Assembly: GCA_036504055.1 (NCBI GenBank)
Contig: DASXVU010000048.1
Location: 62,001 to 126,000 of the forward strand
Source: Methanomassiliicoccales archaeon
GTDB lineage: Archaea > Thermoplasmatota > Thermoplasmata > Methanomassiliicoccales > UBA472
Direction of reading: 5' to 3'
Length of the DNA stretch: 64,000 nucleotides
A program made the translations under genes and the position numbers. Under the pieces are notes generated by a model. That model was not told the origin of the DNA. It saw nothing but the letters and a program-made list of their open reading frames with translations, and made no database searches. Shown piece after piece: positions 1 through 64,000 of this stretch (position 1 is its first letter; each line of letters opens with the position of its first letter).

Positions 1-1
1 A

Positions 2-1237
2 ATGGTCTTCCTGACCACTCTGCTGTCATTCCTGGCGGTCCTGTTCTCCTGGGATGTCGATGAACGAACCCACCAATACATGGGCCTGATGCTCATCCTG
101 GAGGTCGGCGTCATGGGAGTGTTCACAGCGATGGACTACTTCCTGTTCTACGTCTTCTGGGAGGTCGTGCTGATCCCGATGTATTTCCTCATAGCGGTAT
201 GGGGAGGTCCAAGGCGGGCGTACGCATCGATCAAGTTCTTCATCTATACCCACATAGCGTCGCTAGTGATGCTGCTGGGGATACTGGCCCTCTACTTCGA
301 GGCAGCAACGCATCTGGGATATCATACGTTCGACATACAACAGATCGCGTCGGTGTCCGGACAGTTCGGCCAGTTCTTCCAGATCGTGGTGTTCGGAGCC
401 TTGTTCTTCGGATTCATCGTCAAGATGCCGATGGTCCCGTTCCATACTTGGCTTCCGGACGCCCACGTCGAGGCCCCGACCGCAGGGTCAGTGCTGCTGG
501 CGGGTCTGCTGCTTAAGATGGGTTCCTATGGTATCATCAGGATCTGTCTGCCTACCTTGCCATATGGCGCGAACCAGTACCAGATCGTGATGGTGATAAT
601 CGCCATCGTCTCCATCCTGTATGGCGCCATAATGTGTCTGGCCCAGAAGGACCTGAAGAAGATGGTCGCTTATTCATCGATCAGCCACATGGGCATAGTC
701 ATGCTAGGCATCGCCACCCTGGGAGAGCTGGGGATCGCCGCTGCCGTGTTCCAGATGTTCGCGCATGGTCTGATCACCGCCGTTCTCTTCATGATGTGCG
801 GCATCGTCGGTCACCACGTAGGCACCAGGAACATGCCGAGGCTTGGCGGCCTGGCTGCAAAGATGCCCTATGCCGCGGTGTTCATGATGATAGGGTTCAT
901 GGCCTCGCTCGGACTGCCTGGCATGGTTGGTTTCCTGGCGGAGTTCAGCGTATTCGTCGCGACCTTTGACGCGTTCGGATGGCTCCTGCTATTGCCCATA
1001 ATCAGCGTGGCGATCACCGCCGCCTATTACATCTGGGCCATGCAGAAGACACTGTTCGGACCGCTCACCAAGGAGGTCGACCTGGAACATGTCCATGACA
1101 TCACCTGGTTCGAGGCCGCCCCGCTGGTCATACTGAGCGCATTGATCGTTCTGTTCGGGATTCTGCCGGCGCTGATCTTCGACTATATCACGCCGTCGGT
1201 CAAATTACTGACCGCCGTCGTCCTGGGAGGCGCTTAA
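2..1237 (+). CDS. nuoM: Complex I-like antiporter subunit NuoM/FpoM (5' truncated)
   Basis: Membrane subunit of a NADH- or F420H2-type complex I that is thought to move protons through an antiporter-like channel. The 411 residues present are almost all hydrophobic helices. The conserved channel residues are visible: the glutamate in FWEVVLIP (about residue 54), the lysine at 141 in KMPMVPFHTWLPDAH, and the KDLKKMVAYSSISHMG loop. The family is usually 480-510 residues and the first helices are missing, so the gene probably begins before the window and the first in-frame ATG is internal. It is followed one base later by nuoN, which implies one transcript. The electron-input subunits are outside the window, so NADH, ferredoxin or F420H2 as donor cannot be told apart. 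Confidence 0.93.
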   Translation: MVFLTTLLSFLAVLFSWDVDERTHQYMGLMLILEVGVMGVFTAMDYFLFYVFWEVVLIPMYFLIAVWGGPRRAYASIKFFIYTHIASLVMLLGILALYFEAATHLGYHTFDIQQIASVSGQFGQFFQIVVFGALFFGFIVKMPMVPFHTWLPDAHVEAPTAGSVLLAGLLLKMGSYGIIRICLPTLPYGANQYQIVMVIIAIVSILYGAIMCLAQKDLKKMVAYSSISHMGIVMLGIATLGELGIAAAVFQMFAHGLITAVLFMMCGIVGHHVGTRNMPRLGGLAAKMPYAAVFMMIGFMASLGLPGMVGFLAEFSVFVATFDAFGWLLLLPIISVAITAAYYIWAMQKTLFGPLTKEVDLEHVHDITWFEAAPLVILSALIVLFGILPALIFDYITPSVKLLTAVVLGGA

Positions 1238-1238
1238 G

Positions 1239-2723
1239 ATGATCGATATTCAAGCAATCCGTCCTGAGATCATAGTGGCGCTGTTCGCCGTGCTGGTACC
1301 GGCGGTCGGGCTGTTGACCAAGAACAGCAGCAAGATATGCGCGGCGTTCTCGCTGGTAGGGGTTGGCCTAGCGTTCCTAGACGTCTTCATGTTCGTCTAC
1401 AACAACAATGGAGCGGTCAGCATAAGTGGTGGCATGCTAAGTCTTGACCAGTTCTCCGCGCTGTTCATGATGATCTTCCTGGCGGTGGCGTTCTACGTCA
1501 TTCTGGCCTCGGCCCGCTTCATCCAGGAGGACCGGCACCAGCCGGAGTTCTACTCCCTGATCATGATCGCCACCATAGGCATGATGATAGTGGCAAGCTC
1601 CAACGACCTGATCACCCTGTTCGTCGGTATCGAGCTGACCAGCATAACCTCCTACGCCTTGGTGGCCTTCAGGAAGAAGGACGTCAAGGGAGCGGAGGCG
1701 GCGGTCAAGTACTTCATCATCGGAGGGCTGTCCTCGGGTCTGGCCCTGTTCGGCATATCCTTGCTGTATGGTGTCGCCCACTCGACCACGTTCACGGGAG
1801 TGGCCCAGGCAGTGGTGATGAACTCCCCGATGCAGCCAGTGATCTTCCTGGCCCTGATAATGATCGTCGCGGGCTTCGGTTTCAAGGTGGCGATCGTTCC
1901 GTTCCACATGTGGGCCCCGGACGTATACGAAGGTGCCCCAACCACCGTCACGGCCATGCTGGCCGGCGGCAGCAAGAAGATGGGTTTCATCGCCCTGTTC
2001 AAGGTGTTGCTGATCGGTCTCTTCGCCATTAAGTCCAACTGGGACGTTCTGATCGGTATCGTGGCCATAGCGACGATGACGGTCGGCAACCTGGCGGCCA
2101 TAAGCCAGACCAACATCAAGAGGATGCTGGCCTATTCGTCCATCGCCCAAGCGGGTTACATACTGATAGCGTTGCCAGTAGCAGCGGTATCGGACCCGAC
2201 GATCGGACAATATGCGCTGTCCGCAGGCATCATGCAGATCATGACCCACGCGTTCATGAAGGGAGGAGCATTCCTTATCGTGGCCACACTGGCGACGGTT
2301 GCCGTAGGGGAATCCATCAGCAACTACAAGGGATTGGCAAAGCGGACCCCGTTCATGGCGTTCGGTATGACCGTGCTGCTGTTCTCCCTGGCAGGGATAC
2401 CGCCACTGGCTGGTTTCTTCTCGAAGTTCGTCCTATTCTCATCCCCGATCGATGCATCTTCGATCCCGGGAAATGGATGGATGGTATGGCTGGCCATCGC
2501 TGCCATCGTCAACTCCGCCATATCCCTGTACTATTACGTACGGGTGGTCAAGTACATGTACGTGGACGAGGCAGAGGAAGGAACCCCGACGGAGAAGCTG
2601 AAACTACCGATCTCGATGGTCGCGGCTGTCGCCATATGCGTCTTCATGGTGGTCCTGATCGGTGTTTGGCCGGACCCGTTCTTTAATGCCGCTCAGCATG
2701 CGGCCGCGGCGTTCTTCGCATAA
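1239..2723 (+). CDS. nuoN: Complex I-like antiporter subunit NuoN/FpoN
   Basis: Second antiporter-type membrane subunit of the same complex, 494 residues and about 14 predicted helices, which is normal for the family. Conserved stretches include FVGIELTSITSYALVAF with its helix-5 glutamate, the KVAIVPFHMWAPDVYEGAP segment, and NIKRMLAYSSIAQAGY. The ATG follows the nuoM stop by one base, so translation is probably coupled. NuoM followed by NuoN is the usual end of nuo/fpo operons, and the T-rich tract downstream fits an operon end. No unusual feature was seen in the protein. Confidence 0.95.
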   Translation: MIDIQAIRPEIIVALFAVLVPAVGLLTKNSSKICAAFSLVGVGLAFLDVFMFVYNNNGAVSISGGMLSLDQFSALFMMIFLAVAFYVILASARFIQEDRHQPEFYSLIMIATIGMMIVASSNDLITLFVGIELTSITSYALVAFRKKDVKGAEAAVKYFIIGGLSSGLALFGISLLYGVAHSTTFTGVAQAVVMNSPMQPVIFLALIMIVAGFGFKVAIVPFHMWAPDVYEGAPTTVTAMLAGGSKKMGFIALFKVLLIGLFAIKSNWDVLIGIVAIATMTVGNLAAISQTNIKRMLAYSSIAQAGYILIALPVAAVSDPTIGQYALSAGIMQIMTHAFMKGGAFLIVATLATVAVGESISNYKGLAKRTPFMAFGMTVLLFSLAGIPPLAGFFSKFVLFSSPIDASSIPGNGWMVWLAIAAIVNSAISLYYYVRVVKYMYVDEAEEGTPTEKLKLPISMVAAVAICVFMVVLIGVWPDPFFNAAQHAAAAFFA

Positions 2724-2747
2724 GGGCGATAAATCCCAAACAAACAA

Positions 2748-2767
2748 TTTTCTTTTTCATTTTTTTA
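2748..2767 (+). terminator. T-rich terminator after nuoN
   Basis: A run made almost entirely of T, interrupted by C and A, begins about 25 bases after the nuoN stop. Archaeal RNA polymerase ends transcription at such U-tracts without needing a hairpin. No strong stem precedes it. Confidence 0.55.
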
Positions 2768-2860
2768 TGCTCCAGCAAGTGCTTTTGTAAGCATCATGCC
2801 TAACGACCAATCATGGCTTTCAAGACCCTGAAAATGGGTCTTTTTTCCAATGCCAGTAAT

Positions 2861-2870
2861 CTTAAGTATA
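2861..2870 (+). promoter_or_regulatory. TATA box for the prenyl synthase gene
   Basis: The sequence CTTAAGTATA lies about 25-30 bases before the ATG of the prenyl synthase. That distance puts the expected transcription start at or just before the start codon, so the mRNA is probably leaderless. This also supports the start chosen for the gene. Confidence 0.5.
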
Positions 2871-2892
2871 GATTGGACATTATCGAGCCTCG

Positions 2893-3858
2893 ATGGTTTC
2901 TACCTGGGATGCTCCTGTGCAAAAAGAGCTCATGCTGGTCGAGGAGCAGCTCCGTGAAAGTGTCCATTCAGAACAGCCGTTGCTCACCGAGATCAGCAAC
3001 TACATCATCACATCTGGCGGGAAGAGGATGCGCCCGGCGGTGGCGATACTGGTTTTCAAGGCGACCGGGGGGAAGGACCCGGAGAAGGTCATAAAGGTCG
3101 CGTCCGCCTTCGAGCTGATCCATAGCGCCACCCTCATCCATGACGATATAAACGACCATGGCGAGATGCGAAGAGGAAGACAGGCCGCCTACAAGAAGTA
3201 CGGCACCCAGAAGGCGCTCATCGCCGGAGATTTCCTGTTCGTCAAGAGCTTCGCATTGGGCGGGGCCTTCGATGAGAAGGTGATCGGCGTGGTCGCCGAC
3301 GCCTGCACCGGGATCGCTGAATCGGAAATACTCCAGAGCGATTACGAGCACGACCAGGAAACCAACGTGAACGTGTATATCAGCATCATAGAGGGCAAGA
3401 CCGCCAGGCCGTTCGAGGCCGGTGCCCGCGTGGGAAGTTACCTGGCCGACGCCACGCCTGCCGTCATGGAGGCGATGGGGAGCTACGGCATGAACATCGG
3501 CATAGCGTTCCAGATCGTAGACGACATCCTGGACGTGACCGGGGATGAGGCCTCCTTGGGCAAACCCCATGGGATTGACATCGTCGACGGCAAGCCGACC
3601 CTTCCGCTGATCATCGCCATGCAGGACAAGGTCCATGGTGCACGCATCAAGGAGATATTCAGGAAAGAGAAGAAATCTCCGGAGGAGGTCGCCGAGGCGA
3701 TCGCACTGGTCAAGAAGACCAAAGCCCTAGAGGAATCGTCGGACATGGCAGAGGAATACGCGAACAAAGCGCTTCTTGACCTTGAGGTCCTGCGTCCTTC
3801 CGATTACAAAGAGGCCTTGAAGGCCCTCACAAAGGCTATCCTGGACCGGAAGTCATGA
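2893..3858 (+). CDS. Geranylgeranyl diphosphate synthase family prenyltransferase
   Basis: Condenses isopentenyl diphosphate with allylic diphosphates to make the C20 (or longer) chains of archaeal ether lipids. The 321 residues carry both aspartate-rich motifs: DDIND at 84-88 and DDILD at 210-214, with the GGKRMRP substrate motif near 42-48. The fifth residue before the first motif is alanine (79) rather than an aromatic, which favours C20 or longer over farnesyl products. It is followed by a geranylgeranyl reductase, which fits lipid synthesis. A longer-chain product such as a quinone side chain cannot be excluded from sequence alone. Confidence 0.92.
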   Translation: MVSTWDAPVQKELMLVEEQLRESVHSEQPLLTEISNYIITSGGKRMRPAVAILVFKATGGKDPEKVIKVASAFELIHSATLIHDDINDHGEMRRGRQAAYKKYGTQKALIAGDFLFVKSFALGGAFDEKVIGVVADACTGIAESEILQSDYEHDQETNVNVYISIIEGKTARPFEAGARVGSYLADATPAVMEAMGSYGMNIGIAFQIVDDILDVTGDEASLGKPHGIDIVDGKPTLPLIIAMQDKVHGARIKEIFRKEKKSPEEVAEAIALVKKTKALEESSDMAEEYANKALLDLEVLRPSDYKEALKALTKAILDRKS

Positions 3859-3900
3859 ACCGGTGTAACACGATCCATCTAAGATCATGAGGCGTTTCTA

Positions 3901-4992
3901 ATGGCCAAGGTTGTCAAGGTCGATGTGGTGGTCGTAGGGGCCGGTCCGGCCGGAAGCACAGCCGCCGAGCATGCCGCGTTGGGCGGTGCGCAGGTCCTGA
4001 TATTGGAGAAACGGCCCAAGGTCGGGGTCCCGGTCCGCTGCGGCGAGTTCATGCCCTCTGTGGAAGAGATCCGGACCATCTTTCCTAAGGCCACCGACCT
4101 GGAATCACTGTTCGACGTTCCCGGGACTCTTCACTCCCTTTCCACCGAGATGATACGGATATACTCTCCCCGGATGACCCGATGGGAGGTCCCTTTCGCC
4201 GGCTATACCACGGACCGGGACCTTTTCGATCAGCATCTGGCATCGAGGGCGGTCAAGGCGGGCGCGGATCTCCGTACCGACCTGGCCTGCACCAAGGTGA
4301 CCGGCAGCATCGTTTCCACACCTGAGATGGACATCGAGGCGAAGGTCGTGATCGGAGCGGACGGGCCCCTTTCCCTGGTAGGCAAGAGCCTGGGATACGG
4401 ACGATCGACCGATCTCTGTCCAGGTGTTTCGCTGCAGGTGAGGGCGGACTTCGAACCGATCCCGGAGATGTACTTCGGGACGGTCGCGCCCGGCGGCTAT
4501 GCCTGGATATTGCCGAAAAAGGTAGGCGCCAACGTCGGGCTGGGCGTCGCACCTCATTTCTCCAAGATGGCGGTCGGGGAGTACTTCGAACAGTTCATGA
4601 AGATCAAGAACCTCAGCAGTGACCAACCGCTCATGGGGAAGCTCATCCCCATGTCCGGACCGATCAAACGGACGGTCATCGGCAACTCCCTGGTGGTGGG
4701 CGACGCCGCCGGTCAGGTCATGGCGGTGAACGGCGGAGGCATCCCGATATCGATGATATGCGGCAGGATAGCCGGACAGGCAGCCGCTGACACTGTCACA
4801 AAGGGTCTGCCGTTGACGGCGTACGAGGACAGGTGGAGGAGGGAGATCTATAAGCCTTTGGCCAGTGCCGTGCACACCAAATGGCTGGCCAACACCTGTT
4901 TCGGAAGCCAGTGGCGCCTGGAATGGGCGATGCGTCTTTTGGGTCAGAGGCGCATCAACAAGCTCATACGCTGCAAACCGGTTCTCCCATAA
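3901..4992 (+). CDS. Geranylgeranyl reductase family FAD protein
   Basis: Flavoprotein that hydrogenates the double bonds of geranylgeranyl chains in archaeal membrane lipids. The N-terminus has the FAD-binding VVVGAGPAGSTAAEHAA motif and an ELEKRP-like acidic strand end (LILEKRPKVG). The family motif GVPVRCGEF follows at about residues 41-49, and the second FAD motif VVGDAAGQVMAVNGGG is near 270. At 363 residues it is slightly short of the usual 390-400. A GAGG element precedes the ATG. It sits 42 bases after the prenyl synthase, so both probably act in the same lipid pathway. Confidence 0.9.
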   Translation: MAKVVKVDVVVVGAGPAGSTAAEHAALGGAQVLILEKRPKVGVPVRCGEFMPSVEEIRTIFPKATDLESLFDVPGTLHSLSTEMIRIYSPRMTRWEVPFAGYTTDRDLFDQHLASRAVKAGADLRTDLACTKVTGSIVSTPEMDIEAKVVIGADGPLSLVGKSLGYGRSTDLCPGVSLQVRADFEPIPEMYFGTVAPGGYAWILPKKVGANVGLGVAPHFSKMAVGEYFEQFMKIKNLSSDQPLMGKLIPMSGPIKRTVIGNSLVVGDAAGQVMAVNGGGIPISMICGRIAGQAAADTVTKGLPLTAYEDRWRREIYKPLASAVHTKWLANTCFGSQWRLEWAMRLLGQRRINKLIRCKPVLP

Positions 4993-5002
4993 GGGTGAAC
5001 AG

Positions 5003-5488
5003 ATGGACAGGGAACATGGTCATGACCGGACGGCCAAGGGAGTTGACGGCCCATCATCGGTTCTCGGTCCCAGCGAATCACTGGTCCAGATATGGAAAGG
5101 TTATAGCCCGTCCCGCGAATCGATGAGAACCTCCATGGGGTCCAGGGTCCTGCGGGGCGAAAGGAACGTGGGAGCGCCGGAGCCGGCGTTGCTGGTGCTC
5201 ACTGACCGGCGATTGCTGATATTGGTCCTCAAGGGGATCTTCCGCAGGAAATACGTCCTTGTAGAGTCCGGGCCATTGGAGAAGATGGACCAGGTGGAGA
5301 CAGTGGGTCCATATCGTACCGACGTGCGGATCAAGGGAGATTGGGGCTACCATTCCTTCGTGGAGTTCAACCGGCCGATAAGGACCGACAGCCAGACGCT
5401 GGAGGAGAACGGCATCGAGGACCCGGACGGGGTCAGGAAGCTCATCAAGGCCGGTTCGGAAAAGGCCAAGCTGATGGCCAAGAAGTGA
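5003..5488 (+). CDS. PH-domain-like small protein, function unknown
   Basis: A 161-residue soluble protein with no named function. The ATG was chosen because it lies ten bases after the reductase stop behind a GGTGAACAG element; longer versions of the frame run back inside the reductase gene. The centre (ALLVLTDRRLLILVLKGIF and following strands) resembles the beta-sandwich of bacterial PH (YdbT/bPH-like) domains, which is inference from pattern only. The C-terminus is lysine-rich. Its stop lies five bases from the end of the convergent radical SAM gene. Confidence 0.65.
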   Translation: MDREHGHDRTAKGVDGPSSVLGPSESLVQIWKGYSPSRESMRTSMGSRVLRGERNVGAPEPALLVLTDRRLLILVLKGIFRRKYVLVESGPLEKMDQVETVGPYRTDVRIKGDWGYHSFVEFNRPIRTDSQTLEENGIEDPDGVRKLIKAGSEKAKLMAKK

Positions 5489-5493
5489 TCGCT

Positions 5494-7218
5494 CTATTTT
5501 CTGCCCCTTTTGCCTTTCATCAGCCCGAGCACAGCACGCGGAACGCTGCGAACGACCCCTTTGGACGCCCATTCGAGATCGGTCTTCTGGCATATGGTCG
5601 ATTCCATCAGCTCCTCGGTCTCGACCTTCAACGAGCGGAACGCTTCCTGACGCTCCCGCTCGTCCTTCATCTTCACGATGCCGTCTATGCGCGCCATCAT
5701 CTTCCGGGCGTTGTCCGACCGTGTCAGACGCAGATCGAGCTCTTCCCGTCCGATCTGGTTGCACTCGAATCGCACGTTGTTCAGGATGTCGGCCGCATCA
5801 TAGGAGGCGTCCGCGATCTGGTCCCGGTCCATCCATTCCGTTTCATAGGAAAGGACGTACTTCCATGAGGGTGACAGCAGCCGGGTGCGATGCTCCTCCA
5901 ACGTCCGGGCCAACGACCGGTACCCGAACTTGGATGGGTTCTCGAAGATGGTGCTGCCGGGGTCCAGGAATGGCGCCAGCGGCGATGTGAAAACGAACAG
6001 CCTCTCGTCGTTCCCCACCATCTCGTACATCTTGCGCGAATATTCCGCACTGGCCAAGGCTGATTCCCGGGTCTGCTGGGGGAGTCCGATCATGAAGAAC
6101 AGGTCGAACCTTTCCGCCCCATGGTCCAGGGCGCTCATTACCGAGCGTTCCATGCTCGGCGTGTCGAACCGCCGGCCCAATGCGTTCCTCACCTTCTCGT
6201 CATGGGAGTCGGGAGAGAATTCCACCGAGAAGGATTCAAGTGAGCTCTGGGCCATGGAATAGAACTCATCGTTCGCCGGGGTGAACGTTTCCAGGATGAG
6301 CTGGTTCCTGATCCCCAGCTCCTTCGCTTCCTTGAAGAAGCGTTCAGCGTAGCCCTTGCCGTTCTGTCGCAGGTCGCCGACCACGAAGGTGGGCGATCTC
6401 AGATACTGTTGGATGTTGTAAACGTCCGCGGCCACCTTCTCCGGTGAACGGAAAGCCGGCCGCTCCCTGCCGAGGAAACCCTTCATGGCCGAACAGGAGC
6501 CGCCGCAGACCGCACACTGGACGGAGCATCCCCTGACCGTGAACACGGAGGTGATCGGGTAGCGGTCCCAGTCCTTGAACGGCTTGAACCCTTCCAGGTC
6601 CCGGTGTCTGATGACCGATCTGACGATCCATCCGTAGTCCACATCCAGATGGTCCAGGTCTTTCGGTACGTAGGTAAGTTCATTGAAATGTGCTTTGCCG
6701 GAACCGTCCTTCCAGGTCAGGTTCTGGACGTTCTCCAGCGGAGTGCCCTTCTCCAGAGCATGCATCAGCTCGGTCACCGGCTCTTCGGTCGAATCGCCCC
6801 TCAACACCAGGTCGACCTGTGGATACTGGATCAGTTCCTTGTGGTAATAGGTCGATGAGAAACCGCCCATGAGGATATTGGCATCCGGATGCAGCTTCCT
6901 TATCAGCTTCGCCACTTCCAGCGCCCCCTGTGCATGGGGCAGCCAATGCAGGTCGATGCCGAAGACTGCCGAATCGAGCTTGGAGATGACCTTCTCCACG
7001 TCCAGGTTCCGGTCGTTCAGCATCATGCTGGCGAGGTTGGTGATCCGGACCTTGAATCCCGCCTCGTTCAGGGCGGTGGCCATCGTCGTGAACCCGATCG
7101 GATACATCTCGAAGACCGGCGTGGAGGGCACCAGGTCGCTGACCGGGCCATAGAACAGGAATTCCTTTCTGAAGTCGTAGACGCTCGGAGCATGTATGAA
7201 TATGAGGTCTTCCCGCAA
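5494..7218 (-). CDS. B12-binding radical SAM protein, Ta0216 type
   Basis: Radical SAM enzyme with an N-terminal cobalamin-binding-like Rossmann domain (about residues 1-160, with LMGGFSSTYYHKEL) and a [4Fe-4S] motif RGCSVQCAVC, cysteines 231, 235 and 238. The 574-residue length and motif context match the uncharacterised family first noted in Thermoplasma acidophilum (Ta0216). The start is TTG behind a GGGGGA element; no in-frame ATG is near. It is the last of three minus-strand genes after the TiaS-like protein and cis-prenyl synthase. A role in lipid or cofactor modification is possible, but the substrate is unknown. Confidence 0.8.
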   Translation of the reverse strand: MREDLIFIHAPSVYDFRKEFLFYGPVSDLVPSTPVFEMYPIGFTTMATALNEAGFKVRITNLASMMLNDRNLDVEKVISKLDSAVFGIDLHWLPHAQGALEVAKLIRKLHPDANILMGGFSSTYYHKELIQYPQVDLVLRGDSTEEPVTELMHALEKGTPLENVQNLTWKDGSGKAHFNELTYVPKDLDHLDVDYGWIVRSVIRHRDLEGFKPFKDWDRYPITSVFTVRGCSVQCAVCGGSCSAMKGFLGRERPAFRSPEKVAADVYNIQQYLRSPTFVVGDLRQNGKGYAERFFKEAKELGIRNQLILETFTPANDEFYSMAQSSLESFSVEFSPDSHDEKVRNALGRRFDTPSMERSVMSALDHGAERFDLFFMIGLPQQTRESALASAEYSRKMYEMVGNDERLFVFTSPLAPFLDPGSTIFENPSKFGYRSLARTLEEHRTRLLSPSWKYVLSYETEWMDRDQIADASYDAADILNNVRFECNQIGREELDLRLTRSDNARKMMARIDGIVKMKDERERQEAFRSLKVETEELMESTICQKTDLEWASKGVVRSVPRAVLGLMKGKRGRK

Positions 7219-7263
7219 GCGATGTCCCCCGGTGCGACGAGAAAATGTTGTGTGTATTAAAAC

Positions 7264-7959
7264 TCACTTGCCGAAGCGACGTTGCCTCAGTTGGTATGAC
7301 CGGATGGCCCTCATGAAATCGACCTTTCGGAAACCGGGCCAATAGACGTCGGTGAAGTACAGTTCCGCATAGGCCAGCTGCCACAGCAGAAAGTTAGATA
7401 TGCGCTCTTCCCCCGAGGTGCGGAGGATCAGGTCCGGGTCGGGGAAATCGGCGGTGTACAGGAACTTGGAGAACACTTCCTCATCGATATCCTCCACCTG
7501 CATCTTTCCATCCTTCACCGCCTCGGCGATCTGCTTGATCGCCTGGATGATCTCCTGCCTGCTTCCATAGGCGATGGCGATGTTGTAGAAGTAGGAGTCG
7601 TATTGCTTGGTGGCCTCCTCAGCCACCTGTATGGCTTTCTGGACCCTTCTGGGGAGGAGCTCGCGCTGCCCGATCACGGTCAAACGGATATGGTACCTAT
7701 GGATCCTTTCGTCCGTCGATAGCCGCTTGAAGTTGTCCTCGAACAGGTTCATCAGGTACTCGATCTCTTCCGGGTCCCGGTTGAGGTTCTCCGTGCTGAA
7801 TGCGTAGACCGTGAGGATCTTGACGCCCAGCTCACGGCACCATTCCATGACCTCCTCGAGCTTGTCCTTGCCCTTGATGTGGCCCTCGGTGGCGCTGAGA
7901 CCGAACTCCTTGGCGAAACGGCGGTTCCCGTCCATGATGATGGCTACGTGCTTTGGCAC
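7264..7959 (-). CDS. uppS: Archaeal cis-prenyl diphosphate synthase (UppS)
   Basis: Makes long-chain cis-polyprenyl diphosphate, the lipid carrier for glycan assembly. The catalytic AIIMDGNRRFA motif opens the protein and RTSGEERISNFLLWQ lies near the C-terminus, both diagnostic. The GTG start given has a GAGGAGGG element seven bases before it and yields 231 residues. Archaeal family members normally carry about 25-30 more N-terminal residues, and that homologous stretch (ITRVIANTAFQTYERKLQKE) can be read in frame upstream. Between an in-frame TAA at 8059-8061 and the GTG there is, however, no ATG, GTG or TTG. Either the real start is unusual or the gene is shortened. See the finding. Confidence 0.9.
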   Translation of the reverse strand: MPKHVAIIMDGNRRFAKEFGLSATEGHIKGKDKLEEVMEWCRELGVKILTVYAFSTENLNRDPEEIEYLMNLFEDNFKRLSTDERIHRYHIRLTVIGQRELLPRRVQKAIQVAEEATKQYDSYFYNIAIAYGSRQEIIQAIKQIAEAVKDGKMQVEDIDEEVFSKFLYTADFPDPDLILRTSGEERISNFLLWQLAYAELYFTDVYWPGFRKVDFMRAIRSYQLRQRRFGK

Positions 7960-8088
7960 CAGGCCCTCCTCTATCTCTTTCTGGAGCTTGCGCTCATAGG
8001 TCTGGAACGCCGTATTGGCTATGACCCGGGTGATCTCGCTCTTTACCGTACCTGCACCTTACCCTCTTGCCAACACTTCCACGCTCAT

Positions 8089-9042
8089 TTAGTTTTCGAA
8101 ATCCTCGGGCAGACCGGATGCCCTCAATCCCAGGTCGAAGCACCCGATCGCCGCCACGGCACCGATGGCGCCGCCCTTTCCGGTTATCTCGAATATCCTG
8201 ACCCCGTTCTGTTCTGCGACCCTATATGCGGAATCCACCTTGTATAGAATGCTCTTCGCTTCCCAGCCGTACTTGACCAGCGGATCGGGGACCCTGAGGC
8301 CGACGAATGCCGCCACCACCGTGTGATCGGAAAGCGTTTCCTTCCGGACGCCCTCCACAAAATATCGTATCAGTTCTTCCGCGTCCTTTTCCGGGACGGC
8401 GAAGGATACTGCCGATGAAGTGCAATTGCTGGTCTTCTCTGGTGCGTCCGGGTTAAGCTGGATGATCTTGTGCTCCAGGAAATGGCCGATCGGACAGGCC
8501 CTCGCCAATTTGAGGGCGGAGGCCCAGGTGGCCCCTTTTTCGCGGGTGTCGGTGTCGTCCACTCCGATGATCAGGCGTACCATCTTTGGAGTGACCACGG
8601 TGACCTCGATCCGGTGTGCCCCGCCTACCTTGATATCATCCGGATACTCCGCGCAGATCGTGCCCGGCCCCTGTGGCATGCACGCCCCGACCCCCACGCT
8701 CGCCCCGGCCAATCCAACCCAGGTGGTCCTGACGGTCTCTCCATCGATGCTCAGCGACCTCAGTCCCTGACCGCCGAGGTCCTTGGACGCGGCACCGAAC
8801 TTCAGTTCCCCCTCTCCTATGATCGTGTCCATGATGAGCGTGGTGCCCTCCACCCTGATCTTGGTGATGGCACCTTTGGCCCGCTTCCGGTTGACCGCAT
8901 CCCATTCCACCGGTCCCTTGGCGCTGCATTCCTCGATGATCTGGGCTATGCCGTTCTGAACGTCGACCATCGTGTAGATGCCGCGGCAGAAATATTGACC
9001 GAACTTTTGCTTGATCTCTTCTGGTTTGAGGATCTTGGTCAT
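8089..9042 (-). CDS. TiaS-like protein resembling methanogenesis marker protein 11
   Basis: A 317-residue protein with a GVDDTDTREKGATW motif (DDTD at 162-165), the metal/nucleotide motif of the TiaS tRNA-Ile2 agmatinylcytidine synthetase superfamily. In TiaS this motif is at the very N-terminus and the protein is over 400 residues with an OB fold and zinc ribbon. Here about 155 residues precede the motif and no zinc ribbon is seen. That layout is what I recall for the conserved protein called methanogenesis marker 11, so the gene is probably a paralogue and not TiaS itself. Function is unknown. The next frame on this strand begins with ATG directly after its TAA. Confidence 0.65.
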   Translation of the reverse strand: MTKILKPEEIKQKFGQYFCRGIYTMVDVQNGIAQIIEECSAKGPVEWDAVNRKRAKGAITKIRVEGTTLIMDTIIGEGELKFGAASKDLGGQGLRSLSIDGETVRTTWVGLAGASVGVGACMPQGPGTICAEYPDDIKVGGAHRIEVTVVTPKMVRLIIGVDDTDTREKGATWASALKLARACPIGHFLEHKIIQLNPDAPEKTSNCTSSAVSFAVPEKDAEELIRYFVEGVRKETLSDHTVVAAFVGLRVPDPLVKYGWEAKSILYKVDSAYRVAEQNGVRIFEITGKGGAIGAVAAIGCFDLGLRASGLPEDFEN

Positions 9043-9202
9043 CGGGTTAACCTTCTCGGAAGACCTTTGGTACCGGCGAAGATGGCATGGTCATTTATTT
9101 ACATTTCTAGGATTCTATGGTGCTGAACTGTGTATCTGCGCCAGAATCGGGATCGCTCCTGGTTCAGGCCATCGATATCCGCCTCTTCCAGACCCTCCGC
9201 CT

Positions 9203-10111
9203 TCATGTCCTTAGAAAGTGGGAGGGCACGTTCGAGAGCTGCAGGGCCTTCAGCTCTTTGCCATTCTTCGACCTGTACACCAGAAATTTGCCTTTTATCG
9301 CGACGACCTCGCCGACGTGTCTGCCCTCGAGCGGGGACACCTCCACGTTCTCCTGGTCGGAGAACGAGACCGGGTATCGGTCAAGTATCTCAAGCGGTGT
9401 GCCCTTTACCGGGAGCACCTCCGACACCCGAGCCAAGACATCCTCGTATCTGGATTGGTAAAATCTTCTGTCCGTGATTCTTAGGATGGTCCGCAGCGAT
9501 TCCTTCTTCGAAACCGTCTGGCGGGCCTTCAACAGGTGTGAGATCCGGTTCTCCGCCGCCCTGGCCATCATTCGATTGTCGCAATCCACAATGGGTGCGA
9601 TCGCATCGGCCCCCTGCTCGATCCCCCGCTCCTTGAGCCTCGCACCCGAGGTCATACCGATCTTGATCATATCTCCATGGAATGCTGCATAGACCACGTG
9701 CTTCCTGCGGCATATCTCCGAATCACATTTCGTGCCGTCACAGCGAGGCTCGAAGATGCATTCCTGATGACCGATCCAGACCGAGGCGCAGCGTTCGCAT
9801 TGGTCGAAACGCTCCACCTTCCGCTTGGAAGGGCACGGCGCATAGCCTTCCGATCCGAACCGGCCCACGCACCTTCGCTCCTCGGAGATGCGCCAATCGA
9901 TCTCCTCCAATTCGATATCCAGCATCTTACCTGTCCGAGAATCGAAAGCTTCCAGATGGGGAACATATCCCTCCCATCCAAAGGAGATGGCGTGCTGAGG
10001 GAAAAGCTCGGGAGCAGGGCCCGGCAGCAATCGATCGGCACGGACGAACATGCTCCATCCAAGCCCATCACAGCAATATGAAATTGTCGTACGGTTCACC
10101 GAAGATGACAT
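9203..10111 (-). CDS. DUF2797 family protein
   Basis: Uncharacterised archaeal protein with two parts. A cysteine-rich section (CERCASVWIGHQECIFEP, then CDGTKCDSEICRRKH) probably binds zinc. A GIY-YIG-like segment follows, VYAAFHGDMIKIGMT with a downstream GIEQGADA. This order is typical of DUF2797. I chose the ATG giving MSSSVNRTT; a TTG five codons earlier is also possible. There is no close operon partner, since kptA upstream is separated by about 150 bases. Nucleic-acid binding or processing is a reasonable inference from the fold but is not shown. Confidence 0.75.
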   Translation of the reverse strand: MSSSVNRTTISYCCDGLGWSMFVRADRLLPGPAPELFPQHAISFGWEGYVPHLEAFDSRTGKMLDIELEEIDWRISEERRCVGRFGSEGYAPCPSKRKVERFDQCERCASVWIGHQECIFEPRCDGTKCDSEICRRKHVVYAAFHGDMIKIGMTSGARLKERGIEQGADAIAPIVDCDNRMMARAAENRISHLLKARQTVSKKESLRTILRITDRRFYQSRYEDVLARVSEVLPVKGTPLEILDRYPVSFSDQENVEVSPLEGRHVGEVVAIKGKFLVYRSKNGKELKALQLSNVPSHFLRT

Positions 10112-10262
10112 GATTTCGAAGTCCAACGTCCAGGTTCTGGCGATCGTCGATCCATTGAACTGATAGAAATGCCCTGGTCGGATCTCCTTGGGGTTTTGAT
10201 GTCCGATCGATCAACTATCGGCGATCGCTTAACAAACAGAAAACTGAAGATAAGATGTTTGT

Positions 10263-10925
10263 TCAATCGGTGATGACTTCTTCCTCGACCGGCGGCTCCG
10301 CTTTGCTCAGGCACTCGGCCGGGATCTCCGACGCAAGGAAAACGGTCCTCCCTGCCTGGCCAATGATGATGCCATCCTCGATGGCGCCCTTGGCGTCGAT
10401 CTCCAGGATGATCGGCTCCCCGGTCCTGACCTTACCCGCGGACAACGCGTCGTTATAGGTCTTGGACAGATGGACCATCTTTCTGTCAGAGGGCTTCAGT
10501 CCGGTCTCGAGGAGTATGTCTGCCTCTTCCGGCGTGGTCGGATAGTAAAGGCGGTCCGGTATGTTCTCCGTAGGGAGCTTTAGGTTCAGGTCGATGGAGT
10601 GGCCGTATGTGGCACGGATCATGTCGTTGCTGATCTGATACCGCCCCTTGGGGTCCGTCTCGATGATGGCGATGATATGATGGGGCCTGAGCCAATGGTA
10701 CCGCTTGCTCTGGTCCTTCAGGGCATTGACGAACTCCCTCAGGTTGATGAAACCCTGGTCATCCATCTCCAGCCCGAACTTCTCAGGGAAGTGGCGTAGC
10801 ACTCCGGCCATGGTGCGTCCGATCTGTTCCAGTTCCTGCTCGTTCATCAGGAACTTGCCCTCCTCTCCGCAGACTGGGCAGACGTCACCCCGGAAATAAC
10901 CGTGCTCACTGCATTCGCGCAACAT
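10263..10925 (-). CDS. kptA: RNA 2'-phosphotransferase (Tpt1/KptA)
   Basis: Transfers an internal RNA 2'-phosphate to NAD, the last step of eukaryal-type tRNA splicing; its role in archaea is unsettled. The core is present: LRHFPEKFGLEMDDQGF, then RATYGHS with the catalytic arginine and GH, and VHLSKTYNDA. The N-terminus carries an archaeal zinc knuckle (C5, H8, C16, C19). A GTG start ten codons upstream would lie immediately against the TATA box, so the ATG beginning MLRECSEHG is preferred. The C-terminus is an acidic tail. The length of about 220 residues is typical. Confidence 0.88.
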   Translation of the reverse strand: MLRECSEHGYFRGDVCPVCGEEGKFLMNEQELEQIGRTMAGVLRHFPEKFGLEMDDQGFINLREFVNALKDQSKRYHWLRPHHIIAIIETDPKGRYQISNDMIRATYGHSIDLNLKLPTENIPDRLYYPTTPEEADILLETGLKPSDRKMVHLSKTYNDALSAGKVRTGEPIILEIDAKGAIEDGIIIGQAGRTVFLASEIPAECLSKAEPPVEEEVITD

Positions 10926-10955
10926 TTCAGCAGGGGTGGAATTAGGTTGCCGCAC

Positions 10956-10968
10956 TTATACTTTTTCG
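10956..10968 (-). promoter_or_regulatory. TATA box for kptA
   Basis: Read on the minus strand, CCGAAAAAGTATAAG combines a purine-rich BRE-like stretch and a TATA element about 30-40 bases before the preferred kptA ATG. It abuts the alternative upstream GTG, which argues against that codon as the start. Confidence 0.55.
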
Positions 10969-10993
10969 GCGATTCGATAAAAAATCAAACCGG

Positions 10994-11893
10994 TCAGGAG
11001 TGAGGCTGTTCCAGCATCGTCTCTGCCGCTTTGACGGTGTTGCGCATCAGCATGACGATGGTCATCGGACCTACCCCGCCAGGTACGGGAGTGATGGCGG
11101 CCGCCTTCTGCCTGACGGAATCGAAATCGACATCTCCCATGAGCCGATACCCCCGGGGCAGGCTGGCGTCTGGGACCCGGTTCGAGCCGACATCGATGAC
11201 CACCGCTCCCGGCTTGACCATATCGGCCTTGACGAATGCCGCCTCCGCCCCCATCGCGGAGACCAGGATATCAGCGGTGCGGGTGATCTCAGCCAGGTTC
11301 TCGGTCTTGGAGTGGCACACCGTGACCGTGGCGTTGGCGCGGTCATCCTTCTGCATAAGCATCGCCGCCAGTGGCTTCCCCACAATGTTGCTTCGTCCAA
11401 GGATGACCACGTGCTTACCCGACGGGGAGTTCCCGCTGCGGATGAGAAGTTCCTGTATCCCGTAAGGCGTCGCCGGCATGAAGCCGGAGTGGTCTCCGAT
11501 CAGGATCTTGCCCACATTGACCGGGTGGAAGGCGTCCACATCCTTGCGTTGGTCGATCCGGACCAGCACTTTGCGTTCGTCGATGTGGGGCGGTAATGGC
11601 AATTGTACCAGGATACCGTGGACCCGGGGGTCGGCGTTGAGATCGTCGATGAGTTCCAGCAGGTCCTCTTCCGGGAAGTCATTAGGCTTGAAGATCGTCT
11701 GGGAGTACATGCCCAATTCCTCGCTTGCCCTTCCCTTCATGCGGACATACGTTTGCGATGCCGCATCATCCCCTACCAGGATGACGGCCAGTCCGGGGAC
11801 GACTCCCTTGTCCTTCAGCGAGGATATCCTTTCCCTCAGTTCCTTCCTGATTTCCTCGGCGATGGGCTTTCCCTCGATCAAGATGGCGGTCAT
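10994..11893 (-). CDS. folD: Methylene-THF dehydrogenase/methenyl-THF cyclohydrolase FolD
   Basis: Bifunctional enzyme interconverting 10-formyl-, methenyl- and methylene-tetrahydrofolate with NAD(P)H. The 299 residues show the catalytic YVRMK pair (Y49, K53), VQLPLPPHID, KDVDAFHPVN, the nucleotide-binding GRSNIVGKP and the terminal TPVPGGVGPMT signature. It supplies the second and third steps of the THF methyl branch. Divergent fhs starts about 140 bases away, so both probably share a control region. A TATA-like TTTATTATTT and a GGGAGG element lie upstream of the ATG. The enzyme also serves ordinary one-carbon metabolism, so alone it does not prove acetogenesis. Confidence 0.96.
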   Translation of the reverse strand: MTAILIEGKPIAEEIRKELRERISSLKDKGVVPGLAVILVGDDAASQTYVRMKGRASEELGMYSQTIFKPNDFPEEDLLELIDDLNADPRVHGILVQLPLPPHIDERKVLVRIDQRKDVDAFHPVNVGKILIGDHSGFMPATPYGIQELLIRSGNSPSGKHVVILGRSNIVGKPLAAMLMQKDDRANATVTVCHSKTENLAEITRTADILVSAMGAEAAFVKADMVKPGAVVIDVGSNRVPDASLPRGYRLMGDVDFDSVRQKAAAITPVPGGVGPMTIVMLMRNTVKAAETMLEQPHS

Positions 11894-12036
11894 GAGGTCT
11901 CAGCGCCTCCCTATCTATCCCGTAAATAATAAATGTTCGATGCCCTACCGGGACTGCTGGTCAGGTACCCGGGAGGATGATGTCCAACGTTTAAGACATA
12001 CTTCCTACATATCTGTCCTTCCGCAGGGTGGAGCTA

Positions 12037-13710
12037 ATGAAGACCAACATCGAGATCGCTCAGGAAGTCAAGGCGAGACCCATAGAGGAGATAGCCAGAT
12101 CGGTCGGCCTAGACAATGATGACATCGTCCACTATGGCAAGTACATGGCGAAGGTGCCGTTGAGCGCTCTCAAGAAGTTCGATGACCGCCCGGTCGGGAA
12201 GCTCGTGCTCATGACAGCGATCACCGCGACCCCGGCCGGAGAAGGCAAAACGGTCACCACGATCGGCCTGGTGCAGGCGCTGGGAAGGCTGAACAAGAGG
12301 GTCATGGGGGCGATCCGTGAACCGTCCCTCGGACCAACGTTCGGTCTCAAGGGAGGCGCCACGGGCGGCGGTTACTCTCAGGTCTATCCGATGTGGGACA
12401 TCGACCTGCATTTCACCGGCGACATTCATGCGGTCGGGGCGGCCAACAATCTCCTCTCGGCGATCCTGGAGAACAGTATTTCAAAGAAGAATCCTCTGAA
12501 CATCGATCCTACCCGGATCGTTCTCCGCAAGGCGATGGACATGAACTGCCGCGAGCTGAGGCACATCGTTGTGGGGCTGGGCGGCAGGACCGAGGGCGGG
12601 ACCCCGCACGAGAGCGGTTTCATCATAACCGTGGCGACCGAGATCAGCGCCATCCTTGCCTTGGCCACCTCCGTGGCCGACCTCAAGGAGCGTCTTGGCC
12701 GGATGATAGTGGCGTACACCTACGAGGGAGAGCCGGTCACGACCACCCAGCTAGGATGCGTTGGCGCTCTGGCCCTGCTCCTTAAGGACGCCATCTTCCC
12801 CAACCTGGTGCAGACGCTGGAGGGAGAGCCGGTCTTCATCCACGGTTTCCCCTTCGCCAACATCGCCCATGGCAATTCATCGATCACTGCCACCAAGTAC
12901 GCCCTTAAGATGGCCGACATAGTGGTCACCGAGGCGGGCTTCGCGGCCGATCTGGGAGCTGAGAAGTTCTTTGACATCGTCTGCCGCAGCGAGGGCATAC
13001 ACGCCGACTGTGCCGTCATCGTCTGTTCGATCCGCGCGCTGAAGATGCATGGGAACGTCCCGGTGGACAAGGTCTGCACCCAGGACTGCGACGGCCTGAG
13101 GCGAGGCTTCTCCAACCTCGACAAGCACATAGAGAACATCAGGAAGTTCGGTGTCCCGATGGTCATAGCGTTGAACCATTTCGCCACGGACACCGAAGAG
13201 GAGATTCGCATAGTCATCGAACACTGCAAGGAGAAGGGGGTCCGCTGTGCCCTCTCCAACGTCTTCTCCAAGGGAGGGGAAGGAGGCGAGGAGCTTGCAA
13301 GACAGGTGCTGCATGTGCTCGAAAACGAGAAACCCAATTTCCGCTTCCTGTACGACACGAACCTGCCGCTCAAGGAGAAGATCCGGATAGTAGCGACCGA
13401 GATGTACGGGGCGATGGATGTGCAATACGAGAGCGGGGCGGAGAAGGCCATCAAGCTCATTGAGACCTCCGGCACCAATCGCCTACCGGTCTGCATGGCC
13501 AAGACCCAGCTGTCCCTGTCCGATAATCCGAAACTGAAGGGGGCCCCGACCGGTTGGGTGCTGAACGTCAGGGACGTGTTCGTTTCCGCCGGAGCAGGTT
13601 TCATCGTGGTGGTGTGCGGCCCGATCATGCTCATGCCCGGGCTGTCGTCCGAACCGGCCGCCTTGGGCATCGACATCAGCGACGACGGATACATCACCGG
13701 TCTGTACTGA
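12037..13710 (+). CDS. fhs: Formate-tetrahydrofolate ligase
   Basis: ATP-dependent formation of 10-formyl-THF from formate, the entry of the THF methyl branch. The 557-residue length equals the acetogen enzymes, and the protein aligns closely by eye to the Moorella enzyme throughout. The P-loop TPAGEGKT is at 65-72, REPSLGPTFGLKGGATGGGY follows, and GAGFIVVVCGPIMLMPGL is near the end. The ATG was preferred over a GTG three codons upstream because GGTGGAG is correctly spaced before it. The 3' end overlaps the convergent DUF3786 gene by 17 bases. Formate dehydrogenase is not in the window. Confidence 0.96.
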   Translation: MKTNIEIAQEVKARPIEEIARSVGLDNDDIVHYGKYMAKVPLSALKKFDDRPVGKLVLMTAITATPAGEGKTVTTIGLVQALGRLNKRVMGAIREPSLGPTFGLKGGATGGGYSQVYPMWDIDLHFTGDIHAVGAANNLLSAILENSISKKNPLNIDPTRIVLRKAMDMNCRELRHIVVGLGGRTEGGTPHESGFIITVATEISAILALATSVADLKERLGRMIVAYTYEGEPVTTTQLGCVGALALLLKDAIFPNLVQTLEGEPVFIHGFPFANIAHGNSSITATKYALKMADIVVTEAGFAADLGAEKFFDIVCRSEGIHADCAVIVCSIRALKMHGNVPVDKVCTQDCDGLRRGFSNLDKHIENIRKFGVPMVIALNHFATDTEEEIRIVIEHCKEKGVRCALSNVFSKGGEGGEELARQVLHVLENEKPNFRFLYDTNLPLKEKIRIVATEMYGAMDVQYESGAEKAIKLIETSGTNRLPVCMAKTQLSLSDNPKLKGAPTGWVLNVRDVFVSAGAGFIVVVCGPIMLMPGLSSEPAALGIDISDDGYITGLY

Positions 13711-14338
13711 CCTCTGACGTCTCCGATCTCGCCCCGATCAACTTCTCGACGAGGAACGAGGCGGCAATGGCGACGTCCTCGGTCGGGAATATGTCGCCGA
13801 TGCTGCGGTCGAACAGGATGGTGGAGGAGGCTGGGACCTCCCCGTCACCACGCCAGACGATCACTGTGACCGGGACCTTCGGGAAAAGCAGCAGCTCCAC
13901 CGAGGCGTTGCCCTTCGTTCTTTTCGTCCCGTTTAACCTGGCCCCCGCTCTTGCCAACGCGTCAGGGTCCTCGCCGAACTCCTTTGCCAGCCTATCGTTC
14001 ACTCGTTTCTGGAAGGCATCGTTGTAGGCCTCCCCTCCCTTCAGCTGTCGGAATAGAACAAGCTCTCCGCCGGGCCCGCCAGAGCGACATCCGATGAGAT
14101 AGTGCAGGACCAGGACCTCGAAGGACTTGTCGTGCGGTTTCGAAGAAGTCACCAGCCCGTCCCACTTGTCCACGGTGACCGTCTCGTCCAGAACGGTGAG
14201 CGTGAACGTCCGGCCGTCGAAACCGGCCAACGAATTCTTCGCAATGTTCTTTGAATCCAGGTGGATCAGGTCTTCCCAGGCCTTCTCCTCAGCCGCGGAG
14301 TAGGAGTTGTTCCTCAGCTTCTCGGAGGCGGTAGGCAT
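13694..14338 (-). CDS. DUF3786 domain protein
   Basis: A 214-residue cytoplasmic protein of the DUF3786 type, judged from the pattern WDGLVTSSKPHDKSFEVLVLHYLIGC, a GGEAYNDAFQKRV helix and the PVTVIVWRGDGEVPASSTILFD segment. The ATG overlaps the stop of the deacetylase gene (ATGA), so it is the second gene of a two-gene unit. As I recall, DUF3786 proteins often occur with corrinoid and acetyl-CoA pathway genes; here it sits between fhs and the metVF operon. A role in corrinoid or folate one-carbon chemistry is only suggested by this context. Confidence 0.7.
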   Translation of the reverse strand: MPTASEKLRNNSYSAAEEKAWEDLIHLDSKNIAKNSLAGFDGRTFTLTVLDETVTVDKWDGLVTSSKPHDKSFEVLVLHYLIGCRSGGPGGELVLFRQLKGGEAYNDAFQKRVNDRLAKEFGEDPDALARAGARLNGTKRTKGNASVELLLFPKVPVTVIVWRGDGEVPASSTILFDRSIGDIFPTEDVAIAASFLVEKLIGARSETSEVSTDR

Positions 14339-15177
14339 CAGCAGCTGCCTCCCATGCACCGGTCCACATGCTCCGCCACGGTGACGAACTCCACTCCGGT
14401 GGCGACCGAATGCTGTATCAGCTCCCTCAGATCGTCCATGCCCTTCTGCACGTCGAGCTCGCACTGTTGGCCGTTGCAGAAGTTCTCCACCGGATGCCAT
14501 GAATGGGTTGACAGGACCAGCAGTCCATCGCGGAAACCATCGACCATCCTGAGGTAGTCCCCGATCGGCCTCTTGCCCTCATGGAATGGCCAGAGGTAGC
14601 CGACGATCTTCTTTCCGCGTTGGTCACGCGAGGAGGCGATGGGCACCTCCGGCAGTCCGTTCTTGGTGAGATATGGTCGGATCGATCCGTCCCGTATCTC
14701 CTCCACCACGCTGGAGTCGTACAGGAAACGGTGTTCCTTGAGAGAGCTCATCAGCTCTTCGCTGGAATGCAGATATGGGGCGCGGAAGCCCCGCCGTCCC
14801 TCGCCGAACAATGTATCCAGCACTCCTACGGACCTTTCCAGGATGTCATCGATGTCCTCCCGGTCCATCTGCATTCCGGTGTCGATGCCGGTCAGGTCCT
14901 CATGGTCATAGGCATGGCAGGCGATCTCATGCCCCTGCATGAGCTCCCCGATGTCCGATGTCTTATTGATCTCCAGTGCCGTCGTCGCTTCGAAGAAGAA
15001 GGTCCCGCGGACATCCAGATCGTTCAGGGTGGCCACGATCAGCTCAAGGCCCTTTCTGGAAGAAGAGAACCGGGGCTCGTCGGAACCATTGACCGGACTG
15101 GAGATGGCCGCCATCCTGCCTTTACAGGCCTGATTGACATCTCTATCCACATCGACGGTTATGGCCGCCCTGCGCAT
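14338..15177 (-). CDS. Polysaccharide deacetylase family (NodB-like) protein
   Basis: Predicted metal-dependent deacetylase, 279 residues, without an obvious signal peptide. NodB motif 1 is TVDVDRD near the N-terminus, motif 2 is the zinc-binding HAYDHEDL, and motif 3 is RAPYLHSSEE. THSWHP near the C-terminus supplies the last catalytic histidine. Substrates of this family range from chitin-like sugars to small amides, so the target is unknown. It overlaps the DUF3786 gene by four bases and is divergent from the HdrA-like operon. Confidence 0.82.
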   Translation of the reverse strand: MRRAAITVDVDRDVNQACKGRMAAISSPVNGSDEPRFSSSRKGLELIVATLNDLDVRGTFFFEATTALEINKTSDIGELMQGHEIACHAYDHEDLTGIDTGMQMDREDIDDILERSVGVLDTLFGEGRRGFRAPYLHSSEELMSSLKEHRFLYDSSVVEEIRDGSIRPYLTKNGLPEVPIASSRDQRGKKIVGYLWPFHEGKRPIGDYLRMVDGFRDGLLVLSTHSWHPVENFCNGQQCELDVQKGMDDLRELIQHSVATGVEFVTVAEHVDRCMGGSC

Positions 15178-15252
15178 GGGAATCAGAAGGTCAGCGCCCT
15201 AGATAACCATTGCCGAAGCACAATCGCCGCATCGTTCAGGAAACAAGTTCAT

Positions 15253-15265
15253 AAGCTTTTTATAT
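15253..15265 (+). promoter_or_regulatory. TATA box for the hdrA-mvhD-metVF operon
   Basis: AGCTTTTTATATC lies in the 200-base divergent gap between the deacetylase and the first HdrA-like gene. The predicted transcript would start near 15290 and carry a 5' leader of roughly 45-95 bases, depending on which TTG is used. Confidence 0.4.
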
Positions 15266-15383
15266 CACCCAACAGGTCAGAAAGCCCGATCCATTTGAAC
15301 GTCCAGTACTGTTCGGTATCGATCCCGGCGCCTTGGGACGAGGCCCGGACCGCCATCTCGCCCTTACCAGGGGTGCTGTAGAC

Positions 15384-16604
15384 TTGAGAGGGGTGGTGAT
15401 CATCGGCGGAGGCACCGCCGGGACATCGGCCGCTCTCTCTCTGGCTGAAAGAGGGATACCGTGCACGATCGTGGAGCGCTCCCCCAGATTGGGTGGCCTG
15501 GCCTCCGATCTTGCCTGCAAGGGACGAGTTAAGTGCGTCAACTGCGACGTATGCATGTCAACGGAACGCTTACCGGGGCTTTTCCGGTCTGGCATGATCA
15601 AGATGATCACATCGTCCGAGGTGGCCACCATAGAAAGGGACCTGGGCATCTACCGGGTCACGGTGGTCCCGGGCCGTTCCATCGATCCAATGAACTGCGA
15701 TGGTTGCGGTGATTGCGCCGATGTGTGCCCTCCCAAGGCCATAGAGAAAGTTCCTGGCAGCGATGACAGATGGCGGGTGGCCACACCCTCCTGCCCCTTC
15801 CCGGTCGAGGGATGCACCAGCTGCGTGGACGTCTGTTCCAGGGACGCGGTAAGGACCGGCCCGGCGGGCTGCGAGATCACGGCGGATGTCATCATCGTCG
15901 CCATCGGGAGCGATCCCTTCAAAGCCCAGACGGACCCGAGGTTGGGCTATGGCACGGTCAAAGGGGTCATAACCGGACTGGACGCGGAATCGGAGCTGAA
16001 CCGGAGCGGGTCGTTGGACCGGTTCTGCGGGGGCGGCCCTCCCAAGAGCATCGCCTTCATCCAATGCGTCGGTTCACGAGGCCGTCCCGGGACCGAGCAA
16101 TGCTCAAAGGTCTGCTGCAAATACTCTATAAAGCTGGCCCAGTCGATGCGGGCGGCGGATGCCGGTCTGGACATCACTTTCTTCATGATGGACTGGAGGA
16201 GGTATGTGGCGGAGGACTCCATCACCGACCTTGCCCGTTCAGATCCCAAACTGGCCGTTCTGCGGAGCAGGCCCGCCGAGGCGGTGTCCGGTGAGAGCGG
16301 GAGGCCGGCGGTACGGTATGCGATGGCCACAGATGACGGCGTCAATGAAAAGGAGTTCGACCTGGTCATACTCTCGATCGGCCTCCTGCCCTCAGCCTCC
16401 GGACCTGATATCGCCAGCTCGCTGGGCGTACGTCTTTCTCCCCATGGATTCTTCATGTCCGAAGGGAACCCGGGTCGGATGACCGATGCCAAAGGACTGT
16501 TCTTCTGCGGTTCCTGCTCGGGGCCCAAGGACATAGAGGAATGCGTGATGGACGGGAGCATCGCAGCCGGAAAGGCGAGCGCCTACCTGGAGGGATTGAA
16601 ATGA
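15384..16604 (+). CDS. HdrA-like flavin/iron-sulfur subunit I
   Basis: FAD protein of the heterodisulfide reductase A type, about 406 residues. The FAD motif GGGTAG is at 8-13, and CKGRVKCVNCDVC carries the HdrA cysteine cluster near 45-57. An inserted ferredoxin domain has C105, C108, C111 and C115 plus a second set at C137, C144, C147 and C151. The HdrA signature FIQCVGSRG with CSKVCCKYSIKLAQ follows. It lacks the N-terminal HdrA domain and the C-terminal ferredoxin, which instead occur in the next gene. The start is uncertain: TTG here has AGGGGTG eight bases upstream, and TTG at 15333 is an alternative. It probably passes electrons towards MetVF. Confidence 0.85.
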   Translation: MRGVVIIGGGTAGTSAALSLAERGIPCTIVERSPRLGGLASDLACKGRVKCVNCDVCMSTERLPGLFRSGMIKMITSSEVATIERDLGIYRVTVVPGRSIDPMNCDGCGDCADVCPPKAIEKVPGSDDRWRVATPSCPFPVEGCTSCVDVCSRDAVRTGPAGCEITADVIIVAIGSDPFKAQTDPRLGYGTVKGVITGLDAESELNRSGSLDRFCGGGPPKSIAFIQCVGSRGRPGTEQCSKVCCKYSIKLAQSMRAADAGLDITFFMMDWRRYVAEDSITDLARSDPKLAVLRSRPAEAVSGESGRPAVRYAMATDDGVNEKEFDLVILSIGLLPSASGPDIASSLGVRLSPHGFFMSEGNPGRMTDAKGLFFCGSCSGPKDIEECVMDGSIAAGKASAYLEGLK

Positions 16605-18241
16605 CCGAACCGACGCCGCCCACGCACAGCTCCATCGTTGCTCCCAAGGGCATCGGCGTGTTCATATGCTCCTGCGGGGGCGTTATATCCAGGAAGGTCG
16701 ACGAACAGCGTCTGAGGCTCATCGCGGCGGCCGACCCGAAAGTAAGGGATGTCCTCCGCTTCGATCGTTGCTGTGGCGAACCGGCCCTGGGAGAGATCAA
16801 GCTCTCCCTGATGGCCGGGGACATAGACCGGTTCATCGTGATCGGTTGCAGCGCCCGCACCGCCTCGGACCGGTTCCTGCAGCTCGCCGGATCGGCCGGC
16901 GTGTGCCCCGAACTGGTTACGTTCTGTGATGTATTGGACATGTGCGGGTCGCTAAGCAGGGCAGAGGCACAGGCCAAGTCAGAGCGGATGGTCCTGACCT
17001 CGCTGAAGAGGTGTGCCATGCTGCAGGAAACTCCGAGAATCGAGGTCGAGCCGTTGAGAACGGCGCTCGTGGTCGGCAACGGGCCTTCCGCCATCACCGT
17101 TTCCAGAGTGCTGCTGGACGAGGGTTTGGACGTCGTGGTGGTCAATCCGGCGCAAAGACTGGAGGAGAGCGATCACCAGAGCGCGATCCCGTTGGAAGGC
17201 GGGGCATTGGGGCAAATGGCCGATGCCGCCGGGGACAGGTTCCGGGTCTTCAATTTCGCCGAAGCACATTCCCTTTCCGGCCATTTCGGTAACCTCACGG
17301 TCACCATCTCCAAAGACGGTGAGATGTGGAAGGAGACCGTTGGAGGCGTCATCGTCGCACTGGACAAGGTGGAGTCCTTCAATCCACTGTTGTCCCGATT
17401 CCCCGGTTCCATAACCCAGGAAGGGTTCGAGTCCAAGCTCCGGGCCTTGGAACGGATGCCCAGGAACATCGTCATGGTGGCCATGGACGAGGTTGGCGGT
17501 TCCGAACGCTCTCCGATGTCCACCCACGATGCGGTGCACCATGCCATGCATGCCAAAGGTCTGTCGCCCAGTTCCCAGATCACCGTCGTCACCCGTGAGG
17601 TCTACGCCTTCGGTCAGTGCGAGGTCGGATACCGAAAGGCGCAGGAGATGGGGGTCCGGTTCATTCGTTCCGATATGGTCCCCAGCTTGGACGGGGATCG
17701 TCTGGCCGTAGACGACGTCCATTCCGGGATGACCATGAGGATACCGGCCGACCTGATAGTGGTGGACAACCATTCCGAGAGCTTCGGGACCGCGCAGGTG
17801 GCCAAGGCGTTCAGGCTGCCGCTGGCCTCGGACGGAGGCATGGCCCGCTCCAATCCTAAATGCCGGCCGGTCGCCAGCCATGTTCCAGGGGTCCTGCTCT
17901 GCGGGTCGGCCTCGGAAATGAACCTTGGGGCTGGACCGACCATGAGCGCCAAGGCGGCCGCCCACAGGATCGCATCGCTGCTCCGTTCCCGCATAGTGCT
18001 CGGGGGCAACGTCGCCGAGGTGGACCAGGAACGGTGCTCTACATGCCTCACCTGTGTCAGGACCTGCCCTTTCCACGCGCCCAGCATCGGAAAGGAGGGC
18101 AAGGCGGAGGTCGACATAGGCAATTGTCAGGGCTGCGGGATGTGCGCTGCCGCCTGTCCCAGCAAGGCCATACAGGTCTATTCCTACCGGGACGACCAGA
18201 TCGATGCTGAGGTCACCAAGGCGCTGGAGGACGTGCAATGA
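16601..18241 (+). CDS. HdrA-like subunit II with C-terminal ferredoxin
   Basis: A 546-residue partner of the preceding protein, joined by an ATGA overlap. Residues 1-130 resemble the N-terminal HdrA domain (GVFICSCGG and RCCGEPALGEIK). A degenerate Rossmann fold follows (ALVVGNGPSAITVSRVLLDE). The C-terminus has two [4Fe-4S] motifs, CSTCLTCVRTCP at about 479-490 and CQGCGMCAAACP at 509-520. Short HdrA, longer HdrA and MvhD in series recall the QmoA/QmoB layout and the HdrA-MvhD part of the Moorella MetVF-HdrABC-MvhD complex. No HdrB or HdrC is encoded nearby. Confidence 0.83.
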   Translation: MTEPTPPTHSSIVAPKGIGVFICSCGGVISRKVDEQRLRLIAAADPKVRDVLRFDRCCGEPALGEIKLSLMAGDIDRFIVIGCSARTASDRFLQLAGSAGVCPELVTFCDVLDMCGSLSRAEAQAKSERMVLTSLKRCAMLQETPRIEVEPLRTALVVGNGPSAITVSRVLLDEGLDVVVVNPAQRLEESDHQSAIPLEGGALGQMADAAGDRFRVFNFAEAHSLSGHFGNLTVTISKDGEMWKETVGGVIVALDKVESFNPLLSRFPGSITQEGFESKLRALERMPRNIVMVAMDEVGGSERSPMSTHDAVHHAMHAKGLSPSSQITVVTREVYAFGQCEVGYRKAQEMGVRFIRSDMVPSLDGDRLAVDDVHSGMTMRIPADLIVVDNHSESFGTAQVAKAFRLPLASDGGMARSNPKCRPVASHVPGVLLCGSASEMNLGAGPTMSAKAAAHRIASLLRSRIVLGGNVAEVDQERCSTCLTCVRTCPFHAPSIGKEGKAEVDIGNCQGCGMCAAACPSKAIQVYSYRDDQIDAEVTKALEDVQ

Positions 18242-18642
18242 GGATCATCGGGTTCGTTTGCCGGGACAGCGCCCTGGTCGCGGCGGAACAGGCCGGAGCG
18301 ATGGGCCGTTCCATACCATCCTCGGCGACCTTGGTGGAGATGCCCTGCACCGGCCGCGTGGACGCCGTTCATATCCTGAGGGCTTTCCGGGAAGGGGCGG
18401 ACGCCGTTTTCGTCGCCGGATGCCTGGAAGGCAACTGCCGATACCAATATGGCAACATCGAGGCAAGGAAACGTGTTACTCTGACGAAATCTCAGCTCCA
18501 GGCTGCCGGGCTCGAACCTGAGCGGCTGGAGATGTTCAACCTGGCATCGAACCAGGAATGGAGGTTCGAGGAGATCGTCAAAGAGATGGTCTCCCGGGTC
18601 GAAAAACTTGGACCGAACCCCATCGGCAAGGTGAAGACATGA
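18238..18642 (+). CDS. mvhD: MvhD-like iron-sulfur electron transfer subunit
   Basis: Small [2Fe-2S]-type subunit that links HdrA to an electron donor such as hydrogenase or formate dehydrogenase. The 134 residues show the family cysteines C8, C37 (MPCTGRVD), C62 and C67 (AGCLEGNCRYQYGN). It starts in an ATGA overlap with HdrA-like II and ends in an ATGA overlap with metV. Its presence suggests the metVF complex accepts electrons through HdrA. The actual donor (hydrogenase or NAD(P)H module) is not in the window. Confidence 0.92.
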   Translation: MRIIGFVCRDSALVAAEQAGAMGRSIPSSATLVEMPCTGRVDAVHILRAFREGADAVFVAGCLEGNCRYQYGNIEARKRVTLTKSQLQAAGLEPERLEMFNLASNQEWRFEEIVKEMVSRVEKLGPNPIGKVKT

Positions 18643-19343
18643 TCATCGCGGAACAGAAACCCCTGAATGAAGTGATCGAGATGCTCGAAGGGCACAGCAG
18701 GGTGCTCGTGGTAGGATGCCGCTCCTGCGTGGCGGTGTGCCTGGCCGGAGGGGAGAAAGAGGCGGGCATCCTGGCGGAGTCGTTACGTCTGCATTCCGAC
18801 CTGAAGGGAAAGGAATGGGAGGTGGAGGAGGTCACCCTGGAACGGGTCTGCGAGAAGGAATGGGTCAGGGGTATGGATTCCGACATCGAAGGCAAGGACG
18901 TGGTCTTATCATTGGCCTGCGGAGTGGGGGCCCAGGTCATTCATGAACTATACCCAGGCATGTTCGTGGTCCCCGGTGTCAACACCATTTCCATGGGTGC
19001 TCCGGAGGAGCAGGGAATATACCTGGAGAAGTGCGGGGGCTGCGGTGATTGCGTACTGCACCTGACCGGCGGTGTATGTCCTGTCGCCCGATGCTCCAAA
19101 AGCCTGATGAACGGACCATGCGGAGGTTCGCAGAACGGCAAGTGCGAGATCGACCCGGACACACCCTGCGGTTGGGACCAGATCTACAGATCGCTCAAGG
19201 AGCTGAACCGTCTGGACCTGATGGAGACCGCCATCCCGCCGAAGAATTGGAGGCCAAGCCGTTCCGGAGGCCCGCGTAAGACGGTCCGGAAAGAGGCCGT
19301 CCAGACCGACGAGGAGAAGAAGATCAGGGGGGCATCGCCATGA
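18639..19343 (+). CDS. metV: MetV-like zinc/iron-sulfur subunit of methylene-THF reductase
   Basis: Accessory subunit of the acetogen methylene-THF reductase, 234 residues, usual for MetV. Cysteine groups are GCRSCVAVC near residues 26-34, and CGGCGDC followed by CPVARCSKSLMNGPCGG in the second half. The tail is lysine- and arginine-rich. The coding region overlaps mvhD and metF by four bases on either side, so subunits are probably made in fixed ratio. MetV is needed with MetF in Moorella-type enzymes that take electrons from iron-sulfur partners rather than directly from NADH. Confidence 0.9.
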   Translation: MIIAEQKPLNEVIEMLEGHSRVLVVGCRSCVAVCLAGGEKEAGILAESLRLHSDLKGKEWEVEEVTLERVCEKEWVRGMDSDIEGKDVVLSLACGVGAQVIHELYPGMFVVPGVNTISMGAPEEQGIYLEKCGGCGDCVLHLTGGVCPVARCSKSLMNGPCGGSQNGKCEIDPDTPCGWDQIYRSLKELNRLDLMETAIPPKNWRPSRSGGPRKTVRKEAVQTDEEKKIRGASP

Positions 19344-20272
19344 AGGCCGCCAGCAACCTGCAGGGGGTTCTCGATTCCGGGCAGTTCGCGGTCACGGCCG
19401 AGATCGGACCGCCGAAAGGGGCCAACCCTGAGGTCCTGAGGAAACACGCCAGGAACATGAAGGGTTACGCTGATGCCTTCAACCTTACCGACAACCAGAC
19501 GGCGGTCGTCAGGCTGTCCAGCTGGGCCGCTTCGCTCGTGTGCCTGCAGGAAGGCGTCGAACCGGTAATGCAGATGGCCTGCCGCGACCGGAACCGCATC
19601 GCCATCCAATCCGATGCGCTGGGCGCAAGCGCCCTGGGCGTGCGCAATGTCCTATGCCTGACCGGGGACCACCAGATATTCGGGAACCAGAAGGAGGCGA
19701 AGAACGTGTACGACCTGGACTCGATCCAGGAGCTCATGGTGCTGCGTTCGATGCGGGACGAGGGCAAGACCTGGGGAGGGGATACGCTGGATTCAGCCCC
19801 GCAGCTTTACCTGGGTGCGGTGGAGAATCCCTTCGGCGACCCGTTCGAGTTCCGGGTGCCCCGCTTGGCCAAGAAGGTGGCCGCCGGGGCAGATTTCATC
19901 CAGACCCAATCGATCTACGACATGGAAAGGTTCGAGACCTTCATGGACCAGGTCCGGGAACGCGGGCTCGACAGGAAGGTCCACATCCTGGCCGGAGTGC
20001 TTCCTCTAAAATCGGCGAAGGCTGCCCTATACATGAAGAACAAGGTCTCAGGCATGAGCGTTCCTGACGAGATAATCGACCGGATGAAGAATGCGGCCGA
20101 CCCGAAGGCGGAAGGGATTAAGCTATGCGTCGAGACCATCGAGCACCTCAAACAGGTAAAAGGGGTCCATGGCGTCCACATCATGGCCGTTGCGTGGGAG
20201 GAGAAGGTACCGGAGATAGTACGGGAGGCAGGTCTCCATCCCCGTCCGGTCATGATGGAACCGGAGCACTGA
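19340..20272 (+). CDS. metF: Methylene-tetrahydrofolate reductase MetF
   Basis: FMN/FAD TIM-barrel enzyme that reduces methylene-THF to methyl-THF, the last step of the methyl branch before AcsE. The 310 residues include FAVTAEIGPPKG with the catalytic glutamate, NLTDNQTAVVRLSS, NVLCLTGDHQ with the folate-binding aspartate, and GADFIQTQSIYDMERF. It lacks the long regulatory domain of eukaryal enzymes and matches the acetogen type paired with MetV. It is the last gene of the five-gene operon. An anabolic role in methionine synthesis would use the same chemistry. Confidence 0.95.
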   Translation: MKAASNLQGVLDSGQFAVTAEIGPPKGANPEVLRKHARNMKGYADAFNLTDNQTAVVRLSSWAASLVCLQEGVEPVMQMACRDRNRIAIQSDALGASALGVRNVLCLTGDHQIFGNQKEAKNVYDLDSIQELMVLRSMRDEGKTWGGDTLDSAPQLYLGAVENPFGDPFEFRVPRLAKKVAAGADFIQTQSIYDMERFETFMDQVRERGLDRKVHILAGVLPLKSAKAALYMKNKVSGMSVPDEIIDRMKNAADPKAEGIKLCVETIEHLKQVKGVHGVHIMAVAWEEKVPEIVREAGLHPRPVMMEPEH

Positions 20273-20335
20273 ATCTCCCTGACGCCGTGCTCTGCTTTGT
20301 CATGCCAGCCATATCCCGCTAGGAGGTTTGACCAA

Positions 20336-20350
20336 CTTATTTTTTATATT
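20336..20350 (+). promoter_or_regulatory. TATA-rich promoter of the zinc-ribbon gene
   Basis: CTTATTTTTTATATT is the strongest AT-rich element in this gap and sits about 75 bases before the small zinc-ribbon ATG. The transcript would carry a leader of around 45 bases. Confidence 0.4.
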
Positions 20351-20421
20351 AGGGCGTTGATTCGAAATCATCCCTAACGCCTCGAAAGTGGCGGGAAGGG
20401 AAAAACCGAAAGGTAGTAATA

Positions 20422-20613
20422 ATGTACGGAAAACCGAGATCCAGTGGATTTGGTGGCCGCAGAGATGACGGCCCGAGAGAGATGCATAACGTAAAGTGCT
20501 CAGACTGCGGAGTCGAGACCCAGGTTCCATTCAAGCCGACCGAGGGCAGGCCGGTATATTGCAGGGACTGCTACCAGAAGCACAAGCCCGCAACACCGAG
20601 AGACAGGTTCTAG
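20422..20613 (+). CDS. Small CxxC zinc-ribbon protein
   Basis: A 63-residue protein with CSDCG and YCRDC pairs about 20 residues apart, joined by VPFKPTEGRPVY. This CxxC...CxxC pattern with the VPF-P-RPVYC linker marks the small archaeal and bacterial zinc ribbons thought to bind nucleic acid. The N-terminus is rich in glycine and arginine (SSGFGGRRDDG), which fits RNA or DNA contact. It stands alone with its own promoter. No specific function is known. Confidence 0.8.
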   Translation: MYGKPRSSGFGGRRDDGPREMHNVKCSDCGVETQVPFKPTEGRPVYCRDCYQKHKPATPRDRF

Positions 20614-20702
20614 GACCTGTTCCAACCCTTTTCCAGAATATCTATTCGGATGTTTCCAAACTAATTTTCCCGTGCGTTTATTGATCGATATTCCTCAACA
20701 GG

Positions 20703-22535
20703 TCACCCGTTGTTCTCTGTCAGTTTCGGGATCGTGATTATGAACGATGTTCCCTTTGGGTCATTGTCCCTGATATCGATCCTACCGTGATGGCGCTCGA
20801 TGACCTTGGAAACGATATACAGACCCATCCCGGTGTTGCCTGTATCACCATATTTGAACCCCTCTTCGAAGAGGCGGTTCTTGATATCGTCCGGTATTCC
20901 TTTTCCATCGTCCTTCACGACGATCTGACACTTGTCCCCGCAATCGGCCACCGATATCTCTATCTTGCTCGGTTCTGCGTGGGTCAAGGCATTCTTGACC
21001 AGATTGTCGATGGCGATGCGGAAAGTGTCGTCCCCTGCGATCTGAACGCTATCACCTGTCTGTTCCAGCGCGACCTTGGGGGTTCTGTGATCGGAGAGCA
21101 CCTTCTCCACCAGCTGTGCCACCTCGATCGGCTTTACCTCTCCGCCGGTCCCCGACAGCTGCTCCACCTCCCTCATCCTCTCCAGAAGGTCCATGCCCCG
21201 TGTTACCGCCTGGGAAGCGAGATCGAGCATCTCAGGGTTGCCGTTCCTTCTATGGAATGCCAGGCTCTTCGATATGACCGCCAGTTCATTCTTTATGTCA
21301 TGCAATACGATCTTGTGCACCATTGCCATGGTCTGGTTCAGGTCCTCCAGGCGCTGGGTCATCGCCTGTCTTTCCGTAACATCAAGACCGATCAGAAGAT
21401 AGTGGTCTCCACCCTTGACGGGTATTGTGGCGTTGTGCCACCAGATCATTCTTTTTCCTTTCCTGGTCAAAAGGGGCATCTGCCAATCAGAGGTTTCCCC
21501 GTTCGACAGTTTTTGGAATATGTTATGGGCTTCCTCTCGGTTGTCATATGGGACCAGTCTGTCTATGAAAGGATCACCTAGGATCGATTCGGTACCGTAT
21601 TCGGTCAACTTCTCCGCGCTTCGGTTGAAAAGGGTTACCTTCCCTTCGTGATCAAGGCCGATGATCAGTGAGTTGGCGGCATCGACGATCGTATGATATC
21701 TCTTCTCACCGTCGCTCATTTCCTTGAACAGGGTCCGGAACGGGTCATTGATGCTGATCTTGACGACGGCGACATAGATCAGATAGAATTCGGTCAGTTT
21801 CAGCATGTGGCCCATCATGTTGGTGAAGCTATTGACGTTCAGATAATTGGTGAACAACAATTCGGAACCGATCGCCAGCACTATCGAGGCGGTCATCAGT
21901 GTGGCAACGTTTCTATCCAGCAGATGGCGTTGGCGATACAGCAAATAAGCGCTCAATAGCAGAGCTAGGGAGATGACGTATTCGGACGCTATCTTGAAAG
22001 TTGTAAGGCCGGTCCCAGCCAGATAGGTGGTCGGGAAATAGCGCGCCCACACCGACCAGACAAGCAGCGAGGTGATGACCAGATAAACGAAGAACACGAC
22101 ATACGGATTCAGTCTCTTGTAACCGATGGCCAATCCGGCAAGGATCAAGGTGCCAGCCTGAAGCGACCTGGCGATGATCCACAGTTGGGTCGGAATGTCC
22201 AGGTTGACGTTATCAAATACTAACATTCCCGGATAGGCCAGGGTATGCAGGAGATCTACAAAACCCATGAAAAGGAAGCCTATCGAGAGGATCAGGAAAT
22301 ACCCATTGATCGAGGATCTCGCGTTCCAGGCTATGACGAATATTGTAAATGCGATGGCGATGGAAAAGAGCTCGATCAGGGAATGGAACAGGACATAGTC
22401 GGCCGTGCTCACTAGATAAAGAACCAAGTAAGCAAGACCCCAGATCAAGATCAGGACCCAAATCATCCCGGAAGCGATCGCCTCACTGGATTCTGGGACC
22501 CGATCTTCTTTCTCAGATATGCCAACCATTGCCAT
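20703..22535 (-). CDS. MASE3-PAS membrane sensor histidine kinase
   Basis: A 610-residue sensor. Residues 1-250 form about eight membrane helices of the MASE3 type, with the signature GFLFMGFVDLLHTLAYPGM. A PAS domain covers about 280-395 (YHTIVDAANSLIIGLDHEGKV). The phosphoacceptor helix is LHDIKNELAVI with H412. The HATPase domain shows NALTHAEP, DDGKGIPDDI and TGNTGMGLYIV. Neighbours on both sides are unrelated, and no response regulator is seen, so it is an orphan kinase. The signal is unknown; MASE3 is an uncharacterised membrane sensory module. Confidence 0.88.
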   Translation of the reverse strand: MAMVGISEKEDRVPESSEAIASGMIWVLILIWGLAYLVLYLVSTADYVLFHSLIELFSIAIAFTIFVIAWNARSSINGYFLILSIGFLFMGFVDLLHTLAYPGMLVFDNVNLDIPTQLWIIARSLQAGTLILAGLAIGYKRLNPYVVFFVYLVITSLLVWSVWARYFPTTYLAGTGLTTFKIASEYVISLALLLSAYLLYRQRHLLDRNVATLMTASIVLAIGSELLFTNYLNVNSFTNMMGHMLKLTEFYLIYVAVVKISINDPFRTLFKEMSDGEKRYHTIVDAANSLIIGLDHEGKVTLFNRSAEKLTEYGTESILGDPFIDRLVPYDNREEAHNIFQKLSNGETSDWQMPLLTRKGKRMIWWHNATIPVKGGDHYLLIGLDVTERQAMTQRLEDLNQTMAMVHKIVLHDIKNELAVISKSLAFHRRNGNPEMLDLASQAVTRGMDLLERMREVEQLSGTGGEVKPIEVAQLVEKVLSDHRTPKVALEQTGDSVQIAGDDTFRIAIDNLVKNALTHAEPSKIEISVADCGDKCQIVVKDDGKGIPDDIKNRLFEEGFKYGDTGNTGMGLYIVSKVIERHHGRIDIRDNDPKGTSFIITIPKLTENNG

Positions 22536-22638
22536 GGCAATCCCTCATTAGTTTATTATTTAATTAGAACGCCATCGGATTATTAAAGGGAATTGCATAG
22601 GCTATTAACGCTGCCCCTGTCAGGACCCTCCCAGATAA

Positions 22639-23997
22639 CTATGGATGGGGGGAAGGGCCCGCCTTGTTCGATTCTCTTTTCTCGCTCATTTTCCTGGCCA
22701 GATAAAGCACCGAACCGACCGCTAGACAAAGGAGGCCACCAAGCCATGCCCAAGGTGAGACCAACAGAACAAGACCTAGCATCGCTAAACAGGCGAAGGC
22801 GCCAAGGACCGGGACGAAGTATGGGAACCTCCTGTCCTCTTTCCTCATCCTGGAAGCGGAGACGTTGGTCAAAGCGTAATAGAAAAGTTGCGCGAATGTG
22901 CTGATGGAGATCACCGAAACCAGGTCCCCGGTCAAGGCCAGTGCCATGACGGCAACGCCCGTCGCGATCACCGCCACGTAAGGTATCCCTGAACTTTCGT
23001 TCAGTCTTGTGAAGATCAAAGGGAAGGCTCTTCTACGCGCCATCGAATACTCGATCCGGGAAACACCGAGGATGCTGGTCAGCATTACGCTTGCTGTCGC
23101 CATCAGCCCTCCTATGACCACCAATGTGACCGCTGTGCCATTATTGGACGAGCCCATTGCGTATTCCAGGGGAGAATTGGACGAAGCTAGACCGGAAGAA
23201 CCTACCATTCCGATGGCCACTATCCCGACCAGCATATAGAAGACCGTCGAGATCGCCAGAGAGAGCAAGATCGCCTTGGGAATGGTCCTCTGGGGATCAT
23301 CCACCTCCTCCGATAGATTGGTGATCCGCGCGAATCCGCCGAACGCGAAGAAGATGTAGTACGCCCCCAGAAGCACTCCTCCCTGCAGAGGCTGGAACGG
23401 AGTAAGGTTCTCCGCTTTCAAGAACAGGGCCCCGAAAATTATGAAAAAGGTCAGGATCATCATCTTGACCAGGACGATGAGGTTGTTGATCCTCGCCGAA
23501 TCCTTGGCCCCGAGGTAATTGATCATGGTGAAGAATACGACTGCCCCGACCACGACCACACGGAAATCGATCTCGGGCACCAACACATGGAAGTAGAATG
23601 AGAAGCCCAGCGCAACGGCGGCCCCGCCTAGGATATTCCCGATTATGTACATCCATCCAGCCAGGAATCCGGCATAGGGGGATATGTTGCGATATGAATA
23701 GGCATAGATCCCTCCCTCCTTCGGCGTCGCGCGGGAAAGATCGGTAAGGCTGAGGGCGGTCAGAAGGGAGACCCCGGCGGCGATCAGGATCGATACGATA
23801 AGGGCAGGTCCCGCGGCTCCCGCCGCTATCCCGGTTACCACGAATATTCCTGAGCCGATTATCGCACCAAGGTTGATGGCGGTCGCATCCCTAAGCGTAA
23901 GCGTCTTCTTCAACCCAGCCCTATTCTCACCTCCATAGGCACTCTCACTATCCGTCCACGCATCAGCGCTTATTTTAATCAAACCGGGCGAAGGCAT
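22639..23997 (-). CDS. APC superfamily amino acid permease
   Basis: Membrane transporter of 452 residues and about twelve helices. The first helix carries the family motif GAIIGSGIFVVTG, and TPKEGGIYAYSYRNISPYAGF matches the conserved helix 3 region. Substrate is probably an amino acid or amine; sequence alone does not specify it. The start faces the divergent molybdoprotein gene only 31 bases away, so the two promoters must overlap. Confidence 0.87.
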   Translation of the reverse strand: MPSPGLIKISADAWTDSESAYGGENRAGLKKTLTLRDATAINLGAIIGSGIFVVTGIAAGAAGPALIVSILIAAGVSLLTALSLTDLSRATPKEGGIYAYSYRNISPYAGFLAGWMYIIGNILGGAAVALGFSFYFHVLVPEIDFRVVVVGAVVFFTMINYLGAKDSARINNLIVLVKMMILTFFIIFGALFLKAENLTPFQPLQGGVLLGAYYIFFAFGGFARITNLSEEVDDPQRTIPKAILLSLAISTVFYMLVGIVAIGMVGSSGLASSNSPLEYAMGSSNNGTAVTLVVIGGLMATASVMLTSILGVSRIEYSMARRRAFPLIFTRLNESSGIPYVAVIATGVAVMALALTGDLVSVISISTFAQLFYYALTNVSASRMRKEDRRFPYFVPVLGAFACLAMLGLVLLVSPWAWLGGLLCLAVGSVLYLARKMSEKRESNKAGPSPHP

Positions 23998-24028
23998 TAT
24001 CCACTACCGGCTGTAATTGATAGTTAAC

Positions 24029-25054
24029 ATGATCTGGAAAAGGGTCATAGGTGTGCTGGCGCTTCTTTTGACGATGGCGATGATACTGCTTCTGATACCA
24101 TCGCCTACTCCTCCCTCAGGCCCGCCCATCACTCCGAACGATCACTTCTTCACGGTGTCGTTTGACGGCACACCGGAGGTGAACATCAGCGGGTACCGCC
24201 TTGCCGTCTATGGTCTGGTCGATCATCAGCTCAATCTTTCCTACCAGGACGTCCTGGCTATGAACAGCTCCACGGAAAAGGAGACCATACGATGCGTAAC
24301 CGGGCCGTCCGGCACAGCGGTATGGGACGGCGTACGTCTCGGGGCAGTTCTGGAACGGGCCGGGATCTCCTCCGGCGCCCAGAAGGTGATCTTCTATGGT
24401 CTTGACGGCTATTCCACCAGTCTCAAGGTATCCGATGCCATACGGAGCGAAGTCATCATCGCCTATGGGATGAACAACGAGTCCCTGCCTCCGGACCAGG
24501 GCTATCCGTTAAGGATGGTCGTCCCGGGCGAATGGGGATATAAATGGGCCAAATGGGTCTACGCGATCGAAGTGGTCGACTACGATTACAGGGGATACTG
24601 GGAGGGTCGGGGTTGGGCAGATGATGCCACCATAAACCCGATATCGGACTGGTTCGTGCACGTGGTCCTTATGTCATTGGCGTTAGCGCTGGGAGCGTTC
24701 TCCACCGTTTCAGGGTTGAGGAACTCCTTGGACAAGAAGGTGGCGGACAGGATCCCCGACCTCTTTGCGCGCAAGTATCATCGCTACGTCAGCATCGCAT
24801 TCTACCTGATCATGATCTTTACGTTCCTATACTGGATAAGCGTAACCTACCAGCTGAGGGGGGCGATCTTCTATTCCCTGCATGGGCGTCTTGCCCTGCT
24901 GACCATCGTCTTCGCCCTGGTCGGGATGATCACCGGCGTAGGCATGGGAAAGGACCCCAAGCGCTATCGTTTCGTCCACTGGGTATCCAATCTGACGGCC
25001 TTATCGTTGATGATCGTCACGGTCGTGCTCGGGGTGCTGCTGGCGGTTGGATGA
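24029..25054 (+). CDS. Sulfite oxidase-fold molybdoprotein fused to a cytochrome b-like membrane domain
   Basis: A 341-residue protein. One N-terminal anchor or signal helix precedes a sulfite-oxidase-fold (oxidoreductase molybdopterin-binding) domain at about 40-190, with a likely molybdenum-ligating cysteine at 89 in IRCVTGPSG and the GYSTSLKV and VVPGEWGYKWAKWV strands. Residues 205-341 form about four helices with histidines at 211, 251, 285 and 317, a pattern that fits b-type heme ligation. The domain lies outside the cytoplasm if the anchor is cleaved or inserts normally. Substrate is unknown. ATG was preferred over a TTG four codons upstream. Confidence 0.78.
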   Translation: MIWKRVIGVLALLLTMAMILLLIPSPTPPSGPPITPNDHFFTVSFDGTPEVNISGYRLAVYGLVDHQLNLSYQDVLAMNSSTEKETIRCVTGPSGTAVWDGVRLGAVLERAGISSGAQKVIFYGLDGYSTSLKVSDAIRSEVIIAYGMNNESLPPDQGYPLRMVVPGEWGYKWAKWVYAIEVVDYDYRGYWEGRGWADDATINPISDWFVHVVLMSLALALGAFSTVSGLRNSLDKKVADRIPDLFARKYHRYVSIAFYLIMIFTFLYWISVTYQLRGAIFYSLHGRLALLTIVFALVGMITGVGMGKDPKRYRFVHWVSNLTALSLMIVTVVLGVLLAVG

Positions 25055-25103
25055 GACGACCATTAACGAGGAGCACATCCGATCGGGTCGTTCCATCCAG
25101 GGA

Positions 25104-25550
25104 TCATACCGGTTTGACCGGGCCCGCATCCACCAGGTATTCGCAGAACCCGAAGTAGGTGGAGGCGAACAGCAGTTTCTCATAGATGTCCCTGAGCTTT
25201 TCATACGATCTCATCACATCCTCCTCCTGATAATCGAATGAGCGCACCAGTCGGCGATAGTTCTGGTACTCCTCCACCGCCCCTTCGCTCTTGCAGCGCG
25301 GGATCATCTTGTCCAGAGTGTTGACCGTGTACAATGCCACGGTCAGGAGCCGGGCATAGCTTTCCCGCAGGTCCTTCCCTTGTTCCACATAATTCAAGGA
25401 GTGGTCAAGCACCGCCTGGAAGAAATCCTCCTCATTTCTGACGGCCTTGTGTCCATTCTCTTCCACGAAAGAAGTAAGCTCGTTCAATTGGTCATCGTAC
25501 GTCGTCATCCATGGCACCATCCGCTGGTCAACAAATGTTCGGAGCAGCAT
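25104..25550 (-). CDS. Helical protein of unknown function
   Basis: 148 residues, predicted almost wholly helical, rich in tyrosine, glutamate and aspartate (NYVEQGKDLRESYARLL, RSFDYQEEDVMRSYEKL). There is no membrane segment, and I recognise no motif. It lies 37 bases after the TMEM175-like gene on the same strand and may be co-transcribed with it. No function can be assigned. Confidence 0.6.
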   Translation of the reverse strand: MLLRTFVDQRMVPWMTTYDDQLNELTSFVEENGHKAVRNEEDFFQAVLDHSLNYVEQGKDLRESYARLLTVALYTVNTLDKMIPRCKSEGAVEEYQNYRRLVRSFDYQEEDVMRSYEKLRDIYEKLLFASTYFGFCEYLVDAGPVKPV

Positions 25551-25587
25551 GGTTATGAATCTATCTCTCGGCGGGTTCTCCTCGAGA

Positions 25588-26181
25588 CTAGATCGGGCTG
25601 GGTGTTCTTCTGCGGATGATCGAATTGGCGATCCCCGGCACTATCGTCAGTACCCATATCAGGAATCTCAGATTCATATCGAAGATCGCGTTCGGCATCC
25701 AGAAATAGGGTAACGCAGACACTAGGAAGATCAGTGCTATCGAAATGAAGCGGTTCCTGTCCAATCGATTACTGACGATCGTTTCCTCAGACTGTTCCGT
25801 CGACGGTCTTCTATTGTACATCGCTGCCAGGATCAGCATTATCAGGGCGATGTTGATGGCATAGGCGGTGGAACCGAAATCAAGTATCTTCGGATCGTCG
25901 TGACCGAGCAGGTAGAGCAAGTAGGGCTCAATGGCCACCAGCATCAGGAGCGCCAGGTTGAGCCGGAAATCCATCTCGGTCTCCACCTTGATCTCCGAGA
26001 TTATCTTCGTGTACGACACCCACACGCCGACGATGATCATGAAGCCGAAAACGAAACCCAGTATCCCTTCCAGAACGTCGGTGTAGTCGTTCACAGTTTG
26101 GTTTATCATGGCCAGGGAACCGATGGAGAGGGCAAGTCCGAAGACCAGGTCCGACAATCCCTCTATCCGGTATTTCTGCAT
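25588..26181 (-). CDS. TMEM175-family (DUF1211) potassium channel-like membrane protein
   Basis: About 197 residues and six helices. It opens with RIEGLSDLVFGLALSIG, the modified (R/K)xxxFSD motif that lines the pore of TMEM175-type potassium channels. A TTG seven codons upstream could start the frame. A TATA element (ATTATATG on this strand, near 26210-26217) lies about 30 bases before the ATG, so a leaderless message from the ATG is preferred. Ion selectivity cannot be judged. Confidence 0.78.
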   Translation of the reverse strand: MQKYRIEGLSDLVFGLALSIGSLAMINQTVNDYTDVLEGILGFVFGFMIIVGVWVSYTKIISEIKVETEMDFRLNLALLMLVAIEPYLLYLLGHDDPKILDFGSTAYAINIALIMLILAAMYNRRPSTEQSEETIVSNRLDRNRFISIALIFLVSALPYFWMPNAIFDMNLRFLIWVLTIVPGIANSIIRRRTPSPI

Positions 26182-26238
26182 GAACTTCGTGCCACTATCC
26201 AATGCGCATCATATAATGATTGCCGGCCAGATGGCCTC

Positions 26239-27018
26239 TCATTTCTTTTTGGCCAGAAGGTTGATCCGCCGGAAGGTCTCGAGATAGGTCCCTTCGTCCT
26301 TCTCGGTCCTCTCGAGCATTCTGGCCACGGTGTCATTCCGGAACGCTTCCTTGTCGTCGCTGGCGATCTGCTCCAGCAGGGGCACTATGGAGGGTTGGTC
26401 GATCCACCCGGTCATCTCGGCCGCAGTGAAGCGACGGTCGACGACCTCTCCCCATACCTGGAATTCATACAGACCTGTGGTTCTGACCTTTTCCCGATAT
26501 TCGTCGACCGAGGGCATGTACCACGGCCAAATGAAGTGCTCAAAGTACCGAGCATACCTCGGTGAGGACACAAGTTCCCTTGCCGCCGTGAAGAAATTGG
26601 GGCAGTTGCCCTCGCCAGCAAAGTTGAATCTGGCCACCCCTCCTGGTCTCAATGCCTCATGGACGTTCCGCAACAGTCTGTCATGGTCCTTGACCCAGTG
26701 AAGTGCGGCGTTCGAAAAGACGATATCGAACCCCCGGTGGAAGTCGAGGTCATCGATGTCCCGGCAAAGGAACTTAAGATTCGCAGTTTCCAAGGCCTTC
26801 GCCGCCTCGATCATCTGAATGGAGGAGTCCATACCCACGACCCCTCCGTTGGGGACCAGGGCAGCAAGCAGTGCGGTGAGGGCTCCCTCTCCGCATCCCA
26901 GGTCTAGAATGACCTCATCGCCCCTCAGTTGCAGTTCGTCGATCAGACGGTTTCCCCAGTCCTTCTGATGGCCAGAGGCAACGCAGTATTTCTCCGGATC
27001 GAACTCGTAGGAGCTCAT
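26239..27018 (-). CDS. Class I SAM-dependent methyltransferase
   Basis: A 259-residue Rossmann methyltransferase. Motif I is VILDLGCGEGALTALLA, motif II is VVGMDSSIQMIEAAK, and motif IV region is FDIVFSNAALHWVKDHD. The pattern is closest to trans-aconitate methyltransferase (Tam-like) proteins, though this group includes many small-molecule methyltransferases. The ATG overlaps the acsE stop (ATGA), so the two are translationally coupled. That coupling is notable, but no link to the acetyl-CoA pathway is established. Confidence 0.85.
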   Translation of the reverse strand: MSSYEFDPEKYCVASGHQKDWGNRLIDELQLRGDEVILDLGCGEGALTALLAALVPNGGVVGMDSSIQMIEAAKALETANLKFLCRDIDDLDFHRGFDIVFSNAALHWVKDHDRLLRNVHEALRPGGVARFNFAGEGNCPNFFTAARELVSSPRYARYFEHFIWPWYMPSVDEYREKVRTTGLYEFQVWGEVVDRRFTAAEMTGWIDQPSIVPLLEQIASDDKEAFRNDTVARMLERTEKDEGTYLETFRRINLLAKKK

Positions 27019-27791
27019 GCTCTTAGGTAATCATCACAGTAAAGTTTCTCGTTCCGCAGGATCTGGGCGGTCTTGAGGGTTTCCATCAGCTGGGTGTCCT
27101 CAGGATCTAGGATGGCGGCGCTGAGCCCCGCTCCCATCAGCATGGCCAGGAAGGTCCGGTTGACCAATGGCCGGTCCTTCGCCCCGTTGGAGATGTTGCT
27201 CAAGCCCACGACCGTCCTCGGGGAGGGGTCGTTGAGCTGCTGGAAAAGTTCGATTGCCTTGATCACCTTGGACCCTTGGTCCTGGGCCGCCTTGGTGGGC
27301 AGGATGAGGGGGTCGAGGAATAATCTTTCCGGCATTATCTCGTTCTCCATGGCAGTGGTCATCATGACCATGGCCATCTCGGCCCTGGACTCGGCATCGT
27401 TCGGAATGCCCCTCTCGTCCATGGTGAGGCAGATGATGTCGGCGTTATATTCCCTGGCCAGAGGGAAGAAGACGTCCATGCGCTTCTTCTCCGCCGTGGT
27501 GGAGTTCATGACCACCTTGTTCTTGCACGCCTTCAATCCGGCCGTCATGGTCTTCGCACCGGGGGTGTCCAGACATAGCGGGACATCGGTCACGTCCTGG
27601 ACCGCCCTCACAAGCCAGTCCATCGCGGCCGGTCCGTCCTCCCGGCCCGGTCCGACGTTGATGTCCAGTATGTTCGCGCCGCATTCGACCTGTTTCAATG
27701 CGTGCTGCTGGATGAACTTGGCGTCGCGATTATCGATCGCTCTGCCTACGGAAGTGAAAAGCCCGTTGATGCGCTCGCTGATGACTATCAT
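27015..27791 (-). CDS. acsE: Methyl-THF:corrinoid iron-sulfur protein methyltransferase AcsE
   Basis: Transfers the methyl group from methyl-THF to the cobalt of the AcsC/AcsD corrinoid protein. The 258 residues align by eye along the whole length of Moorella AcsE (262 residues). Matching elements include SERINGLF, ANILDINVGPG, VPLCLDTPG, VVMNSTTAEKKRMD, FLDPLILPTKAAQDQ and GLSNISNGAKDRPLVNRTF. It is a pterin-binding TIM barrel without a corrinoid domain. It lies about 12 kb from acsCD rather than in that operon, and overlaps a methyltransferase gene downstream. Confidence 0.94.
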   Translation of the reverse strand: MIVISERINGLFTSVGRAIDNRDAKFIQQHALKQVECGANILDINVGPGREDGPAAMDWLVRAVQDVTDVPLCLDTPGAKTMTAGLKACKNKVVMNSTTAEKKRMDVFFPLAREYNADIICLTMDERGIPNDAESRAEMAMVMMTTAMENEIMPERLFLDPLILPTKAAQDQGSKVIKAIELFQQLNDPSPRTVVGLSNISNGAKDRPLVNRTFLAMLMGAGLSAAILDPEDTQLMETLKTAQILRNEKLYCDDYLRA

Positions 27792-27874
27792 GTTCGACCG
27801 ACTGATGAATATCGGGCGTCGGTAAAAGGATTGCCCTTGCTTCCATCAAAGTCCGAAAACATATCAAGGCGCCC

Positions 27875-28442
27875 TTATTCCCGCTGGAACTCCCTTATCA
27901 TGCGCACCGTGGAAGCTTCCTCGGCCTCATCCTTATATGCCCCCATCCTCCGCCCCAAGGTCAGGGCGAAGTCCGCATAGGCGTTGGGCCAGGCGGTGAT
28001 GATGTTTCCGTCCTCCACCAGGTCCTGGTCGACGTAGGTCCCTCCTTCGAAGGCGTCCTGCCATTCCTCAAAGACCGAGGTGGTGAACCTCCTTCCGCGG
28101 AGAACTCCGGCCTTGCCAAGATGCACCGGGCCTCCGCAGATCGCCGCCAGGAGCTTTCCGTGAGAATTCAGTTCGCGCAGTTTCTGCCCAAGCAATTCGT
28201 TCCCGGCAATGACCGCCGGCTGTCCACCCGGAATTATGAACAGGTCCACATCTTCCGGTCGCAGATCCTCCAGCAGACGGTGGGGCCGGACCCGGAACCC
28301 TTCCATGGTCTCATGATCGCGCATTTCCAGCCCATATGTGGTCACCTCCCCCTGTCACCTCCCCCTTGTCCTTGAGTATCAAGGCTGCGAACACCACCTC
28401 GAACTGGGCACATGTGTCATAGACCAGAACACCGGTTTTCAT
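27875..28442 (-). pseudogene. DJ-1/PfpI family protein, frameshifted by a 13-bp duplication
   Basis: A DJ-1/PfpI (class I glutamine amidotransferase-like) protein read in two frames. The first part begins at an ATG and gives MKTGVLVYDTCAQFEVVFA. The frame then breaks after about 30 residues and continues in the next frame as TTYGLEMRDHETMEGF to the stop. The nucleophile region AAICGGPVHLGKAG is intact. A perfect tandem copy of 13 bases lies at the break, and removing one copy restores a single 184-residue frame, the normal family size. As written only a truncated protein from an internal start could be made. It could also be a sequencing or assembly error. Confidence 0.85.
28341..28366. repeat. 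Perfect 13-bp tandem duplication
   Basis: GTCACCTCCCCCT occurs twice back to back without any difference. The unit is not a multiple of three and shifts the frame of the DJ-1 gene. An exact copy suggests a recent slippage event. Confidence 0.95.
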
Positions 28443-28575
28443 TGTATCGCTCGATGTCATCCGTCTCAGGGAATATAGTTGTTCCAGTCCGTCAGGAATG
28501 TCGACCTGAACCGACTGGTTATCGATCTGATGCCATAACCAGTTAGGTTTATCAGGACGGATTCAATATAGAGGT

Positions 28576-28615
28576 GGCATACCCTGATTCTTGAGTATGC
28601 CTCGTATCATCGAGG
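28576..28615 (+). promoter_or_regulatory. Two inverted repeats in the purH leader
   Basis: GGCATAC and GTATGCC form a 7-bp inverted repeat with a 12-base spacer, followed directly by CCTCG and CGAGG with a 6-base loop. Both lie within 50 bases of the purH ATG. They could fold in the leader RNA or bind a protein. Neither is a riboswitch that I recognise. Confidence 0.4.
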
Positions 28616-28623
28616 TCAATTAA

Positions 28624-30177
28624 ATGGTCAAGATTGAACGCGCCATCATCAGTGTCTCAGACAAAGAGGGCATAGTCGATTTCTCCAAGAAGCTGGTCGA
28701 CCGAGGCGTCGAGATAGTCAGCACCGGAGGCACGGCCTCGCTGCTGGAAAAGAACGGCATCGGCACTCGTTCGGTCGCCGACGTTACCGGATTCCCTGAG
28801 ATGCTGGACGGTCGTGTGAAGACCCTGCACCCGAAGGTCTTCGCCGGCCTCTTGGCCCGTCGGGACCTGCCGGAACATATGGACCAGATACGGAAGATGG
28901 GCATAGACAAGATCGACATGGTGGTCGTGAACCTCTACCCGTTCAAGCAGACCGTCCTGAAACCGGGAGCGTCCCTGGAAGAGATCGTCGAAAATATCGA
29001 TATCGGCGGACCGAGCATGATCCGGGCGGCGGCCAAGAACTATGAGTCGGTGGCAGTGGTCACCAACCCTTCCCGTTACGCAAGCATCCTGGCAGAGATG
29101 GAGGCCCACGGGAACCAGCTTCAGGAGGAGACGTTGAAGGCCCTGATGCTCGAGGCGTTCCGGACCACCGCTACCTATGACTCCATGATATCCCAGTACC
29201 TGGGCGGGGCGTTCCCTTCGGAAAAGTTCCCCTCCACCCTCAACATCGGATTCGAGAAGTCCATGGACCTGCGCTACGGGGAGAACCCCGAGCAGACCGC
29301 GGCGTTCTATGTCGATCCGTTCAGCACTGGCGTGTCTGTGCCCAGGAGCGAGAAGCTTCACGGCAAGGAGCTTTCATACAACAACATCCTCGACCTGGAG
29401 TCAGCGCTCGAGCTGCTGCGCGAGTTCGATAGGCCGACGGCGGTGGTGATCAAGCACACCAACCCCTGTGGCATAGCATCCTCGGACAGCCTCCCGGAAG
29501 CGTTCGAGATCGCCTACAACGTCGATCCGCTGGCCGCCTTCGGTTGCGTCATCGGCCTGAACCGGAACGTGGACCTCAAGACAGCCGAGATGGTCGCATC
29601 GCATTTCGTCGACTGCGTCATCGCCCCGGGATATGAACCAGAGGCGTTGGAACTGATGGAGAAGAAGAAGAACATCCGCCTTCTGAGGACGAACGGACCG
29701 ATCGGATTGGATGCCATGCCGGAGCACAAGATGAAGCGCGTCAAGGGCGGCATACTGGTCCAGACCAACGATTATGTCAAAGTGACGCCTGAAACGCTGA
29801 AGGTGGTGACGAAGAGGGCACCGACGGATGCAGAAGTGGCCTCGATGATGTTCGCTTGGAAGGTGGTCAAGCATGTATGGTCGAACGCCATAATCCTGGC
29901 CAAGGGGGAGCAGGCCGTCGGCATCGGAGCCGGACAGATGTCCCGTGTCGACAGCTCAATGATCGCCTGTTACAAGGCCAAGGAGAAGGCCAAAGGGTCG
30001 GTCATGGCATCGGACGCCTTCTTCCCCTTCAGGGACGGCATCGATGAGGCAGCAAACAACGGGGTAACCGCCATCATTCAGCCGGGAGGCTCGATCCGGG
30101 ATGAAGAGGTCATCAAGGCGGCCGATGAGCACGGAATGGCCATGGTGTTCACCGGTGTGAGGGTGTTCCGGCACTGA
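28624..30177 (+). CDS. purH: Bifunctional AICAR transformylase/IMP cyclohydrolase
   Basis: Catalyses the last two steps of purine synthesis, using 10-formyl-THF. The N-terminal MGS-like cyclohydrolase domain (about 1-195) has [25 protein letters not shown] and [11 protein letters not shown]. The transformylase domain carries the catalytic K277-H278 in [10 protein letters not shown], and [11 protein letters not shown]. The 517-residue length is standard. Many archaea make IMP with PurP/PurO instead, so the bacterial-type THF-dependent enzyme fits an organism that keeps a formyl-THF pool through Fhs and FolD. Confidence 0.96.
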
Positions 30178-30420
30178 GGTCGGGACAATCAGACGAAAAC
30201 CCTCATAACACCATTCCTACCTGATCCAGCAGATACTAGGCGGGATCGGATCGTCGATGGACTGTTGGTACACATCGGAGAAGCGTCAACGGGATCGCGA
30301 GATGTAGGGGCGGGCTGCTGCCAGAGGAATGTGTATCCCCACCGCATCTTTGCGATGCGATATAGGTCGAGCATCGTTACCCTGTCAATCTAATGATCCG
30401 CCTCAGTTGGAAATTGGTCG

Positions 30421-31419
30421 TTATTGGGTTTTGCCGTTGGTGTTGTTCCCATTCTTCATGAACCCTTTGAAGTAGCACACACCCATGTCGCACTCGGAAT
30501 ATTCCAGCTGCAGCGTGGAGTGCTTTATCTGGTATTTTGTCTCCAGGAGGTGCTCGCAGGCCTTCACGATGCACGAGCAGGCAGAGACCGGCTGGTCGCT
30601 GACCCTCACATGCGCGCTCAACGCATAGACCCCCGATGATATCGTCCAGGCATGGATATCATGCACGTCCTCCACTCCGGGTATCCTCATTAAAGAGGTC
30701 CTTACCTCGGACAGCTCGATGTGGGAAGGGGTGAACTCCAAAAGGATATATGCAGATTGCCGGCACAATCTCGCCGCCCCATACATGATTATCAGGGATA
30801 TGGCAATGCTGATGACCGGATCGGCGATGGTCAGGTTGAACAGGAAGATGAGCAGCGCCGCGACGATGACCCCGACCGAGGAGAGCAGGTCACCGAGCAT
30901 GTGGAGGAATGCACCCTTCACATTGAGGTTTTCCTTTGAGCGGTCTCTTAATACGAGGATTCCAGCCACGTTCGCTGCCAGTCCGGCGATCGCCACCAGA
31001 AGCATAAGCTCCGAGTCTATGCCGGTGGGATTCGTTAGCCTGCCGACCGCCTCGTACATGATGAATATCGATACGAAGATGAGGGCGACGCCATTCGTCA
31101 AGGCCACCAATATCTCCACTCTAAGATACCCGAAGGTCTGCTTCGCCGTTGCCTCCCGCTGCGATACGATCGCTGCCGCCAGGCTCATGGCCAGGGCAAG
31201 GATGTCCGTGAACATGTGGCCCGCATCGGAGAGCAATGCCAAAGAACCTGAGATAAGGCCGCCCAGCAGCTCCACCACGGCGAACGTGGCGGTGATGATC
31301 AGGACGATCAGCAGCGGTGTTGACAACTTTTTGCCCGGTTCAAAATGGGCATGATCGTGCTCGTGACCATGATCATGGTCTTCATCATGGCCCTCGTGCC
31401 CTGCTTCCTCTACCATCAT
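30421..31419 (-). CDS. CDF family divalent metal cation exporter
   Basis: Zinc, cobalt or nickel efflux protein of 332 residues with six helices. The N-terminus is a histidine-rich stretch (HEGHDEDHDHGHEHDHAH) that probably binds metal. Helix 2 has SDAGHMFTD and helix 5 has LHMLGDLLSS, the two HxxxD metal sites. The cytoplasmic C-terminal domain contains DVHDIHAWTIS, as in CzcD/ZitB. It is monocistronic. Nickel or cobalt handling would suit the nearby CODH/ACS and corrinoid proteins, but that is only inference. Confidence 0.9.
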   Translation of the reverse strand: MMVEEAGHEGHDEDHDHGHEHDHAHFEPGKKLSTPLLIVLIITATFAVVELLGGLISGSLALLSDAGHMFTDILALAMSLAAAIVSQREATAKQTFGYLRVEILVALTNGVALIFVSIFIMYEAVGRLTNPTGIDSELMLLVAIAGLAANVAGILVLRDRSKENLNVKGAFLHMLGDLLSSVGVIVAALLIFLFNLTIADPVISIAISLIIMYGAARLCRQSAYILLEFTPSHIELSEVRTSLMRIPGVEDVHDIHAWTISSGVYALSAHVRVSDQPVSACSCIVKACEHLLETKYQIKHSTLQLEYSECDMGVCYFKGFMKNGNNTNGKTQ

Positions 31420-31615
31420 TTCGTGATGAGAATTCCCTCTATTTCATATTCCCCCTCCTTGTACGAAAATCGTCGTCGATCCGGTCCGGTGGGGCTGAGG
31501 ATCCATGCATGGCTCACCACTTTATCCAGTTCCCGGCTCGTGGCAAGGTTGCTGGAGGTCGCAACGATAAAGTAATTAGCCAAGCAGATGCAGTTATTCT
31601 TGAAGGTGGCAGGTC

Positions 31616-32242
31616 ATGAAAAGGTCAATAGGGGCAACGACGCTGATCTATCCGACTCCGGTCCTCATCATTGGGACCTATGGCCGGGATGATAGCCCGA
31701 ACGCGATGGCGTGCGCATGGGGCGGAATATGTTCATCGGAACCGCCGAGCGTGGCTATCTCGGTCCGGAAGGTCAGGTATACCTACGAGAATCTGATGGA
31801 ACGGAAGGCATTCACCATCAGCATCCCATCGGAGAGGTTCGTCAAGGAGTCGGATTATTTCGGCATAGTTTCCGGTAAAGCAGAGGACAAGTTCGGCAGC
31901 GCCGGACTAAAGGCGGTACCCAGCAAGATCGTGGATGCACCCTATGTGGGAGAGTTCCCATTGATCCTGGAATGCCGGGTCACCCATGTCACCGACCTGG
32001 GTGCCCACACTCAGTTCGTGGGGGAGATAAAGGACGTCAAGGTCGACGAGGACTGCCTGGACGAGGAAGGGGTGCCGGACGTCTCCAAGATTCTGCCGTT
32101 CTGGTATTCGCCTTCGGACCATTCCTATTACTCGATGGGCATGAATCTGGGTGAGGCATATCGCGCCGGAAGCGAGTTCCGTCATAAGCGTATGAAGGAG
32201 TGCTCGCCCACGGTCGGAAGATTCCAAGACCCAGAAGGATGA
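31616..32242 (+). CDS. Flavin reductase-like (flavoredoxin) protein
   Basis: FMN-binding split-barrel protein of 208 residues. Features are MACAWGGICSSEPPSVAISVRK, the KAFTISIPS strand and AEDKFGSAGLKAV, typical of flavoredoxin and flavin reductase proteins. GGTGGCAGGTC precedes the ATG. It lies upstream of the ASKHA corrinoid activator but that gene has its own TATA box. It could donate electrons to the activator; the partner is not shown by the sequence. Confidence 0.85.
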   Translation: MKRSIGATTLIYPTPVLIIGTYGRDDSPNAMACAWGGICSSEPPSVAISVRKVRYTYENLMERKAFTISIPSERFVKESDYFGIVSGKAEDKFGSAGLKAVPSKIVDAPYVGEFPLILECRVTHVTDLGAHTQFVGEIKDVKVDEDCLDEEGVPDVSKILPFWYSPSDHSYYSMGMNLGEAYRAGSEFRHKRMKECSPTVGRFQDPEG

Positions 32243-32259
32243 GGCCCGATTCGCCTGGA

Positions 32260-32268
32260 TTATATAAC
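32260..32268 (+). promoter_or_regulatory. TATA box for the corrinoid activator
   Basis: TTATATAAC lies about 25 bases before the ATG, and the palindrome GATTCGAATC lies between them. The spacing suggests a leaderless or very short-leader transcript. Confidence 0.5.
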
Positions 32269-32289
32269 AGTTAATCGATTCGAATCACG

Positions 32290-34233
32290 ATGAGCGTTTC
32301 CGTCAGATTCTATCCCAAGGGCACCACCGTCGAGGTCGAAGAAGGATCGACCCTTCTGGAGGCTGCCTTCCTGGCCGGTGTGGAGGTCAACAGCGCCTGC
32401 GGGGGGAAGGGGACCTGCGGACGCTGCCGGATGATCGTGAGCGGCAATTTCGGTTCCAAGCAGACCGACCTTATAATGCCCGATGACTGGAACATGGGCT
32501 ATCGGCTGGCCTGCATGACCAAGGTTCTCGGGGACACCGTGGCCTATGTCCCGGAGGAGACCCGGCTCAACGAGATGCAGATACTGGAGACATACTTCGG
32601 CTCAAAGATCGAAGAGGTCTCACCCTTGTCGTCGGCGGTCTATCTGGAACTCCAACCTCCCACGCTCGACAACAGCGTTGGCGATCGGGAGCGCATCGAA
32701 TGCGCGTTGAAACTGGAGGCTGGCGCCCTTTTATTCCCGCTGAGCGTCCTAAAGGAGCTTCCATGCACCCTGAGGCGCACCGCATGGAGGGTCACTCCGG
32801 TGTTGGACCGCTCCTCCATCAATCCCTCCGTGATCGAGGTCAACGAATGGGACACCACCTCCCGCAATTTCGGTATAGCCCTGGACATCGGAACGACCAC
32901 CGTGGTCCTTTCGCTGATCGACCTGTCCAGCGGGAACGTGGTCACCCAGGCATCCGCCTACAACAAGCAGATAATGTGCGGGGAGGACATTCTAGCAAGG
33001 ATCGCGTTCGCCGAGGACGGAGGTCTCGATCGCCTACACCAGCTGGTCATAGATACCATCAACAACCTCCTTACCCAGGTCAGCAACAACTCGGACAAAT
33101 GCAAGGCCACCAATACCAGGGTATGCAAGGAGGAGATCACCGCCATGGCCGTCGGCGGAAACACAACGATGGTCCATCTCTTCCTGGGACTTCATCCGAA
33201 GACCATTCGATACGACCCATACATCTCGGTGACCAACATCCCGCCCTCGGTCAAGGCCAAGGAACTCGGAATCGAGATCCATCCGGAGGCGCCGGTGTAC
33301 TGCGTCCCCGGAAGGGCCAGCTACGTCGGAGGAGACATCGTGGCCGATGTGATCTCCAGCGGCATGCGGGATCAGGATGGGATCTCGCTCCTCATTGACG
33401 TCGGAACCAATGGGGAGATCGTCCTGGGCGGTAAGGATTGGATGGCATCCTGCTCGTGCTCGGCGGGACCGGCGTTCGAGGGCGGGGAGGTGGCCTGCGG
33501 CATGAGGGCCATGCCCGGGGCGATCGAGCGGATATCCATCGACGGCTCGTTCGGCGTCACGTATTCCACCATCGCTGGCCAGAAACCGATGGGTCTGTGC
33601 GGTTCAGGCCTCATCGACCTGATCGCCAGCATGTTCCGGACCGGGATCGTCGACAAGAAGGGAAGGATCCAAGAGGTAAGGACCGACCGGGTCAGGAAGA
33701 CCGACAACGGCCGGGAGTTCGTCGTAGCCTGGGCGAAGGAGACAGGACAGCCGAAGCTGAAGATACCGCCTTCGATGAACGGAATGATCACCAAGGCCCT
33801 GCCGGCGAAGGACATAGCGGTCAACGACGATGACCTGGCCAACATAATCCGGACCAAGGCTGCGGTATATGCGGCGTGCGAAGTGCTGCTGAAGAGCGTG
33901 GACATGACCTTCGTTGACCTGGACCGGATATACGTCGCCGGCGGCTTCGGCAACTACATCGACGTCAATAACGCCATCACCATCGGCCTGTTGCCCGATG
34001 TCCCAAGGGACAAGTTCAGCTTCATAGGCAACGCTTCCCTGGGCGGGGCCAGGCTGGCCCTGATGTCACAGAGGAAGAGGGACGAGGCCCTGGAGGTGCA
34101 TCGGTCCATGACCTATCTGGAACTGACCACCAGCGCATCGTTCTTTGACCGCTTCACCTCGGCATCGTTCCTTCCCCACACGGACCAATCGCAGTTCCCT
34201 TCTTTGGAGAACCTTTCACAGAAGGGCGAATGA
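32290..34233 (+). CDS. ASKHA-type reductive activator of corrinoid proteins (AcsV/RACE-like)
   Basis: ATP-dependent protein that returns inactive cob(II)alamin in corrinoid proteins to the active cob(I)alamin state. The N-terminal [2Fe-2S] ferredoxin has ligands C37, C43, C46 and C75 (NSACGGKGTCGRCR, RLACMT). After a linker, the actin-like ATPase domain begins near 195 with IALDIGTTTVVLSL and continues through AVGGNTTMVHLF, IDVGTNGEIV, GLCGSGLIDL and YVAGGFGNYID. The 647-residue length and domain order match RACE/AcsV proteins. Within this window its likely target is AcsC/AcsD. The C-terminal 60 residues are a less conserved tail. Confidence 0.92.
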   Translation: MSVSVRFYPKGTTVEVEEGSTLLEAAFLAGVEVNSACGGKGTCGRCRMIVSGNFGSKQTDLIMPDDWNMGYRLACMTKVLGDTVAYVPEETRLNEMQILETYFGSKIEEVSPLSSAVYLELQPPTLDNSVGDRERIECALKLEAGALLFPLSVLKELPCTLRRTAWRVTPVLDRSSINPSVIEVNEWDTTSRNFGIALDIGTTTVVLSLIDLSSGNVVTQASAYNKQIMCGEDILARIAFAEDGGLDRLHQLVIDTINNLLTQVSNNSDKCKATNTRVCKEEITAMAVGGNTTMVHLFLGLHPKTIRYDPYISVTNIPPSVKAKELGIEIHPEAPVYCVPGRASYVGGDIVADVISSGMRDQDGISLLIDVGTNGEIVLGGKDWMASCSCSAGPAFEGGEVACGMRAMPGAIERISIDGSFGVTYSTIAGQKPMGLCGSGLIDLIASMFRTGIVDKKGRIQEVRTDRVRKTDNGREFVVAWAKETGQPKLKIPPSMNGMITKALPAKDIAVNDDDLANIIRTKAAVYAACEVLLKSVDMTFVDLDRIYVAGGFGNYIDVNNAITIGLLPDVPRDKFSFIGNASLGGARLALMSQRKRDEALEVHRSMTYLELTTSASFFDRFTSASFLPHTDQSQFPSLENLSQKGE

Positions 34234-34234
34234 G

Positions 34235-35125
34235 ATGATAATCGACACCCATGTGCACATCTGGAAACGGACCATGCTTCCGGACGTCATGATGAAGGCA
34301 TACCTCGAACCGCTGATACTGCTCGACCAGATGTTCTTCGGCGGCCAACCTGGCGAAAAGGATTGGCTGACCGCCGAGACCGAGCCAGGAGAACCAGTAA
34401 AGACGATGGACCTGGCGAAGATCGACAGGTCGGTCATCCTTCCGTTGGACTTCGGACTGGTCGGTCCGGTGAGGGAGAACATCGAACAGTACAACGACTG
34501 GGTCTTCGAGTATTGCGATTCCTTTGGCGATCGGCTAATCCCATTCGTCGGAGTTGACCCTCAAAGAGGTCGGGAGGCGCTCCGCCTGGTCGACAAATAC
34601 GTCAAGGCACACGACGCCAAAGGGGTCAAGGTCTATCCATCCACCGGATGGAGGCCGAACGATCCGAAGATGGCGCCGTTCTTCGACCTGATCGATGAGC
34701 TGGGCCTCATCCTGGTCACGCATGCCGGGGCCAGTTGGGGTCCTCTCAACGACGAGCTGGCCCGTCCTGAGCTGTTCCATGAGGTGGTGTCCAAGCGCGA
34801 GAGGATGAAACTGGTGATCGCTCATCTGGGCGGCAAGTACCGGGAGGAACTTTACCAGCTGGCTTCCATAAGGTCCAACGTCTATGCCGATTGCTCGGCC
34901 CTCCAGGGATGGCTGCCCTCGCAGCCGGACATGGCCGAGGCCCGGTTGAGGGAGGCCTCGGAGAGAATGCCCGACCGGATCTTCTTCGGCTCAGACTGGC
35001 CATTGTTCGACCTGGCCTATTGCCAGTCCAACTGGGTCGAGTTCGTCAAAGAAAGGAAGTGGGGGACGGACGAGGCCAAGGAGAGGCTTTTCTCCGGCAA
35101 CTTCCTGAAGATGATGCGGTCCTGA
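34235..35125 (+). CDS. Amidohydrolase-2 family metal-dependent hydrolase
   Basis: TIM-barrel hydrolase or decarboxylase, 296 residues. The N-terminal metal motif is IDTHVHIWKR, GVKVYPSTGWRPND covers the central strand, VTHAGASWG and VIAHLGGKY carry later histidines, and FFGSDWPLFD holds the catalytic aspartate. It starts one base after the activator stop, so both are on one message. The pairing with a corrinoid activator is unexplained; substrates in the family include ACMSD-like acids and lactones. Its stop abuts the end of the convergent regulator gene. Confidence 0.85.
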   Translation: MIIDTHVHIWKRTMLPDVMMKAYLEPLILLDQMFFGGQPGEKDWLTAETEPGEPVKTMDLAKIDRSVILPLDFGLVGPVRENIEQYNDWVFEYCDSFGDRLIPFVGVDPQRGREALRLVDKYVKAHDAKGVKVYPSTGWRPNDPKMAPFFDLIDELGLILVTHAGASWGPLNDELARPELFHEVVSKRERMKLVIAHLGGKYREELYQLASIRSNVYADCSALQGWLPSQPDMAEARLREASERMPDRIFFGSDWPLFDLAYCQSNWVEFVKERKWGTDEAKERLFSGNFLKMMRS

Positions 35126-35857
35126 TCAGGCCCTTAGGCGCCTGGCCATCTCCATCGCCGAATTCAGTGCGATCGAACCCTGTTTGGTCAATGAGAATGG
35201 GCCACGGTTGACCTTGCGGTTGACATAGCCGGCGTCCAGCAGGGATTTCATATGATATTGGAGGTGACCTGTCCTGAGATTCAGTCTCTTGCTCACTTCG
35301 GTGAAGCTTAGATCGCCTCCGGACAACAGCATGAGGATCTCGACCCGGGCCGGGTGTGATAGTGGGTCTAGTGAACGGAAGACATCCTCCGCCGTCACCG
35401 GTTGTTTGATCGGCAAAGAGCCTCCTCCATCGGCTGCCATCCGTAGCTTTTCCGATAGGGCGATCCTTTCCCTGACATCGTCCATAAGACGCAGGCAGTC
35501 GTCCGAACATCCTTCGTCGCCGCAGGGAGAGGCTATTCCACGAATGTTCTCCTCGAGCGATGAGATGAGCTTCAATGCGCCGTCGGTATCGCCCGCCAGG
35601 TAGGCGGCCATGGCATCGGAGGCCACATTGTTGACCGAGTCCAGGCATCGTCCCCGGTTCTCGCATGTGGACTGGCCTCTCAGCTTTCCCAGTTCCCGGT
35701 CCAGCATGTCACGTCCATTCTTGGAGAGGGCATCCCTGATGACTCCATCCATGCTCGAGCGCATCATCTCCTGGTTGGACCTCTTCAATTCCTGCCCGAG
35801 GGAATCCATCTCCACCCTCAATCTCTCTAGCCGGACGACGATCTCTTCTTGGTTCAT
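35126..35857 (-). CDS. ArsR-like winged-helix regulator with cysteine-rich N-terminal half
   Basis: 243 residues. The N-terminal part is helical, with cysteines in CENRGRC and CGDEGCSDDC that could bind metal or sense redox state. The C-terminal 85 residues form a winged helix (LDPLSHPARVEILMLLSGGDLSFTEVSKRLNLRTGHLQYHMKSL). It is divergent from the FMN-binding protein gene and shares its AT-rich promoter, so it may control that gene. The effector is unknown. Confidence 0.83.
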   Translation of the reverse strand: MNQEEIVVRLERLRVEMDSLGQELKRSNQEMMRSSMDGVIRDALSKNGRDMLDRELGKLRGQSTCENRGRCLDSVNNVASDAMAAYLAGDTDGALKLISSLEENIRGIASPCGDEGCSDDCLRLMDDVRERIALSEKLRMAADGGGSLPIKQPVTAEDVFRSLDPLSHPARVEILMLLSGGDLSFTEVSKRLNLRTGHLQYHMKSLLDAGYVNRKVNRGPFSLTKQGSIALNSAMEMARRLRA

Positions 35858-35933
35858 CTCAGGGTGTAATAGGTTTCTATTAAATAATAATACTTATTTA
35901 TTAGCATAATCATTGTACGTCAAGGTGCAAATA
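35858..35933. promoter_or_regulatory. Divergent promoter region
   Basis: A strongly AT-rich gap of 76 bases holds overlapping TATA-like elements (TATTAAATAATAATAC and ACTTATTTATTAG) for the winged-helix regulator on one side and the FMN-binding protein on the other. The overlap would let one bound regulator affect both genes. Confidence 0.5.
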
Positions 35934-36347
35934 ATGACAGTCAAGCTCCCAGAGGAAGTCGCTGCGTTGTTGAACGATCCGAAGTCCGTCAAGGTCCTGA
36001 CCACGGTCGCCGCCGACGGAACGCCCCACTCGATCCGCGTCGGAAGCATGGGCGCACCGGCCCCCAACCTGATATCCGTTGGCGCCGTGCTCATGAAGAC
36101 CTCCAACGCCAACCTTCAGGCCACAAAGAAGGCCAACAAGCAGATATGCATACTCGTGAACTCGGAAATGAAGGCCTTCCTGGTCACCGCCACCGTCAAG
36201 GACAACCTGACCTCCGGACCGCTGTTCGACGGCACCAACGCCGCATTGAAGCCCCTCGGCCTCTCGGCAAGCGCTGTATGGACCTTCGAGCCGACGGGCG
36301 TTTGGGACGAGAGCGCCAACTACAACGCTGGCAAGAAGATCGCTTAA
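35934..36347 (+). CDS. Pyridoxamine 5'-phosphate oxidase-like FMN-binding protein
   Basis: A 137-residue split-barrel protein. The pattern VKVLTTVAADGTPHSIRVGSMG, then QICILVNSEMKAFLVTATVKD and WTFEPTGVWDES is that of small PNPOx-like flavin proteins. The ATG has GGTGCA seven bases before it. It is followed by a hairpin with a T-run, so it is probably transcribed alone. The reaction is unknown. Confidence 0.8.
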   Translation: MTVKLPEEVAALLNDPKSVKVLTTVAADGTPHSIRVGSMGAPAPNLISVGAVLMKTSNANLQATKKANKQICILVNSEMKAFLVTATVKDNLTSGPLFDGTNAALKPLGLSASAVWTFEPTGVWDESANYNAGKKIA

Positions 36348-36360
36348 GCATTCAAACCCT

Positions 36361-36390
36361 GGCCGGGCGAACGGCCGAATTGATTTTTTT
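36361..36390 (+). terminator. Hairpin plus T-run terminator
   Basis: GGCCG and CGGCC pair around a six-base loop, followed after a short AT stretch by seven T residues. This resembles a bacterial intrinsic terminator and closes the PNPOx-like gene. Confidence 0.6.
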
Positions 36391-36522
36391 AATCCAATCT
36401 TACTATTGATGAGTCGTGACTCGAGCATAGACAATCGTCGTTGCGACCACGACCATTGCCGTATGCCCCCATGGTTATACTCAAATATTGAACTCAATGG
36501 TTCCCTTAACGGCGGGATCAGG

Positions 36523-36879
36523 ATGTTCGGGAAACCAGCGTTGCTCAGCAATTCCACGTTGACCGTGGAGGAGCAGAGGTACCTCAGGCATACAAATGCC
36601 ATGTTGAACATCCTTGGCATGATGATCGATTATGAGGACAGCAACAAGACCGCCATGACCCAAGAGCAGATCGTCGGATCATACCGGAACGCGGATTTCA
36701 ATGCCGAGAGCGTTCTCTTCGAGATGCTTGACCTGGCCTACGTATCGTGTTCGGTCATCGTCTCTCCTGAGCAGCGTTCCAAGAATGTACAGGTAAAATC
36801 GATCTGCTACGCCTGGGGAACGACGTTCTTCGGCAGGGAATGGTATGTCGGATCAAAGACCAAACGCGCAGGGTCATGA
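36523..36879 (+). CDS. Hypothetical protein
   Basis: About 118 residues if it starts at MFGKPALLSN; longer versions with earlier ATG codons exist but look low in coding quality. The sequence is soluble and mixed in character (TVEEQRYLRHTNAMLNILGMMIDYED, FEMLDLAYVSCSVIVSP, FFGREWYVGSKTK). I recognise no family. It lies alone between the PNPOx-like gene and the methionine synthase. Confidence 0.45.
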   Translation: MFGKPALLSNSTLTVEEQRYLRHTNAMLNILGMMIDYEDSNKTAMTQEQIVGSYRNADFNAESVLFEMLDLAYVSCSVIVSPEQRSKNVQVKSICYAWGTTFFGREWYVGSKTKRAGS

Positions 36880-36988
36880 CCGGGCATCAGTTGCCTCCAT
36901 CGATCCAGGCAGATGTCGGTTGTGCCTCATAAATTATCAACACATGTGCACAACATAGTCCAGCATCGCCGACAAGGAAACTTTTTGT

Positions 36989-38038
36989 ATGCCCGGTAAA
37001 ATAGAGTGGGCCATGGCCTGGAACTGCGCACCGACGTGCATCGGATCGATGCCCTTCAGCGACCCGATCAAAGCACTCGACGAGATAGTCAGCCGGCTTC
37101 ATGAGGTCCCCTGCTGGCCCCAGCTGCCTGCCCGCGGATTCCAGGAGAATATGTATGCCCAATACGCCACGAACCTGCCGGGAGTGGTCATCGACCGGGA
37201 GAACAAGAGGGTGACAGTGGACCTGGGCAGCTACGATCCGGAGGATTTCTACAATCGGATCATAAACGATGATGTGGACAGCTTCGCCTATCCGGAGGAC
37301 TGCTTTTCCGGGTTCTATGAGCTGATGAAACGAAAGATGCCATCTGGTGTCGTCGCGGTCAAAGGCCAGGTGATCGGACCGGTAAGTGCCGGCCTCCAGA
37401 TAGTGGACCAGAACGGACGGCCGACGATATATGATGAGGCCTACGGGGAGATCATACGCAGAAATCTGAACATGTGCACCCGATGGCAGGAGCGTCAGCT
37501 GGCCAAACTCTCGGACAAGGTGATCATCTTTCTCGACGAGCCTTCTCTATCTCTGATCGGAACGCCCTTTGCCTCCGTCTCGGCGGACAATGTCATTTCC
37601 TGGATAGATGAGGTGCTGGAAGGGGTCAAGGCGGTACGTGGGCTGCACTGTTGCGGTAACACTGACTGGCCGATGGTCCTCTCGACCAGTGTGGACCTGT
37701 TGTCGTTCGACGCCTACAACTACGCCTTCTCGGTCTCCCTCTATCCAGAACAATTGAAGGCTTTTCTGGAACGGGGCGGCACTCTGTGCTGGGGGCTCAT
37801 CCCCAATATGAGCCACCGCTTGGAGAATGAGAACGTGGACACAATCATGGCGAAGTTCGATCATACGATCAACGAACTGGTGGCCAAAGGTCTGAACCGG
37901 GACAGGCTGCTCGAACAGTCGATGATCACGCCGGAATGTGGACTGGGCGGTCTCAGCGAGGCCGAAGCCCTTCATGTGCTGGATCTGCTGGTCGGCGTAT
38001 CCGAGGCGATACGATCGAAGAACGGACTGGAGGATTGA
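36989..38038 (+). CDS. Core methionine synthase (MetE C-terminal type)
   Basis: Zinc TIM-barrel methyltransferase of the short MetE/UROD superfamily, 349 residues, without the N-terminal half of plant and bacterial MetE. Likely zinc ligands are H220 and C222 in GLHCCGNTD and C317 in TPECGLGG; FLDEPSLSLI is the conserved strand. Core MetE of Dehalococcoides takes its methyl group from a methyl-corrinoid protein, and short archaeal forms do likewise. Its position directly before cooC and the acs genes makes methyl-AcsCD a plausible donor for methionine. Another methylcobalamin-dependent transfer is possible. Confidence 0.8.
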   Translation: MPGKIEWAMAWNCAPTCIGSMPFSDPIKALDEIVSRLHEVPCWPQLPARGFQENMYAQYATNLPGVVIDRENKRVTVDLGSYDPEDFYNRIINDDVDSFAYPEDCFSGFYELMKRKMPSGVVAVKGQVIGPVSAGLQIVDQNGRPTIYDEAYGEIIRRNLNMCTRWQERQLAKLSDKVIIFLDEPSLSLIGTPFASVSADNVISWIDEVLEGVKAVRGLHCCGNTDWPMVLSTSVDLLSFDAYNYAFSVSLYPEQLKAFLERGGTLCWGLIPNMSHRLENENVDTIMAKFDHTINELVAKGLNRDRLLEQSMITPECGLGGLSEAEALHVLDLLVGVSEAIRSKNGLED

Positions 38039-38039
38039 G

Positions 38040-38792
38040 GTGACCTTCATCGTGGCCGTCGCCGGCAAGGGAGGAGTGGGCAAGTCCACCCTGTCGGCGC
38101 TCCTGATCAAGGTCATCGCCGAACGGACCAGAACGGTGGTGATGGCCATCGATGCCGATCCGAACTCCAACCTCGGCGACAAGCTGGGCATGAAGGTCGA
38201 GCATACCATCGGCGAACTGAGGGAGGACCTTCTGCGCAAGGCCGATGAGCTGAGCGCAGGCCTCAGCAAGCACGAGCTGGTCCGTTACCAGATGGAGATG
38301 GCGAAGGTGGAGGGCAGTAACTTCGACCTTCTCACGATGGGACGGCCGGAGGGCCGCGGCTGTTATTGTTACATCAACAACATCCTGAGGACGTTCATCG
38401 ATGAGGCGATGGACGCATACGACTATGTGGTCATCGACAACGAGGCCGGCATGGAGCACCTCTCCCGACGGACCACGAAGAGGATGGACGTGCTGCTGAT
38501 CGTTTCCGACGCCACAAAGCTCGGCGTCGAGACGGGAAAGAGGATAATGGCCCTGGCCAAGGGTATGGAGATCGAAGTTGGCCGCAGTGTGCTGGTGGTC
38601 AACCGGGTCCAGGGGACGGTGGCGGACGCGGTCAGGCTGGAGATAGACGCCGCCGGATTCGGCTCGGTGGTCTACCTGCCGTTCGACAGGAAGGTCGAGG
38701 AAATGGCTGTCACCGGCTCTCCGGTGGTCCAGCTTGATACCTATAGTCAGTTCTATCGCGCCGTCAATGAGCTCGCCAGCACTCTGAAGTGA
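38040..38792 (+). CDS. cooC: CooC/AcsF-type nickel-insertion ATPase
   Basis: MinD-like P-loop ATPase that loads nickel into CO dehydrogenase and/or acetyl-CoA synthase. The 250 residues have the deviant Walker A GKGGVGKS at 9-16 and the nickel/zinc-binding CxC pair C108-C110 in GRGCYCY. The switch region YVVIDNEAGMEHLSRR is also present. The GTG start overlaps the end of the methionine synthase gene region by position only (its stop is two bases upstream) and has GGAGG before it. The convergent acs operon begins downstream. A second, partial paralogue lies at the right edge of the window. Confidence 0.9.
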   Translation: MTFIVAVAGKGGVGKSTLSALLIKVIAERTRTVVMAIDADPNSNLGDKLGMKVEHTIGELREDLLRKADELSAGLSKHELVRYQMEMAKVEGSNFDLLTMGRPEGRGCYCYINNILRTFIDEAMDAYDYVVIDNEAGMEHLSRRTTKRMDVLLIVSDATKLGVETGKRIMALAKGMEIEVGRSVLVVNRVQGTVADAVRLEIDAAGFGSVVYLPFDRKVEEMAVTGSPVVQLDTYSQFYRAVNELASTLK

Positions 38793-38870
38793 TCAGGCCG
38801 TTCCTTTGGTCAAGGTCTTCGATATCAAAAGATTGAAAAGGCGCCCCCGGTTGTCTGGCTTGGTATCAGG

Positions 38871-39317
38871 ATGGGAAAAATAGCGAGCCTCTTCGACCGT
38901 TCGCGCACCAGTACATGGTTCGCTCTGCTCATGGTCTTTGTCGCCACGCGCAGCGTTATAGAGGTCTGGACCGGTTCTGATCAAGGCGATAAATATCTGG
39001 TCGTGGCGCTGACTGCGGTGGCAACTGCAACCTATGGTTTGCTCCGGTTCGTCGAACTGCTCGCGTTGCCGGGATTCAAGATGAGATATCTGGTAAGGTC
39101 GTTGAATGTGACCTTCATGGCCATCATCCTGTTGGGAGAATACATCTTCTCCGACACCCTCGGCCGGATATTGGTGCTTCTGTCCCTGATCGCCATCGAG
39201 ATCAACTTAGTATCCATTTTCGCCGAATATACCGGAAAGTTCAAGCGTTTCGCTGGATTTCTGAAACGGGAGAAAGGGTGGAACGGCGGCATTGTCGGAG
39301 CAAAACGAACTAGGTAA
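38871..39317 (+). CDS. Small membrane protein of unknown function
   Basis: 148 residues with four likely membrane helices (TWFALLMVFVATRSVIEVW, a second near 45-65, FMAIILLGEYIF and ILVLLSLIAIEINLVSIF) and a basic C-terminus. No family was recognised. It shares one base with the next gene (TAATG), so the two are translated from one message. They sit between cooC and the convergent acs genes, but no link to them is shown. Confidence 0.6.
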   Translation: MGKIASLFDRSRTSTWFALLMVFVATRSVIEVWTGSDQGDKYLVVALTAVATATYGLLRFVELLALPGFKMRYLVRSLNVTFMAIILLGEYIFSDTLGRILVLLSLIAIEINLVSIFAEYTGKFKRFAGFLKREKGWNGGIVGAKRTR

Positions 39318-39667
39318 TGCAAAGGTGTTCGCTGGAAATGGCATCTGATTCAAGGATACAGTGGGCCCCGATCATGCTGATCGTGTCCCTCGTCGCATTC
39401 TTCTTTGCAGTGTCACTTGTCGGTTTTGAGGGTTTCAACGTCATTGTCCAGAAGAACCAAGGGCGCTTGATGGCTTTCTTCTTCCTTCTCTTCGTCTCAC
39501 TGGTCTCCTCTTGGGGGGCGTTCATCAATTCGCTCCGGCAGTTCCGTTTCTATGATGACCGGCGATGGGCCTGGTTCTATTGCTTCTTCACAGACCTGGT
39601 GGCCACCTTGATCACGGTCGGCGCTCTGTACGCTATCTTCGCTGTCGTGAGCATTACGGTAAAATAG
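39317..39667 (+). CDS. Small membrane protein of unknown function
   Basis: 116 residues with three likely helices (MLIVSLVAFFFAVSLVGF, FFFLLFVSLVSSWGAF and LVATLITVGALYAIFAVVS). A later ATG at 39338 has a better-spaced AAGGTG and would remove seven residues. No family was recognised. It is coupled to the membrane protein before it and may form a complex with it. Confidence 0.55.
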   Translation: MQRCSLEMASDSRIQWAPIMLIVSLVAFFFAVSLVGFEGFNVIVQKNQGRLMAFFFLLFVSLVSSWGAFINSLRQFRFYDDRRWAWFYCFFTDLVATLITVGALYAIFAVVSITVK

Positions 39668-39712
39668 TCTGCGAAACACGATCTGGGCACATGTCGATAT
39701 GGATAGGGTTCG

Positions 39713-41038
39713 TCACTCCAGCGATTTGAGCATCTTGGGGAGCCCCGACGACTCCTTCGGCCCTACCACGATCTTCATGCCGGTCAGTTCTGCAAGCTTC
39801 GGTGACATGCGTGCCACCATCCCCGGTATGATCAGGACGTTCTTCTTCGACTTAGTCCTGGCACCGGATCTGTCCATGTCGTGTACGACCCCTTCGGATG
39901 TGAGCTTCCCGGCGGCGAATGCCGTCAGGACGCTGAGCCCTTCGCAGTCGACGACCTGTAACCAGACCGGCACCTTGCTCTTATCGATGTCCCCCAGCAC
40001 GGTGAAGTAGGTGAGCGAGAAGTTCGTCGTGAACAGGATGGGCGAATCCTCCGTCGGATTGCCGATGGGATACAGGCCCGGTTTGACCTGGATCGGCACC
40101 TGGGGATCGGTGTAGATGTTCTGGCGCAGCACGAACAGAGGTATGGCCATCTGGGGCAGGAGCTCCTCGAACACCACGATCGACCCGTATTTCATGGTCG
40201 AGATCAGGCCCATGGTGACCCCCCGGTTCCCGGCCGGAGCGTTCACCAGCAGAGGATATCCCAAGCCCCGGAACGTCTTCTTGACGGAGAGCTTGCGGAT
40301 GACGGTGCTCTTCTCGATCAGCTCCTTGAGAGTGCCGGGAGCGAAGTCCAGGACGATGTCCTCGATCCCCGCCAGCTTCACCTTGGCAACCATGTCGGCC
40401 AGGTCGTTCAGGTTGGACTCCCTGACCACCAGGGGGCACTTGAACTCCTTGGCCACCGCGGCCATCTCGGTCAGGTTGGCCTTGGTGGCGGCAGATATGA
40501 GCGGGACCTTTGCCGAGATCCTCAAGCAAGCCGCCTTGATGGCCGCCGGGTCTTCGCTGGCCAGGATGATCGGCAGTTCGGTCGAGGACGAGACCTTCTC
40601 CACCGTCGCCACGAACCTGGCGGTGTCCTTGGAATCGTTCCTGACGCACACCATGTCCAGGGCCATGATCTGACCCACGCGCTCGAAGCGCATGGCGTTG
40701 GCCTTCTGGACCCTGGAGACCACATCGTTCTCGGCCAATGTGTCCGGGACGATGATGGAATAACGGACCGGATGGAAGAACTTCTTGTCGTGGCGGTACA
40801 GTTCCGTCTCATCGCCCATTTCCAGCGTCGCTTTTCCGGTGCCTACCTTGACCAGACGGATCGGCGGTGCGGACGATGCGGCGAGCGCCTGTTTTCCAGC
40901 GTCGGAGACGTACGGGCAATCCTCCAGCTTAGCCTTCTGGTTGGCCAGCTGCATGGCGAACGCCAGGCAGGTGGGGTGCTTGCACTCTCCGCAGTTCTTC
41001 TTCGGCAGGTGCTTGAAGATCTCGATGGCGGTCGGCAT
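39713..41038 (-). CDS. acsC: Corrinoid iron-sulfur protein large subunit AcsC
   Basis: Binds the [4Fe-4S] cluster and, with AcsD, the corrinoid that carries the methyl group from methyl-THF to acetyl-CoA synthase. The 441 residues open with the cluster ligands C16, C19, C24 and C41 (NCGECKHPTC), in the same spacing as the Moorella subunit. A TIM barrel follows, and the C-terminal corrinoid-binding part includes GKLTSEGVVHDMD. The ATG lies just after the acsD stop. It is the last gene of the acs operon. Confidence 0.95.
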   Translation of the reverse strand: MPTAIEIFKHLPKKNCGECKHPTCLAFAMQLANQKAKLEDCPYVSDAGKQALAASSAPPIRLVKVGTGKATLEMGDETELYRHDKKFFHPVRYSIIVPDTLAENDVVSRVQKANAMRFERVGQIMALDMVCVRNDSKDTARFVATVEKVSSSTELPIILASEDPAAIKAACLRISAKVPLISAATKANLTEMAAVAKEFKCPLVVRESNLNDLADMVAKVKLAGIEDIVLDFAPGTLKELIEKSTVIRKLSVKKTFRGLGYPLLVNAPAGNRGVTMGLISTMKYGSIVVFEELLPQMAIPLFVLRQNIYTDPQVPIQVKPGLYPIGNPTEDSPILFTTNFSLTYFTVLGDIDKSKVPVWLQVVDCEGLSVLTAFAAGKLTSEGVVHDMDRSGARTKSKKNVLIIPGMVARMSPKLAELTGMKIVVGPKESSGLPKMLKSLE

Positions 41039-41039
41039 A

Positions 41040-41996
41040 TCAGTTCCCTCCCCTGAGATCGTCCAGCGCCTCACGCACGATATCTGCCGCTCCCGGGTGC
41101 CTCATGACCAGTATATCGGCCCCGGAGACCAGCGCCGCTATCGCGGTGGTCGCCTCCCACCAGATGCCCCTTTCCTTGGCGTCCCCGTAGCCGACGATGT
41201 CGTCGGACGCTTCGGCCGATTTCCACGAGGCGGTGGAGTCGCACAGCATCGGCTGCTGCAGCATGCCGTCGCCCATCAGGGCCGCCAGCCGGATGCGTTC
41301 GTTAACGGAATACGAGTAGTCCAGTCCCATGCCCAGACCGGCCATCAGCGGGTCCATGGCTATATTCTCCTTCTTCACCCCGAAATCGGTGAGCAGGATG
41401 GTGATCTGCTTCGCCAGGTTGATGTCCAGGTTGGAGAAAGCGATGAGCGGATGATCGTTGGCCATCGAGGCCGCCGATATGGATTTGTAATGCCCTTCCT
41501 CGGCGTAGCCGAGCAGCAGCCTTTCCTTCGGCGCGATGTTGCTGACCGCCTCCAGCGTCTTGGCGTCCTTCTCTTCCTGGCCGCATCCATAGACGATCAA
41601 TGGGACATCGACCGCGGCCAGCACCCTCTTGACGGTCTCGGCGGCCGATTCGGGGGATGCGTTCGCCTCCTCCGGGTTGGTCGACAGGAGCTTCAGGCAG
41701 ATGACCTCGGCGTGGTATCTCTCCACCCAGGCCTTGGCCCACTGGACCGGGTCCTTGACGGCGTCCCCGAAGAACTCGGCGACCGCCTTGGGAAGTTCGT
41801 CGGTGGTGTCCATGACCTCCCCGGCGATGACCTGTCGGTTAGGTGATGTCCCTTCGTACGAAAGGAAGGGCATGCCGTTGCTTCCGCCCACCAGGACCTT
41901 CTTCCCCCTTGAGCCGCCCTTCTCCGCCGAAGCGCCTAGCTCCAGTACGCCGATCTTGCCCGTCCACTTCTCCTTGGGGATTGGAACCTCGACCAT
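41040..41996 (-). CDS. acsD: Corrinoid iron-sulfur protein small subunit AcsD
   Basis: Partner of AcsC, 318 residues against about 323 in acetogens. The TIM-barrel begins VEVPIPKEKWTGKIGVLELG, and contains PNRQVIAGEVMD, VPLIVYGCGQEEKD and a DPLMAGLGMGLDYSYSVNERIR segment that is diagnostic. The ATG was chosen for its GGAAGGT element nine bases upstream; the frame remains open further back inside the acetyl-CoA synthase gene, but no start there would fit. It lies 20 bases after the CODH-ACS stop. Confidence 0.94.
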   Translation of the reverse strand: MVEVPIPKEKWTGKIGVLELGASAEKGGSRGKKVLVGGSNGMPFLSYEGTSPNRQVIAGEVMDTTDELPKAVAEFFGDAVKDPVQWAKAWVERYHAEVICLKLLSTNPEEANASPESAAETVKRVLAAVDVPLIVYGCGQEEKDAKTLEAVSNIAPKERLLLGYAEEGHYKSISAASMANDHPLIAFSNLDINLAKQITILLTDFGVKKENIAMDPLMAGLGMGLDYSYSVNERIRLAALMGDGMLQQPMLCDSTASWKSAEASDDIVGYGDAKERGIWWEATTAIAALVSGADILVMRHPGAADIVREALDDLRGGN

Positions 41997-42016
41997 GTCA
42001 ATGACCTTCCTGATTG

Positions 42017-45000
42017 TTACTGCAGCAGCGGCGGCATCCTCAAAGCTGGGTGGTCCACCTTGGCCATCCACTCGGTCAGTCCGTCCGCTTCCGTGGTGAC
42101 CGTCTCGTCCGCGATCTTGTCCACGAAGTCCGGTTCGCCCAGTTCCGCCGCTCTCTTCTCCAGCGTTCCGCGCATCGCTTCCTTTAGATCCTTTGGCATC
42201 CACGCGATGCGGAGGAAACCGCCGTCGGCTGGGATGAATTTCTTGCTGATAAGGTATTTCCTGCCGACGCCGATGAAACCGGGGGTCTGCTTTCCGCCGC
42301 CGATCGAACCGGCCAGCGTCGAGAACTTCATTCCGACCGGGGTCATGCCCGGGAACTCCCGGTTGACCACTATGACCGCCTGGACGTCCGCGGTCATGGC
42401 CACGATGCACTCGAAACAGCCGCAGGAGGTCATCGGGTCCTCCATCAGAGTATAGGCATTGAACCGCTCCAGCTTGTGGTGCGTGAGGTCGTAGACCGCC
42501 TGGTTGACCCCGGTCCATTGGCCTTTGACAGCGTCAACCGTTTCGCCCTTCGGTATGGGCTGGTTCGGTCCGGTCGGTGATATCTCCTTGCCGGTCTTCG
42601 CGTCCAGATAGTTGATCGCCCCGCACAGACCGAGCCTTTCCGGCGTCACGATGCAGATATGATCAGGCGCGAACGACTGGCACATGAGACAGGAATAGAA
42701 CGTGTCCACCGCCTCGTCGGTCAGGCCGGCCATCCGGGCGTCCCTCTTGGCGTACACCTCCATGGCCTCCGGCTGCCGGCGCCTGATCTCCTCCTCATCG
42801 GTGACGATGGTGACCTGGACCCGGCTGATGATGTTGCCGAACTCCTCTTTCATCTTGGTGATGAGGATGTCCCCGAAGTGCTTGAAACGGAAACCGGCGG
42901 CCACCGCGTTCTTGCTCAGACGAAGCCAGTTCAGGTTCCTCTGTCCGGTGTGCCAGACCCCCTCGGCGAAGTTCAGGAACAGGTGGATCCGGCGCTCCAT
43001 CACGGACTCGAAGTCCTCCTGCATCTTCTTGCCGTAAACGTCTATGATGATGGCCAGCGGAGTGATCGAGCCTTCGGCCATCTGGTCCACGTCCTTTCCG
43101 ATGACGGTGACCTTGCCGTCCTGGACGTCCGCCTCGTCCCTCATCCTGAGCAGCTCGAAGGTGAGGGTCTTCGAAGCGCCTCCCGCCTCCACGTAGGTAT
43201 CGGGACGGCGGACCGTCTCCCCCTCGAAGGCTGCCCCATAAGCCACCGGAACGTCCACCGATGCTGCCTTTACCTTGATGTCCCTCAGTTCGATGGCGGT
43301 CTGCAGCATGTTTTCCGGGATCTGGGTCACGAAACGGTCCGGTATGCCCTCCAGCATCTGATCGGCCACCACCGGGGAACCGTTCAGAAGTACCGCGAAC
43401 TCGGCCGATGCCTTGATGGCGTCCAGCGGTCCGAGCTGCAGGACGAACACCTTCGGACGTTTCTTCATGTAGCCTTCCAGGCGTTCCCGGTCCCCCCTCT
43501 GCACTCCGCCGAACGAGAGCGCCGCCCGGATCGCGAAATTGAGCGCATGGATCACCTGGGTGAACTCCCCGACCGGGTAGAGCATCATGTCCAGGCCCAT
43601 GTGGATGCCGTTGTCCTTGAGCTGCCTCACGGTGTCGTAGGTGGCGAATATCAGCATGCCCTTGCTCTGACATTCCCTGACCGTCCTGACCAGTTGCTTC
43701 GGGTCCTTGGCCGTGCCGACCAGGACCGCCGCCCCGGGGATGGTGTCGTCGACGAAGGCCAGACCCAGCTGCCGCAATATGCGGTCGGGGACAAAGCCGG
43801 TGTACATGGTGCCGTCGTAAGGCTTGGCATCGTCGATGTACTTCAGGGACTCGATTATCTCGGCCGCCACCATGGTGGCCTCGCCGGCGATCAGGGCGTT
43901 CTCCAGGTTGGGGGTCTCCCTGATCTTGCCGCGCACCTTGCCCAGGATGCCAGGCAGGTCGCCCAGTTTCTTTGCCTCGGATCCGTCCCAGGCATAGATC
44001 GAAGGTAGCTCGTAGGCAGTTTCCGGGTATTCGATCTTCTTGTCGTAACCATGCTTCTCGATGGCCACGCCCAGCAACTGGTCGGCGAAGCCGGTGGAGA
44101 TGAGCGCGCCGTCTATGGCCATGCGGAACAGGCGCTGGTTGGAGAGCTTCTTGCCCTCTTCGACCGAGTAATGGTTATCGAGCGAAAGCATCCAGCGCCG
44201 GCGTTCGATGGTGTTCAGCAGTCGATGCGAGGCCTTGTGAGGGTCCGCCTCGAACATGAAGTGGCCTCCGAAGACATCACCCGCCGAATGCTCCAGAACC
44301 TCGGTGACCAGCGATGAACCGTGGATATAGTTGATGGTGCCGACGTGGACCGGCATGCCTAGAGCGACGCACCAGGTGCCGATGGACACCGCCTTCTCGT
44401 GGTTCGCCTCCGGCGCCGAGACGACGAACGGTATGCCGGAAACGTCCGTTCCCATCCGCACCGCTATCTCCTTGGCCAGGTTTGCCGCCCGGGTGTTGTC
44501 GACGCACGAGCCCATATGCCATACCGGAGGGAGCTTGACGTTGTTCTTCTCTTCGAGCGACCGGATGAACGCTTTCAGTCCGGGCCCTGCGTAACTCTCG
44601 GTGGCCTCAGCGGATAGGAGGTCGTTCTTGGCGCACGCACCGGCGGAACAGCCGGTGGTCAGCACCAGGACATCGTGCTTGATCATCTCCTTGGCGATGG
44701 TCAGGTGGTTGTGGTCCTGGACCGCTTTCTGGTTATTGCAGCCCGCCAGCAGCGCGATCCCGCGTATCTGGCCGGACCTGATGGCCTCGACTATGTGGAC
44801 CAGGGGGTCCTCCGGTACGAACGGAGTGCACAGCTCCTCGATCTGCTCGGTGCTGAACCCGGCCACCACATCATACTTGACGTTGGGAATCTTGACCTTG
44901 GCCGGTTCCCGGCGTTTGAATGCCTGGATGGCCATCCGTATGATCGACCTGGCCGATGCTTCCGCATCCTCTTCCCGGAACTGGACGTGCGTGTCATACG

Positions 45001-46090
45001 GGATGCGGACGTTGCTCATGGTGGTGATCATCTCGGTATGCATGCAAGAGCAGATCTCCGAGAGCGATGGCATGATGCACTGGTAGTCGGCCACCAGCAG
45101 GTCGACCGCACCGGTCGCCAGGGCCAGCTCCTGCGAAGCGAAGTTCGACGCCATGGAGACCCCTTTTCTCATCATGGTCTCGTTCCCGGTGCAGCAGATA
45201 CCGACTATGTTGATCCCCGACGCGCCCGCCTGGCGCGCCTCCTCGTCCATCGTCCTGGCGACGTCCACGATGATCTCGCTGAGCACCGGGTTATGGCCGT
45301 GGATCGCGATGTTGACCGCCTCTTCCTTGAGGGCGCCCAGGTTGGCGTAGGTGTGGACCAGCCGGGGCGTGCCGAACAGTATGTCCGATAGGTCGGTGGA
45401 TATCTGCATCCCGTTGTAATCGGCGATGGCGCAGCTGATGCCGCCGAAGATGAGCGGCAAGGGATCGGCGTCGCAGCCCAGCGACGTGCGGTGCATGACG
45501 TCGGCGATGGAATGGTCGATCGAGTCCGGCATGACACCGAGCGATCCGAGAAGTTCGGTGCGCTGCTTGGTGATGGTGGCGGTGGTGAAGCTCAAGGGAA
45601 GCTTCTCGCTCCGTCCATAGTCATCGAACACTTTGACCAGGACCGCCCGGGCCAGGTCCTCTTTCGATCTCCCCTGGCTGCTGATCCCGAGCCGTTCAGA
45701 TACCCGCCTCAGTTTCTGCTCGTCCTTGATCGAGTATGATGGGGCCTTGCCGTCCAGCACCTTGCGCAGCGTGTCTGCCAGGTGGCGGCCGTGGCCCGAA
45801 TGGGATGCGGTGCCCCCGGCGATGTGACGGATGAGGTTCCTGGCCACGATCGTGTAGTCCCTTGCCCCGCAGATCCCCTTTTCCGGCTTGCCGCCATAGG
45901 GGTTGATGCGGCAGGGACCCTGGAGACAGTTGTTGCAGCAGATCCCGAGCTCTCCGAAACCGCATTGAGGTTGCATCAGCTCGTACCGGTCCCAGGCGGT
46001 CTCGATCTTCTTGGCGGCCGCTGTCTCGATGCACTCCTTTCCCCCGGCGTCGCAGGTGCGTTCCAGGGTGCCCTTCCTCTTGGTCGCCAT
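42017..46090 (-). CDS. Fused CO dehydrogenase/acetyl-CoA synthase (AcsA-AcsB)
   Basis: One 1357-residue chain that should reduce CO2 to CO and join it with methyl and CoA. Residues 1 to about 635 are a bacterial AcsA/CooS-type CODH. The B/D-cluster cysteines lie in CGFGELGICCNNCLQGPC (43-60). Likely C-cluster ligands are H266, C300 (or 299), C338, C451, C481 and C529. From about 655 the chain is acetyl-CoA synthase with the bacterial N-terminal CODH-contact domain. A-cluster cysteines C1134, C1137, C1146 and C1156 with C1223-G-C1225 keep exactly the Moorella spacing. The linker is about 20 residues with no stop. AGGAGAT precedes the ATG. The two enzymes are separate proteins in acetogens. Confidence 0.93.
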   Translation of the reverse strand: MATKRKGTLERTCDAGGKECIETAAAKKIETAWDRYELMQPQCGFGELGICCNNCLQGPCRINPYGGKPEKGICGARDYTIVARNLIRHIAGGTASHSGHGRHLADTLRKVLDGKAPSYSIKDEQKLRRVSERLGISSQGRSKEDLARAVLVKVFDDYGRSEKLPLSFTTATITKQRTELLGSLGVMPDSIDHSIADVMHRTSLGCDADPLPLIFGGISCAIADYNGMQISTDLSDILFGTPRLVHTYANLGALKEEAVNIAIHGHNPVLSEIIVDVARTMDEEARQAGASGINIVGICCTGNETMMRKGVSMASNFASQELALATGAVDLLVADYQCIMPSLSEICSCMHTEMITTMSNVRIPYDTHVQFREEDAEASARSIIRMAIQAFKRREPAKVKIPNVKYDVVAGFSTEQIEELCTPFVPEDPLVHIVEAIRSGQIRGIALLAGCNNQKAVQDHNHLTIAKEMIKHDVLVLTTGCSAGACAKNDLLSAEATESYAGPGLKAFIRSLEEKNNVKLPPVWHMGSCVDNTRAANLAKEIAVRMGTDVSGIPFVVSAPEANHEKAVSIGTWCVALGMPVHVGTINYIHGSSLVTEVLEHSAGDVFGGHFMFEADPHKASHRLLNTIERRRWMLSLDNHYSVEEGKKLSNQRLFRMAIDGALISTGFADQLLGVAIEKHGYDKKIEYPETAYELPSIYAWDGSEAKKLGDLPGILGKVRGKIRETPNLENALIAGEATMVAAEIIESLKYIDDAKPYDGTMYTGFVPDRILRQLGLAFVDDTIPGAAVLVGTAKDPKQLVRTVRECQSKGMLIFATYDTVRQLKDNGIHMGLDMMLYPVGEFTQVIHALNFAIRAALSFGGVQRGDRERLEGYMKKRPKVFVLQLGPLDAIKASAEFAVLLNGSPVVADQMLEGIPDRFVTQIPENMLQTAIELRDIKVKAASVDVPVAYGAAFEGETVRRPDTYVEAGGASKTLTFELLRMRDEADVQDGKVTVIGKDVDQMAEGSITPLAIIIDVYGKKMQEDFESVMERRIHLFLNFAEGVWHTGQRNLNWLRLSKNAVAAGFRFKHFGDILITKMKEEFGNIISRVQVTIVTDEEEIRRRQPEAMEVYAKRDARMAGLTDEAVDTFYSCLMCQSFAPDHICIVTPERLGLCGAINYLDAKTGKEISPTGPNQPIPKGETVDAVKGQWTGVNQAVYDLTHHKLERFNAYTLMEDPMTSCGCFECIVAMTADVQAVIVVNREFPGMTPVGMKFSTLAGSIGGGKQTPGFIGVGRKYLISKKFIPADGGFLRIAWMPKDLKEAMRGTLEKRAAELGEPDFVDKIADETVTTEADGLTEWMAKVDHPALRMPPLLQ

Positions 46091-46109
46091 TGGATGATCT
46101 CCTGGGGCT

Positions 46110-46129
46110 GGTCCAAGTCGAGTTGGACC
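46110..46129 (-). promoter_or_regulatory. Inverted repeat in the acs operon leader
   Basis: GGTCCAA and TTGGACC form a perfect 7-bp inverted repeat with a six-base loop, about 20 bases before the CODH-ACS ATG and directly next to its ribosome-binding site. A weak TATA-like CAAATATG lies some 40 bases further upstream on the same strand. The repeat could be an operator or an RNA hairpin that controls translation. Confidence 0.45.
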
Positions 46130-46292
46130 GGTCCTGATGTTCGTGCCATGTTGTGACTACATATTTGCTTTTCGATTCTAACCCCCGGAAGCAGCGTTCG
46201 AAAATGATGCTCCAGCATGATAATGGTCAACATTGCTCAAGCGGGAACAGGTCTTGGGGAGAAGGGCATGACCATTGACGATCCTGTGTCCA

Positions 46293-47318
46293 CTAAAGTG
46301 CATCGGCCAGGTCGATCTTGCTTGCCAGCACATCCTCTCTCAGGATAGTCCTCATCTTTTCCGGTTCCTCGAACATGGGGCTGTGCGCTGAAAGTTCGAA
46401 GGTGTAGAATCCCTTCAGCGGCGCCTTCAGCCCTTCGAAATATGATCTAGCCTCCGTGTAGGAGACTGTATGATCGTGTTTGCCCGAGAAGAAATAGATC
46501 GGGATCTCCAGTTCTTTCACGATTCCGGTCAGATCCGTTGCGAAGATGGTGTCCCGCAGCAATCGCATGGAAAAGAACTTGCCCCGCCAGATGTCCATCT
46601 TCTCTCTCAGTGTGTACTCTCCGCTCAGCCACGATGGGATGAAAACGCCGGTGACGACCGACCTCATGTCGCGGGTCGTTCCTATGCCCAGACGATGCAT
46701 TGCCTTGTCACGTATCGAATCGTAGGATGGCGGCAATGGTACGGTCATGGACGGCGCAGCCTTTTCCAGCCTCCTCACCATCCTCCGGTTGCCGTTCTCC
46801 CTGTACCTATCGAGCATATACGAGTACGCCTGCATCTCGGACCTGAGCTGGTATGACATCTGGGCCACGCCGATGTAGGCGTGGAAAAGCTCAGGTGCCC
46901 TGGCCACCGCCTGTATCCCATAGAAGCTTCCGCCCGAATGGGCCATCAGATAGATCTTATCCTGGCCGAACCGGTCCCGTAGATGATTGGTCATGGCCAG
47001 CGTATCCAAGATGAACTGTTCGACGGTCATGGTCTCAGGCGGAATGTCCTTACTATAGGAGAGCCCTGTTCCCCGCTGCTCCCACCAAACGACGGTAAAA
47101 AGTTCCTCAAGACCGGTAGTATACCTCTTCGTCAGGAAGAACTCCGGCATTCCCGGACCGCCATGCAGGAAGAGGAGGACCGGATTCATACTGTCCCTAC
47201 TCCTGATGAACATGCCCTGTTCGATGCCATTGATCTTTACCCAGATCTTCTCGGAGATGCCTCTGGCCGATGGAGCCCTGTCGATATTTGTGACAGGTCC
47301 CGATGTGCCTTCACCCAT
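46293..47318 (-). CDS. Alpha/beta hydrolase, proline iminopeptidase-like
   Basis: A 341-residue serine hydrolase. The oxyanion motif is HGGPGMPEFF, the nucleophile elbow AHSGGSFYG, the acid lies in SGKHDHTVSY and the catalytic histidine in SAHSPMFEEPE. The HGGPG motif points to the proline iminopeptidase/epoxide hydrolase group. There is no signal peptide. GAGGCGGAACG precedes the ATG. It is a single gene upstream of, and not obviously related to, the acs operon. Confidence 0.85.
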   Translation of the reverse strand: MGEGTSGPVTNIDRAPSARGISEKIWVKINGIEQGMFIRSRDSMNPVLLFLHGGPGMPEFFLTKRYTTGLEELFTVVWWEQRGTGLSYSKDIPPETMTVEQFILDTLAMTNHLRDRFGQDKIYLMAHSGGSFYGIQAVARAPELFHAYIGVAQMSYQLRSEMQAYSYMLDRYRENGNRRMVRRLEKAAPSMTVPLPPSYDSIRDKAMHRLGIGTTRDMRSVVTGVFIPSWLSGEYTLREKMDIWRGKFFSMRLLRDTIFATDLTGIVKELEIPIYFFSGKHDHTVSYTEARSYFEGLKAPLKGFYTFELSAHSPMFEEPEKMRTILREDVLASKIDLADAL

Positions 47319-47498
47319 CGTTCCGCCTCAGGAGATGAGCGATCCCGATTGAGAGGTCATGGTCGATCAACAATGTCGTTCCTCCATCGGGATAATGTCC
47401 TATGATGGTATCACGGTATCGCTGTCGAAGTTCAACCGGGCCTGAAGGGCCTCAACCCCCCGCATCCTTTTTAATCTGGATAATCCCTCTGTGACCGT

Positions 47499-48776
47499 AT
47501 GAGGACCGAACAGCTGCTCACAGTGACCAAGACGCCCGCCGGCATACCGGTCATAACAGAACGTCTTCCCCAGACGCGATCTGCCGCCGTCTCGATCAGT
47601 GTCGGCATCGGTTCCCGGGACGAAGGGCCGAAGCAGCATGGCATGGCCCATTTCCTGGAGCATATGCTGTTCAAAGGCACCAAGAACCGTACCTTCAACC
47701 AGGTGAACGAGACCATCGAGGAGGCTGGCGGATATCTCAACGCTTTCACCACTCAGGAGATGACCTCGTTCTTCTCTTTCTCCATTGATGAGACGGTAGG
47801 TACGGCGCAGGGCCTGGTCCAGGACATCTTCTGCAATCCGCTCATGGACAAGGGCTACATGGAGCTGGAGAAGGGGGTAGTCAAGCAGGAGATAAATAAC
47901 AGGCTGAACGACCCGGAACGGTACATCAAGAACCTGCTCCTGCGCTCGCTCTTCAAGGGCGGGCCGCTGTCACGGCCGGTGCTGGGCACCGACCGGAGCG
48001 TCGATTCGTTCTCTTCCGAGGACCTGCTGGAGTTCCATTCAACCAAATACCGGCCGCCCCGCATGGCGGTGGTCGCGTGCGGGAACATCGACCCGGACCA
48101 GGTGCTGGGATGGGCCACGGACTCTCTCGATGGCATGGAAAAAGGAAAACCGGTCAGGCGTCAGAAGCCCAAGTTCTATGCCTCCATCGACGCGTATCCC
48201 AGGAAGGGGGACCACATGTACGTGGGATTGGCATTCCCGGGATTGACCGCCAAGGACCCATCGAGCTATGGCCAGGATGTTCTGGCGGCGATCATCGGAG
48301 GCGGGGCTAGCTCCCGTCTCAACCGGAGGGTGAGGGAAGAGGAGGGGCTGGTCTACTCGATCTACATGGCACCGTCGTCCTATTCGGATTCGGGCACGGT
48401 CGAATCCTACTTCTCCACTTCAGCCGATCGGGTCCAGAGGGTCATCCAGATCTTCGGGGAAGAGCTCAAGCGGCTGAAAAAGGATGGGTTGGCGCCAGGA
48501 GAGCTTGAGCGGGCCAAGCATGTGCTCAAGGGAAGCATCCTCAGGAACATCGGGCAGCCCCGCGATGACATGCGGATGTTCGCCTACCACTACATGATCA
48601 CCGGTGAGGTTCCGTTGATCGATGACGAGGTGAGGAAGTACGAAAGGGTCACGGAGGACGAGGTCATGGGGCTGGCCCAGCAGCTGCTGGTGCGCAAGAA
48701 CATGACCGCCGCGATCTACGGGGCCAAGAACGTGGCCGAGTCCACGGCGGCGTTCGCCCAGGGAATTGACTTCTGA
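47499..48776 (+). CDS. M16 family zinc protease
   Basis: Inverzincin peptidase of 425 residues, as in processing-peptidase-like PqqL/YmxG proteins. The inverted zinc motif is HFLEH (H51, E54, H55), with the third ligand glutamate in the VVKQEINNR helix. The second M16 lobe contains VREEEGLVYSIY and the R/Y substrate region. A TATA-like CTTTTTAATC about 30 bases before the ATG suggests a leaderless message. Its stop abuts the end of the biotin carrier gene on the other strand. Confidence 0.92.
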   Translation: MRTEQLLTVTKTPAGIPVITERLPQTRSAAVSISVGIGSRDEGPKQHGMAHFLEHMLFKGTKNRTFNQVNETIEEAGGYLNAFTTQEMTSFFSFSIDETVGTAQGLVQDIFCNPLMDKGYMELEKGVVKQEINNRLNDPERYIKNLLLRSLFKGGPLSRPVLGTDRSVDSFSSEDLLEFHSTKYRPPRMAVVACGNIDPDQVLGWATDSLDGMEKGKPVRRQKPKFYASIDAYPRKGDHMYVGLAFPGLTAKDPSSYGQDVLAAIIGGGASSRLNRRVREEEGLVYSIYMAPSSYSDSGTVESYFSTSADRVQRVIQIFGEELKRLKKDGLAPGELERAKHVLKGSILRNIGQPRDDMRMFAYHYMITGEVPLIDDEVRKYERVTEDEVMGLAQQLLVRKNMTAAIYGAKNVAESTAAFAQGIDF

Positions 48777-49289
48777 TCACTGGACGACCAGCAGGACCTG
48801 GCCGCCCTCGACCGTCTCCCCCGGCTTGACGGAGACGCTCTGCACCGTGCCGGCTACCTCTGACTGGATCTCGTTCTCCATCTTCATCGCCTCGAGGACG
48901 GCGACGATCTGGTTCTGAGCGACCGTATCTCCCGCCTTTACCTTGATGGAGATGATCTTGCCCGGCATCGGGGCGGTGATCGATCCCTTGGATTCGGAAC
49001 CTTTGCTGCTTTGTGAGGCCTCGGCCTCGATCGGGATCGCGGCCATCTCACGGACCGGTTCCACCAGGACCTTCATCTGACGGGAGCTGGTGGTCACGGT
49101 GGCGCCCTCATTGAGCGCTCCCTCGACGGTAACCGGCCTGAGCTCCCCGTTGATGGAGACCCCGTTCTCCTTGAGCACGACGCGATACGTCTCGTCCCCT
49201 ATGGTGACCCGGTAATCGCCGCCGTTCTTCTCCACGTTCACTTCGTTCACTTGCCCATTGGCGGTTATCTTCAGCTTCAGATCAACCAC
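48777..49289 (-). CDS. Biotin carboxyl carrier protein
   Basis: A 170-residue carrier. The C-terminal biotinyl domain has the EAMKMEN motif with K136 as the biotin site, preceded by the ITAPMPGKIISIKVKAGDTV strand pair. Residues 1-75 resemble the linker/barrel region found next to the carrier in pyruvate carboxylase B-type proteins. The GTG start lies inside the end of the preceding carboxyltransferase gene (13-base overlap), so translation is coupled. It is the last of the five-gene biotin operon. Confidence 0.9.
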   Translation of the reverse strand: MVDLKLKITANGQVNEVNVEKNGGDYRVTIGDETYRVVLKENGVSINGELRPVTVEGALNEGATVTTSSRQMKVLVEPVREMAAIPIEAEASQSSKGSESKGSITAPMPGKIISIKVKAGDTVAQNQIVAVLEAMKMENEIQSEVAGTVQSVSVKPGETVEGGQVLLVVQ

Positions 49290-50764
49290 CCTCCCTGCCT
49301 CATCTGCTCGCGGCGGGCCACGATCTTCCACTGGTCTTCCTTCCCTGCGCAGACATCGGCCGTGGGCTTCTTCTCGGTGGAACGCATGTACAGGACGGCG
49401 ACCGCAGCGATGTCCTTCAGGTTGACGCCTTTCTCGTTCATCTCACGGTCCTTGAAGTACTCCATGGCCTCCCTTGGGAAAAGCGCATAGGTGAGGACAT
49501 CCTCCTCGTTCCGGGCCAGGGCGCCTATCTCCTGCGCCAGCCGGTCATACTCGGGTTCGAGCAGGTCGGCCGGACGGACGGTGATGGGCTTCTCGTCGCC
49601 GATGATCTTCTTGCGTATGAGCGGATCGATCTCCGCCGGGGTGCGCCCGTACAGCCCGCGCACCAGGTTCTTGGTCTCGTTGGTGACCATCTTGTACCGC
49701 TCGCCGGAGATGACGTTCAGAGTGGCCTGTGTCCCTACGATCTGTGAGGTCGGCGTCACCAAAGGCGGGTAGCCGAGGTCGGCCCGTACCCGGGGGACCT
49801 CCTCATAGATCTCCTGGATCTTGTGCTCCTGCTTTGCTTCCTTCAGCTGGGATGCCAGATTGGAGATCATCCCTCCGGGTATCTGGTAGATCAGGGCGTT
49901 GGTGTCCACGCCGGTGTGGCCGCTCTCGAAGTCGGAGTACTTCAGGCGCACCTTTTCGAAGTAGTCGGAGATCTCCTGCAGCTTCTTCAGGTCCAGTCCG
50001 GTATCGTACTCGGTCCCGCGGAGCATCGCCACCATCGATTCGGTGGGCGGTTGCGCCGTGCCCTGGGACATGGAGGAGATTGCGGTGTCGATGATCTCGG
50101 CCCCGGCCTCGATCCCCTTGACGTAGGATGATTCTGACATTCCGGAGGTGGCATGGCAGTGCATGTGCACCGGCAGGGCGGTCTCCTCCCTCAGCTGTTT
50201 GACCAGGTCGTAGGCCACATATGGCTTGAGCAGGCCGGCCATGTCCTTGATGCACAAGGTGTCGGCACCCAGATCCTTCAGCCGGTTGGCCATCTCCACG
50301 AAGGTCTCGATGCTGTGGACCGGCGAGGTGGTATAGGCGATGGCCGCCTCCACTATCGCACCGGAACGCTTCGCCGCCCTCATGGCGGACTGCATGTTCC
50401 TGGTGTCGTTGAGCGCGTCGAAGATGCGGAAGACGTCGATGCCCCGGTCGTGCGCCTTCTGGACGAACTTCTCCACGATGTCATCTGAATAGTGACGGTA
50501 TCCCACGATGTTCTGCCCGCGCAGCAGCATCTGGAACCGGGTGTTGGGCATTTCCTTCTTCAGCTTGGTGATGCGCTCCCACGGGTCCTCCTTCAGGTAC
50601 CGCAGGCACGAGTCGAAGGTGGCACCTCCCCACATCTCCACCGACCAGTACCCGATCTCGTCCATGAGCGGGGCTATGGGCAGCATGTCCTCGGTGCGCA
50701 TCCTGGTCGCCAGCAGCGATTGGTGGGCGTCCCGCAATACCGTGTCCATTATCTTTATCTTCAT
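49277..50764 (-). CDS. Pyruvate/oxaloacetate carboxyltransferase subunit (PycB/OadA/5S type)
   Basis: TIM-barrel carboxyltransferase moving CO2 between carboxybiotin and pyruvate/oxaloacetate, 495 residues. It begins with IMDTVLRDAHQSLLATRM, then GGATFDSCLRYL, LRGQNIVGYRHY and the metal-binding VHMHCHATSGM; the carboxyl-lysine region CIKDMAGLL is present. It lacks the fused biotin domain because the carrier is the next gene. The ATG was preferred over one ten codons upstream that lies inside mmdA; GAGG precedes it. Next to an MmdA-type subunit this resembles the 5S subunit of methylmalonyl-CoA:pyruvate transcarboxylase, but a pyruvate carboxylase B subunit is the main alternative. Confidence 0.9.
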   Translation of the reverse strand: MKIKIMDTVLRDAHQSLLATRMRTEDMLPIAPLMDEIGYWSVEMWGGATFDSCLRYLKEDPWERITKLKKEMPNTRFQMLLRGQNIVGYRHYSDDIVEKFVQKAHDRGIDVFRIFDALNDTRNMQSAMRAAKRSGAIVEAAIAYTTSPVHSIETFVEMANRLKDLGADTLCIKDMAGLLKPYVAYDLVKQLREETALPVHMHCHATSGMSESSYVKGIEAGAEIIDTAISSMSQGTAQPPTESMVAMLRGTEYDTGLDLKKLQEISDYFEKVRLKYSDFESGHTGVDTNALIYQIPGGMISNLASQLKEAKQEHKIQEIYEEVPRVRADLGYPPLVTPTSQIVGTQATLNVISGERYKMVTNETKNLVRGLYGRTPAEIDPLIRKKIIGDEKPITVRPADLLEPEYDRLAQEIGALARNEEDVLTYALFPREAMEYFKDREMNEKGVNLKDIAAVAVLYMRSTEKKPTADVCAGKEDQWKIVARREQMRQGGWLI

Positions 50765-50774
50765 CTGGGCAGCC

Positions 50775-52325
50775 TCATAGCGGAATGTTGCCATGCTTCT
50801 TGGTCGGTCTCGACTCTCTCTTCTTCTCCAACATGTGCAGGGCGCTGATCAATCTGGACCTGGTCTCCTTCGGTTCGATGATGTCGTCGAGGTATCCCCG
50901 TTCTGCGGCCACGTACGGCGACGCATAGGCCTTCCGGTACTCGGAGATGAGCTCGTCCCGCTTCACCTGCGGGTCATCTGCCATTATCAGTTCCTGTTTA
51001 TAGACTATGTTGATGGCCCCTTCCGGTCCGACGATGGCGATCTCGGCGGACGGCCATGCCAGGTTGATGTCGGTGCGGATGTGCTTGGACGACATGACGC
51101 AGTACGCCCCACCGATCGCCTTTCGGGTGATGACCGTGACCTTGGGGGTCGTGGCATCACAGTATGCATACAGCAGCTTGGCCGCGTTCCGGACCAGGCC
51201 ATCGTACTCCTGTTCGGCGGAAGGCAGATACCCGGGGACATCGACGAAGGTCACGATCGGGATGTTGAAGGAGTCGCAGAAGCGCACGAAGCGGGCGGCC
51301 TTTATGGACGAGTGGTTGTCCAATGTGCCGGCGTAGACGGAAGGCTCGTTGGCGACGATGCCGATGCTGATGCCGTCCATGTGGGCGAAGCCTACCACGA
51401 TGTTCCTGGCCCAGTTCTCCTGCACTTCCATGAACTCGGCGTCATCCACCACTTTCTTGATCACTTCGCGCATGTCGTACCCTTTGGCCGGATCCTCCGG
51501 CACGATGGTGTCGAGCGAGTCCTCCCGGCGGTCCGGGTCGTCCTTCCCGGCACCGTGCGGCGCCGTGTCCAGGTTGTTGGACGGCAGGAACGAGACCAGT
51601 TTCTTGACCTTCTTGATGCAGTCCATGTCGTCCTCGGCGACGAAGTGGGCGGTGCCGCTCTTGGTGGCATGGGTCATCGCCCCGCCCAGTTCCTCGAACG
51701 ACACATCCTCCTTCTGGACCGCCTTGATGACGTCCGGACCGACCACGAACATGTGGGACTTGCCCTTGACCATGAAAACGAAATCGTTCATGGCCGGTGA
51801 GAACGAGGCGCCGCCCGCGCAAGGTCCCATGACCATGGCGATCTGCGGGATCACGCCGGATGCCAACGCGTTCCGGAAGAATATCTCCCCGAAGCCGGAA
51901 AGTGAATCGGCCCCTTCCTGTATGCGTGCGCCACCGGAGTCGTAGATGCCGATTATGGGCGCACCGGTCTTCACGGCGAAGTCGTACATCTTGCAGATCT
52001 TCTGCGCGTGCATCTTGCCGACGGAACCGGCGAACACGGTGAAGTCCTGGGCGAAGACGTACACCTGGCGTCCGTCGACGGTGCCATGGCCGGTTACGAC
52101 CCCGTCACCCGGGACCTTGTGCTTATCCATGCCGAAGTGACAGGACTGGTGGGTCACGAAGGCATCGAACTCCACGAACGAACCGGGGTCCAGCAGAGCA
52201 TCTATCCGCTCCCTGGCGGTCATCTTGCCCTGCTTATGGTGCTTGTCCTGCTTGTCCGCCCCGCCTCCGGCGCGGGACCTCCGTTTCATCTCCCGCAATT
52301 CCCTGTTCGCTTCTTCGACACCCAT
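50775..52325 (-). CDS. mmdA: Acyl-CoA carboxyltransferase (MmdA/PccB/12S type)
   Basis: Crotonase-fold carboxyltransferase of 516 residues acting on propionyl-CoA/methylmalonyl-CoA or acetyl-CoA. N-terminal half: KMTARERIDALLDPGSF, IGIYDSGGARIQEG and MGPCAGGASFSPAMNDF. C-terminal half: FVDVPGYLPSAEQEYDG and ITRKAIGGAYCVMSSKH. Closest families are the methylmalonyl-CoA decarboxylase alpha, propionyl-CoA carboxylase beta and transcarboxylase 12S subunits. No biotin carboxylase (AccC) or sodium-pumping OadB/MmdB subunit is nearby, so the reaction is undecided. Confidence 0.93.
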   Translation of the reverse strand: MGVEEANRELREMKRRSRAGGGADKQDKHHKQGKMTARERIDALLDPGSFVEFDAFVTHQSCHFGMDKHKVPGDGVVTGHGTVDGRQVYVFAQDFTVFAGSVGKMHAQKICKMYDFAVKTGAPIIGIYDSGGARIQEGADSLSGFGEIFFRNALASGVIPQIAMVMGPCAGGASFSPAMNDFVFMVKGKSHMFVVGPDVIKAVQKEDVSFEELGGAMTHATKSGTAHFVAEDDMDCIKKVKKLVSFLPSNNLDTAPHGAGKDDPDRREDSLDTIVPEDPAKGYDMREVIKKVVDDAEFMEVQENWARNIVVGFAHMDGISIGIVANEPSVYAGTLDNHSSIKAARFVRFCDSFNIPIVTFVDVPGYLPSAEQEYDGLVRNAAKLLYAYCDATTPKVTVITRKAIGGAYCVMSSKHIRTDINLAWPSAEIAIVGPEGAINIVYKQELIMADDPQVKRDELISEYRKAYASPYVAAERGYLDDIIEPKETRSRLISALHMLEKKRESRPTKKHGNIPL

Positions 52326-52398
52326 TTCCTACGCCTCCAGTCCGCTGCTTTGAATTGATGCCCCTCAGTTAACACCTTTTGCCTAAATTATTCCAATC

Positions 52399-53139
52399 TT
52401 ACCGATTGGACTTCCTTATGGTGGTCGCTTGCACCGATGACAGCCGGTGTTCGCTGCCGTCCTCCGAGACCAACACGAGCGCTCCGGTGGCATCCACCCC
52501 GGTCGCTTTCCCAACGATCGTCGTTCCGTCCGACTCGACCTCGATCTCCGAGCCTATCGTGGATGACCGTCTGGTATACTCGGACGCCTCGAACGTTCCT
52601 TTCAGGAACGACGCATAGAAGGTGTCCAGACGGTAAAGGAGAATATTGAGGAACGCCTCCCGGTCGAATACTTTGCCGGCACAGGCGCTCACCGAGGTGG
52701 CCCCCGGAACCCCCAGGCTCTCCGGCTCCACGTTCAGGTTGATACCGATGCCCAGAACCAAGTAGGCGATCTCGCTCCCCTTGGACAGCGACTCCACCAG
52801 CAGGCCGGCGACCTTCTGTCCGTTGATCTCGACGTCGTTAGGCCATTTTACGGTCGCCCTGCATCCGGACGCTTCCTCGATGGTCTGGGCCACGGGAACG
52901 CAGGCGAGGACCGTCATCCGGAGCATGTCGTGGACCGGCACCTTCGGCCTCAGGAGGACGGAAAGATAGACGCCTCCTTCAGGCGATGACCAGGTGCGCC
53001 CCATCCTGCCCCTGCCAGCAACCTGGACCTTTGCGGTGACGACCAGGCCTTCCTCCTCGCCTTCGTTCGCCAGGGATTTCATCAGATCATTGGTCGATGC
53101 GACCTCGTCCTTGACGATGACCTTTCTTCCGATGATCAT
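52399..53139 (-). CDS. birA: Biotin-protein ligase
   Basis: Activates biotin with ATP and attaches it to the carrier lysine. The 246 residues lack the DNA-binding domain of bacterial BirA regulators. The ligase core shows DEVASTNDLMKSLA, the biotinyl-AMP motif GRGRMGRTWSSPEGG, VKWPNDVEINGQKVAGLLVE and GIGINLNV. It sits directly upstream of mmdA in the biotin operon, so enzyme, carrier and ligase would be co-expressed. Confidence 0.94.
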   Translation of the reverse strand: MIIGRKVIVKDEVASTNDLMKSLANEGEEEGLVVTAKVQVAGRGRMGRTWSSPEGGVYLSVLLRPKVPVHDMLRMTVLACVPVAQTIEEASGCRATVKWPNDVEINGQKVAGLLVESLSKGSEIAYLVLGIGINLNVEPESLGVPGATSVSACAGKVFDREAFLNILLYRLDTFYASFLKGTFEASEYTRRSSTIGSEIEVESDGTTIVGKATGVDATGALVLVSEDGSEHRLSSVQATTIRKSNR

Positions 53140-53153
53140 CGATAGTCCACTTC

Positions 53154-54086
53154 TCAGACCCTGATCTCCTTCAGGGCGGTGAGCCTGTAGTTGCCTTTCA
53201 GGCCGGACAGCATCGTCCGCAGTCCTTCCTTGAGCGCCTCGGCCCCTCCGGGATATTTGCTCACGTCGGCGACCAGTTCCATGCTCATCTTCTCGTAGTA
53301 GACCAGGACCTTGGTGTGCAGGGCCAGAAGATTGATGTCGAACCCCGCCAGCTGTTTGGTCACCTCGAATATCGAGCCGGGCTTGTCCGGTATCTCGATG
53401 TCGATCTGGGCCAGCTTGATGCTCGGCCTCATGAACGTGAGGGAAAGGACCCAGGCGTCCGTATCTCCGACCATCATGACCGGGGCGCCGTCCTTGACCC
53501 CCTCGAGCATCTTCAGGTAGTCGGCGGGGATCTCGATCTCGCCGTTCTTGATCATCGAAGGGGCTTTGGACGCTTTCTTCAGCGCTTTGGCCTTGACCAT
53601 CTGGCCTCGACCAGATGTGCCCTTGGTGTAGCGGTCACTGATGTGCGATTCCTTGATCTCCATGGCGTCTATGTTGGAGACGGCCGTGGACTTCTGCTTC
53701 TTCAGCATATCGAAGTCCTCCTGCAGCTGGGGCAATTCCCCGAAGTAGCTGAGGTCGACGAGCATCTTCCACACCATGGTGACATTGGAGATCATGCTGA
53801 TCGAGACGGAGTTGAGAATGTCTATGTTCCTCTCGGAGAGGAACTTGGAGACCTGGGCGCATGAACCGGGAACGTCCAGCATATAGAACGTCGCCTCGCA
53901 TATCTGACGATAGTTCTCCGGTCCAAAGGTGGAGAGCACGATCTCGTATCCGGTGTTGCCGTTGAAATCGTAGCGGAACATCGTGGAGTAGACCTGGCAT
54001 CCGTCGACGAGACCCAGCGGACCGCCCAATTTCTCACCGATCTTGACCCTCGAATTGTTCATCCTTCCGAATTCCCATAGCCTCAT
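53154..54086 (-). CDS. ACT-domain protein, probable ligand-responsive regulator
   Basis: About 310 residues from the ATG giving MRLWEFGRMN; an earlier ATG and a later one (MNNSRVKIG) are alternatives. Two ACT-like stretches are visible: TFYMLDVPGSCAQVSKFLSE near 75-110 and IDIEIPDKPGSIFEVTKQLA near 230-270. A lysine-rich middle segment with KNGEIEIPADYLKML separates them. There is no catalytic domain or clear helix-turn-helix. ACT domains bind amino acids or other small ligands. It ends 14 bases before birA, so it is probably in the biotin operon and may tune it. Confidence 0.65.
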   Translation of the reverse strand: MRLWEFGRMNNSRVKIGEKLGGPLGLVDGCQVYSTMFRYDFNGNTGYEIVLSTFGPENYRQICEATFYMLDVPGSCAQVSKFLSERNIDILNSVSISMISNVTMVWKMLVDLSYFGELPQLQEDFDMLKKQKSTAVSNIDAMEIKESHISDRYTKGTSGRGQMVKAKALKKASKAPSMIKNGEIEIPADYLKMLEGVKDGAPVMMVGDTDAWVLSLTFMRPSIKLAQIDIEIPDKPGSIFEVTKQLAGFDINLLALHTKVLVYYEKMSMELVADVSKYPGGAEALKEGLRTMLSGLKGNYRLTALKEIRV

Positions 54087-54690
54087 TTTCGGACCCGGCA
54101 CGCCAATGACATTTCGCTTGATAAACCTTGTCAATGGCGTTCAAATAGGGTAGCGTATGCTGGCTCGTACTTCTGAGATCACGGTCGTTCCCTTGTGGCC
54201 ACTTGAGCGTTGGATGAACGCCCTGACCCTATATGGCTCGATCAGAGGCCGGTCTAGTTCGTCCTGCCGTTCCAAAGGGCGCCAAAATCCCGTCGGACAA
54301 TATCATGAGGCGGCTTCCATCCTTAGGATCGAAAGGGTCATGATTCGAGATCGTGCAGGTGACCATGATCACATCGAGGGATCACATCCAGGACGTCCAG
54401 GTGACCACTTCGTGAATTAGTTTTGGGATTCTATTCATCAAGTGTAGGGTCTGACGGGTTTCTATTCTGACATTCGATCATGCTAGGAGGTGATTAACGG
54501 TTCGATCGAATCCCATTATGTTAATATTAATGATAGGTAAATAATAGTTGTCCAGCATGACGATCTGTTCTACAAGGACTAACACCGAGTCAACAATCTA
54601 TATATACCATGTCCTACGTCGCCTCGAAAGTCCGAAATCTGTACTATCCGAAAGACGTACGGTTGTGCCCGGGCAGAGGATGATACACAG
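54087..54690. other. Long intergenic region with promoter elements
   Basis: About 600 bases without a gene I can support. An 87-codon frame at 54157-54420 looks non-coding (basic, no family, no spaced start signal). The right half is AT-rich, with the palindromes TTCGATCGAA and TTAATATTAA, and a TATA box TCTATATATACC at 54597-54608 about 85 bases before the MarR gene. TCCGAAA occurs twice, 16 bases apart, between the TATA box and the gene and could be a regulator site. Confidence 0.5.
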
Positions 54691-55185
54691 ATGGATGCCA
54701 TAAACAGATCGATCGAATCGATTGCCGAGGGCATGTTCCTTACCGCGACCATGTCGAACAAGCTGATCTTCGCGCAAAAGGCACGTGAAGGGATGCCCGG
54801 GCTGCCTGCATCAAGGATATTGGTCCTAACGATCCTGAACAAAAAGGGTCCCCAGACCATATCGAAAGTGGCGGACCACATATCCTATTCAAAGCAAAGC
54901 ATGACCACGATAGTCGATCAGATGGAGAACGACGGAATGGTCGAAAGGGTACCGGACACAACGGACCGAAGGGTCACGCTGTTGAAGATCACCACGAAAG
55001 GCATCGAGGCTCTGAACCAGAACAGGGAATTGGCGAAGGAGAGGCTCAAGGAAGGGCTTTCTCAGCTCGAGGAAAAGGACATCGAGCGTCTGGAAGAGGC
55101 GTTCCAGACGGTCCTTCAGATACTGCCCTTCGCAAAGCTCACCGCTTCCATGCCGCAGAACAAAGATGAGAACACGGAGAATTGA
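54691..55185 (+). CDS. MarR family transcriptional regulator
   Basis: 164-residue winged-helix dimer protein. Recognition elements are LVLTILNKKGPQTISKVADHI, SYSKQSMTTIVDQMENDGMVERV and the wing DTTDRRVTLLKITTKG. Helices at both ends would form the dimer. The gene ends with a coupling start to a multidrug-type exporter five bases later, so it probably represses its own operon and responds to an exported compound. The leader of about 60-85 bases may hold its operator. Confidence 0.9.
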   Translation: MDAINRSIESIAEGMFLTATMSNKLIFAQKAREGMPGLPASRILVLTILNKKGPQTISKVADHISYSKQSMTTIVDQMENDGMVERVPDTTDRRVTLLKITTKGIEALNQNRELAKERLKEGLSQLEEKDIERLEEAFQTVLQILPFAKLTASMPQNKDENTEN

Positions 55186-55189
55186 AATC

Positions 55190-56668
55190 ATGTCCAAGGA
55201 AAAGAAAGGTCTCGAGTACGGATGGGTCGTCCTTTCGGTGACCACGATCGGAATATTGATGGCGTCGATCCAGTCGTCGGCCCTGCTTATCTCTCTACCA
55301 GAAATGATGAGCAGTCTCCACATGGACTTCCTGACCGTCATGTGGGTGATCCTGGTCTACATGCTGGTGACCACCGTCGCGGTGCCGGTCTTCGGCCGGT
55401 TGGCGGACATGTTCGGGCGGAAGAGGCTATACGTTCTGGGCTTTGCCATCTTCTCCCTCGGCAGTCTGCTCTGTGCCCTCGCCAATGCACAGTACCAAGG
55501 CTACGACCTGGTCGGCTACCGCATCATCCAGGGCATAGGCGGCGCCTTGATGATGGCGAACGGTGCGGCCATGGTGGTGGACGCCTTCGACGCCCGGAAA
55601 CTGGGCTTCGGCCTGGGCGTCAACATGGTCGCGGGCGGTGCCGGCATCGTGCTCGGTCCGCTGGTCGGCGGGGCCCTGTCGCCCCTGGGGTGGCAATGGA
55701 TATTCCTTATCAACGTGCCCCTCGGCGTGATAGGGACCATATGGGCGTTCGTGAGGCTGCGCGAACCGATCAAGATGCCCAAGGGGCAAAGCTTCGACTG
55801 GGCTGGAAGCTCGATCTTCACGATCGGACTGACGGCATTCCTGCTGGCCTTGACCTTCATAGCCTTCCCCGGAATGATGGGGATGGAGATGATCTACCTC
55901 CTGTTCGCCGCTGGCGGGATCGGGATCATCGCCTTCCTCTACATCCAGACCCGGTCGAGGTACCCGATGATGGACCTGACGCTGTTCCACGACAGGGTGT
56001 TCGCCCTGGGCAACACCACCTTCTTCCTGAACAGCCTTTGCCGTGGGGCGGTCCTTTTCCTGCTCATATTCTTCCTGCAGGGGCCGTACGGCCAGGACCC
56101 GCTGACGGCGGGCATAAGCCTTATCCCGTTCGGCATAACCTTCATCATAGTCGGTCCGCTGTCCGGCAAGGGTTCGGACCGATACGGTCCCAGGCTGTTC
56201 ACCATCGTCGGGCTGGTGCTCTCATCGGCGTCGTTGCTCGGCTTCGCCTTCGTGGACCACACCACACCGTTCTGGTTCCTGGTGGTGCTCATGGTCCTGA
56301 TGGGCATAGGCGGCGGCCTGTTCAGCTCGCCGAACAGCAGCACGGTCATGAACACCGTGAGGCCGGAAAAGAGGGGCATTGCCTCCGGCACCCGGACGAT
56401 GCTGGGGAACGTCGGGTCGATGTTCTCCTTGGCCCTGGCCTTCCCGCTGGTGCTCAGCAACATCTCCAGTTCCGAACTGGCCAAGCTGTTCATCGTGGGC
56501 GGGGGCATGGGCACCGAGGCATTGCACTCGTTCGAGAGCGGTCTCCACACGGCCTTCATCCTGTTCTTCGTCATGTCGGTAGTGGCGGTGATCATCTCCA
56601 TGTACCGGCCAAAGAAGTGTCCGGAGAACTGCGATGCGCCGGTACCGGTCACGTCTGGAAAGGAGTGA
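55190..56668 (+). CDS. MFS exporter of the DHA2 (EmrB/QacA) drug:proton antiporter type
   Basis: 492 residues and about 14 helices, the DHA2 size. Motif A is GRLADMFGRKRLYVLGF between helices 2 and 3, and motif C-like GAGIVLGPLVGGAL is in helix 5. The first helix carries the SIQSSALLISLPEM pattern. It follows the MarR gene by five bases and precedes a universal stress protein. The exported compound is unknown; antimicrobial or metabolite export is typical. Confidence 0.92.
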   Translation: MSKEKKGLEYGWVVLSVTTIGILMASIQSSALLISLPEMMSSLHMDFLTVMWVILVYMLVTTVAVPVFGRLADMFGRKRLYVLGFAIFSLGSLLCALANAQYQGYDLVGYRIIQGIGGALMMANGAAMVVDAFDARKLGFGLGVNMVAGGAGIVLGPLVGGALSPLGWQWIFLINVPLGVIGTIWAFVRLREPIKMPKGQSFDWAGSSIFTIGLTAFLLALTFIAFPGMMGMEMIYLLFAAGGIGIIAFLYIQTRSRYPMMDLTLFHDRVFALGNTTFFLNSLCRGAVLFLLIFFLQGPYGQDPLTAGISLIPFGITFIIVGPLSGKGSDRYGPRLFTIVGLVLSSASLLGFAFVDHTTPFWFLVVLMVLMGIGGGLFSSPNSSTVMNTVRPEKRGIASGTRTMLGNVGSMFSLALAFPLVLSNISSSELAKLFIVGGGMGTEALHSFESGLHTAFILFFVMSVVAVIISMYRPKKCPENCDAPVPVTSGKE

Positions 56669-56673
56669 GAAAC

Positions 56674-57117
56674 TTGAGCATGTACCATAACATCCTGATA
56701 CCCACCGATGGCAGCGAGTACAACCACGCAGCGATAAGCCACGGCCTGGCCCTGGCAAAGATGGCCGACGCCGAGGTCACGGCGATATTCGTGGTGGACG
56801 AGTCGGCCATCATGTCCTCGTCGAACGGGGCCTACTTGGCCAACGTCTATCCGATCCTCGAGGAGGAGGGGAAGAAGGCTGTGGAAGAGGTCCGGGAACA
56901 GGGTCAGAAAATGGGGGTCAAGGTCACGACACGCATCGACCGGGGATCTCCGGCCAAGGTCATCATCGACGAGTCCGTGGGCTTTGACCTGGTGGTCATG
57001 GGCTCCATGGGACGCTCCGGCGTCTCCAAGCTGATGCTGGGCAGCGTTGCCGAGAAATTGGTGAGGTTGTCCCAATGCCCCGTTCTCGTCGTGAAGAACC
57101 CCAAGTTCCACGGTTGA
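56674..57117 (+). CDS. Universal stress protein UspA family
   Basis: 147-residue nucleotide-binding protein: NILIPTDGSEYNHAAISHGL at the start and the ATP motif VMGSMGRSGVSKLMLGSVAEKL with CPVLVVKN at the end. The TTG start is favoured because AAAGGAG is eight bases before it; an ATG two codons later would be too far. It is the third gene of the MarR-MFS operon. Role in stress or signalling is unspecified. A much longer open frame through the MFS gene is a shadow and not part of this protein. Confidence 0.9.
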   Translation: MSMYHNILIPTDGSEYNHAAISHGLALAKMADAEVTAIFVVDESAIMSSSNGAYLANVYPILEEEGKKAVEEVREQGQKMGVKVTTRIDRGSPAKVIIDESVGFDLVVMGSMGRSGVSKLMLGSVAEKLVRLSQCPVLVVKNPKFHG

Positions 57118-57175
57118 TCCGCGATCAATGAATCCCGATGGGAAGGACGGCGGCACGAAAGCCAGCTGAAACGTG

Positions 57176-57820
57176 CTATAGCTGTCGCAGTTCGTATGCG
57201 CAGATGACCCGGTCGTTGAGCGGTTCGGTCTCCATCAGGCGCTTGCCTTTCTCGGTGACCCTGACGATGACCCCTTCCTCAACGTCGATGAGGGCGCGGG
57301 ATGCCAGCTCGTCGATCGCCGTCCTTACCGCGGTTGCTAGAGTGCCCTCGGTGGCGTCCATGGAAAGCTCCTCGATGCACCTGCTTGGGGATTCCAGGCA
57401 GTATAGCTCCTTGCTGCCCTCATCATCCTCCATCATAAGAGGATTGTAGAAGCATATCTCCAGGCCATCGGACACGTCCGAGAACTGGGTCTCCCTTTCC
57501 CCTTCGGCCGGCCTTACCACCAGTGGACAATGGAGCAGCAGCTGGGTCATGGTGTGGGTCAGGGTCTCGGGAGTGATGTGCACGTCCCGGCAGATGATCC
57601 CGGTGTCTATGATCCCCACGTTCGTTCTCTCCAGGCGCGAGGCGAGAGCCACATCGCTCATGACCATCTTCGGCAGGTTCAGGGTATAGACCGCCGTCAC
57701 CGCCACCTTGGCCTCTTCGATCACCTTCTCGTCCTCGATGACCGTGCAACGCAGGTCGTGAGGTGTGATGAACCACGACCAGTCTTCCCATAGGTCGTCC
57801 GGAATGTTTACTAGCTCCAT
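57176..57820 (-). CDS. Hypothetical protein with a possible winged-helix C-terminus
   Basis: About 214 residues. The first 110 residues form an unrecognised alpha/beta region (IPDDLWEDWSWFITPHDLRC, TLNLPKMVMSDVALASRLE). The last 70 (TLATAVRTAIDELASRALIDVEEGVIVRVTEKGKRLM) look like a winged helix. An ATG eight codons earlier overlaps the TATA-like ATTTAAATG, so the internal ATG (MELVNIPDD) is preferred and the message would be leaderless. Possible regulator; no family recognised. Confidence 0.6.
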   Translation of the reverse strand: MELVNIPDDLWEDWSWFITPHDLRCTVIEDEKVIEEAKVAVTAVYTLNLPKMVMSDVALASRLERTNVGIIDTGIICRDVHITPETLTHTMTQLLLHCPLVVRPAEGERETQFSDVSDGLEICFYNPLMMEDDEGSKELYCLESPSRCIEELSMDATEGTLATAVRTAIDELASRALIDVEEGVIVRVTEKGKRLMETEPLNDRVICAYELRQL

Positions 57821-58245
57821 CGATGAGGCGATTATCCCCCTCATTTAAATCTGTATCTTATCAGTCATTCTAGATAGGCAAGCAATCGACCCAGTTATGC
57901 GAATGTTATCTCGCCGATTTCAATGGTTCGACAATCGTTTCTCTGAAGAGTCCCATAGACTTTTCTATCTAGGCTAGGTGGGATAGGGCAGGGCCGTTTG
58001 CTTCTTGATGTCCGATCTGATTCTTGATCTTCTTAGGTTTCATTTGTTTAAAAATGCGTCTATGTATCTCGTCAATACTTCATTGAGAACGATACTAACG
58101 TAATAAATGATAGATTCCGATGATTAGCCGCCTAATCCATAAATAGTGAATCGTTCCCCTTCCTTTCGTTCCCGCAAACGGGAAATGGTTAATGGGGCGA
58201 CTAAATGAAACAACCAAGATATAGCATTCCGAGGGAGGTCGTGAG
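57821..58245. other. Intergenic region upstream of the beta-propeller gene
   Basis: About 425 bases with no supportable gene. It is clearly richer in A and T than the flanking genes. A TATA-like CCATAAATAG lies near 58137-58146, which leaves a leader of about 75 bases before the beta-propeller ATG with a strong GGGAGGT element at its end. I see no stable RNA structure or repeat. Confidence 0.45.
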
Positions 58246-59370
58246 ATGACCCTTCCCGGCGAAAAAGGTGTAACGAAAAAGAGGAGCGTGAAACCGGTTT
58301 ATGTTTTCTTGGCCAGCCTATTGGTCGTGGCATTCCTTTTGTCCATATCCTCGACAGCGGTCTCGGCCATTCCTGCCAACGGCAATCATAAGACCGTAGG
58401 ATTCAACACACCGGGAAATGTCCTGGTAACGGATCAGTTCAACAACCGGGTTATCGAGATCAATCCGCTTAATGGCAATATTGTCTGGAGCTATGGATCC
58501 AATAATCCCAATGATATGACTCCGATCGCTGGGCACATAATTGCCCCTAACTGGGCGGAGAGGCTATCGGGCGGTCTGACGATAATGGCCGGTACCGGAA
58601 CCTCTCTGGTGCCGGACAACCGGGTCATCGTGGTCAATCAATGGGGCGCTATCGTGTGGCAGTATGGCCAGGGCGGTGTGGCCGGCAACGGTCCGAACCA
58701 GCTTAACGTGCCTGTCTGTGCCATTCAGCTTCCCAACCATGACATCCTGATCACTGACCAGGCCAACAATCGGATCATCGAGGTCAATCTGTTCCATCAA
58801 GTCGTGTGGTCATACGGCCCCACCTCTGGTCCTGGCGCTCTCAACAGTCCGAACAGCGCTGAACTGCTCAAGAACGGTCATATCCTGATCGCGGATGAGG
58901 CTAACAACCGTGTCATTGAGATAGACCGTGCAGGTAACATTGTCTGGCAGTATAGCGGCACTATCAATGGCGCTGCGTTCGCCAGCAGGCTGTCCAACGG
59001 GGACACGCTGATCACTGATGCCGGCAATGCTCGGATATTGGAGGTCAACCACTGCAAGCAGATAGTATTCCAGTACTTCACGAACACGGACCCCCAAAGC
59101 AATCCTAATCCGGCGCCGACCAACGCCGTTAGGCTGAAAAACGGCAATATAATAATTGCCGACCAATTCAACGACCGAGTGTTCATAATCAATGCCTGCA
59201 AGCAGATAATATGGCAATATGGTAAGATCAACGTCGTCGGAAACACGACCGGCCTGTTGAACGCACCATACACAGCGTTCGTTATCGGGGACTATACTGG
59301 GCAGACAGTACCACCGCACAGTTTCTACCCATACTTTCACTGGGAGAAAGATAGAAGGTGGTGTCGATAA
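58246..59370 (+). CDS. Secreted NHL/PQQ-like beta-propeller protein
   Basis: 374 residues. A basic N-terminus and one hydrophobic helix (about 18-41, ending SSTAVSAIPA) form a signal peptide or anchor. The rest is six or seven repeats of about 45 residues built on ILITDQANNRIIEVN...VVWSYG, a mixture of NHL and PQQ-type blades. Two repeats carry cysteine (NHCKQIVFQYF, NACKQIIWQYG). There are no enzyme motifs, so surface binding is most likely. It stands alone with its own promoter. The repeats keep strong amino-acid identity, which suggests recent internal duplication. Confidence 0.82.
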   Translation: MTLPGEKGVTKKRSVKPVYVFLASLLVVAFLLSISSTAVSAIPANGNHKTVGFNTPGNVLVTDQFNNRVIEINPLNGNIVWSYGSNNPNDMTPIAGHIIAPNWAERLSGGLTIMAGTGTSLVPDNRVIVVNQWGAIVWQYGQGGVAGNGPNQLNVPVCAIQLPNHDILITDQANNRIIEVNLFHQVVWSYGPTSGPGALNSPNSAELLKNGHILIADEANNRVIEIDRAGNIVWQYSGTINGAAFASRLSNGDTLITDAGNARILEVNHCKQIVFQYFTNTDPQSNPNPAPTNAVRLKNGNIIIADQFNDRVFIINACKQIIWQYGKINVVGNTTGLLNAPYTAFVIGDYTGQTVPPHSFYPYFHWEKDRRWCR

Positions 59371-59446
59371 GTCATACCAACCTTTGAAGACGGCCTAAAC
59401 CTCTTCATTTTCTTCATTATCTGATCATTCTATATAATGTTAATAT

Positions 59447-59494
59447 AGTAGATATCTACTGCGTAGATGTCAACTCAGTAGGGATATACCTACT
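59447..59494. promoter_or_regulatory. Paired palindromic operator upstream of padR
   Basis: AGTAGATATCTACT is a perfect 14-bp palindrome just after the TATA box (CTATATAATG, about 59430-59439). A second copy, AGTAGG-GATATA-CCTACT, lies with its centre 32 bases further on, about three helical turns. Both share the half-site AGTAG. The position between TATA box and start codon fits repression by the PadR protein encoded next. Confidence 0.65.
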
Positions 59495-59513
59495 TTGATG
59501 TTCCAGGTGAACG

Positions 59514-60122
59514 ATGATCGGACGACATTTCGTGTATAAAGGCAATCGCATCAGCCCTCCCCAGTTCTTGATGCTGGTGATTCTGAGAAAGGGGCCGATG
59601 TACGGTTACGAGGTGCTCAAGGTCCTGCGGGATGAGTTCCAAGGATTCTGGGTGCCGCAGACCGGGGCCATCTACCCGGCACTGAAGAGGCTGGAGGAGC
59701 AGAAGCTCATCCTCTCGGACGTGAAGGACGGAAAGGAGTACTATTCACTGACCCAGGAGGGAAAGGAATGGATGCTGGAGAACCTGAAGTCGATCTCCCA
59801 GGAGGCCCAGTTCATGGGCCGGTACTTCAGTTTCCTGGGCAGGGCGGCCAGCGAAACGGTTGGCCTCATCCCGGCGACACAGGAGCAGCTTGATGCATCG
59901 GTCCAGCTGCCCTTGCATCTAGCCTCCCTGCTCAGGGACGACCTGACGGTGAAGGAACGCCTGGAGATGCTGAAAGGTGCACAGAGGATGATGAACACAC
60001 ATCTTCGGGGCATCGAGAAGGCCATTGCCAAATATGAGCAGATGGACGATTCAGACACGAAGAAGATGCTTATCAAGGAGAGGATCGAAAGGGTCCTCCA
60101 TGAGAAGGAGAAAAAGGAGTAG
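59514..60122 (+). CDS. PadR family transcriptional regulator
   Basis: 202-residue winged-helix regulator. The N-terminal domain has FLMLVILRKGPMYGYEVLKVL, GFWVPQTGAIYPALKRLEEQ and the wing KDGKEYYSLTQEGKEW. The long C-terminal helical half provides the dimer interface. It precedes an ABC drug-exporter pair by seven bases, the usual arrangement for PadR autorepressors that sense the exported compound. Palindromes in the promoter are probable binding sites. Confidence 0.93.
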   Translation: MIGRHFVYKGNRISPPQFLMLVILRKGPMYGYEVLKVLRDEFQGFWVPQTGAIYPALKRLEEQKLILSDVKDGKEYYSLTQEGKEWMLENLKSISQEAQFMGRYFSFLGRAASETVGLIPATQEQLDASVQLPLHLASLLRDDLTVKERLEMLKGAQRMMNTHLRGIEKAIAKYEQMDDSDTKKMLIKERIERVLHEKEKKE

Positions 60123-60129
60123 GACATAA

Positions 60130-61128
60130 ATGGTAGCGATAATCGAAGTGAAGGACCTGGTCAAGGTCTACAACGGTTCCATCCGGGCGGTGGACGGGAT
60201 ATCGTTCGAGGTGGCCGAGGGCGAGGTCTTCGGATTCCTCGGCCCCAACGGGGCAGGAAAGACCACCACCATCAAGATGCTGACGACGCTCCTGCTGCCC
60301 ACCAGCGGGGAGTGCAAGGTGTGCGGCTACGATGCGGTCAAGCAGCCGACGGAAGTGCGCCGCTCGATCGGACTGGTCCCACAGGAGCTAACCGTCGACG
60401 ACGACCTTACCGGCCGGGAGAACATGCTGCTGCAGGCGACGTTGTACGGCGTCGAGCTGAAGGTGGCCAAGGAAAGGATCAACGACCTGCTGAAGCTGGT
60501 GAAGCTGGAGGAGGCCGCCGAACGCATGGTCAAAACCTATTCCGGCGGCATGCGGAAACGCCTGGAGCTGGCCGAGGGACTGATCCACCGGCCCAAGGTG
60601 CTTTTCCTGGACGAGCCGACGCTCGGCCTGGACATCCAGACCCGGACCACCATGTGGGAGCACATCCGGGAGCTGAAGAAGAGCTCCAACATGACGGTGT
60701 TCATGACCACCCACTACCTCGAGGAAGCGGACTCGCTCTGTGACCGCATCGGCATCATCGACAAGGGCAAGATCATGGCGATGGACACGCCGCACAAGCT
60801 GAAGGAATCGCTGGGCGGGGACGTGATCTCGCTCAAGGTATCGGGCGAAACGGACTTCACCGAGGCGATCAAGCAGGTCGAGGGCGTGTTCAGCGTCAAA
60901 AAGGAGGATGGGTCCTACCGGGTCAAAGTGCTGAACGGAGAGACCGTGACCGCACCGTTGCTGCAGGAGATATCCAAGAACGGCGGCAAGGTGACATACG
61001 TCACATTGGAAAGGCCGAACATGGACCAGGTGTTCCTGGAATACACCGGACGTTCGCTGCGCGACGCGGAACAGATGGGCAGCTTCGACAAAGTCGCTAA
61101 CATGCGCCAGATGAGGAGGTCGAGCTGA
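60130..61128 (+). CDS. ABC transporter ATP-binding protein (DrrA-like)
   Basis: 332-residue ATPase of an ABC-2 type exporter. Walker A is GPNGAGKT at 38-45, the signature YSGGMRKR is at 137-144 and Walker B LFLDEPTLGLD at 158-168. The extra C-terminal domain (TDFTEAIKQVEGVFSVKK onwards) is typical of the DrrA/CcmA drug-exporter group. Its stop shares one base with the permease start. Substrate is probably hydrophobic; unknown. Confidence 0.94.
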   Translation: MVAIIEVKDLVKVYNGSIRAVDGISFEVAEGEVFGFLGPNGAGKTTTIKMLTTLLLPTSGECKVCGYDAVKQPTEVRRSIGLVPQELTVDDDLTGRENMLLQATLYGVELKVAKERINDLLKLVKLEEAAERMVKTYSGGMRKRLELAEGLIHRPKVLFLDEPTLGLDIQTRTTMWEHIRELKKSSNMTVFMTTHYLEEADSLCDRIGIIDKGKIMAMDTPHKLKESLGGDVISLKVSGETDFTEAIKQVEGVFSVKKEDGSYRVKVLNGETVTAPLLQEISKNGGKVTYVTLERPNMDQVFLEYTGRSLRDAEQMGSFDKVANMRQMRRSS

Positions 61129-61928
61129 TGATACGGGAAACATGGGCCCTCACGGTGAGGGAACTAAAGCACTGGTACCGGGCAAAGATCCAGATCTTCA
61201 TGATGCTGGTGCAGCCGATCGTGTGGCTGGGCCTGTTCGGGCAGGCGTTCGCCTTCCCGTTGGACCCGAGGCTGCTCAACGGCGCGCCGGACTACATGTC
61301 GTACATGTCCGTGGGTCAATTGGCCATCATAGCGCTGTTCACCTGCATGTTCGTCGGCATGTCGCTGGTCTGGGACCGCAGGTTTGGGTTCCTGAACAAG
61401 CTGCGCGCCTCGCCGATCCCGCGCGCCTCGATCCCCATATCGAGGGTGCTGGCCACGGTGGTCAGGGCGGTCGTCGCAGCGATGCTGGTGCTCATCATAG
61501 CGCTGCTGTTCGCACACATCCCGGGACTGAAAGGTCTGACGATCACGGCCAACTTCGGAGTGATGGAGTTCCTCGGAATACTGCTGATACTGGGTCTGCT
61601 GGCCACCGCGTTCGCGTCGATATTCGTCGCGATCGCCCTGAGCATCAAGCAGCAGGAGACGCTGTTCGCGGTGATCAATCTGGTCAACCTCCCGCTGATG
61701 TTCGCTTCGGCGGCGCTGTTCCCGGTGAGCAGCATGCCGGACTGGCTGCAGGCCGTGGCGAAGGTGAACCCATTGACGTTGGCGGTGGACGGGATGAGAC
61801 AGCTGATGTTCTCCGGCTCGACCGGGATATACTCGTTGGGAGTGGATATCCTGGGTCTGCTGGTGTTCTCGGTGGTCTTCATCATCCTGGGAATAGTCGT
61901 CGCCATGCGCGCGCTGAAGGAGAAGTAA
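61128..61928 (+). CDS. ABC-2 type permease (DrrB-like)
   Basis: 266-residue membrane partner with six helices. The ABC-2 signature region LRASPIPRASIPISRVLA lies between helices 2 and 3, and FPVSSMPDWLQAVAKVNPLTLAVDGMRQ is the conserved C-terminal segment of DrrB-like exporters. Together with the ATPase it forms an efflux pump under PadR control. A hairpin with a T-rich tail ends the operon. Confidence 0.93.
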   Translation: MIRETWALTVRELKHWYRAKIQIFMMLVQPIVWLGLFGQAFAFPLDPRLLNGAPDYMSYMSVGQLAIIALFTCMFVGMSLVWDRRFGFLNKLRASPIPRASIPISRVLATVVRAVVAAMLVLIIALLFAHIPGLKGLTITANFGVMEFLGILLILGLLATAFASIFVAIALSIKQQETLFAVINLVNLPLMFASAALFPVSSMPDWLQAVAKVNPLTLAVDGMRQLMFSGSTGIYSLGVDILGLLVFSVVFIILGIVVAMRALKEK

Positions 61929-61936
61929 ACGATTTA

Positions 61937-61972
61937 GGGGCGGAAGCCCCGGTTCAATTTATTTATTTCATT
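61937..61972 (+). terminator. Hairpin with T-rich tail after the ABC operon
   Basis: GGGGC and GCCCC pair around a GGAA tetraloop eight bases after the permease stop, followed by a T-rich stretch. This is the clearest terminator structure in the window. Confidence 0.65.
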
Positions 61973-61997
61973 CCAGACTGATTCTGGTCACTGAGAA

Positions 61998-63284
61998 TTA
62001 TTTCATTGGATTATTTCTATACAAAAAGAACATCTTGCGCCCAGATTTCCTCATATCCAAGAACCCGAGTTTGGTCAGAAGGAGCAGGTCTGTCCTCGCT
62101 GTTTGATGGACGACATTGAATTTGGAGACAATCTCGGCCACTGTTACAGCCGTATCCTTACGCTTGAGAAAATCCTTGAGGATCTCAGCCTGTCTGAAGT
62201 TCAATTCTGGGTGCATCTCGACGATCGCTGTCGCCGTTCTGGCCTCCTCCTGTTTCCTTTTGATGTACGCCTTCGTATTCTCCAAGGCCTTCTCCATGCA
62301 CTCAAGATTGAAATTTATGAAATATGTCACATCATTTTCATCCGTCTCGGTATAGAGGTAGGCAAGGTTGTACCGGCCCCGACTTTGTTTGATAACCTTC
62401 GAGACAGCCATATATTCGAAGAGCCAGTAGCCAGATCTCATGGCTTTCCAGTACATCAGCGCCCTTGCCAATCGACCATTGCCATCGACGAATGGATGGA
62501 GATATCCGATCATGAAATGGATCACGATCGCCTTTAATAGCGGGTGCAGATAGCCACCGGAATCGTCATCGTTCGCAAATGCGCATAGCTTCTCCATGTA
62601 TTCCGGGATCTTGACATGGGATGGCGGTTGGTGGTATATCGTACCCTCCAGGGGGTCCATGACGACCGTCTCGTCATCCTGCCTGAACCGTCCTTCGAAT
62701 TTTGGGTCATCAAGGGTATCATGCGTTATTAGCCGGTGGAGTTCCAGGATGGATGATTCCGTCAATGTCCGGTCAGCCATCTCCTTGATCCTTTGCATAG
62801 TGACATAATCATTGACGATCATCCTCTCGGAATGGGAGCGGGGTCTCCTTCCCTCTCTAAGCATGCGCTTCGCTTCCTTGGTGGTCGTAACAGCCCCTTC
62901 CAGTTGACTTGAGGCTATCGCTTCCTCCATCAGCGAACTCACTATGTACCGTTCCATCTCCGATTCATGAAGGGGCTCAGCAACCACGATCGATCCAGAC
63001 GCTCCGATATCAAGGATGTGGAGGATACGATGGGCCTCCTTGGTGATGTTGTACTGGAGCTCTACATCTCCAAAATCGATGGGATAGGAATTGCCCATCC
63101 TCGACAATTTCACAAGGGCCCAGGTATATTCGGGGTCTTGGAGGTCTTTTCTTCTAAGCTCATCCCAATGGATGTAGTCCTCGTCGTAACGTTTTGCCAA
63201 TTCCAAGGACTTCTTGAATAGACCTTCTTTGATAATTCTGTCCTGCAATTGACTGTAGGGTATTGGCTTCTCAGGCATCTTCAT
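61998..63284 (-). CDS. Fic family AMP-transferase with C-terminal winged helix
   Basis: 428 residues from MKMPEKPIPY; a frame with an ATG 29 codons earlier is AT-rich and unlikely to code. The catalytic Fic motif HPFVDGNGRLAR is complete at 263-274. The inhibitory helix motif SSQLEG at 125-130 lies N-terminal, so this is a self-inhibited class II Fic protein that normally transfers AMP to a target protein. The last 70 residues look like a winged helix (FLKRKDTAVTVAEIVSKFNVVHQTARTDL), which could bind the adjacent inverted repeats. Codon and base use is more AT-rich than the neighbours, suggesting transfer. Confidence 0.9.
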   Translation of the reverse strand: MKMPEKPIPYSQLQDRIIKEGLFKKSLELAKRYDEDYIHWDELRRKDLQDPEYTWALVKLSRMGNSYPIDFGDVELQYNITKEAHRILHILDIGASGSIVVAEPLHESEMERYIVSSLMEEAIASSQLEGAVTTTKEAKRMLREGRRPRSHSERMIVNDYVTMQRIKEMADRTLTESSILELHRLITHDTLDDPKFEGRFRQDDETVVMDPLEGTIYHQPPSHVKIPEYMEKLCAFANDDDSGGYLHPLLKAIVIHFMIGYLHPFVDGNGRLARALMYWKAMRSGYWLFEYMAVSKVIKQSRGRYNLAYLYTETDENDVTYFINFNLECMEKALENTKAYIKRKQEEARTATAIVEMHPELNFRQAEILKDFLKRKDTAVTVAEIVSKFNVVHQTARTDLLLLTKLGFLDMRKSGRKMFFLYRNNPMK

Positions 63285-63329
63285 CTTAGCACTATTCGAT
63301 AAGTAATATCGAACTGGACATAATAACCT

Positions 63330-63417
63330 ATTGCTAATACAATACATTTTAGCAATAATTAGCATTTCCACAAACTACATGATTACTACTAATCTGACAT
63401 TGATTAGCAGTAATCAT
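63330..63417. repeat. Inverted repeats upstream of the Fic gene
   Basis: A 16-bp inverted repeat with one mismatch (arms 63379-63394 and 63402-63417, seven-base loop) has the arm GATTACTACTAATC against GATTAGCAGTAATC. A smaller one, ATTGCTA/TAGCAAT, spans 63330-63356, and ATTAGCA follows at 63358-63364. The shared element TTAGCA/TGCTAA recurs at least four times in under 90 bases. Confidence 0.7.
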
Positions 63418-63491
63418 CAATGCCGGTATAAGCGCATCCATCTTCACAAATGGCCAATATATGGTCTAAACGGACTCATTGCGATTGTCGG

Positions 63492-64000
63492 TCACGAATC
63501 GATACGGTCCTTGATGAACTGGATTATCGGCAGGAGCGGTTCGATCCCGGGCATGTCCATCGGCGAAACACCGAGCAGGTCCGCGCCCTTGACCACGTTC
63601 GAGTTCGGCAGCGTCGCGATGAGCAGCAGGTGCTCCTTCTTCAGCTCCTTGGCCACCAGCGCTTCCTCGTTCTCCGTAGAACACTTGTTCAAAACGACGA
63701 AAATGTTCCCGACCCCAATCTCCTTGGCCATCCGGGCGATGGTGATGGCGGTGTCCACCGACCTCATTCCCGGTTCCACCACTATCAGCATGACGTCGAC
63801 GTTCCTGGCGGTGGAGCGGCCCAGATGCTCCAGTCCCGCCTCCATGTCCATGATGACGACCTCTTCTCCGGACAGGACGTGGGACATGAGCGCTTTCAGA
63901 AGCGAGGATTCCGGACAGAAGCATCCGCTTCCCGGCGTCTCGATCGTCCCGAGGACCAGCAACGTCACGCCATCCGGTGCCCGGAGGCCGTAATGGTCAA
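63492..64000 (-). CDS. CooC-like nickel-insertion ATPase, second copy (5' end outside window)
   Basis: The C-terminal 169 or so residues of a CooC/AcsF-type ATPase; the frame stays open to the window edge, so the P-loop half lies beyond it. Visible motifs are PGSGCFCPESSLLKALM with the CxC metal site, EVVIMDMEAGLEHLGRST, and FVVLNKCSTENEEAL. It reads further upstream as RAPDGVTLLVLG, which is the usual CooC strand. It is a paralogue of the complete cooC in this window. Matching a second CODH or the second active site of the fused enzyme is possible. Confidence 0.85.
   Translation of the reverse strand, partial: DHYGLRAPDGVTLLVLGTIETPGSGCFCPESSLLKALMSHVLSGEEVVIMDMEAGLEHLGRSTARNVDVMLIVVEPGMRSVDTAITIARMAKEIGVGNIFVVLNKCSTENEEALVAKELKKEHLLLIATLPNSNVVKGADLLGVSPMDMPGIEPLLPIIQFIKDRIDS

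Follow-up and report, generated by a model that had tools for sequence, protein, structure and literature searches.

Carbon monoxide dehydrogenase/acetyl-CoA synthase (CODH/ACS) is among the oldest of carbon-fixing machines, and a question of long standing is how CO is transferred within it. In the closest known bacterial systems, those of Moorella thermoacetica and Carboxydothermus hydrogenoformans, CODH (AcsA) and ACS (AcsB) are two separate chains, and the bacterial-type complex is reportedly also found in Methanomassiliicoccales methanogens (Adam et al. 2018). Speth and Orphan 2018 reported CODH/ACS in a Methanomassiliicoccales genome (PMC6147122). The CdhC subunit of classical methanogens lacks the A1 domain (PMC11474084), and for Methanimicrococcus blatticola CdhCDE is listed without CdhAB (PMC9723798). 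Inoue et al. 2019 state that their supplement classifies fused Ni-CODHs (PMC6344411). Our literature search found no description of a CODH-ACS fusion or of its decay; key papers were beyond its reach, and an earlier mention is possible.

The window, a 64,000-nucleotide stretch of a Methanomassiliicoccales contig, contains a single gene (42017..46090, minus strand) in which CODH and ACS are joined. A sequence-only reading, which gave no strand, had claimed an uninterrupted 1357-residue frame here, and the frame is indeed stop-free on the minus strand from 46090 to its stop codon at 42017-42019, with a predicted product of 148.6 kDa. Direct reading places a ribosome-binding-like AGGAG (46099..46103, minus strand) upstream of the ATG, and GC3 is even over the two halves. 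Residues 1-638 (44177..46090) form the CODH half, with matches to Pfam Prismane, NCBIfam TIGR01702 and CODH-II (Foldseek TMt 0.93), and residues 651-1357 (42020..44140) form the ACS half, with matches to NF040764 (950 bits) and Moorella 1oao_C, its A1 domain reaching to about residue 940 and A2 and A3 following. The linker comes to approximately 17 residues (about 634-650; 44141..44191), which bears out the earlier figure of about 20, and all three segments lie on the minus strand. Pfam resolves the protein into Prismane (50-617), CODH_A_N (673-752), CdhC (947-1102) and ACS_C (1113-1356), whilst NCBIfam assigns CO_DH_cata at 670 bits (cut-off 478) and CODH_ACS_al_bet at 950 bits (cut-off 800). 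Against the PDB, residues 12-636 match C. hydrogenoformans CODH-II and residues 644-1356 match Moorella ACS 13-729. An AlphaFold2 model of residues 1-960 as a monomer (mean pLDDT 77.5, pTM 0.63) showed both halves folded with a loop at 637-645, where the linker is of low confidence; a Foldseek search with this model gave only CODH chains among the matches listed. To judge by its sequence, the protein is a CooS/AcsA-type CODH (approximately 1-638) followed by an AcsB-type ACS (approximately 644-1357).

Both halves retain full sets of cluster ligands. Aligned to C. hydrogenoformans CODH-II, the CODH half carries the D-cluster cysteines C43 and C51 and the B-cluster cysteines C52, C55, C60 and C74 (45869..45964, minus strand), the C-cluster ligands H266, C300, C338, C451, C481 and C529 (44504..45295, minus strand) and the acid/base pair H97 and K566, so that all 14 of 14 positions match and the claim of a complete bacterial-type CODH stands. 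The claim of a complete bacterial-type ACS holds as well: the N-terminal CODH-contact domain A1 is present (CODH_A_N; Moorella 13-312 aligned), and the A-cluster ligands C1134, C1137, C1146, C1156, C1223 and C1225 (42416..42691, minus strand; Moorella alignment) have the exact spacing of Moorella 506-597 (3/9/10/67/2). Moorella A110, A222 and A265, which we take to be the alanines of the CO tunnel, correspond to residues 743, 853 and 896 of the window protein; 25 of the 26 fused ACS halves retain all three. The ACS alcove residues, as named in PMC11321310, are conserved in all archaeal groups, save for I/L/V/F swaps at position 146.

The surroundings of the fused gene supply the acsC, acsD and acsE functions and a tetrahydrofolate (THF) methyl branch, as expected of a bacterial-type CODH/ACS. 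Only 20 bp downstream lies acsD, for the corrinoid protein small subunit (41040..41996, minus strand; NF003376), followed by acsC, for the corrinoid iron-sulfur protein large subunit (39713..41038, minus strand; NF003195, 533 bits). Further away are a CooC-like MinD-type ATPase, probably for nickel insertion (37938..38792, plus strand), an AcsV-like corrinoid activation protein (32290..34233, plus strand) with NF040756 as its best match at 612 bits, below the cut-off of 800, and an AcsE-like methyl-THF:corrinoid protein methyltransferase (27015..27791, minus strand; NF005719, 301 bits). The methyl branch comprises a pair of MetV-like protein and methylene-THF reductase MetF (18558..20272, plus strand; DUF5981 and MTHFR), the formate-THF ligase Fhs (12028..13710, plus strand; NF010030, 805 bits) and the methylene-THF dehydrogenase/cyclohydrolase FolD (10994..11893, minus strand). 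Beside the MetV/MetF pair, two adjoining frames at 15333-18241 match parts of HdrA, and are possibly an electron-transfer partner of the reductase. Next to the cooC-like gene, 36989-38038 encodes a protein of 349 residues that weakly resembles methionine synthase and has no Pfam match.

McrA was found in the window genome, and the H4MPT enzyme Mtd was absent from it and from 25 relatives; together with the gene set of the window, this shows a methanogen carrying a bacterial-type, folate-based Wood-Ljungdahl set. McrA was present in 15 of the 16 Methanomassiliicoccales genomes tested, the exception (G346) being a draft that is 93% complete. Because McrA was absent from the fused relatives outside Methanomassiliicoccales, the fusion is independent of methanogenesis. 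A second, separate CODH (L002; 39% identity) is encoded outside the window at G000:C48:10327-12177 and has a serine in place of one D-cluster cysteine; related copies occur in many Methanomassiliicoccales whose CODH halves are dead, remnant or missing.

The sequence-only reading had called for a search for homologues with both domains in one protein, and searches of the class (400 genomes), the phylum Thermoplasmatota (293) and the order (147) recovered 24 full-length fusions, the window included, at 57-100% identity. Five further fusions, truncated at a contig end or interrupted by a frameshift, still span the junction, and five fusion loci are also present on named GenBank contigs, including those of Methanomassiliicoccales archaeon PtaU1.Bin124 and OWC_0013. 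Across Thermoplasmatota and the two bacterial phyla searched, all 24 full-length fusions were in Thermoplasmatota, in methanogens and non-methanogens. The bacterial search took in 250 genomes from one phylum, that of an Oscillospiraceae contig, and 151 from a second, and the loci read there showed no fusion; CODH and ACS genes were separate in all of the more than 40 bacterial loci read. Open frames of approximately 1400 aa that the genome search reported from bacteria were rejected, as they read through stops and the actual genes are separate. The fusion is, thus, a lineage-wide feature of Thermoplasmatota and not a one-off, within a group in which separate genes recur.

Separate trees of the CODH and ACS halves, which had also been proposed, agree broadly but not exactly. 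Thermoplasmatota CODH forms group together (100/99), and in the ACS tree a branch (99) sets Thermoplasmatota apart, with the remnant forms and those that have ACS alone lying inside Methanomassiliicoccales; the two trees conflict over where the f19/f23 group and the f20/f58/f63/f39 fusions belong. An AU test on the CODH tree rejected a single clade of fused CODH halves (p 0.015), implying either one fusion with a later split or two fusions. The linkers are clade-specific, their length and sequence changing along with the phylogeny and junction lengths being kept within clades, and the unfused CODHs of f19 and f45 end in a tail sequence like that of some fused linkers. An early origin of the fusion within Thermoplasmatota, followed by a split or occurring twice, belongs to an overall explanation that, taken as a whole, we hold with high confidence.

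Could the single frame be an artefact, in which a missed stop or frameshift joined neighbouring genes? Separate CODH and ACS genes often adjoin, some of them in-frame and a stop or a few codons apart (L072, L119, L149), and in L072 (G409) a single TGA interrupts what is otherwise one frame; the CODH of this locus aligns with S at a D-cluster cysteine and E at the catalytic lysine. However, independent assemblies yield 24 full-length frames with this junction, and their clade-specific linkers track phylogeny. As independent assemblies carry the same fusion, a missed stop is ruled out as a general explanation, and we regard an assembly or sequencing error at this locus as exceedingly improbable. 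The many independent genomes, the complete ligand sets and the broadly congruent trees all speak for a genuine CODH-ACS fusion. A genuine fused gene could nevertheless yield the usual alpha2-beta2 complex, were the product cut in the linker or ACS also translated from an internal start. The linker, a low-confidence loop of poorly conserved, clade-specific sequence, would suit such a cut, but direct reading found no internal start codon with a ribosome-binding site within it, and the constancy of junction lengths inside clades also speaks against separate working chains, which we think unlikely.

The direction of the reaction is a different matter. The CODH/ACS reaction is reversible, and for that reason sequence cannot decide which way the fused enzyme works. 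It might run mainly in reverse, breaking down acetyl-CoA to use acetate or to supply methyl groups instead of fixing CO2: the host is a methanogen by McrA, and the Methanomassiliicoccales genome MALP has been read as possibly aceticlastic via ACS/CODH (PMC6147122). Against this, the THF methyl branch in the window is complete, Fhs and MetF included, and is just as compatible with synthesis; we give the reverse direction a real but smaller share of the probability.

The reading that we favour, and consider very likely, is a bifunctional, bacterial-type, single-chain CODH-ACS that forms the carbonyl branch of a THF-based Wood-Ljungdahl pathway in a Methanomassiliicoccales methanogen. We infer its activity, direction, dimer formation and channelling as follows. 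The CODH half would reduce CO2 to CO at the C-cluster, and an internal tunnel would carry the CO to the ACS half; AcsE would load AcsC/AcsD with the methyl group of methyl-THF, and the A-cluster would combine CO, the methyl group from AcsC/AcsD and CoA into acetyl-CoA. Two chains would pair via their CODH halves, turning the alpha2-beta2 complex into a homodimer. Of the two consequences originally suggested for the fusion, a fixed CODH-ACS ratio (1:1) follows from there being one chain; a CO channel held in place would be consistent with the conserved tunnel alanines (25/26).

Within Methanomassiliicoccales the CODH half has decayed in several lineages. Three genomes of genus g6 (L023, L214 and the partial L213) have an open fused frame as far as the sequence goes, that of L214 stopping at a contig end short of ACS. 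L023 and L214 have lost most D- and B-cluster ligands as well as H266 and C300 of the C-cluster, and L213, which covers only the C-terminal part, has the acid/base K replaced there. Between L023 and L214, dN is 0.38 and dS 1.28, a ratio of approximately 0.30 compared with 0.18 in an intact pair, indicating that the dead g6 CODH half is still constrained by purifying selection. Genus g2, family f6 and genus g14 (family f2) have an ACS with an N-terminal extension of approximately 280-350 residues. In a profile comparison, all extensions together matched CODH 409-643 (probability 98.2, E 3e-14; reversed control 0.3), and the g14 extensions alone reached only 74-87. Other Methanomassiliicoccales have ACS alone, sometimes with no other CODH found; none was found beside the lone ACS in G156, an assembly of one contig that is 99% complete. 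The CODH half thus appears to have been lost stepwise, presumably from dead full-length to remnant to gone, a series that would start from the intact window enzyme.

The ACS of these lineages has changed unevenly. Of the alignment columns that hardly vary in intact fused ACS, the remnant and ACS-alone forms keep 61-80% in the A1 domain, compared with 90% in separate complete systems, and 90-97% in the A3 region. All ten of the remnant ACS proteins have at least one larger residue at the positions of Moorella A110, A222 or A265, and tunnel-blocking work on Moorella is said to have used C, L and M substitutions, the same as occur in some remnant ACS. As the enrichment of these three tunnel sites over other conserved A1 alanines is only at about p 0.05 (12 sites), we set the substitutions aside as proof of closure and treat them as suggestive. 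Together with the conserved alcove residues, these changes fit an ACS that would still bind CO but no longer receive it via the tunnel. We lean towards the view that the CODH half of these sister lineages is a metal-free pseudoenzyme, kept by selection and fused to a normal-looking ACS whose tunnel is unconstrained or blocked, and which uses free CO or only cleaves or exchanges acetyl-CoA. Because CODH halves in sister lineages are dead or eroded yet still fused, the tether cannot serve CO delivery everywhere. Some irregular sequences were also seen: the remnant ACS of L078 has F aligned at one A-cluster cysteine position, and L045 (RumEn M1), L068 (G373) and L215 (G1006) have ACS or CODH frames with frameshifts or stops, from decay or assembly error. 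Five genomes of genus g11 in family f2 (G047, G062, G099, G265 and G271) encode very divergent ACS-like proteins of 32-35% identity, and no CODH match was found in them.

The decay series amounts to a natural experiment, bearing both on the CO tunnel and on what ACS does when CODH is missing, in methanogens for which CO2 fixation is not known. The natural single-chain form itself offers structural and kinetic studies a tethered enzyme of fixed stoichiometry.

Set against described systems, the window enzyme is closest to AcsA and AcsB of M. thermoacetica and C. hydrogenoformans, with which it shares domains, cluster ligands, A1, A-cluster spacing, alcove residues and the neighbouring acsC, acsD and acsE functions. 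It is a variant of the standard bacterial-type CODH/ACS, departing from it in having one frame of 1357 aa in place of two chains, and the terminal extensions of the bacterial chains are absent between its halves. With the CdhA-E complex of Methanosarcina it has the overall reaction in common. In contrast to the archaeal Cdh complex with its short CdhC, the window ACS has A1, and unlike CdhA its CODH half is bacterial-type, scoring only 56 bits against TIGR00314 (cdhA; cut-off 781). ACS is kept without CODH in M. blatticola and likewise in several Methanomassiliicoccales, although the CdhC of the former is archaeal-type whereas the ACS of the latter is bacterial-type, in some cases with a dead or eroded CODH half. 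The nearest unfused relatives are other Thermoplasmatota with separate CODH and ACS genes (f19, f23, f45 and f56), whose CODH tail (GI..IYW.G.T) is similar to the linker found in part of the fused forms; in these relatives the two reading frames overlap or lie one stop apart, whereas in the window they are a single frame.
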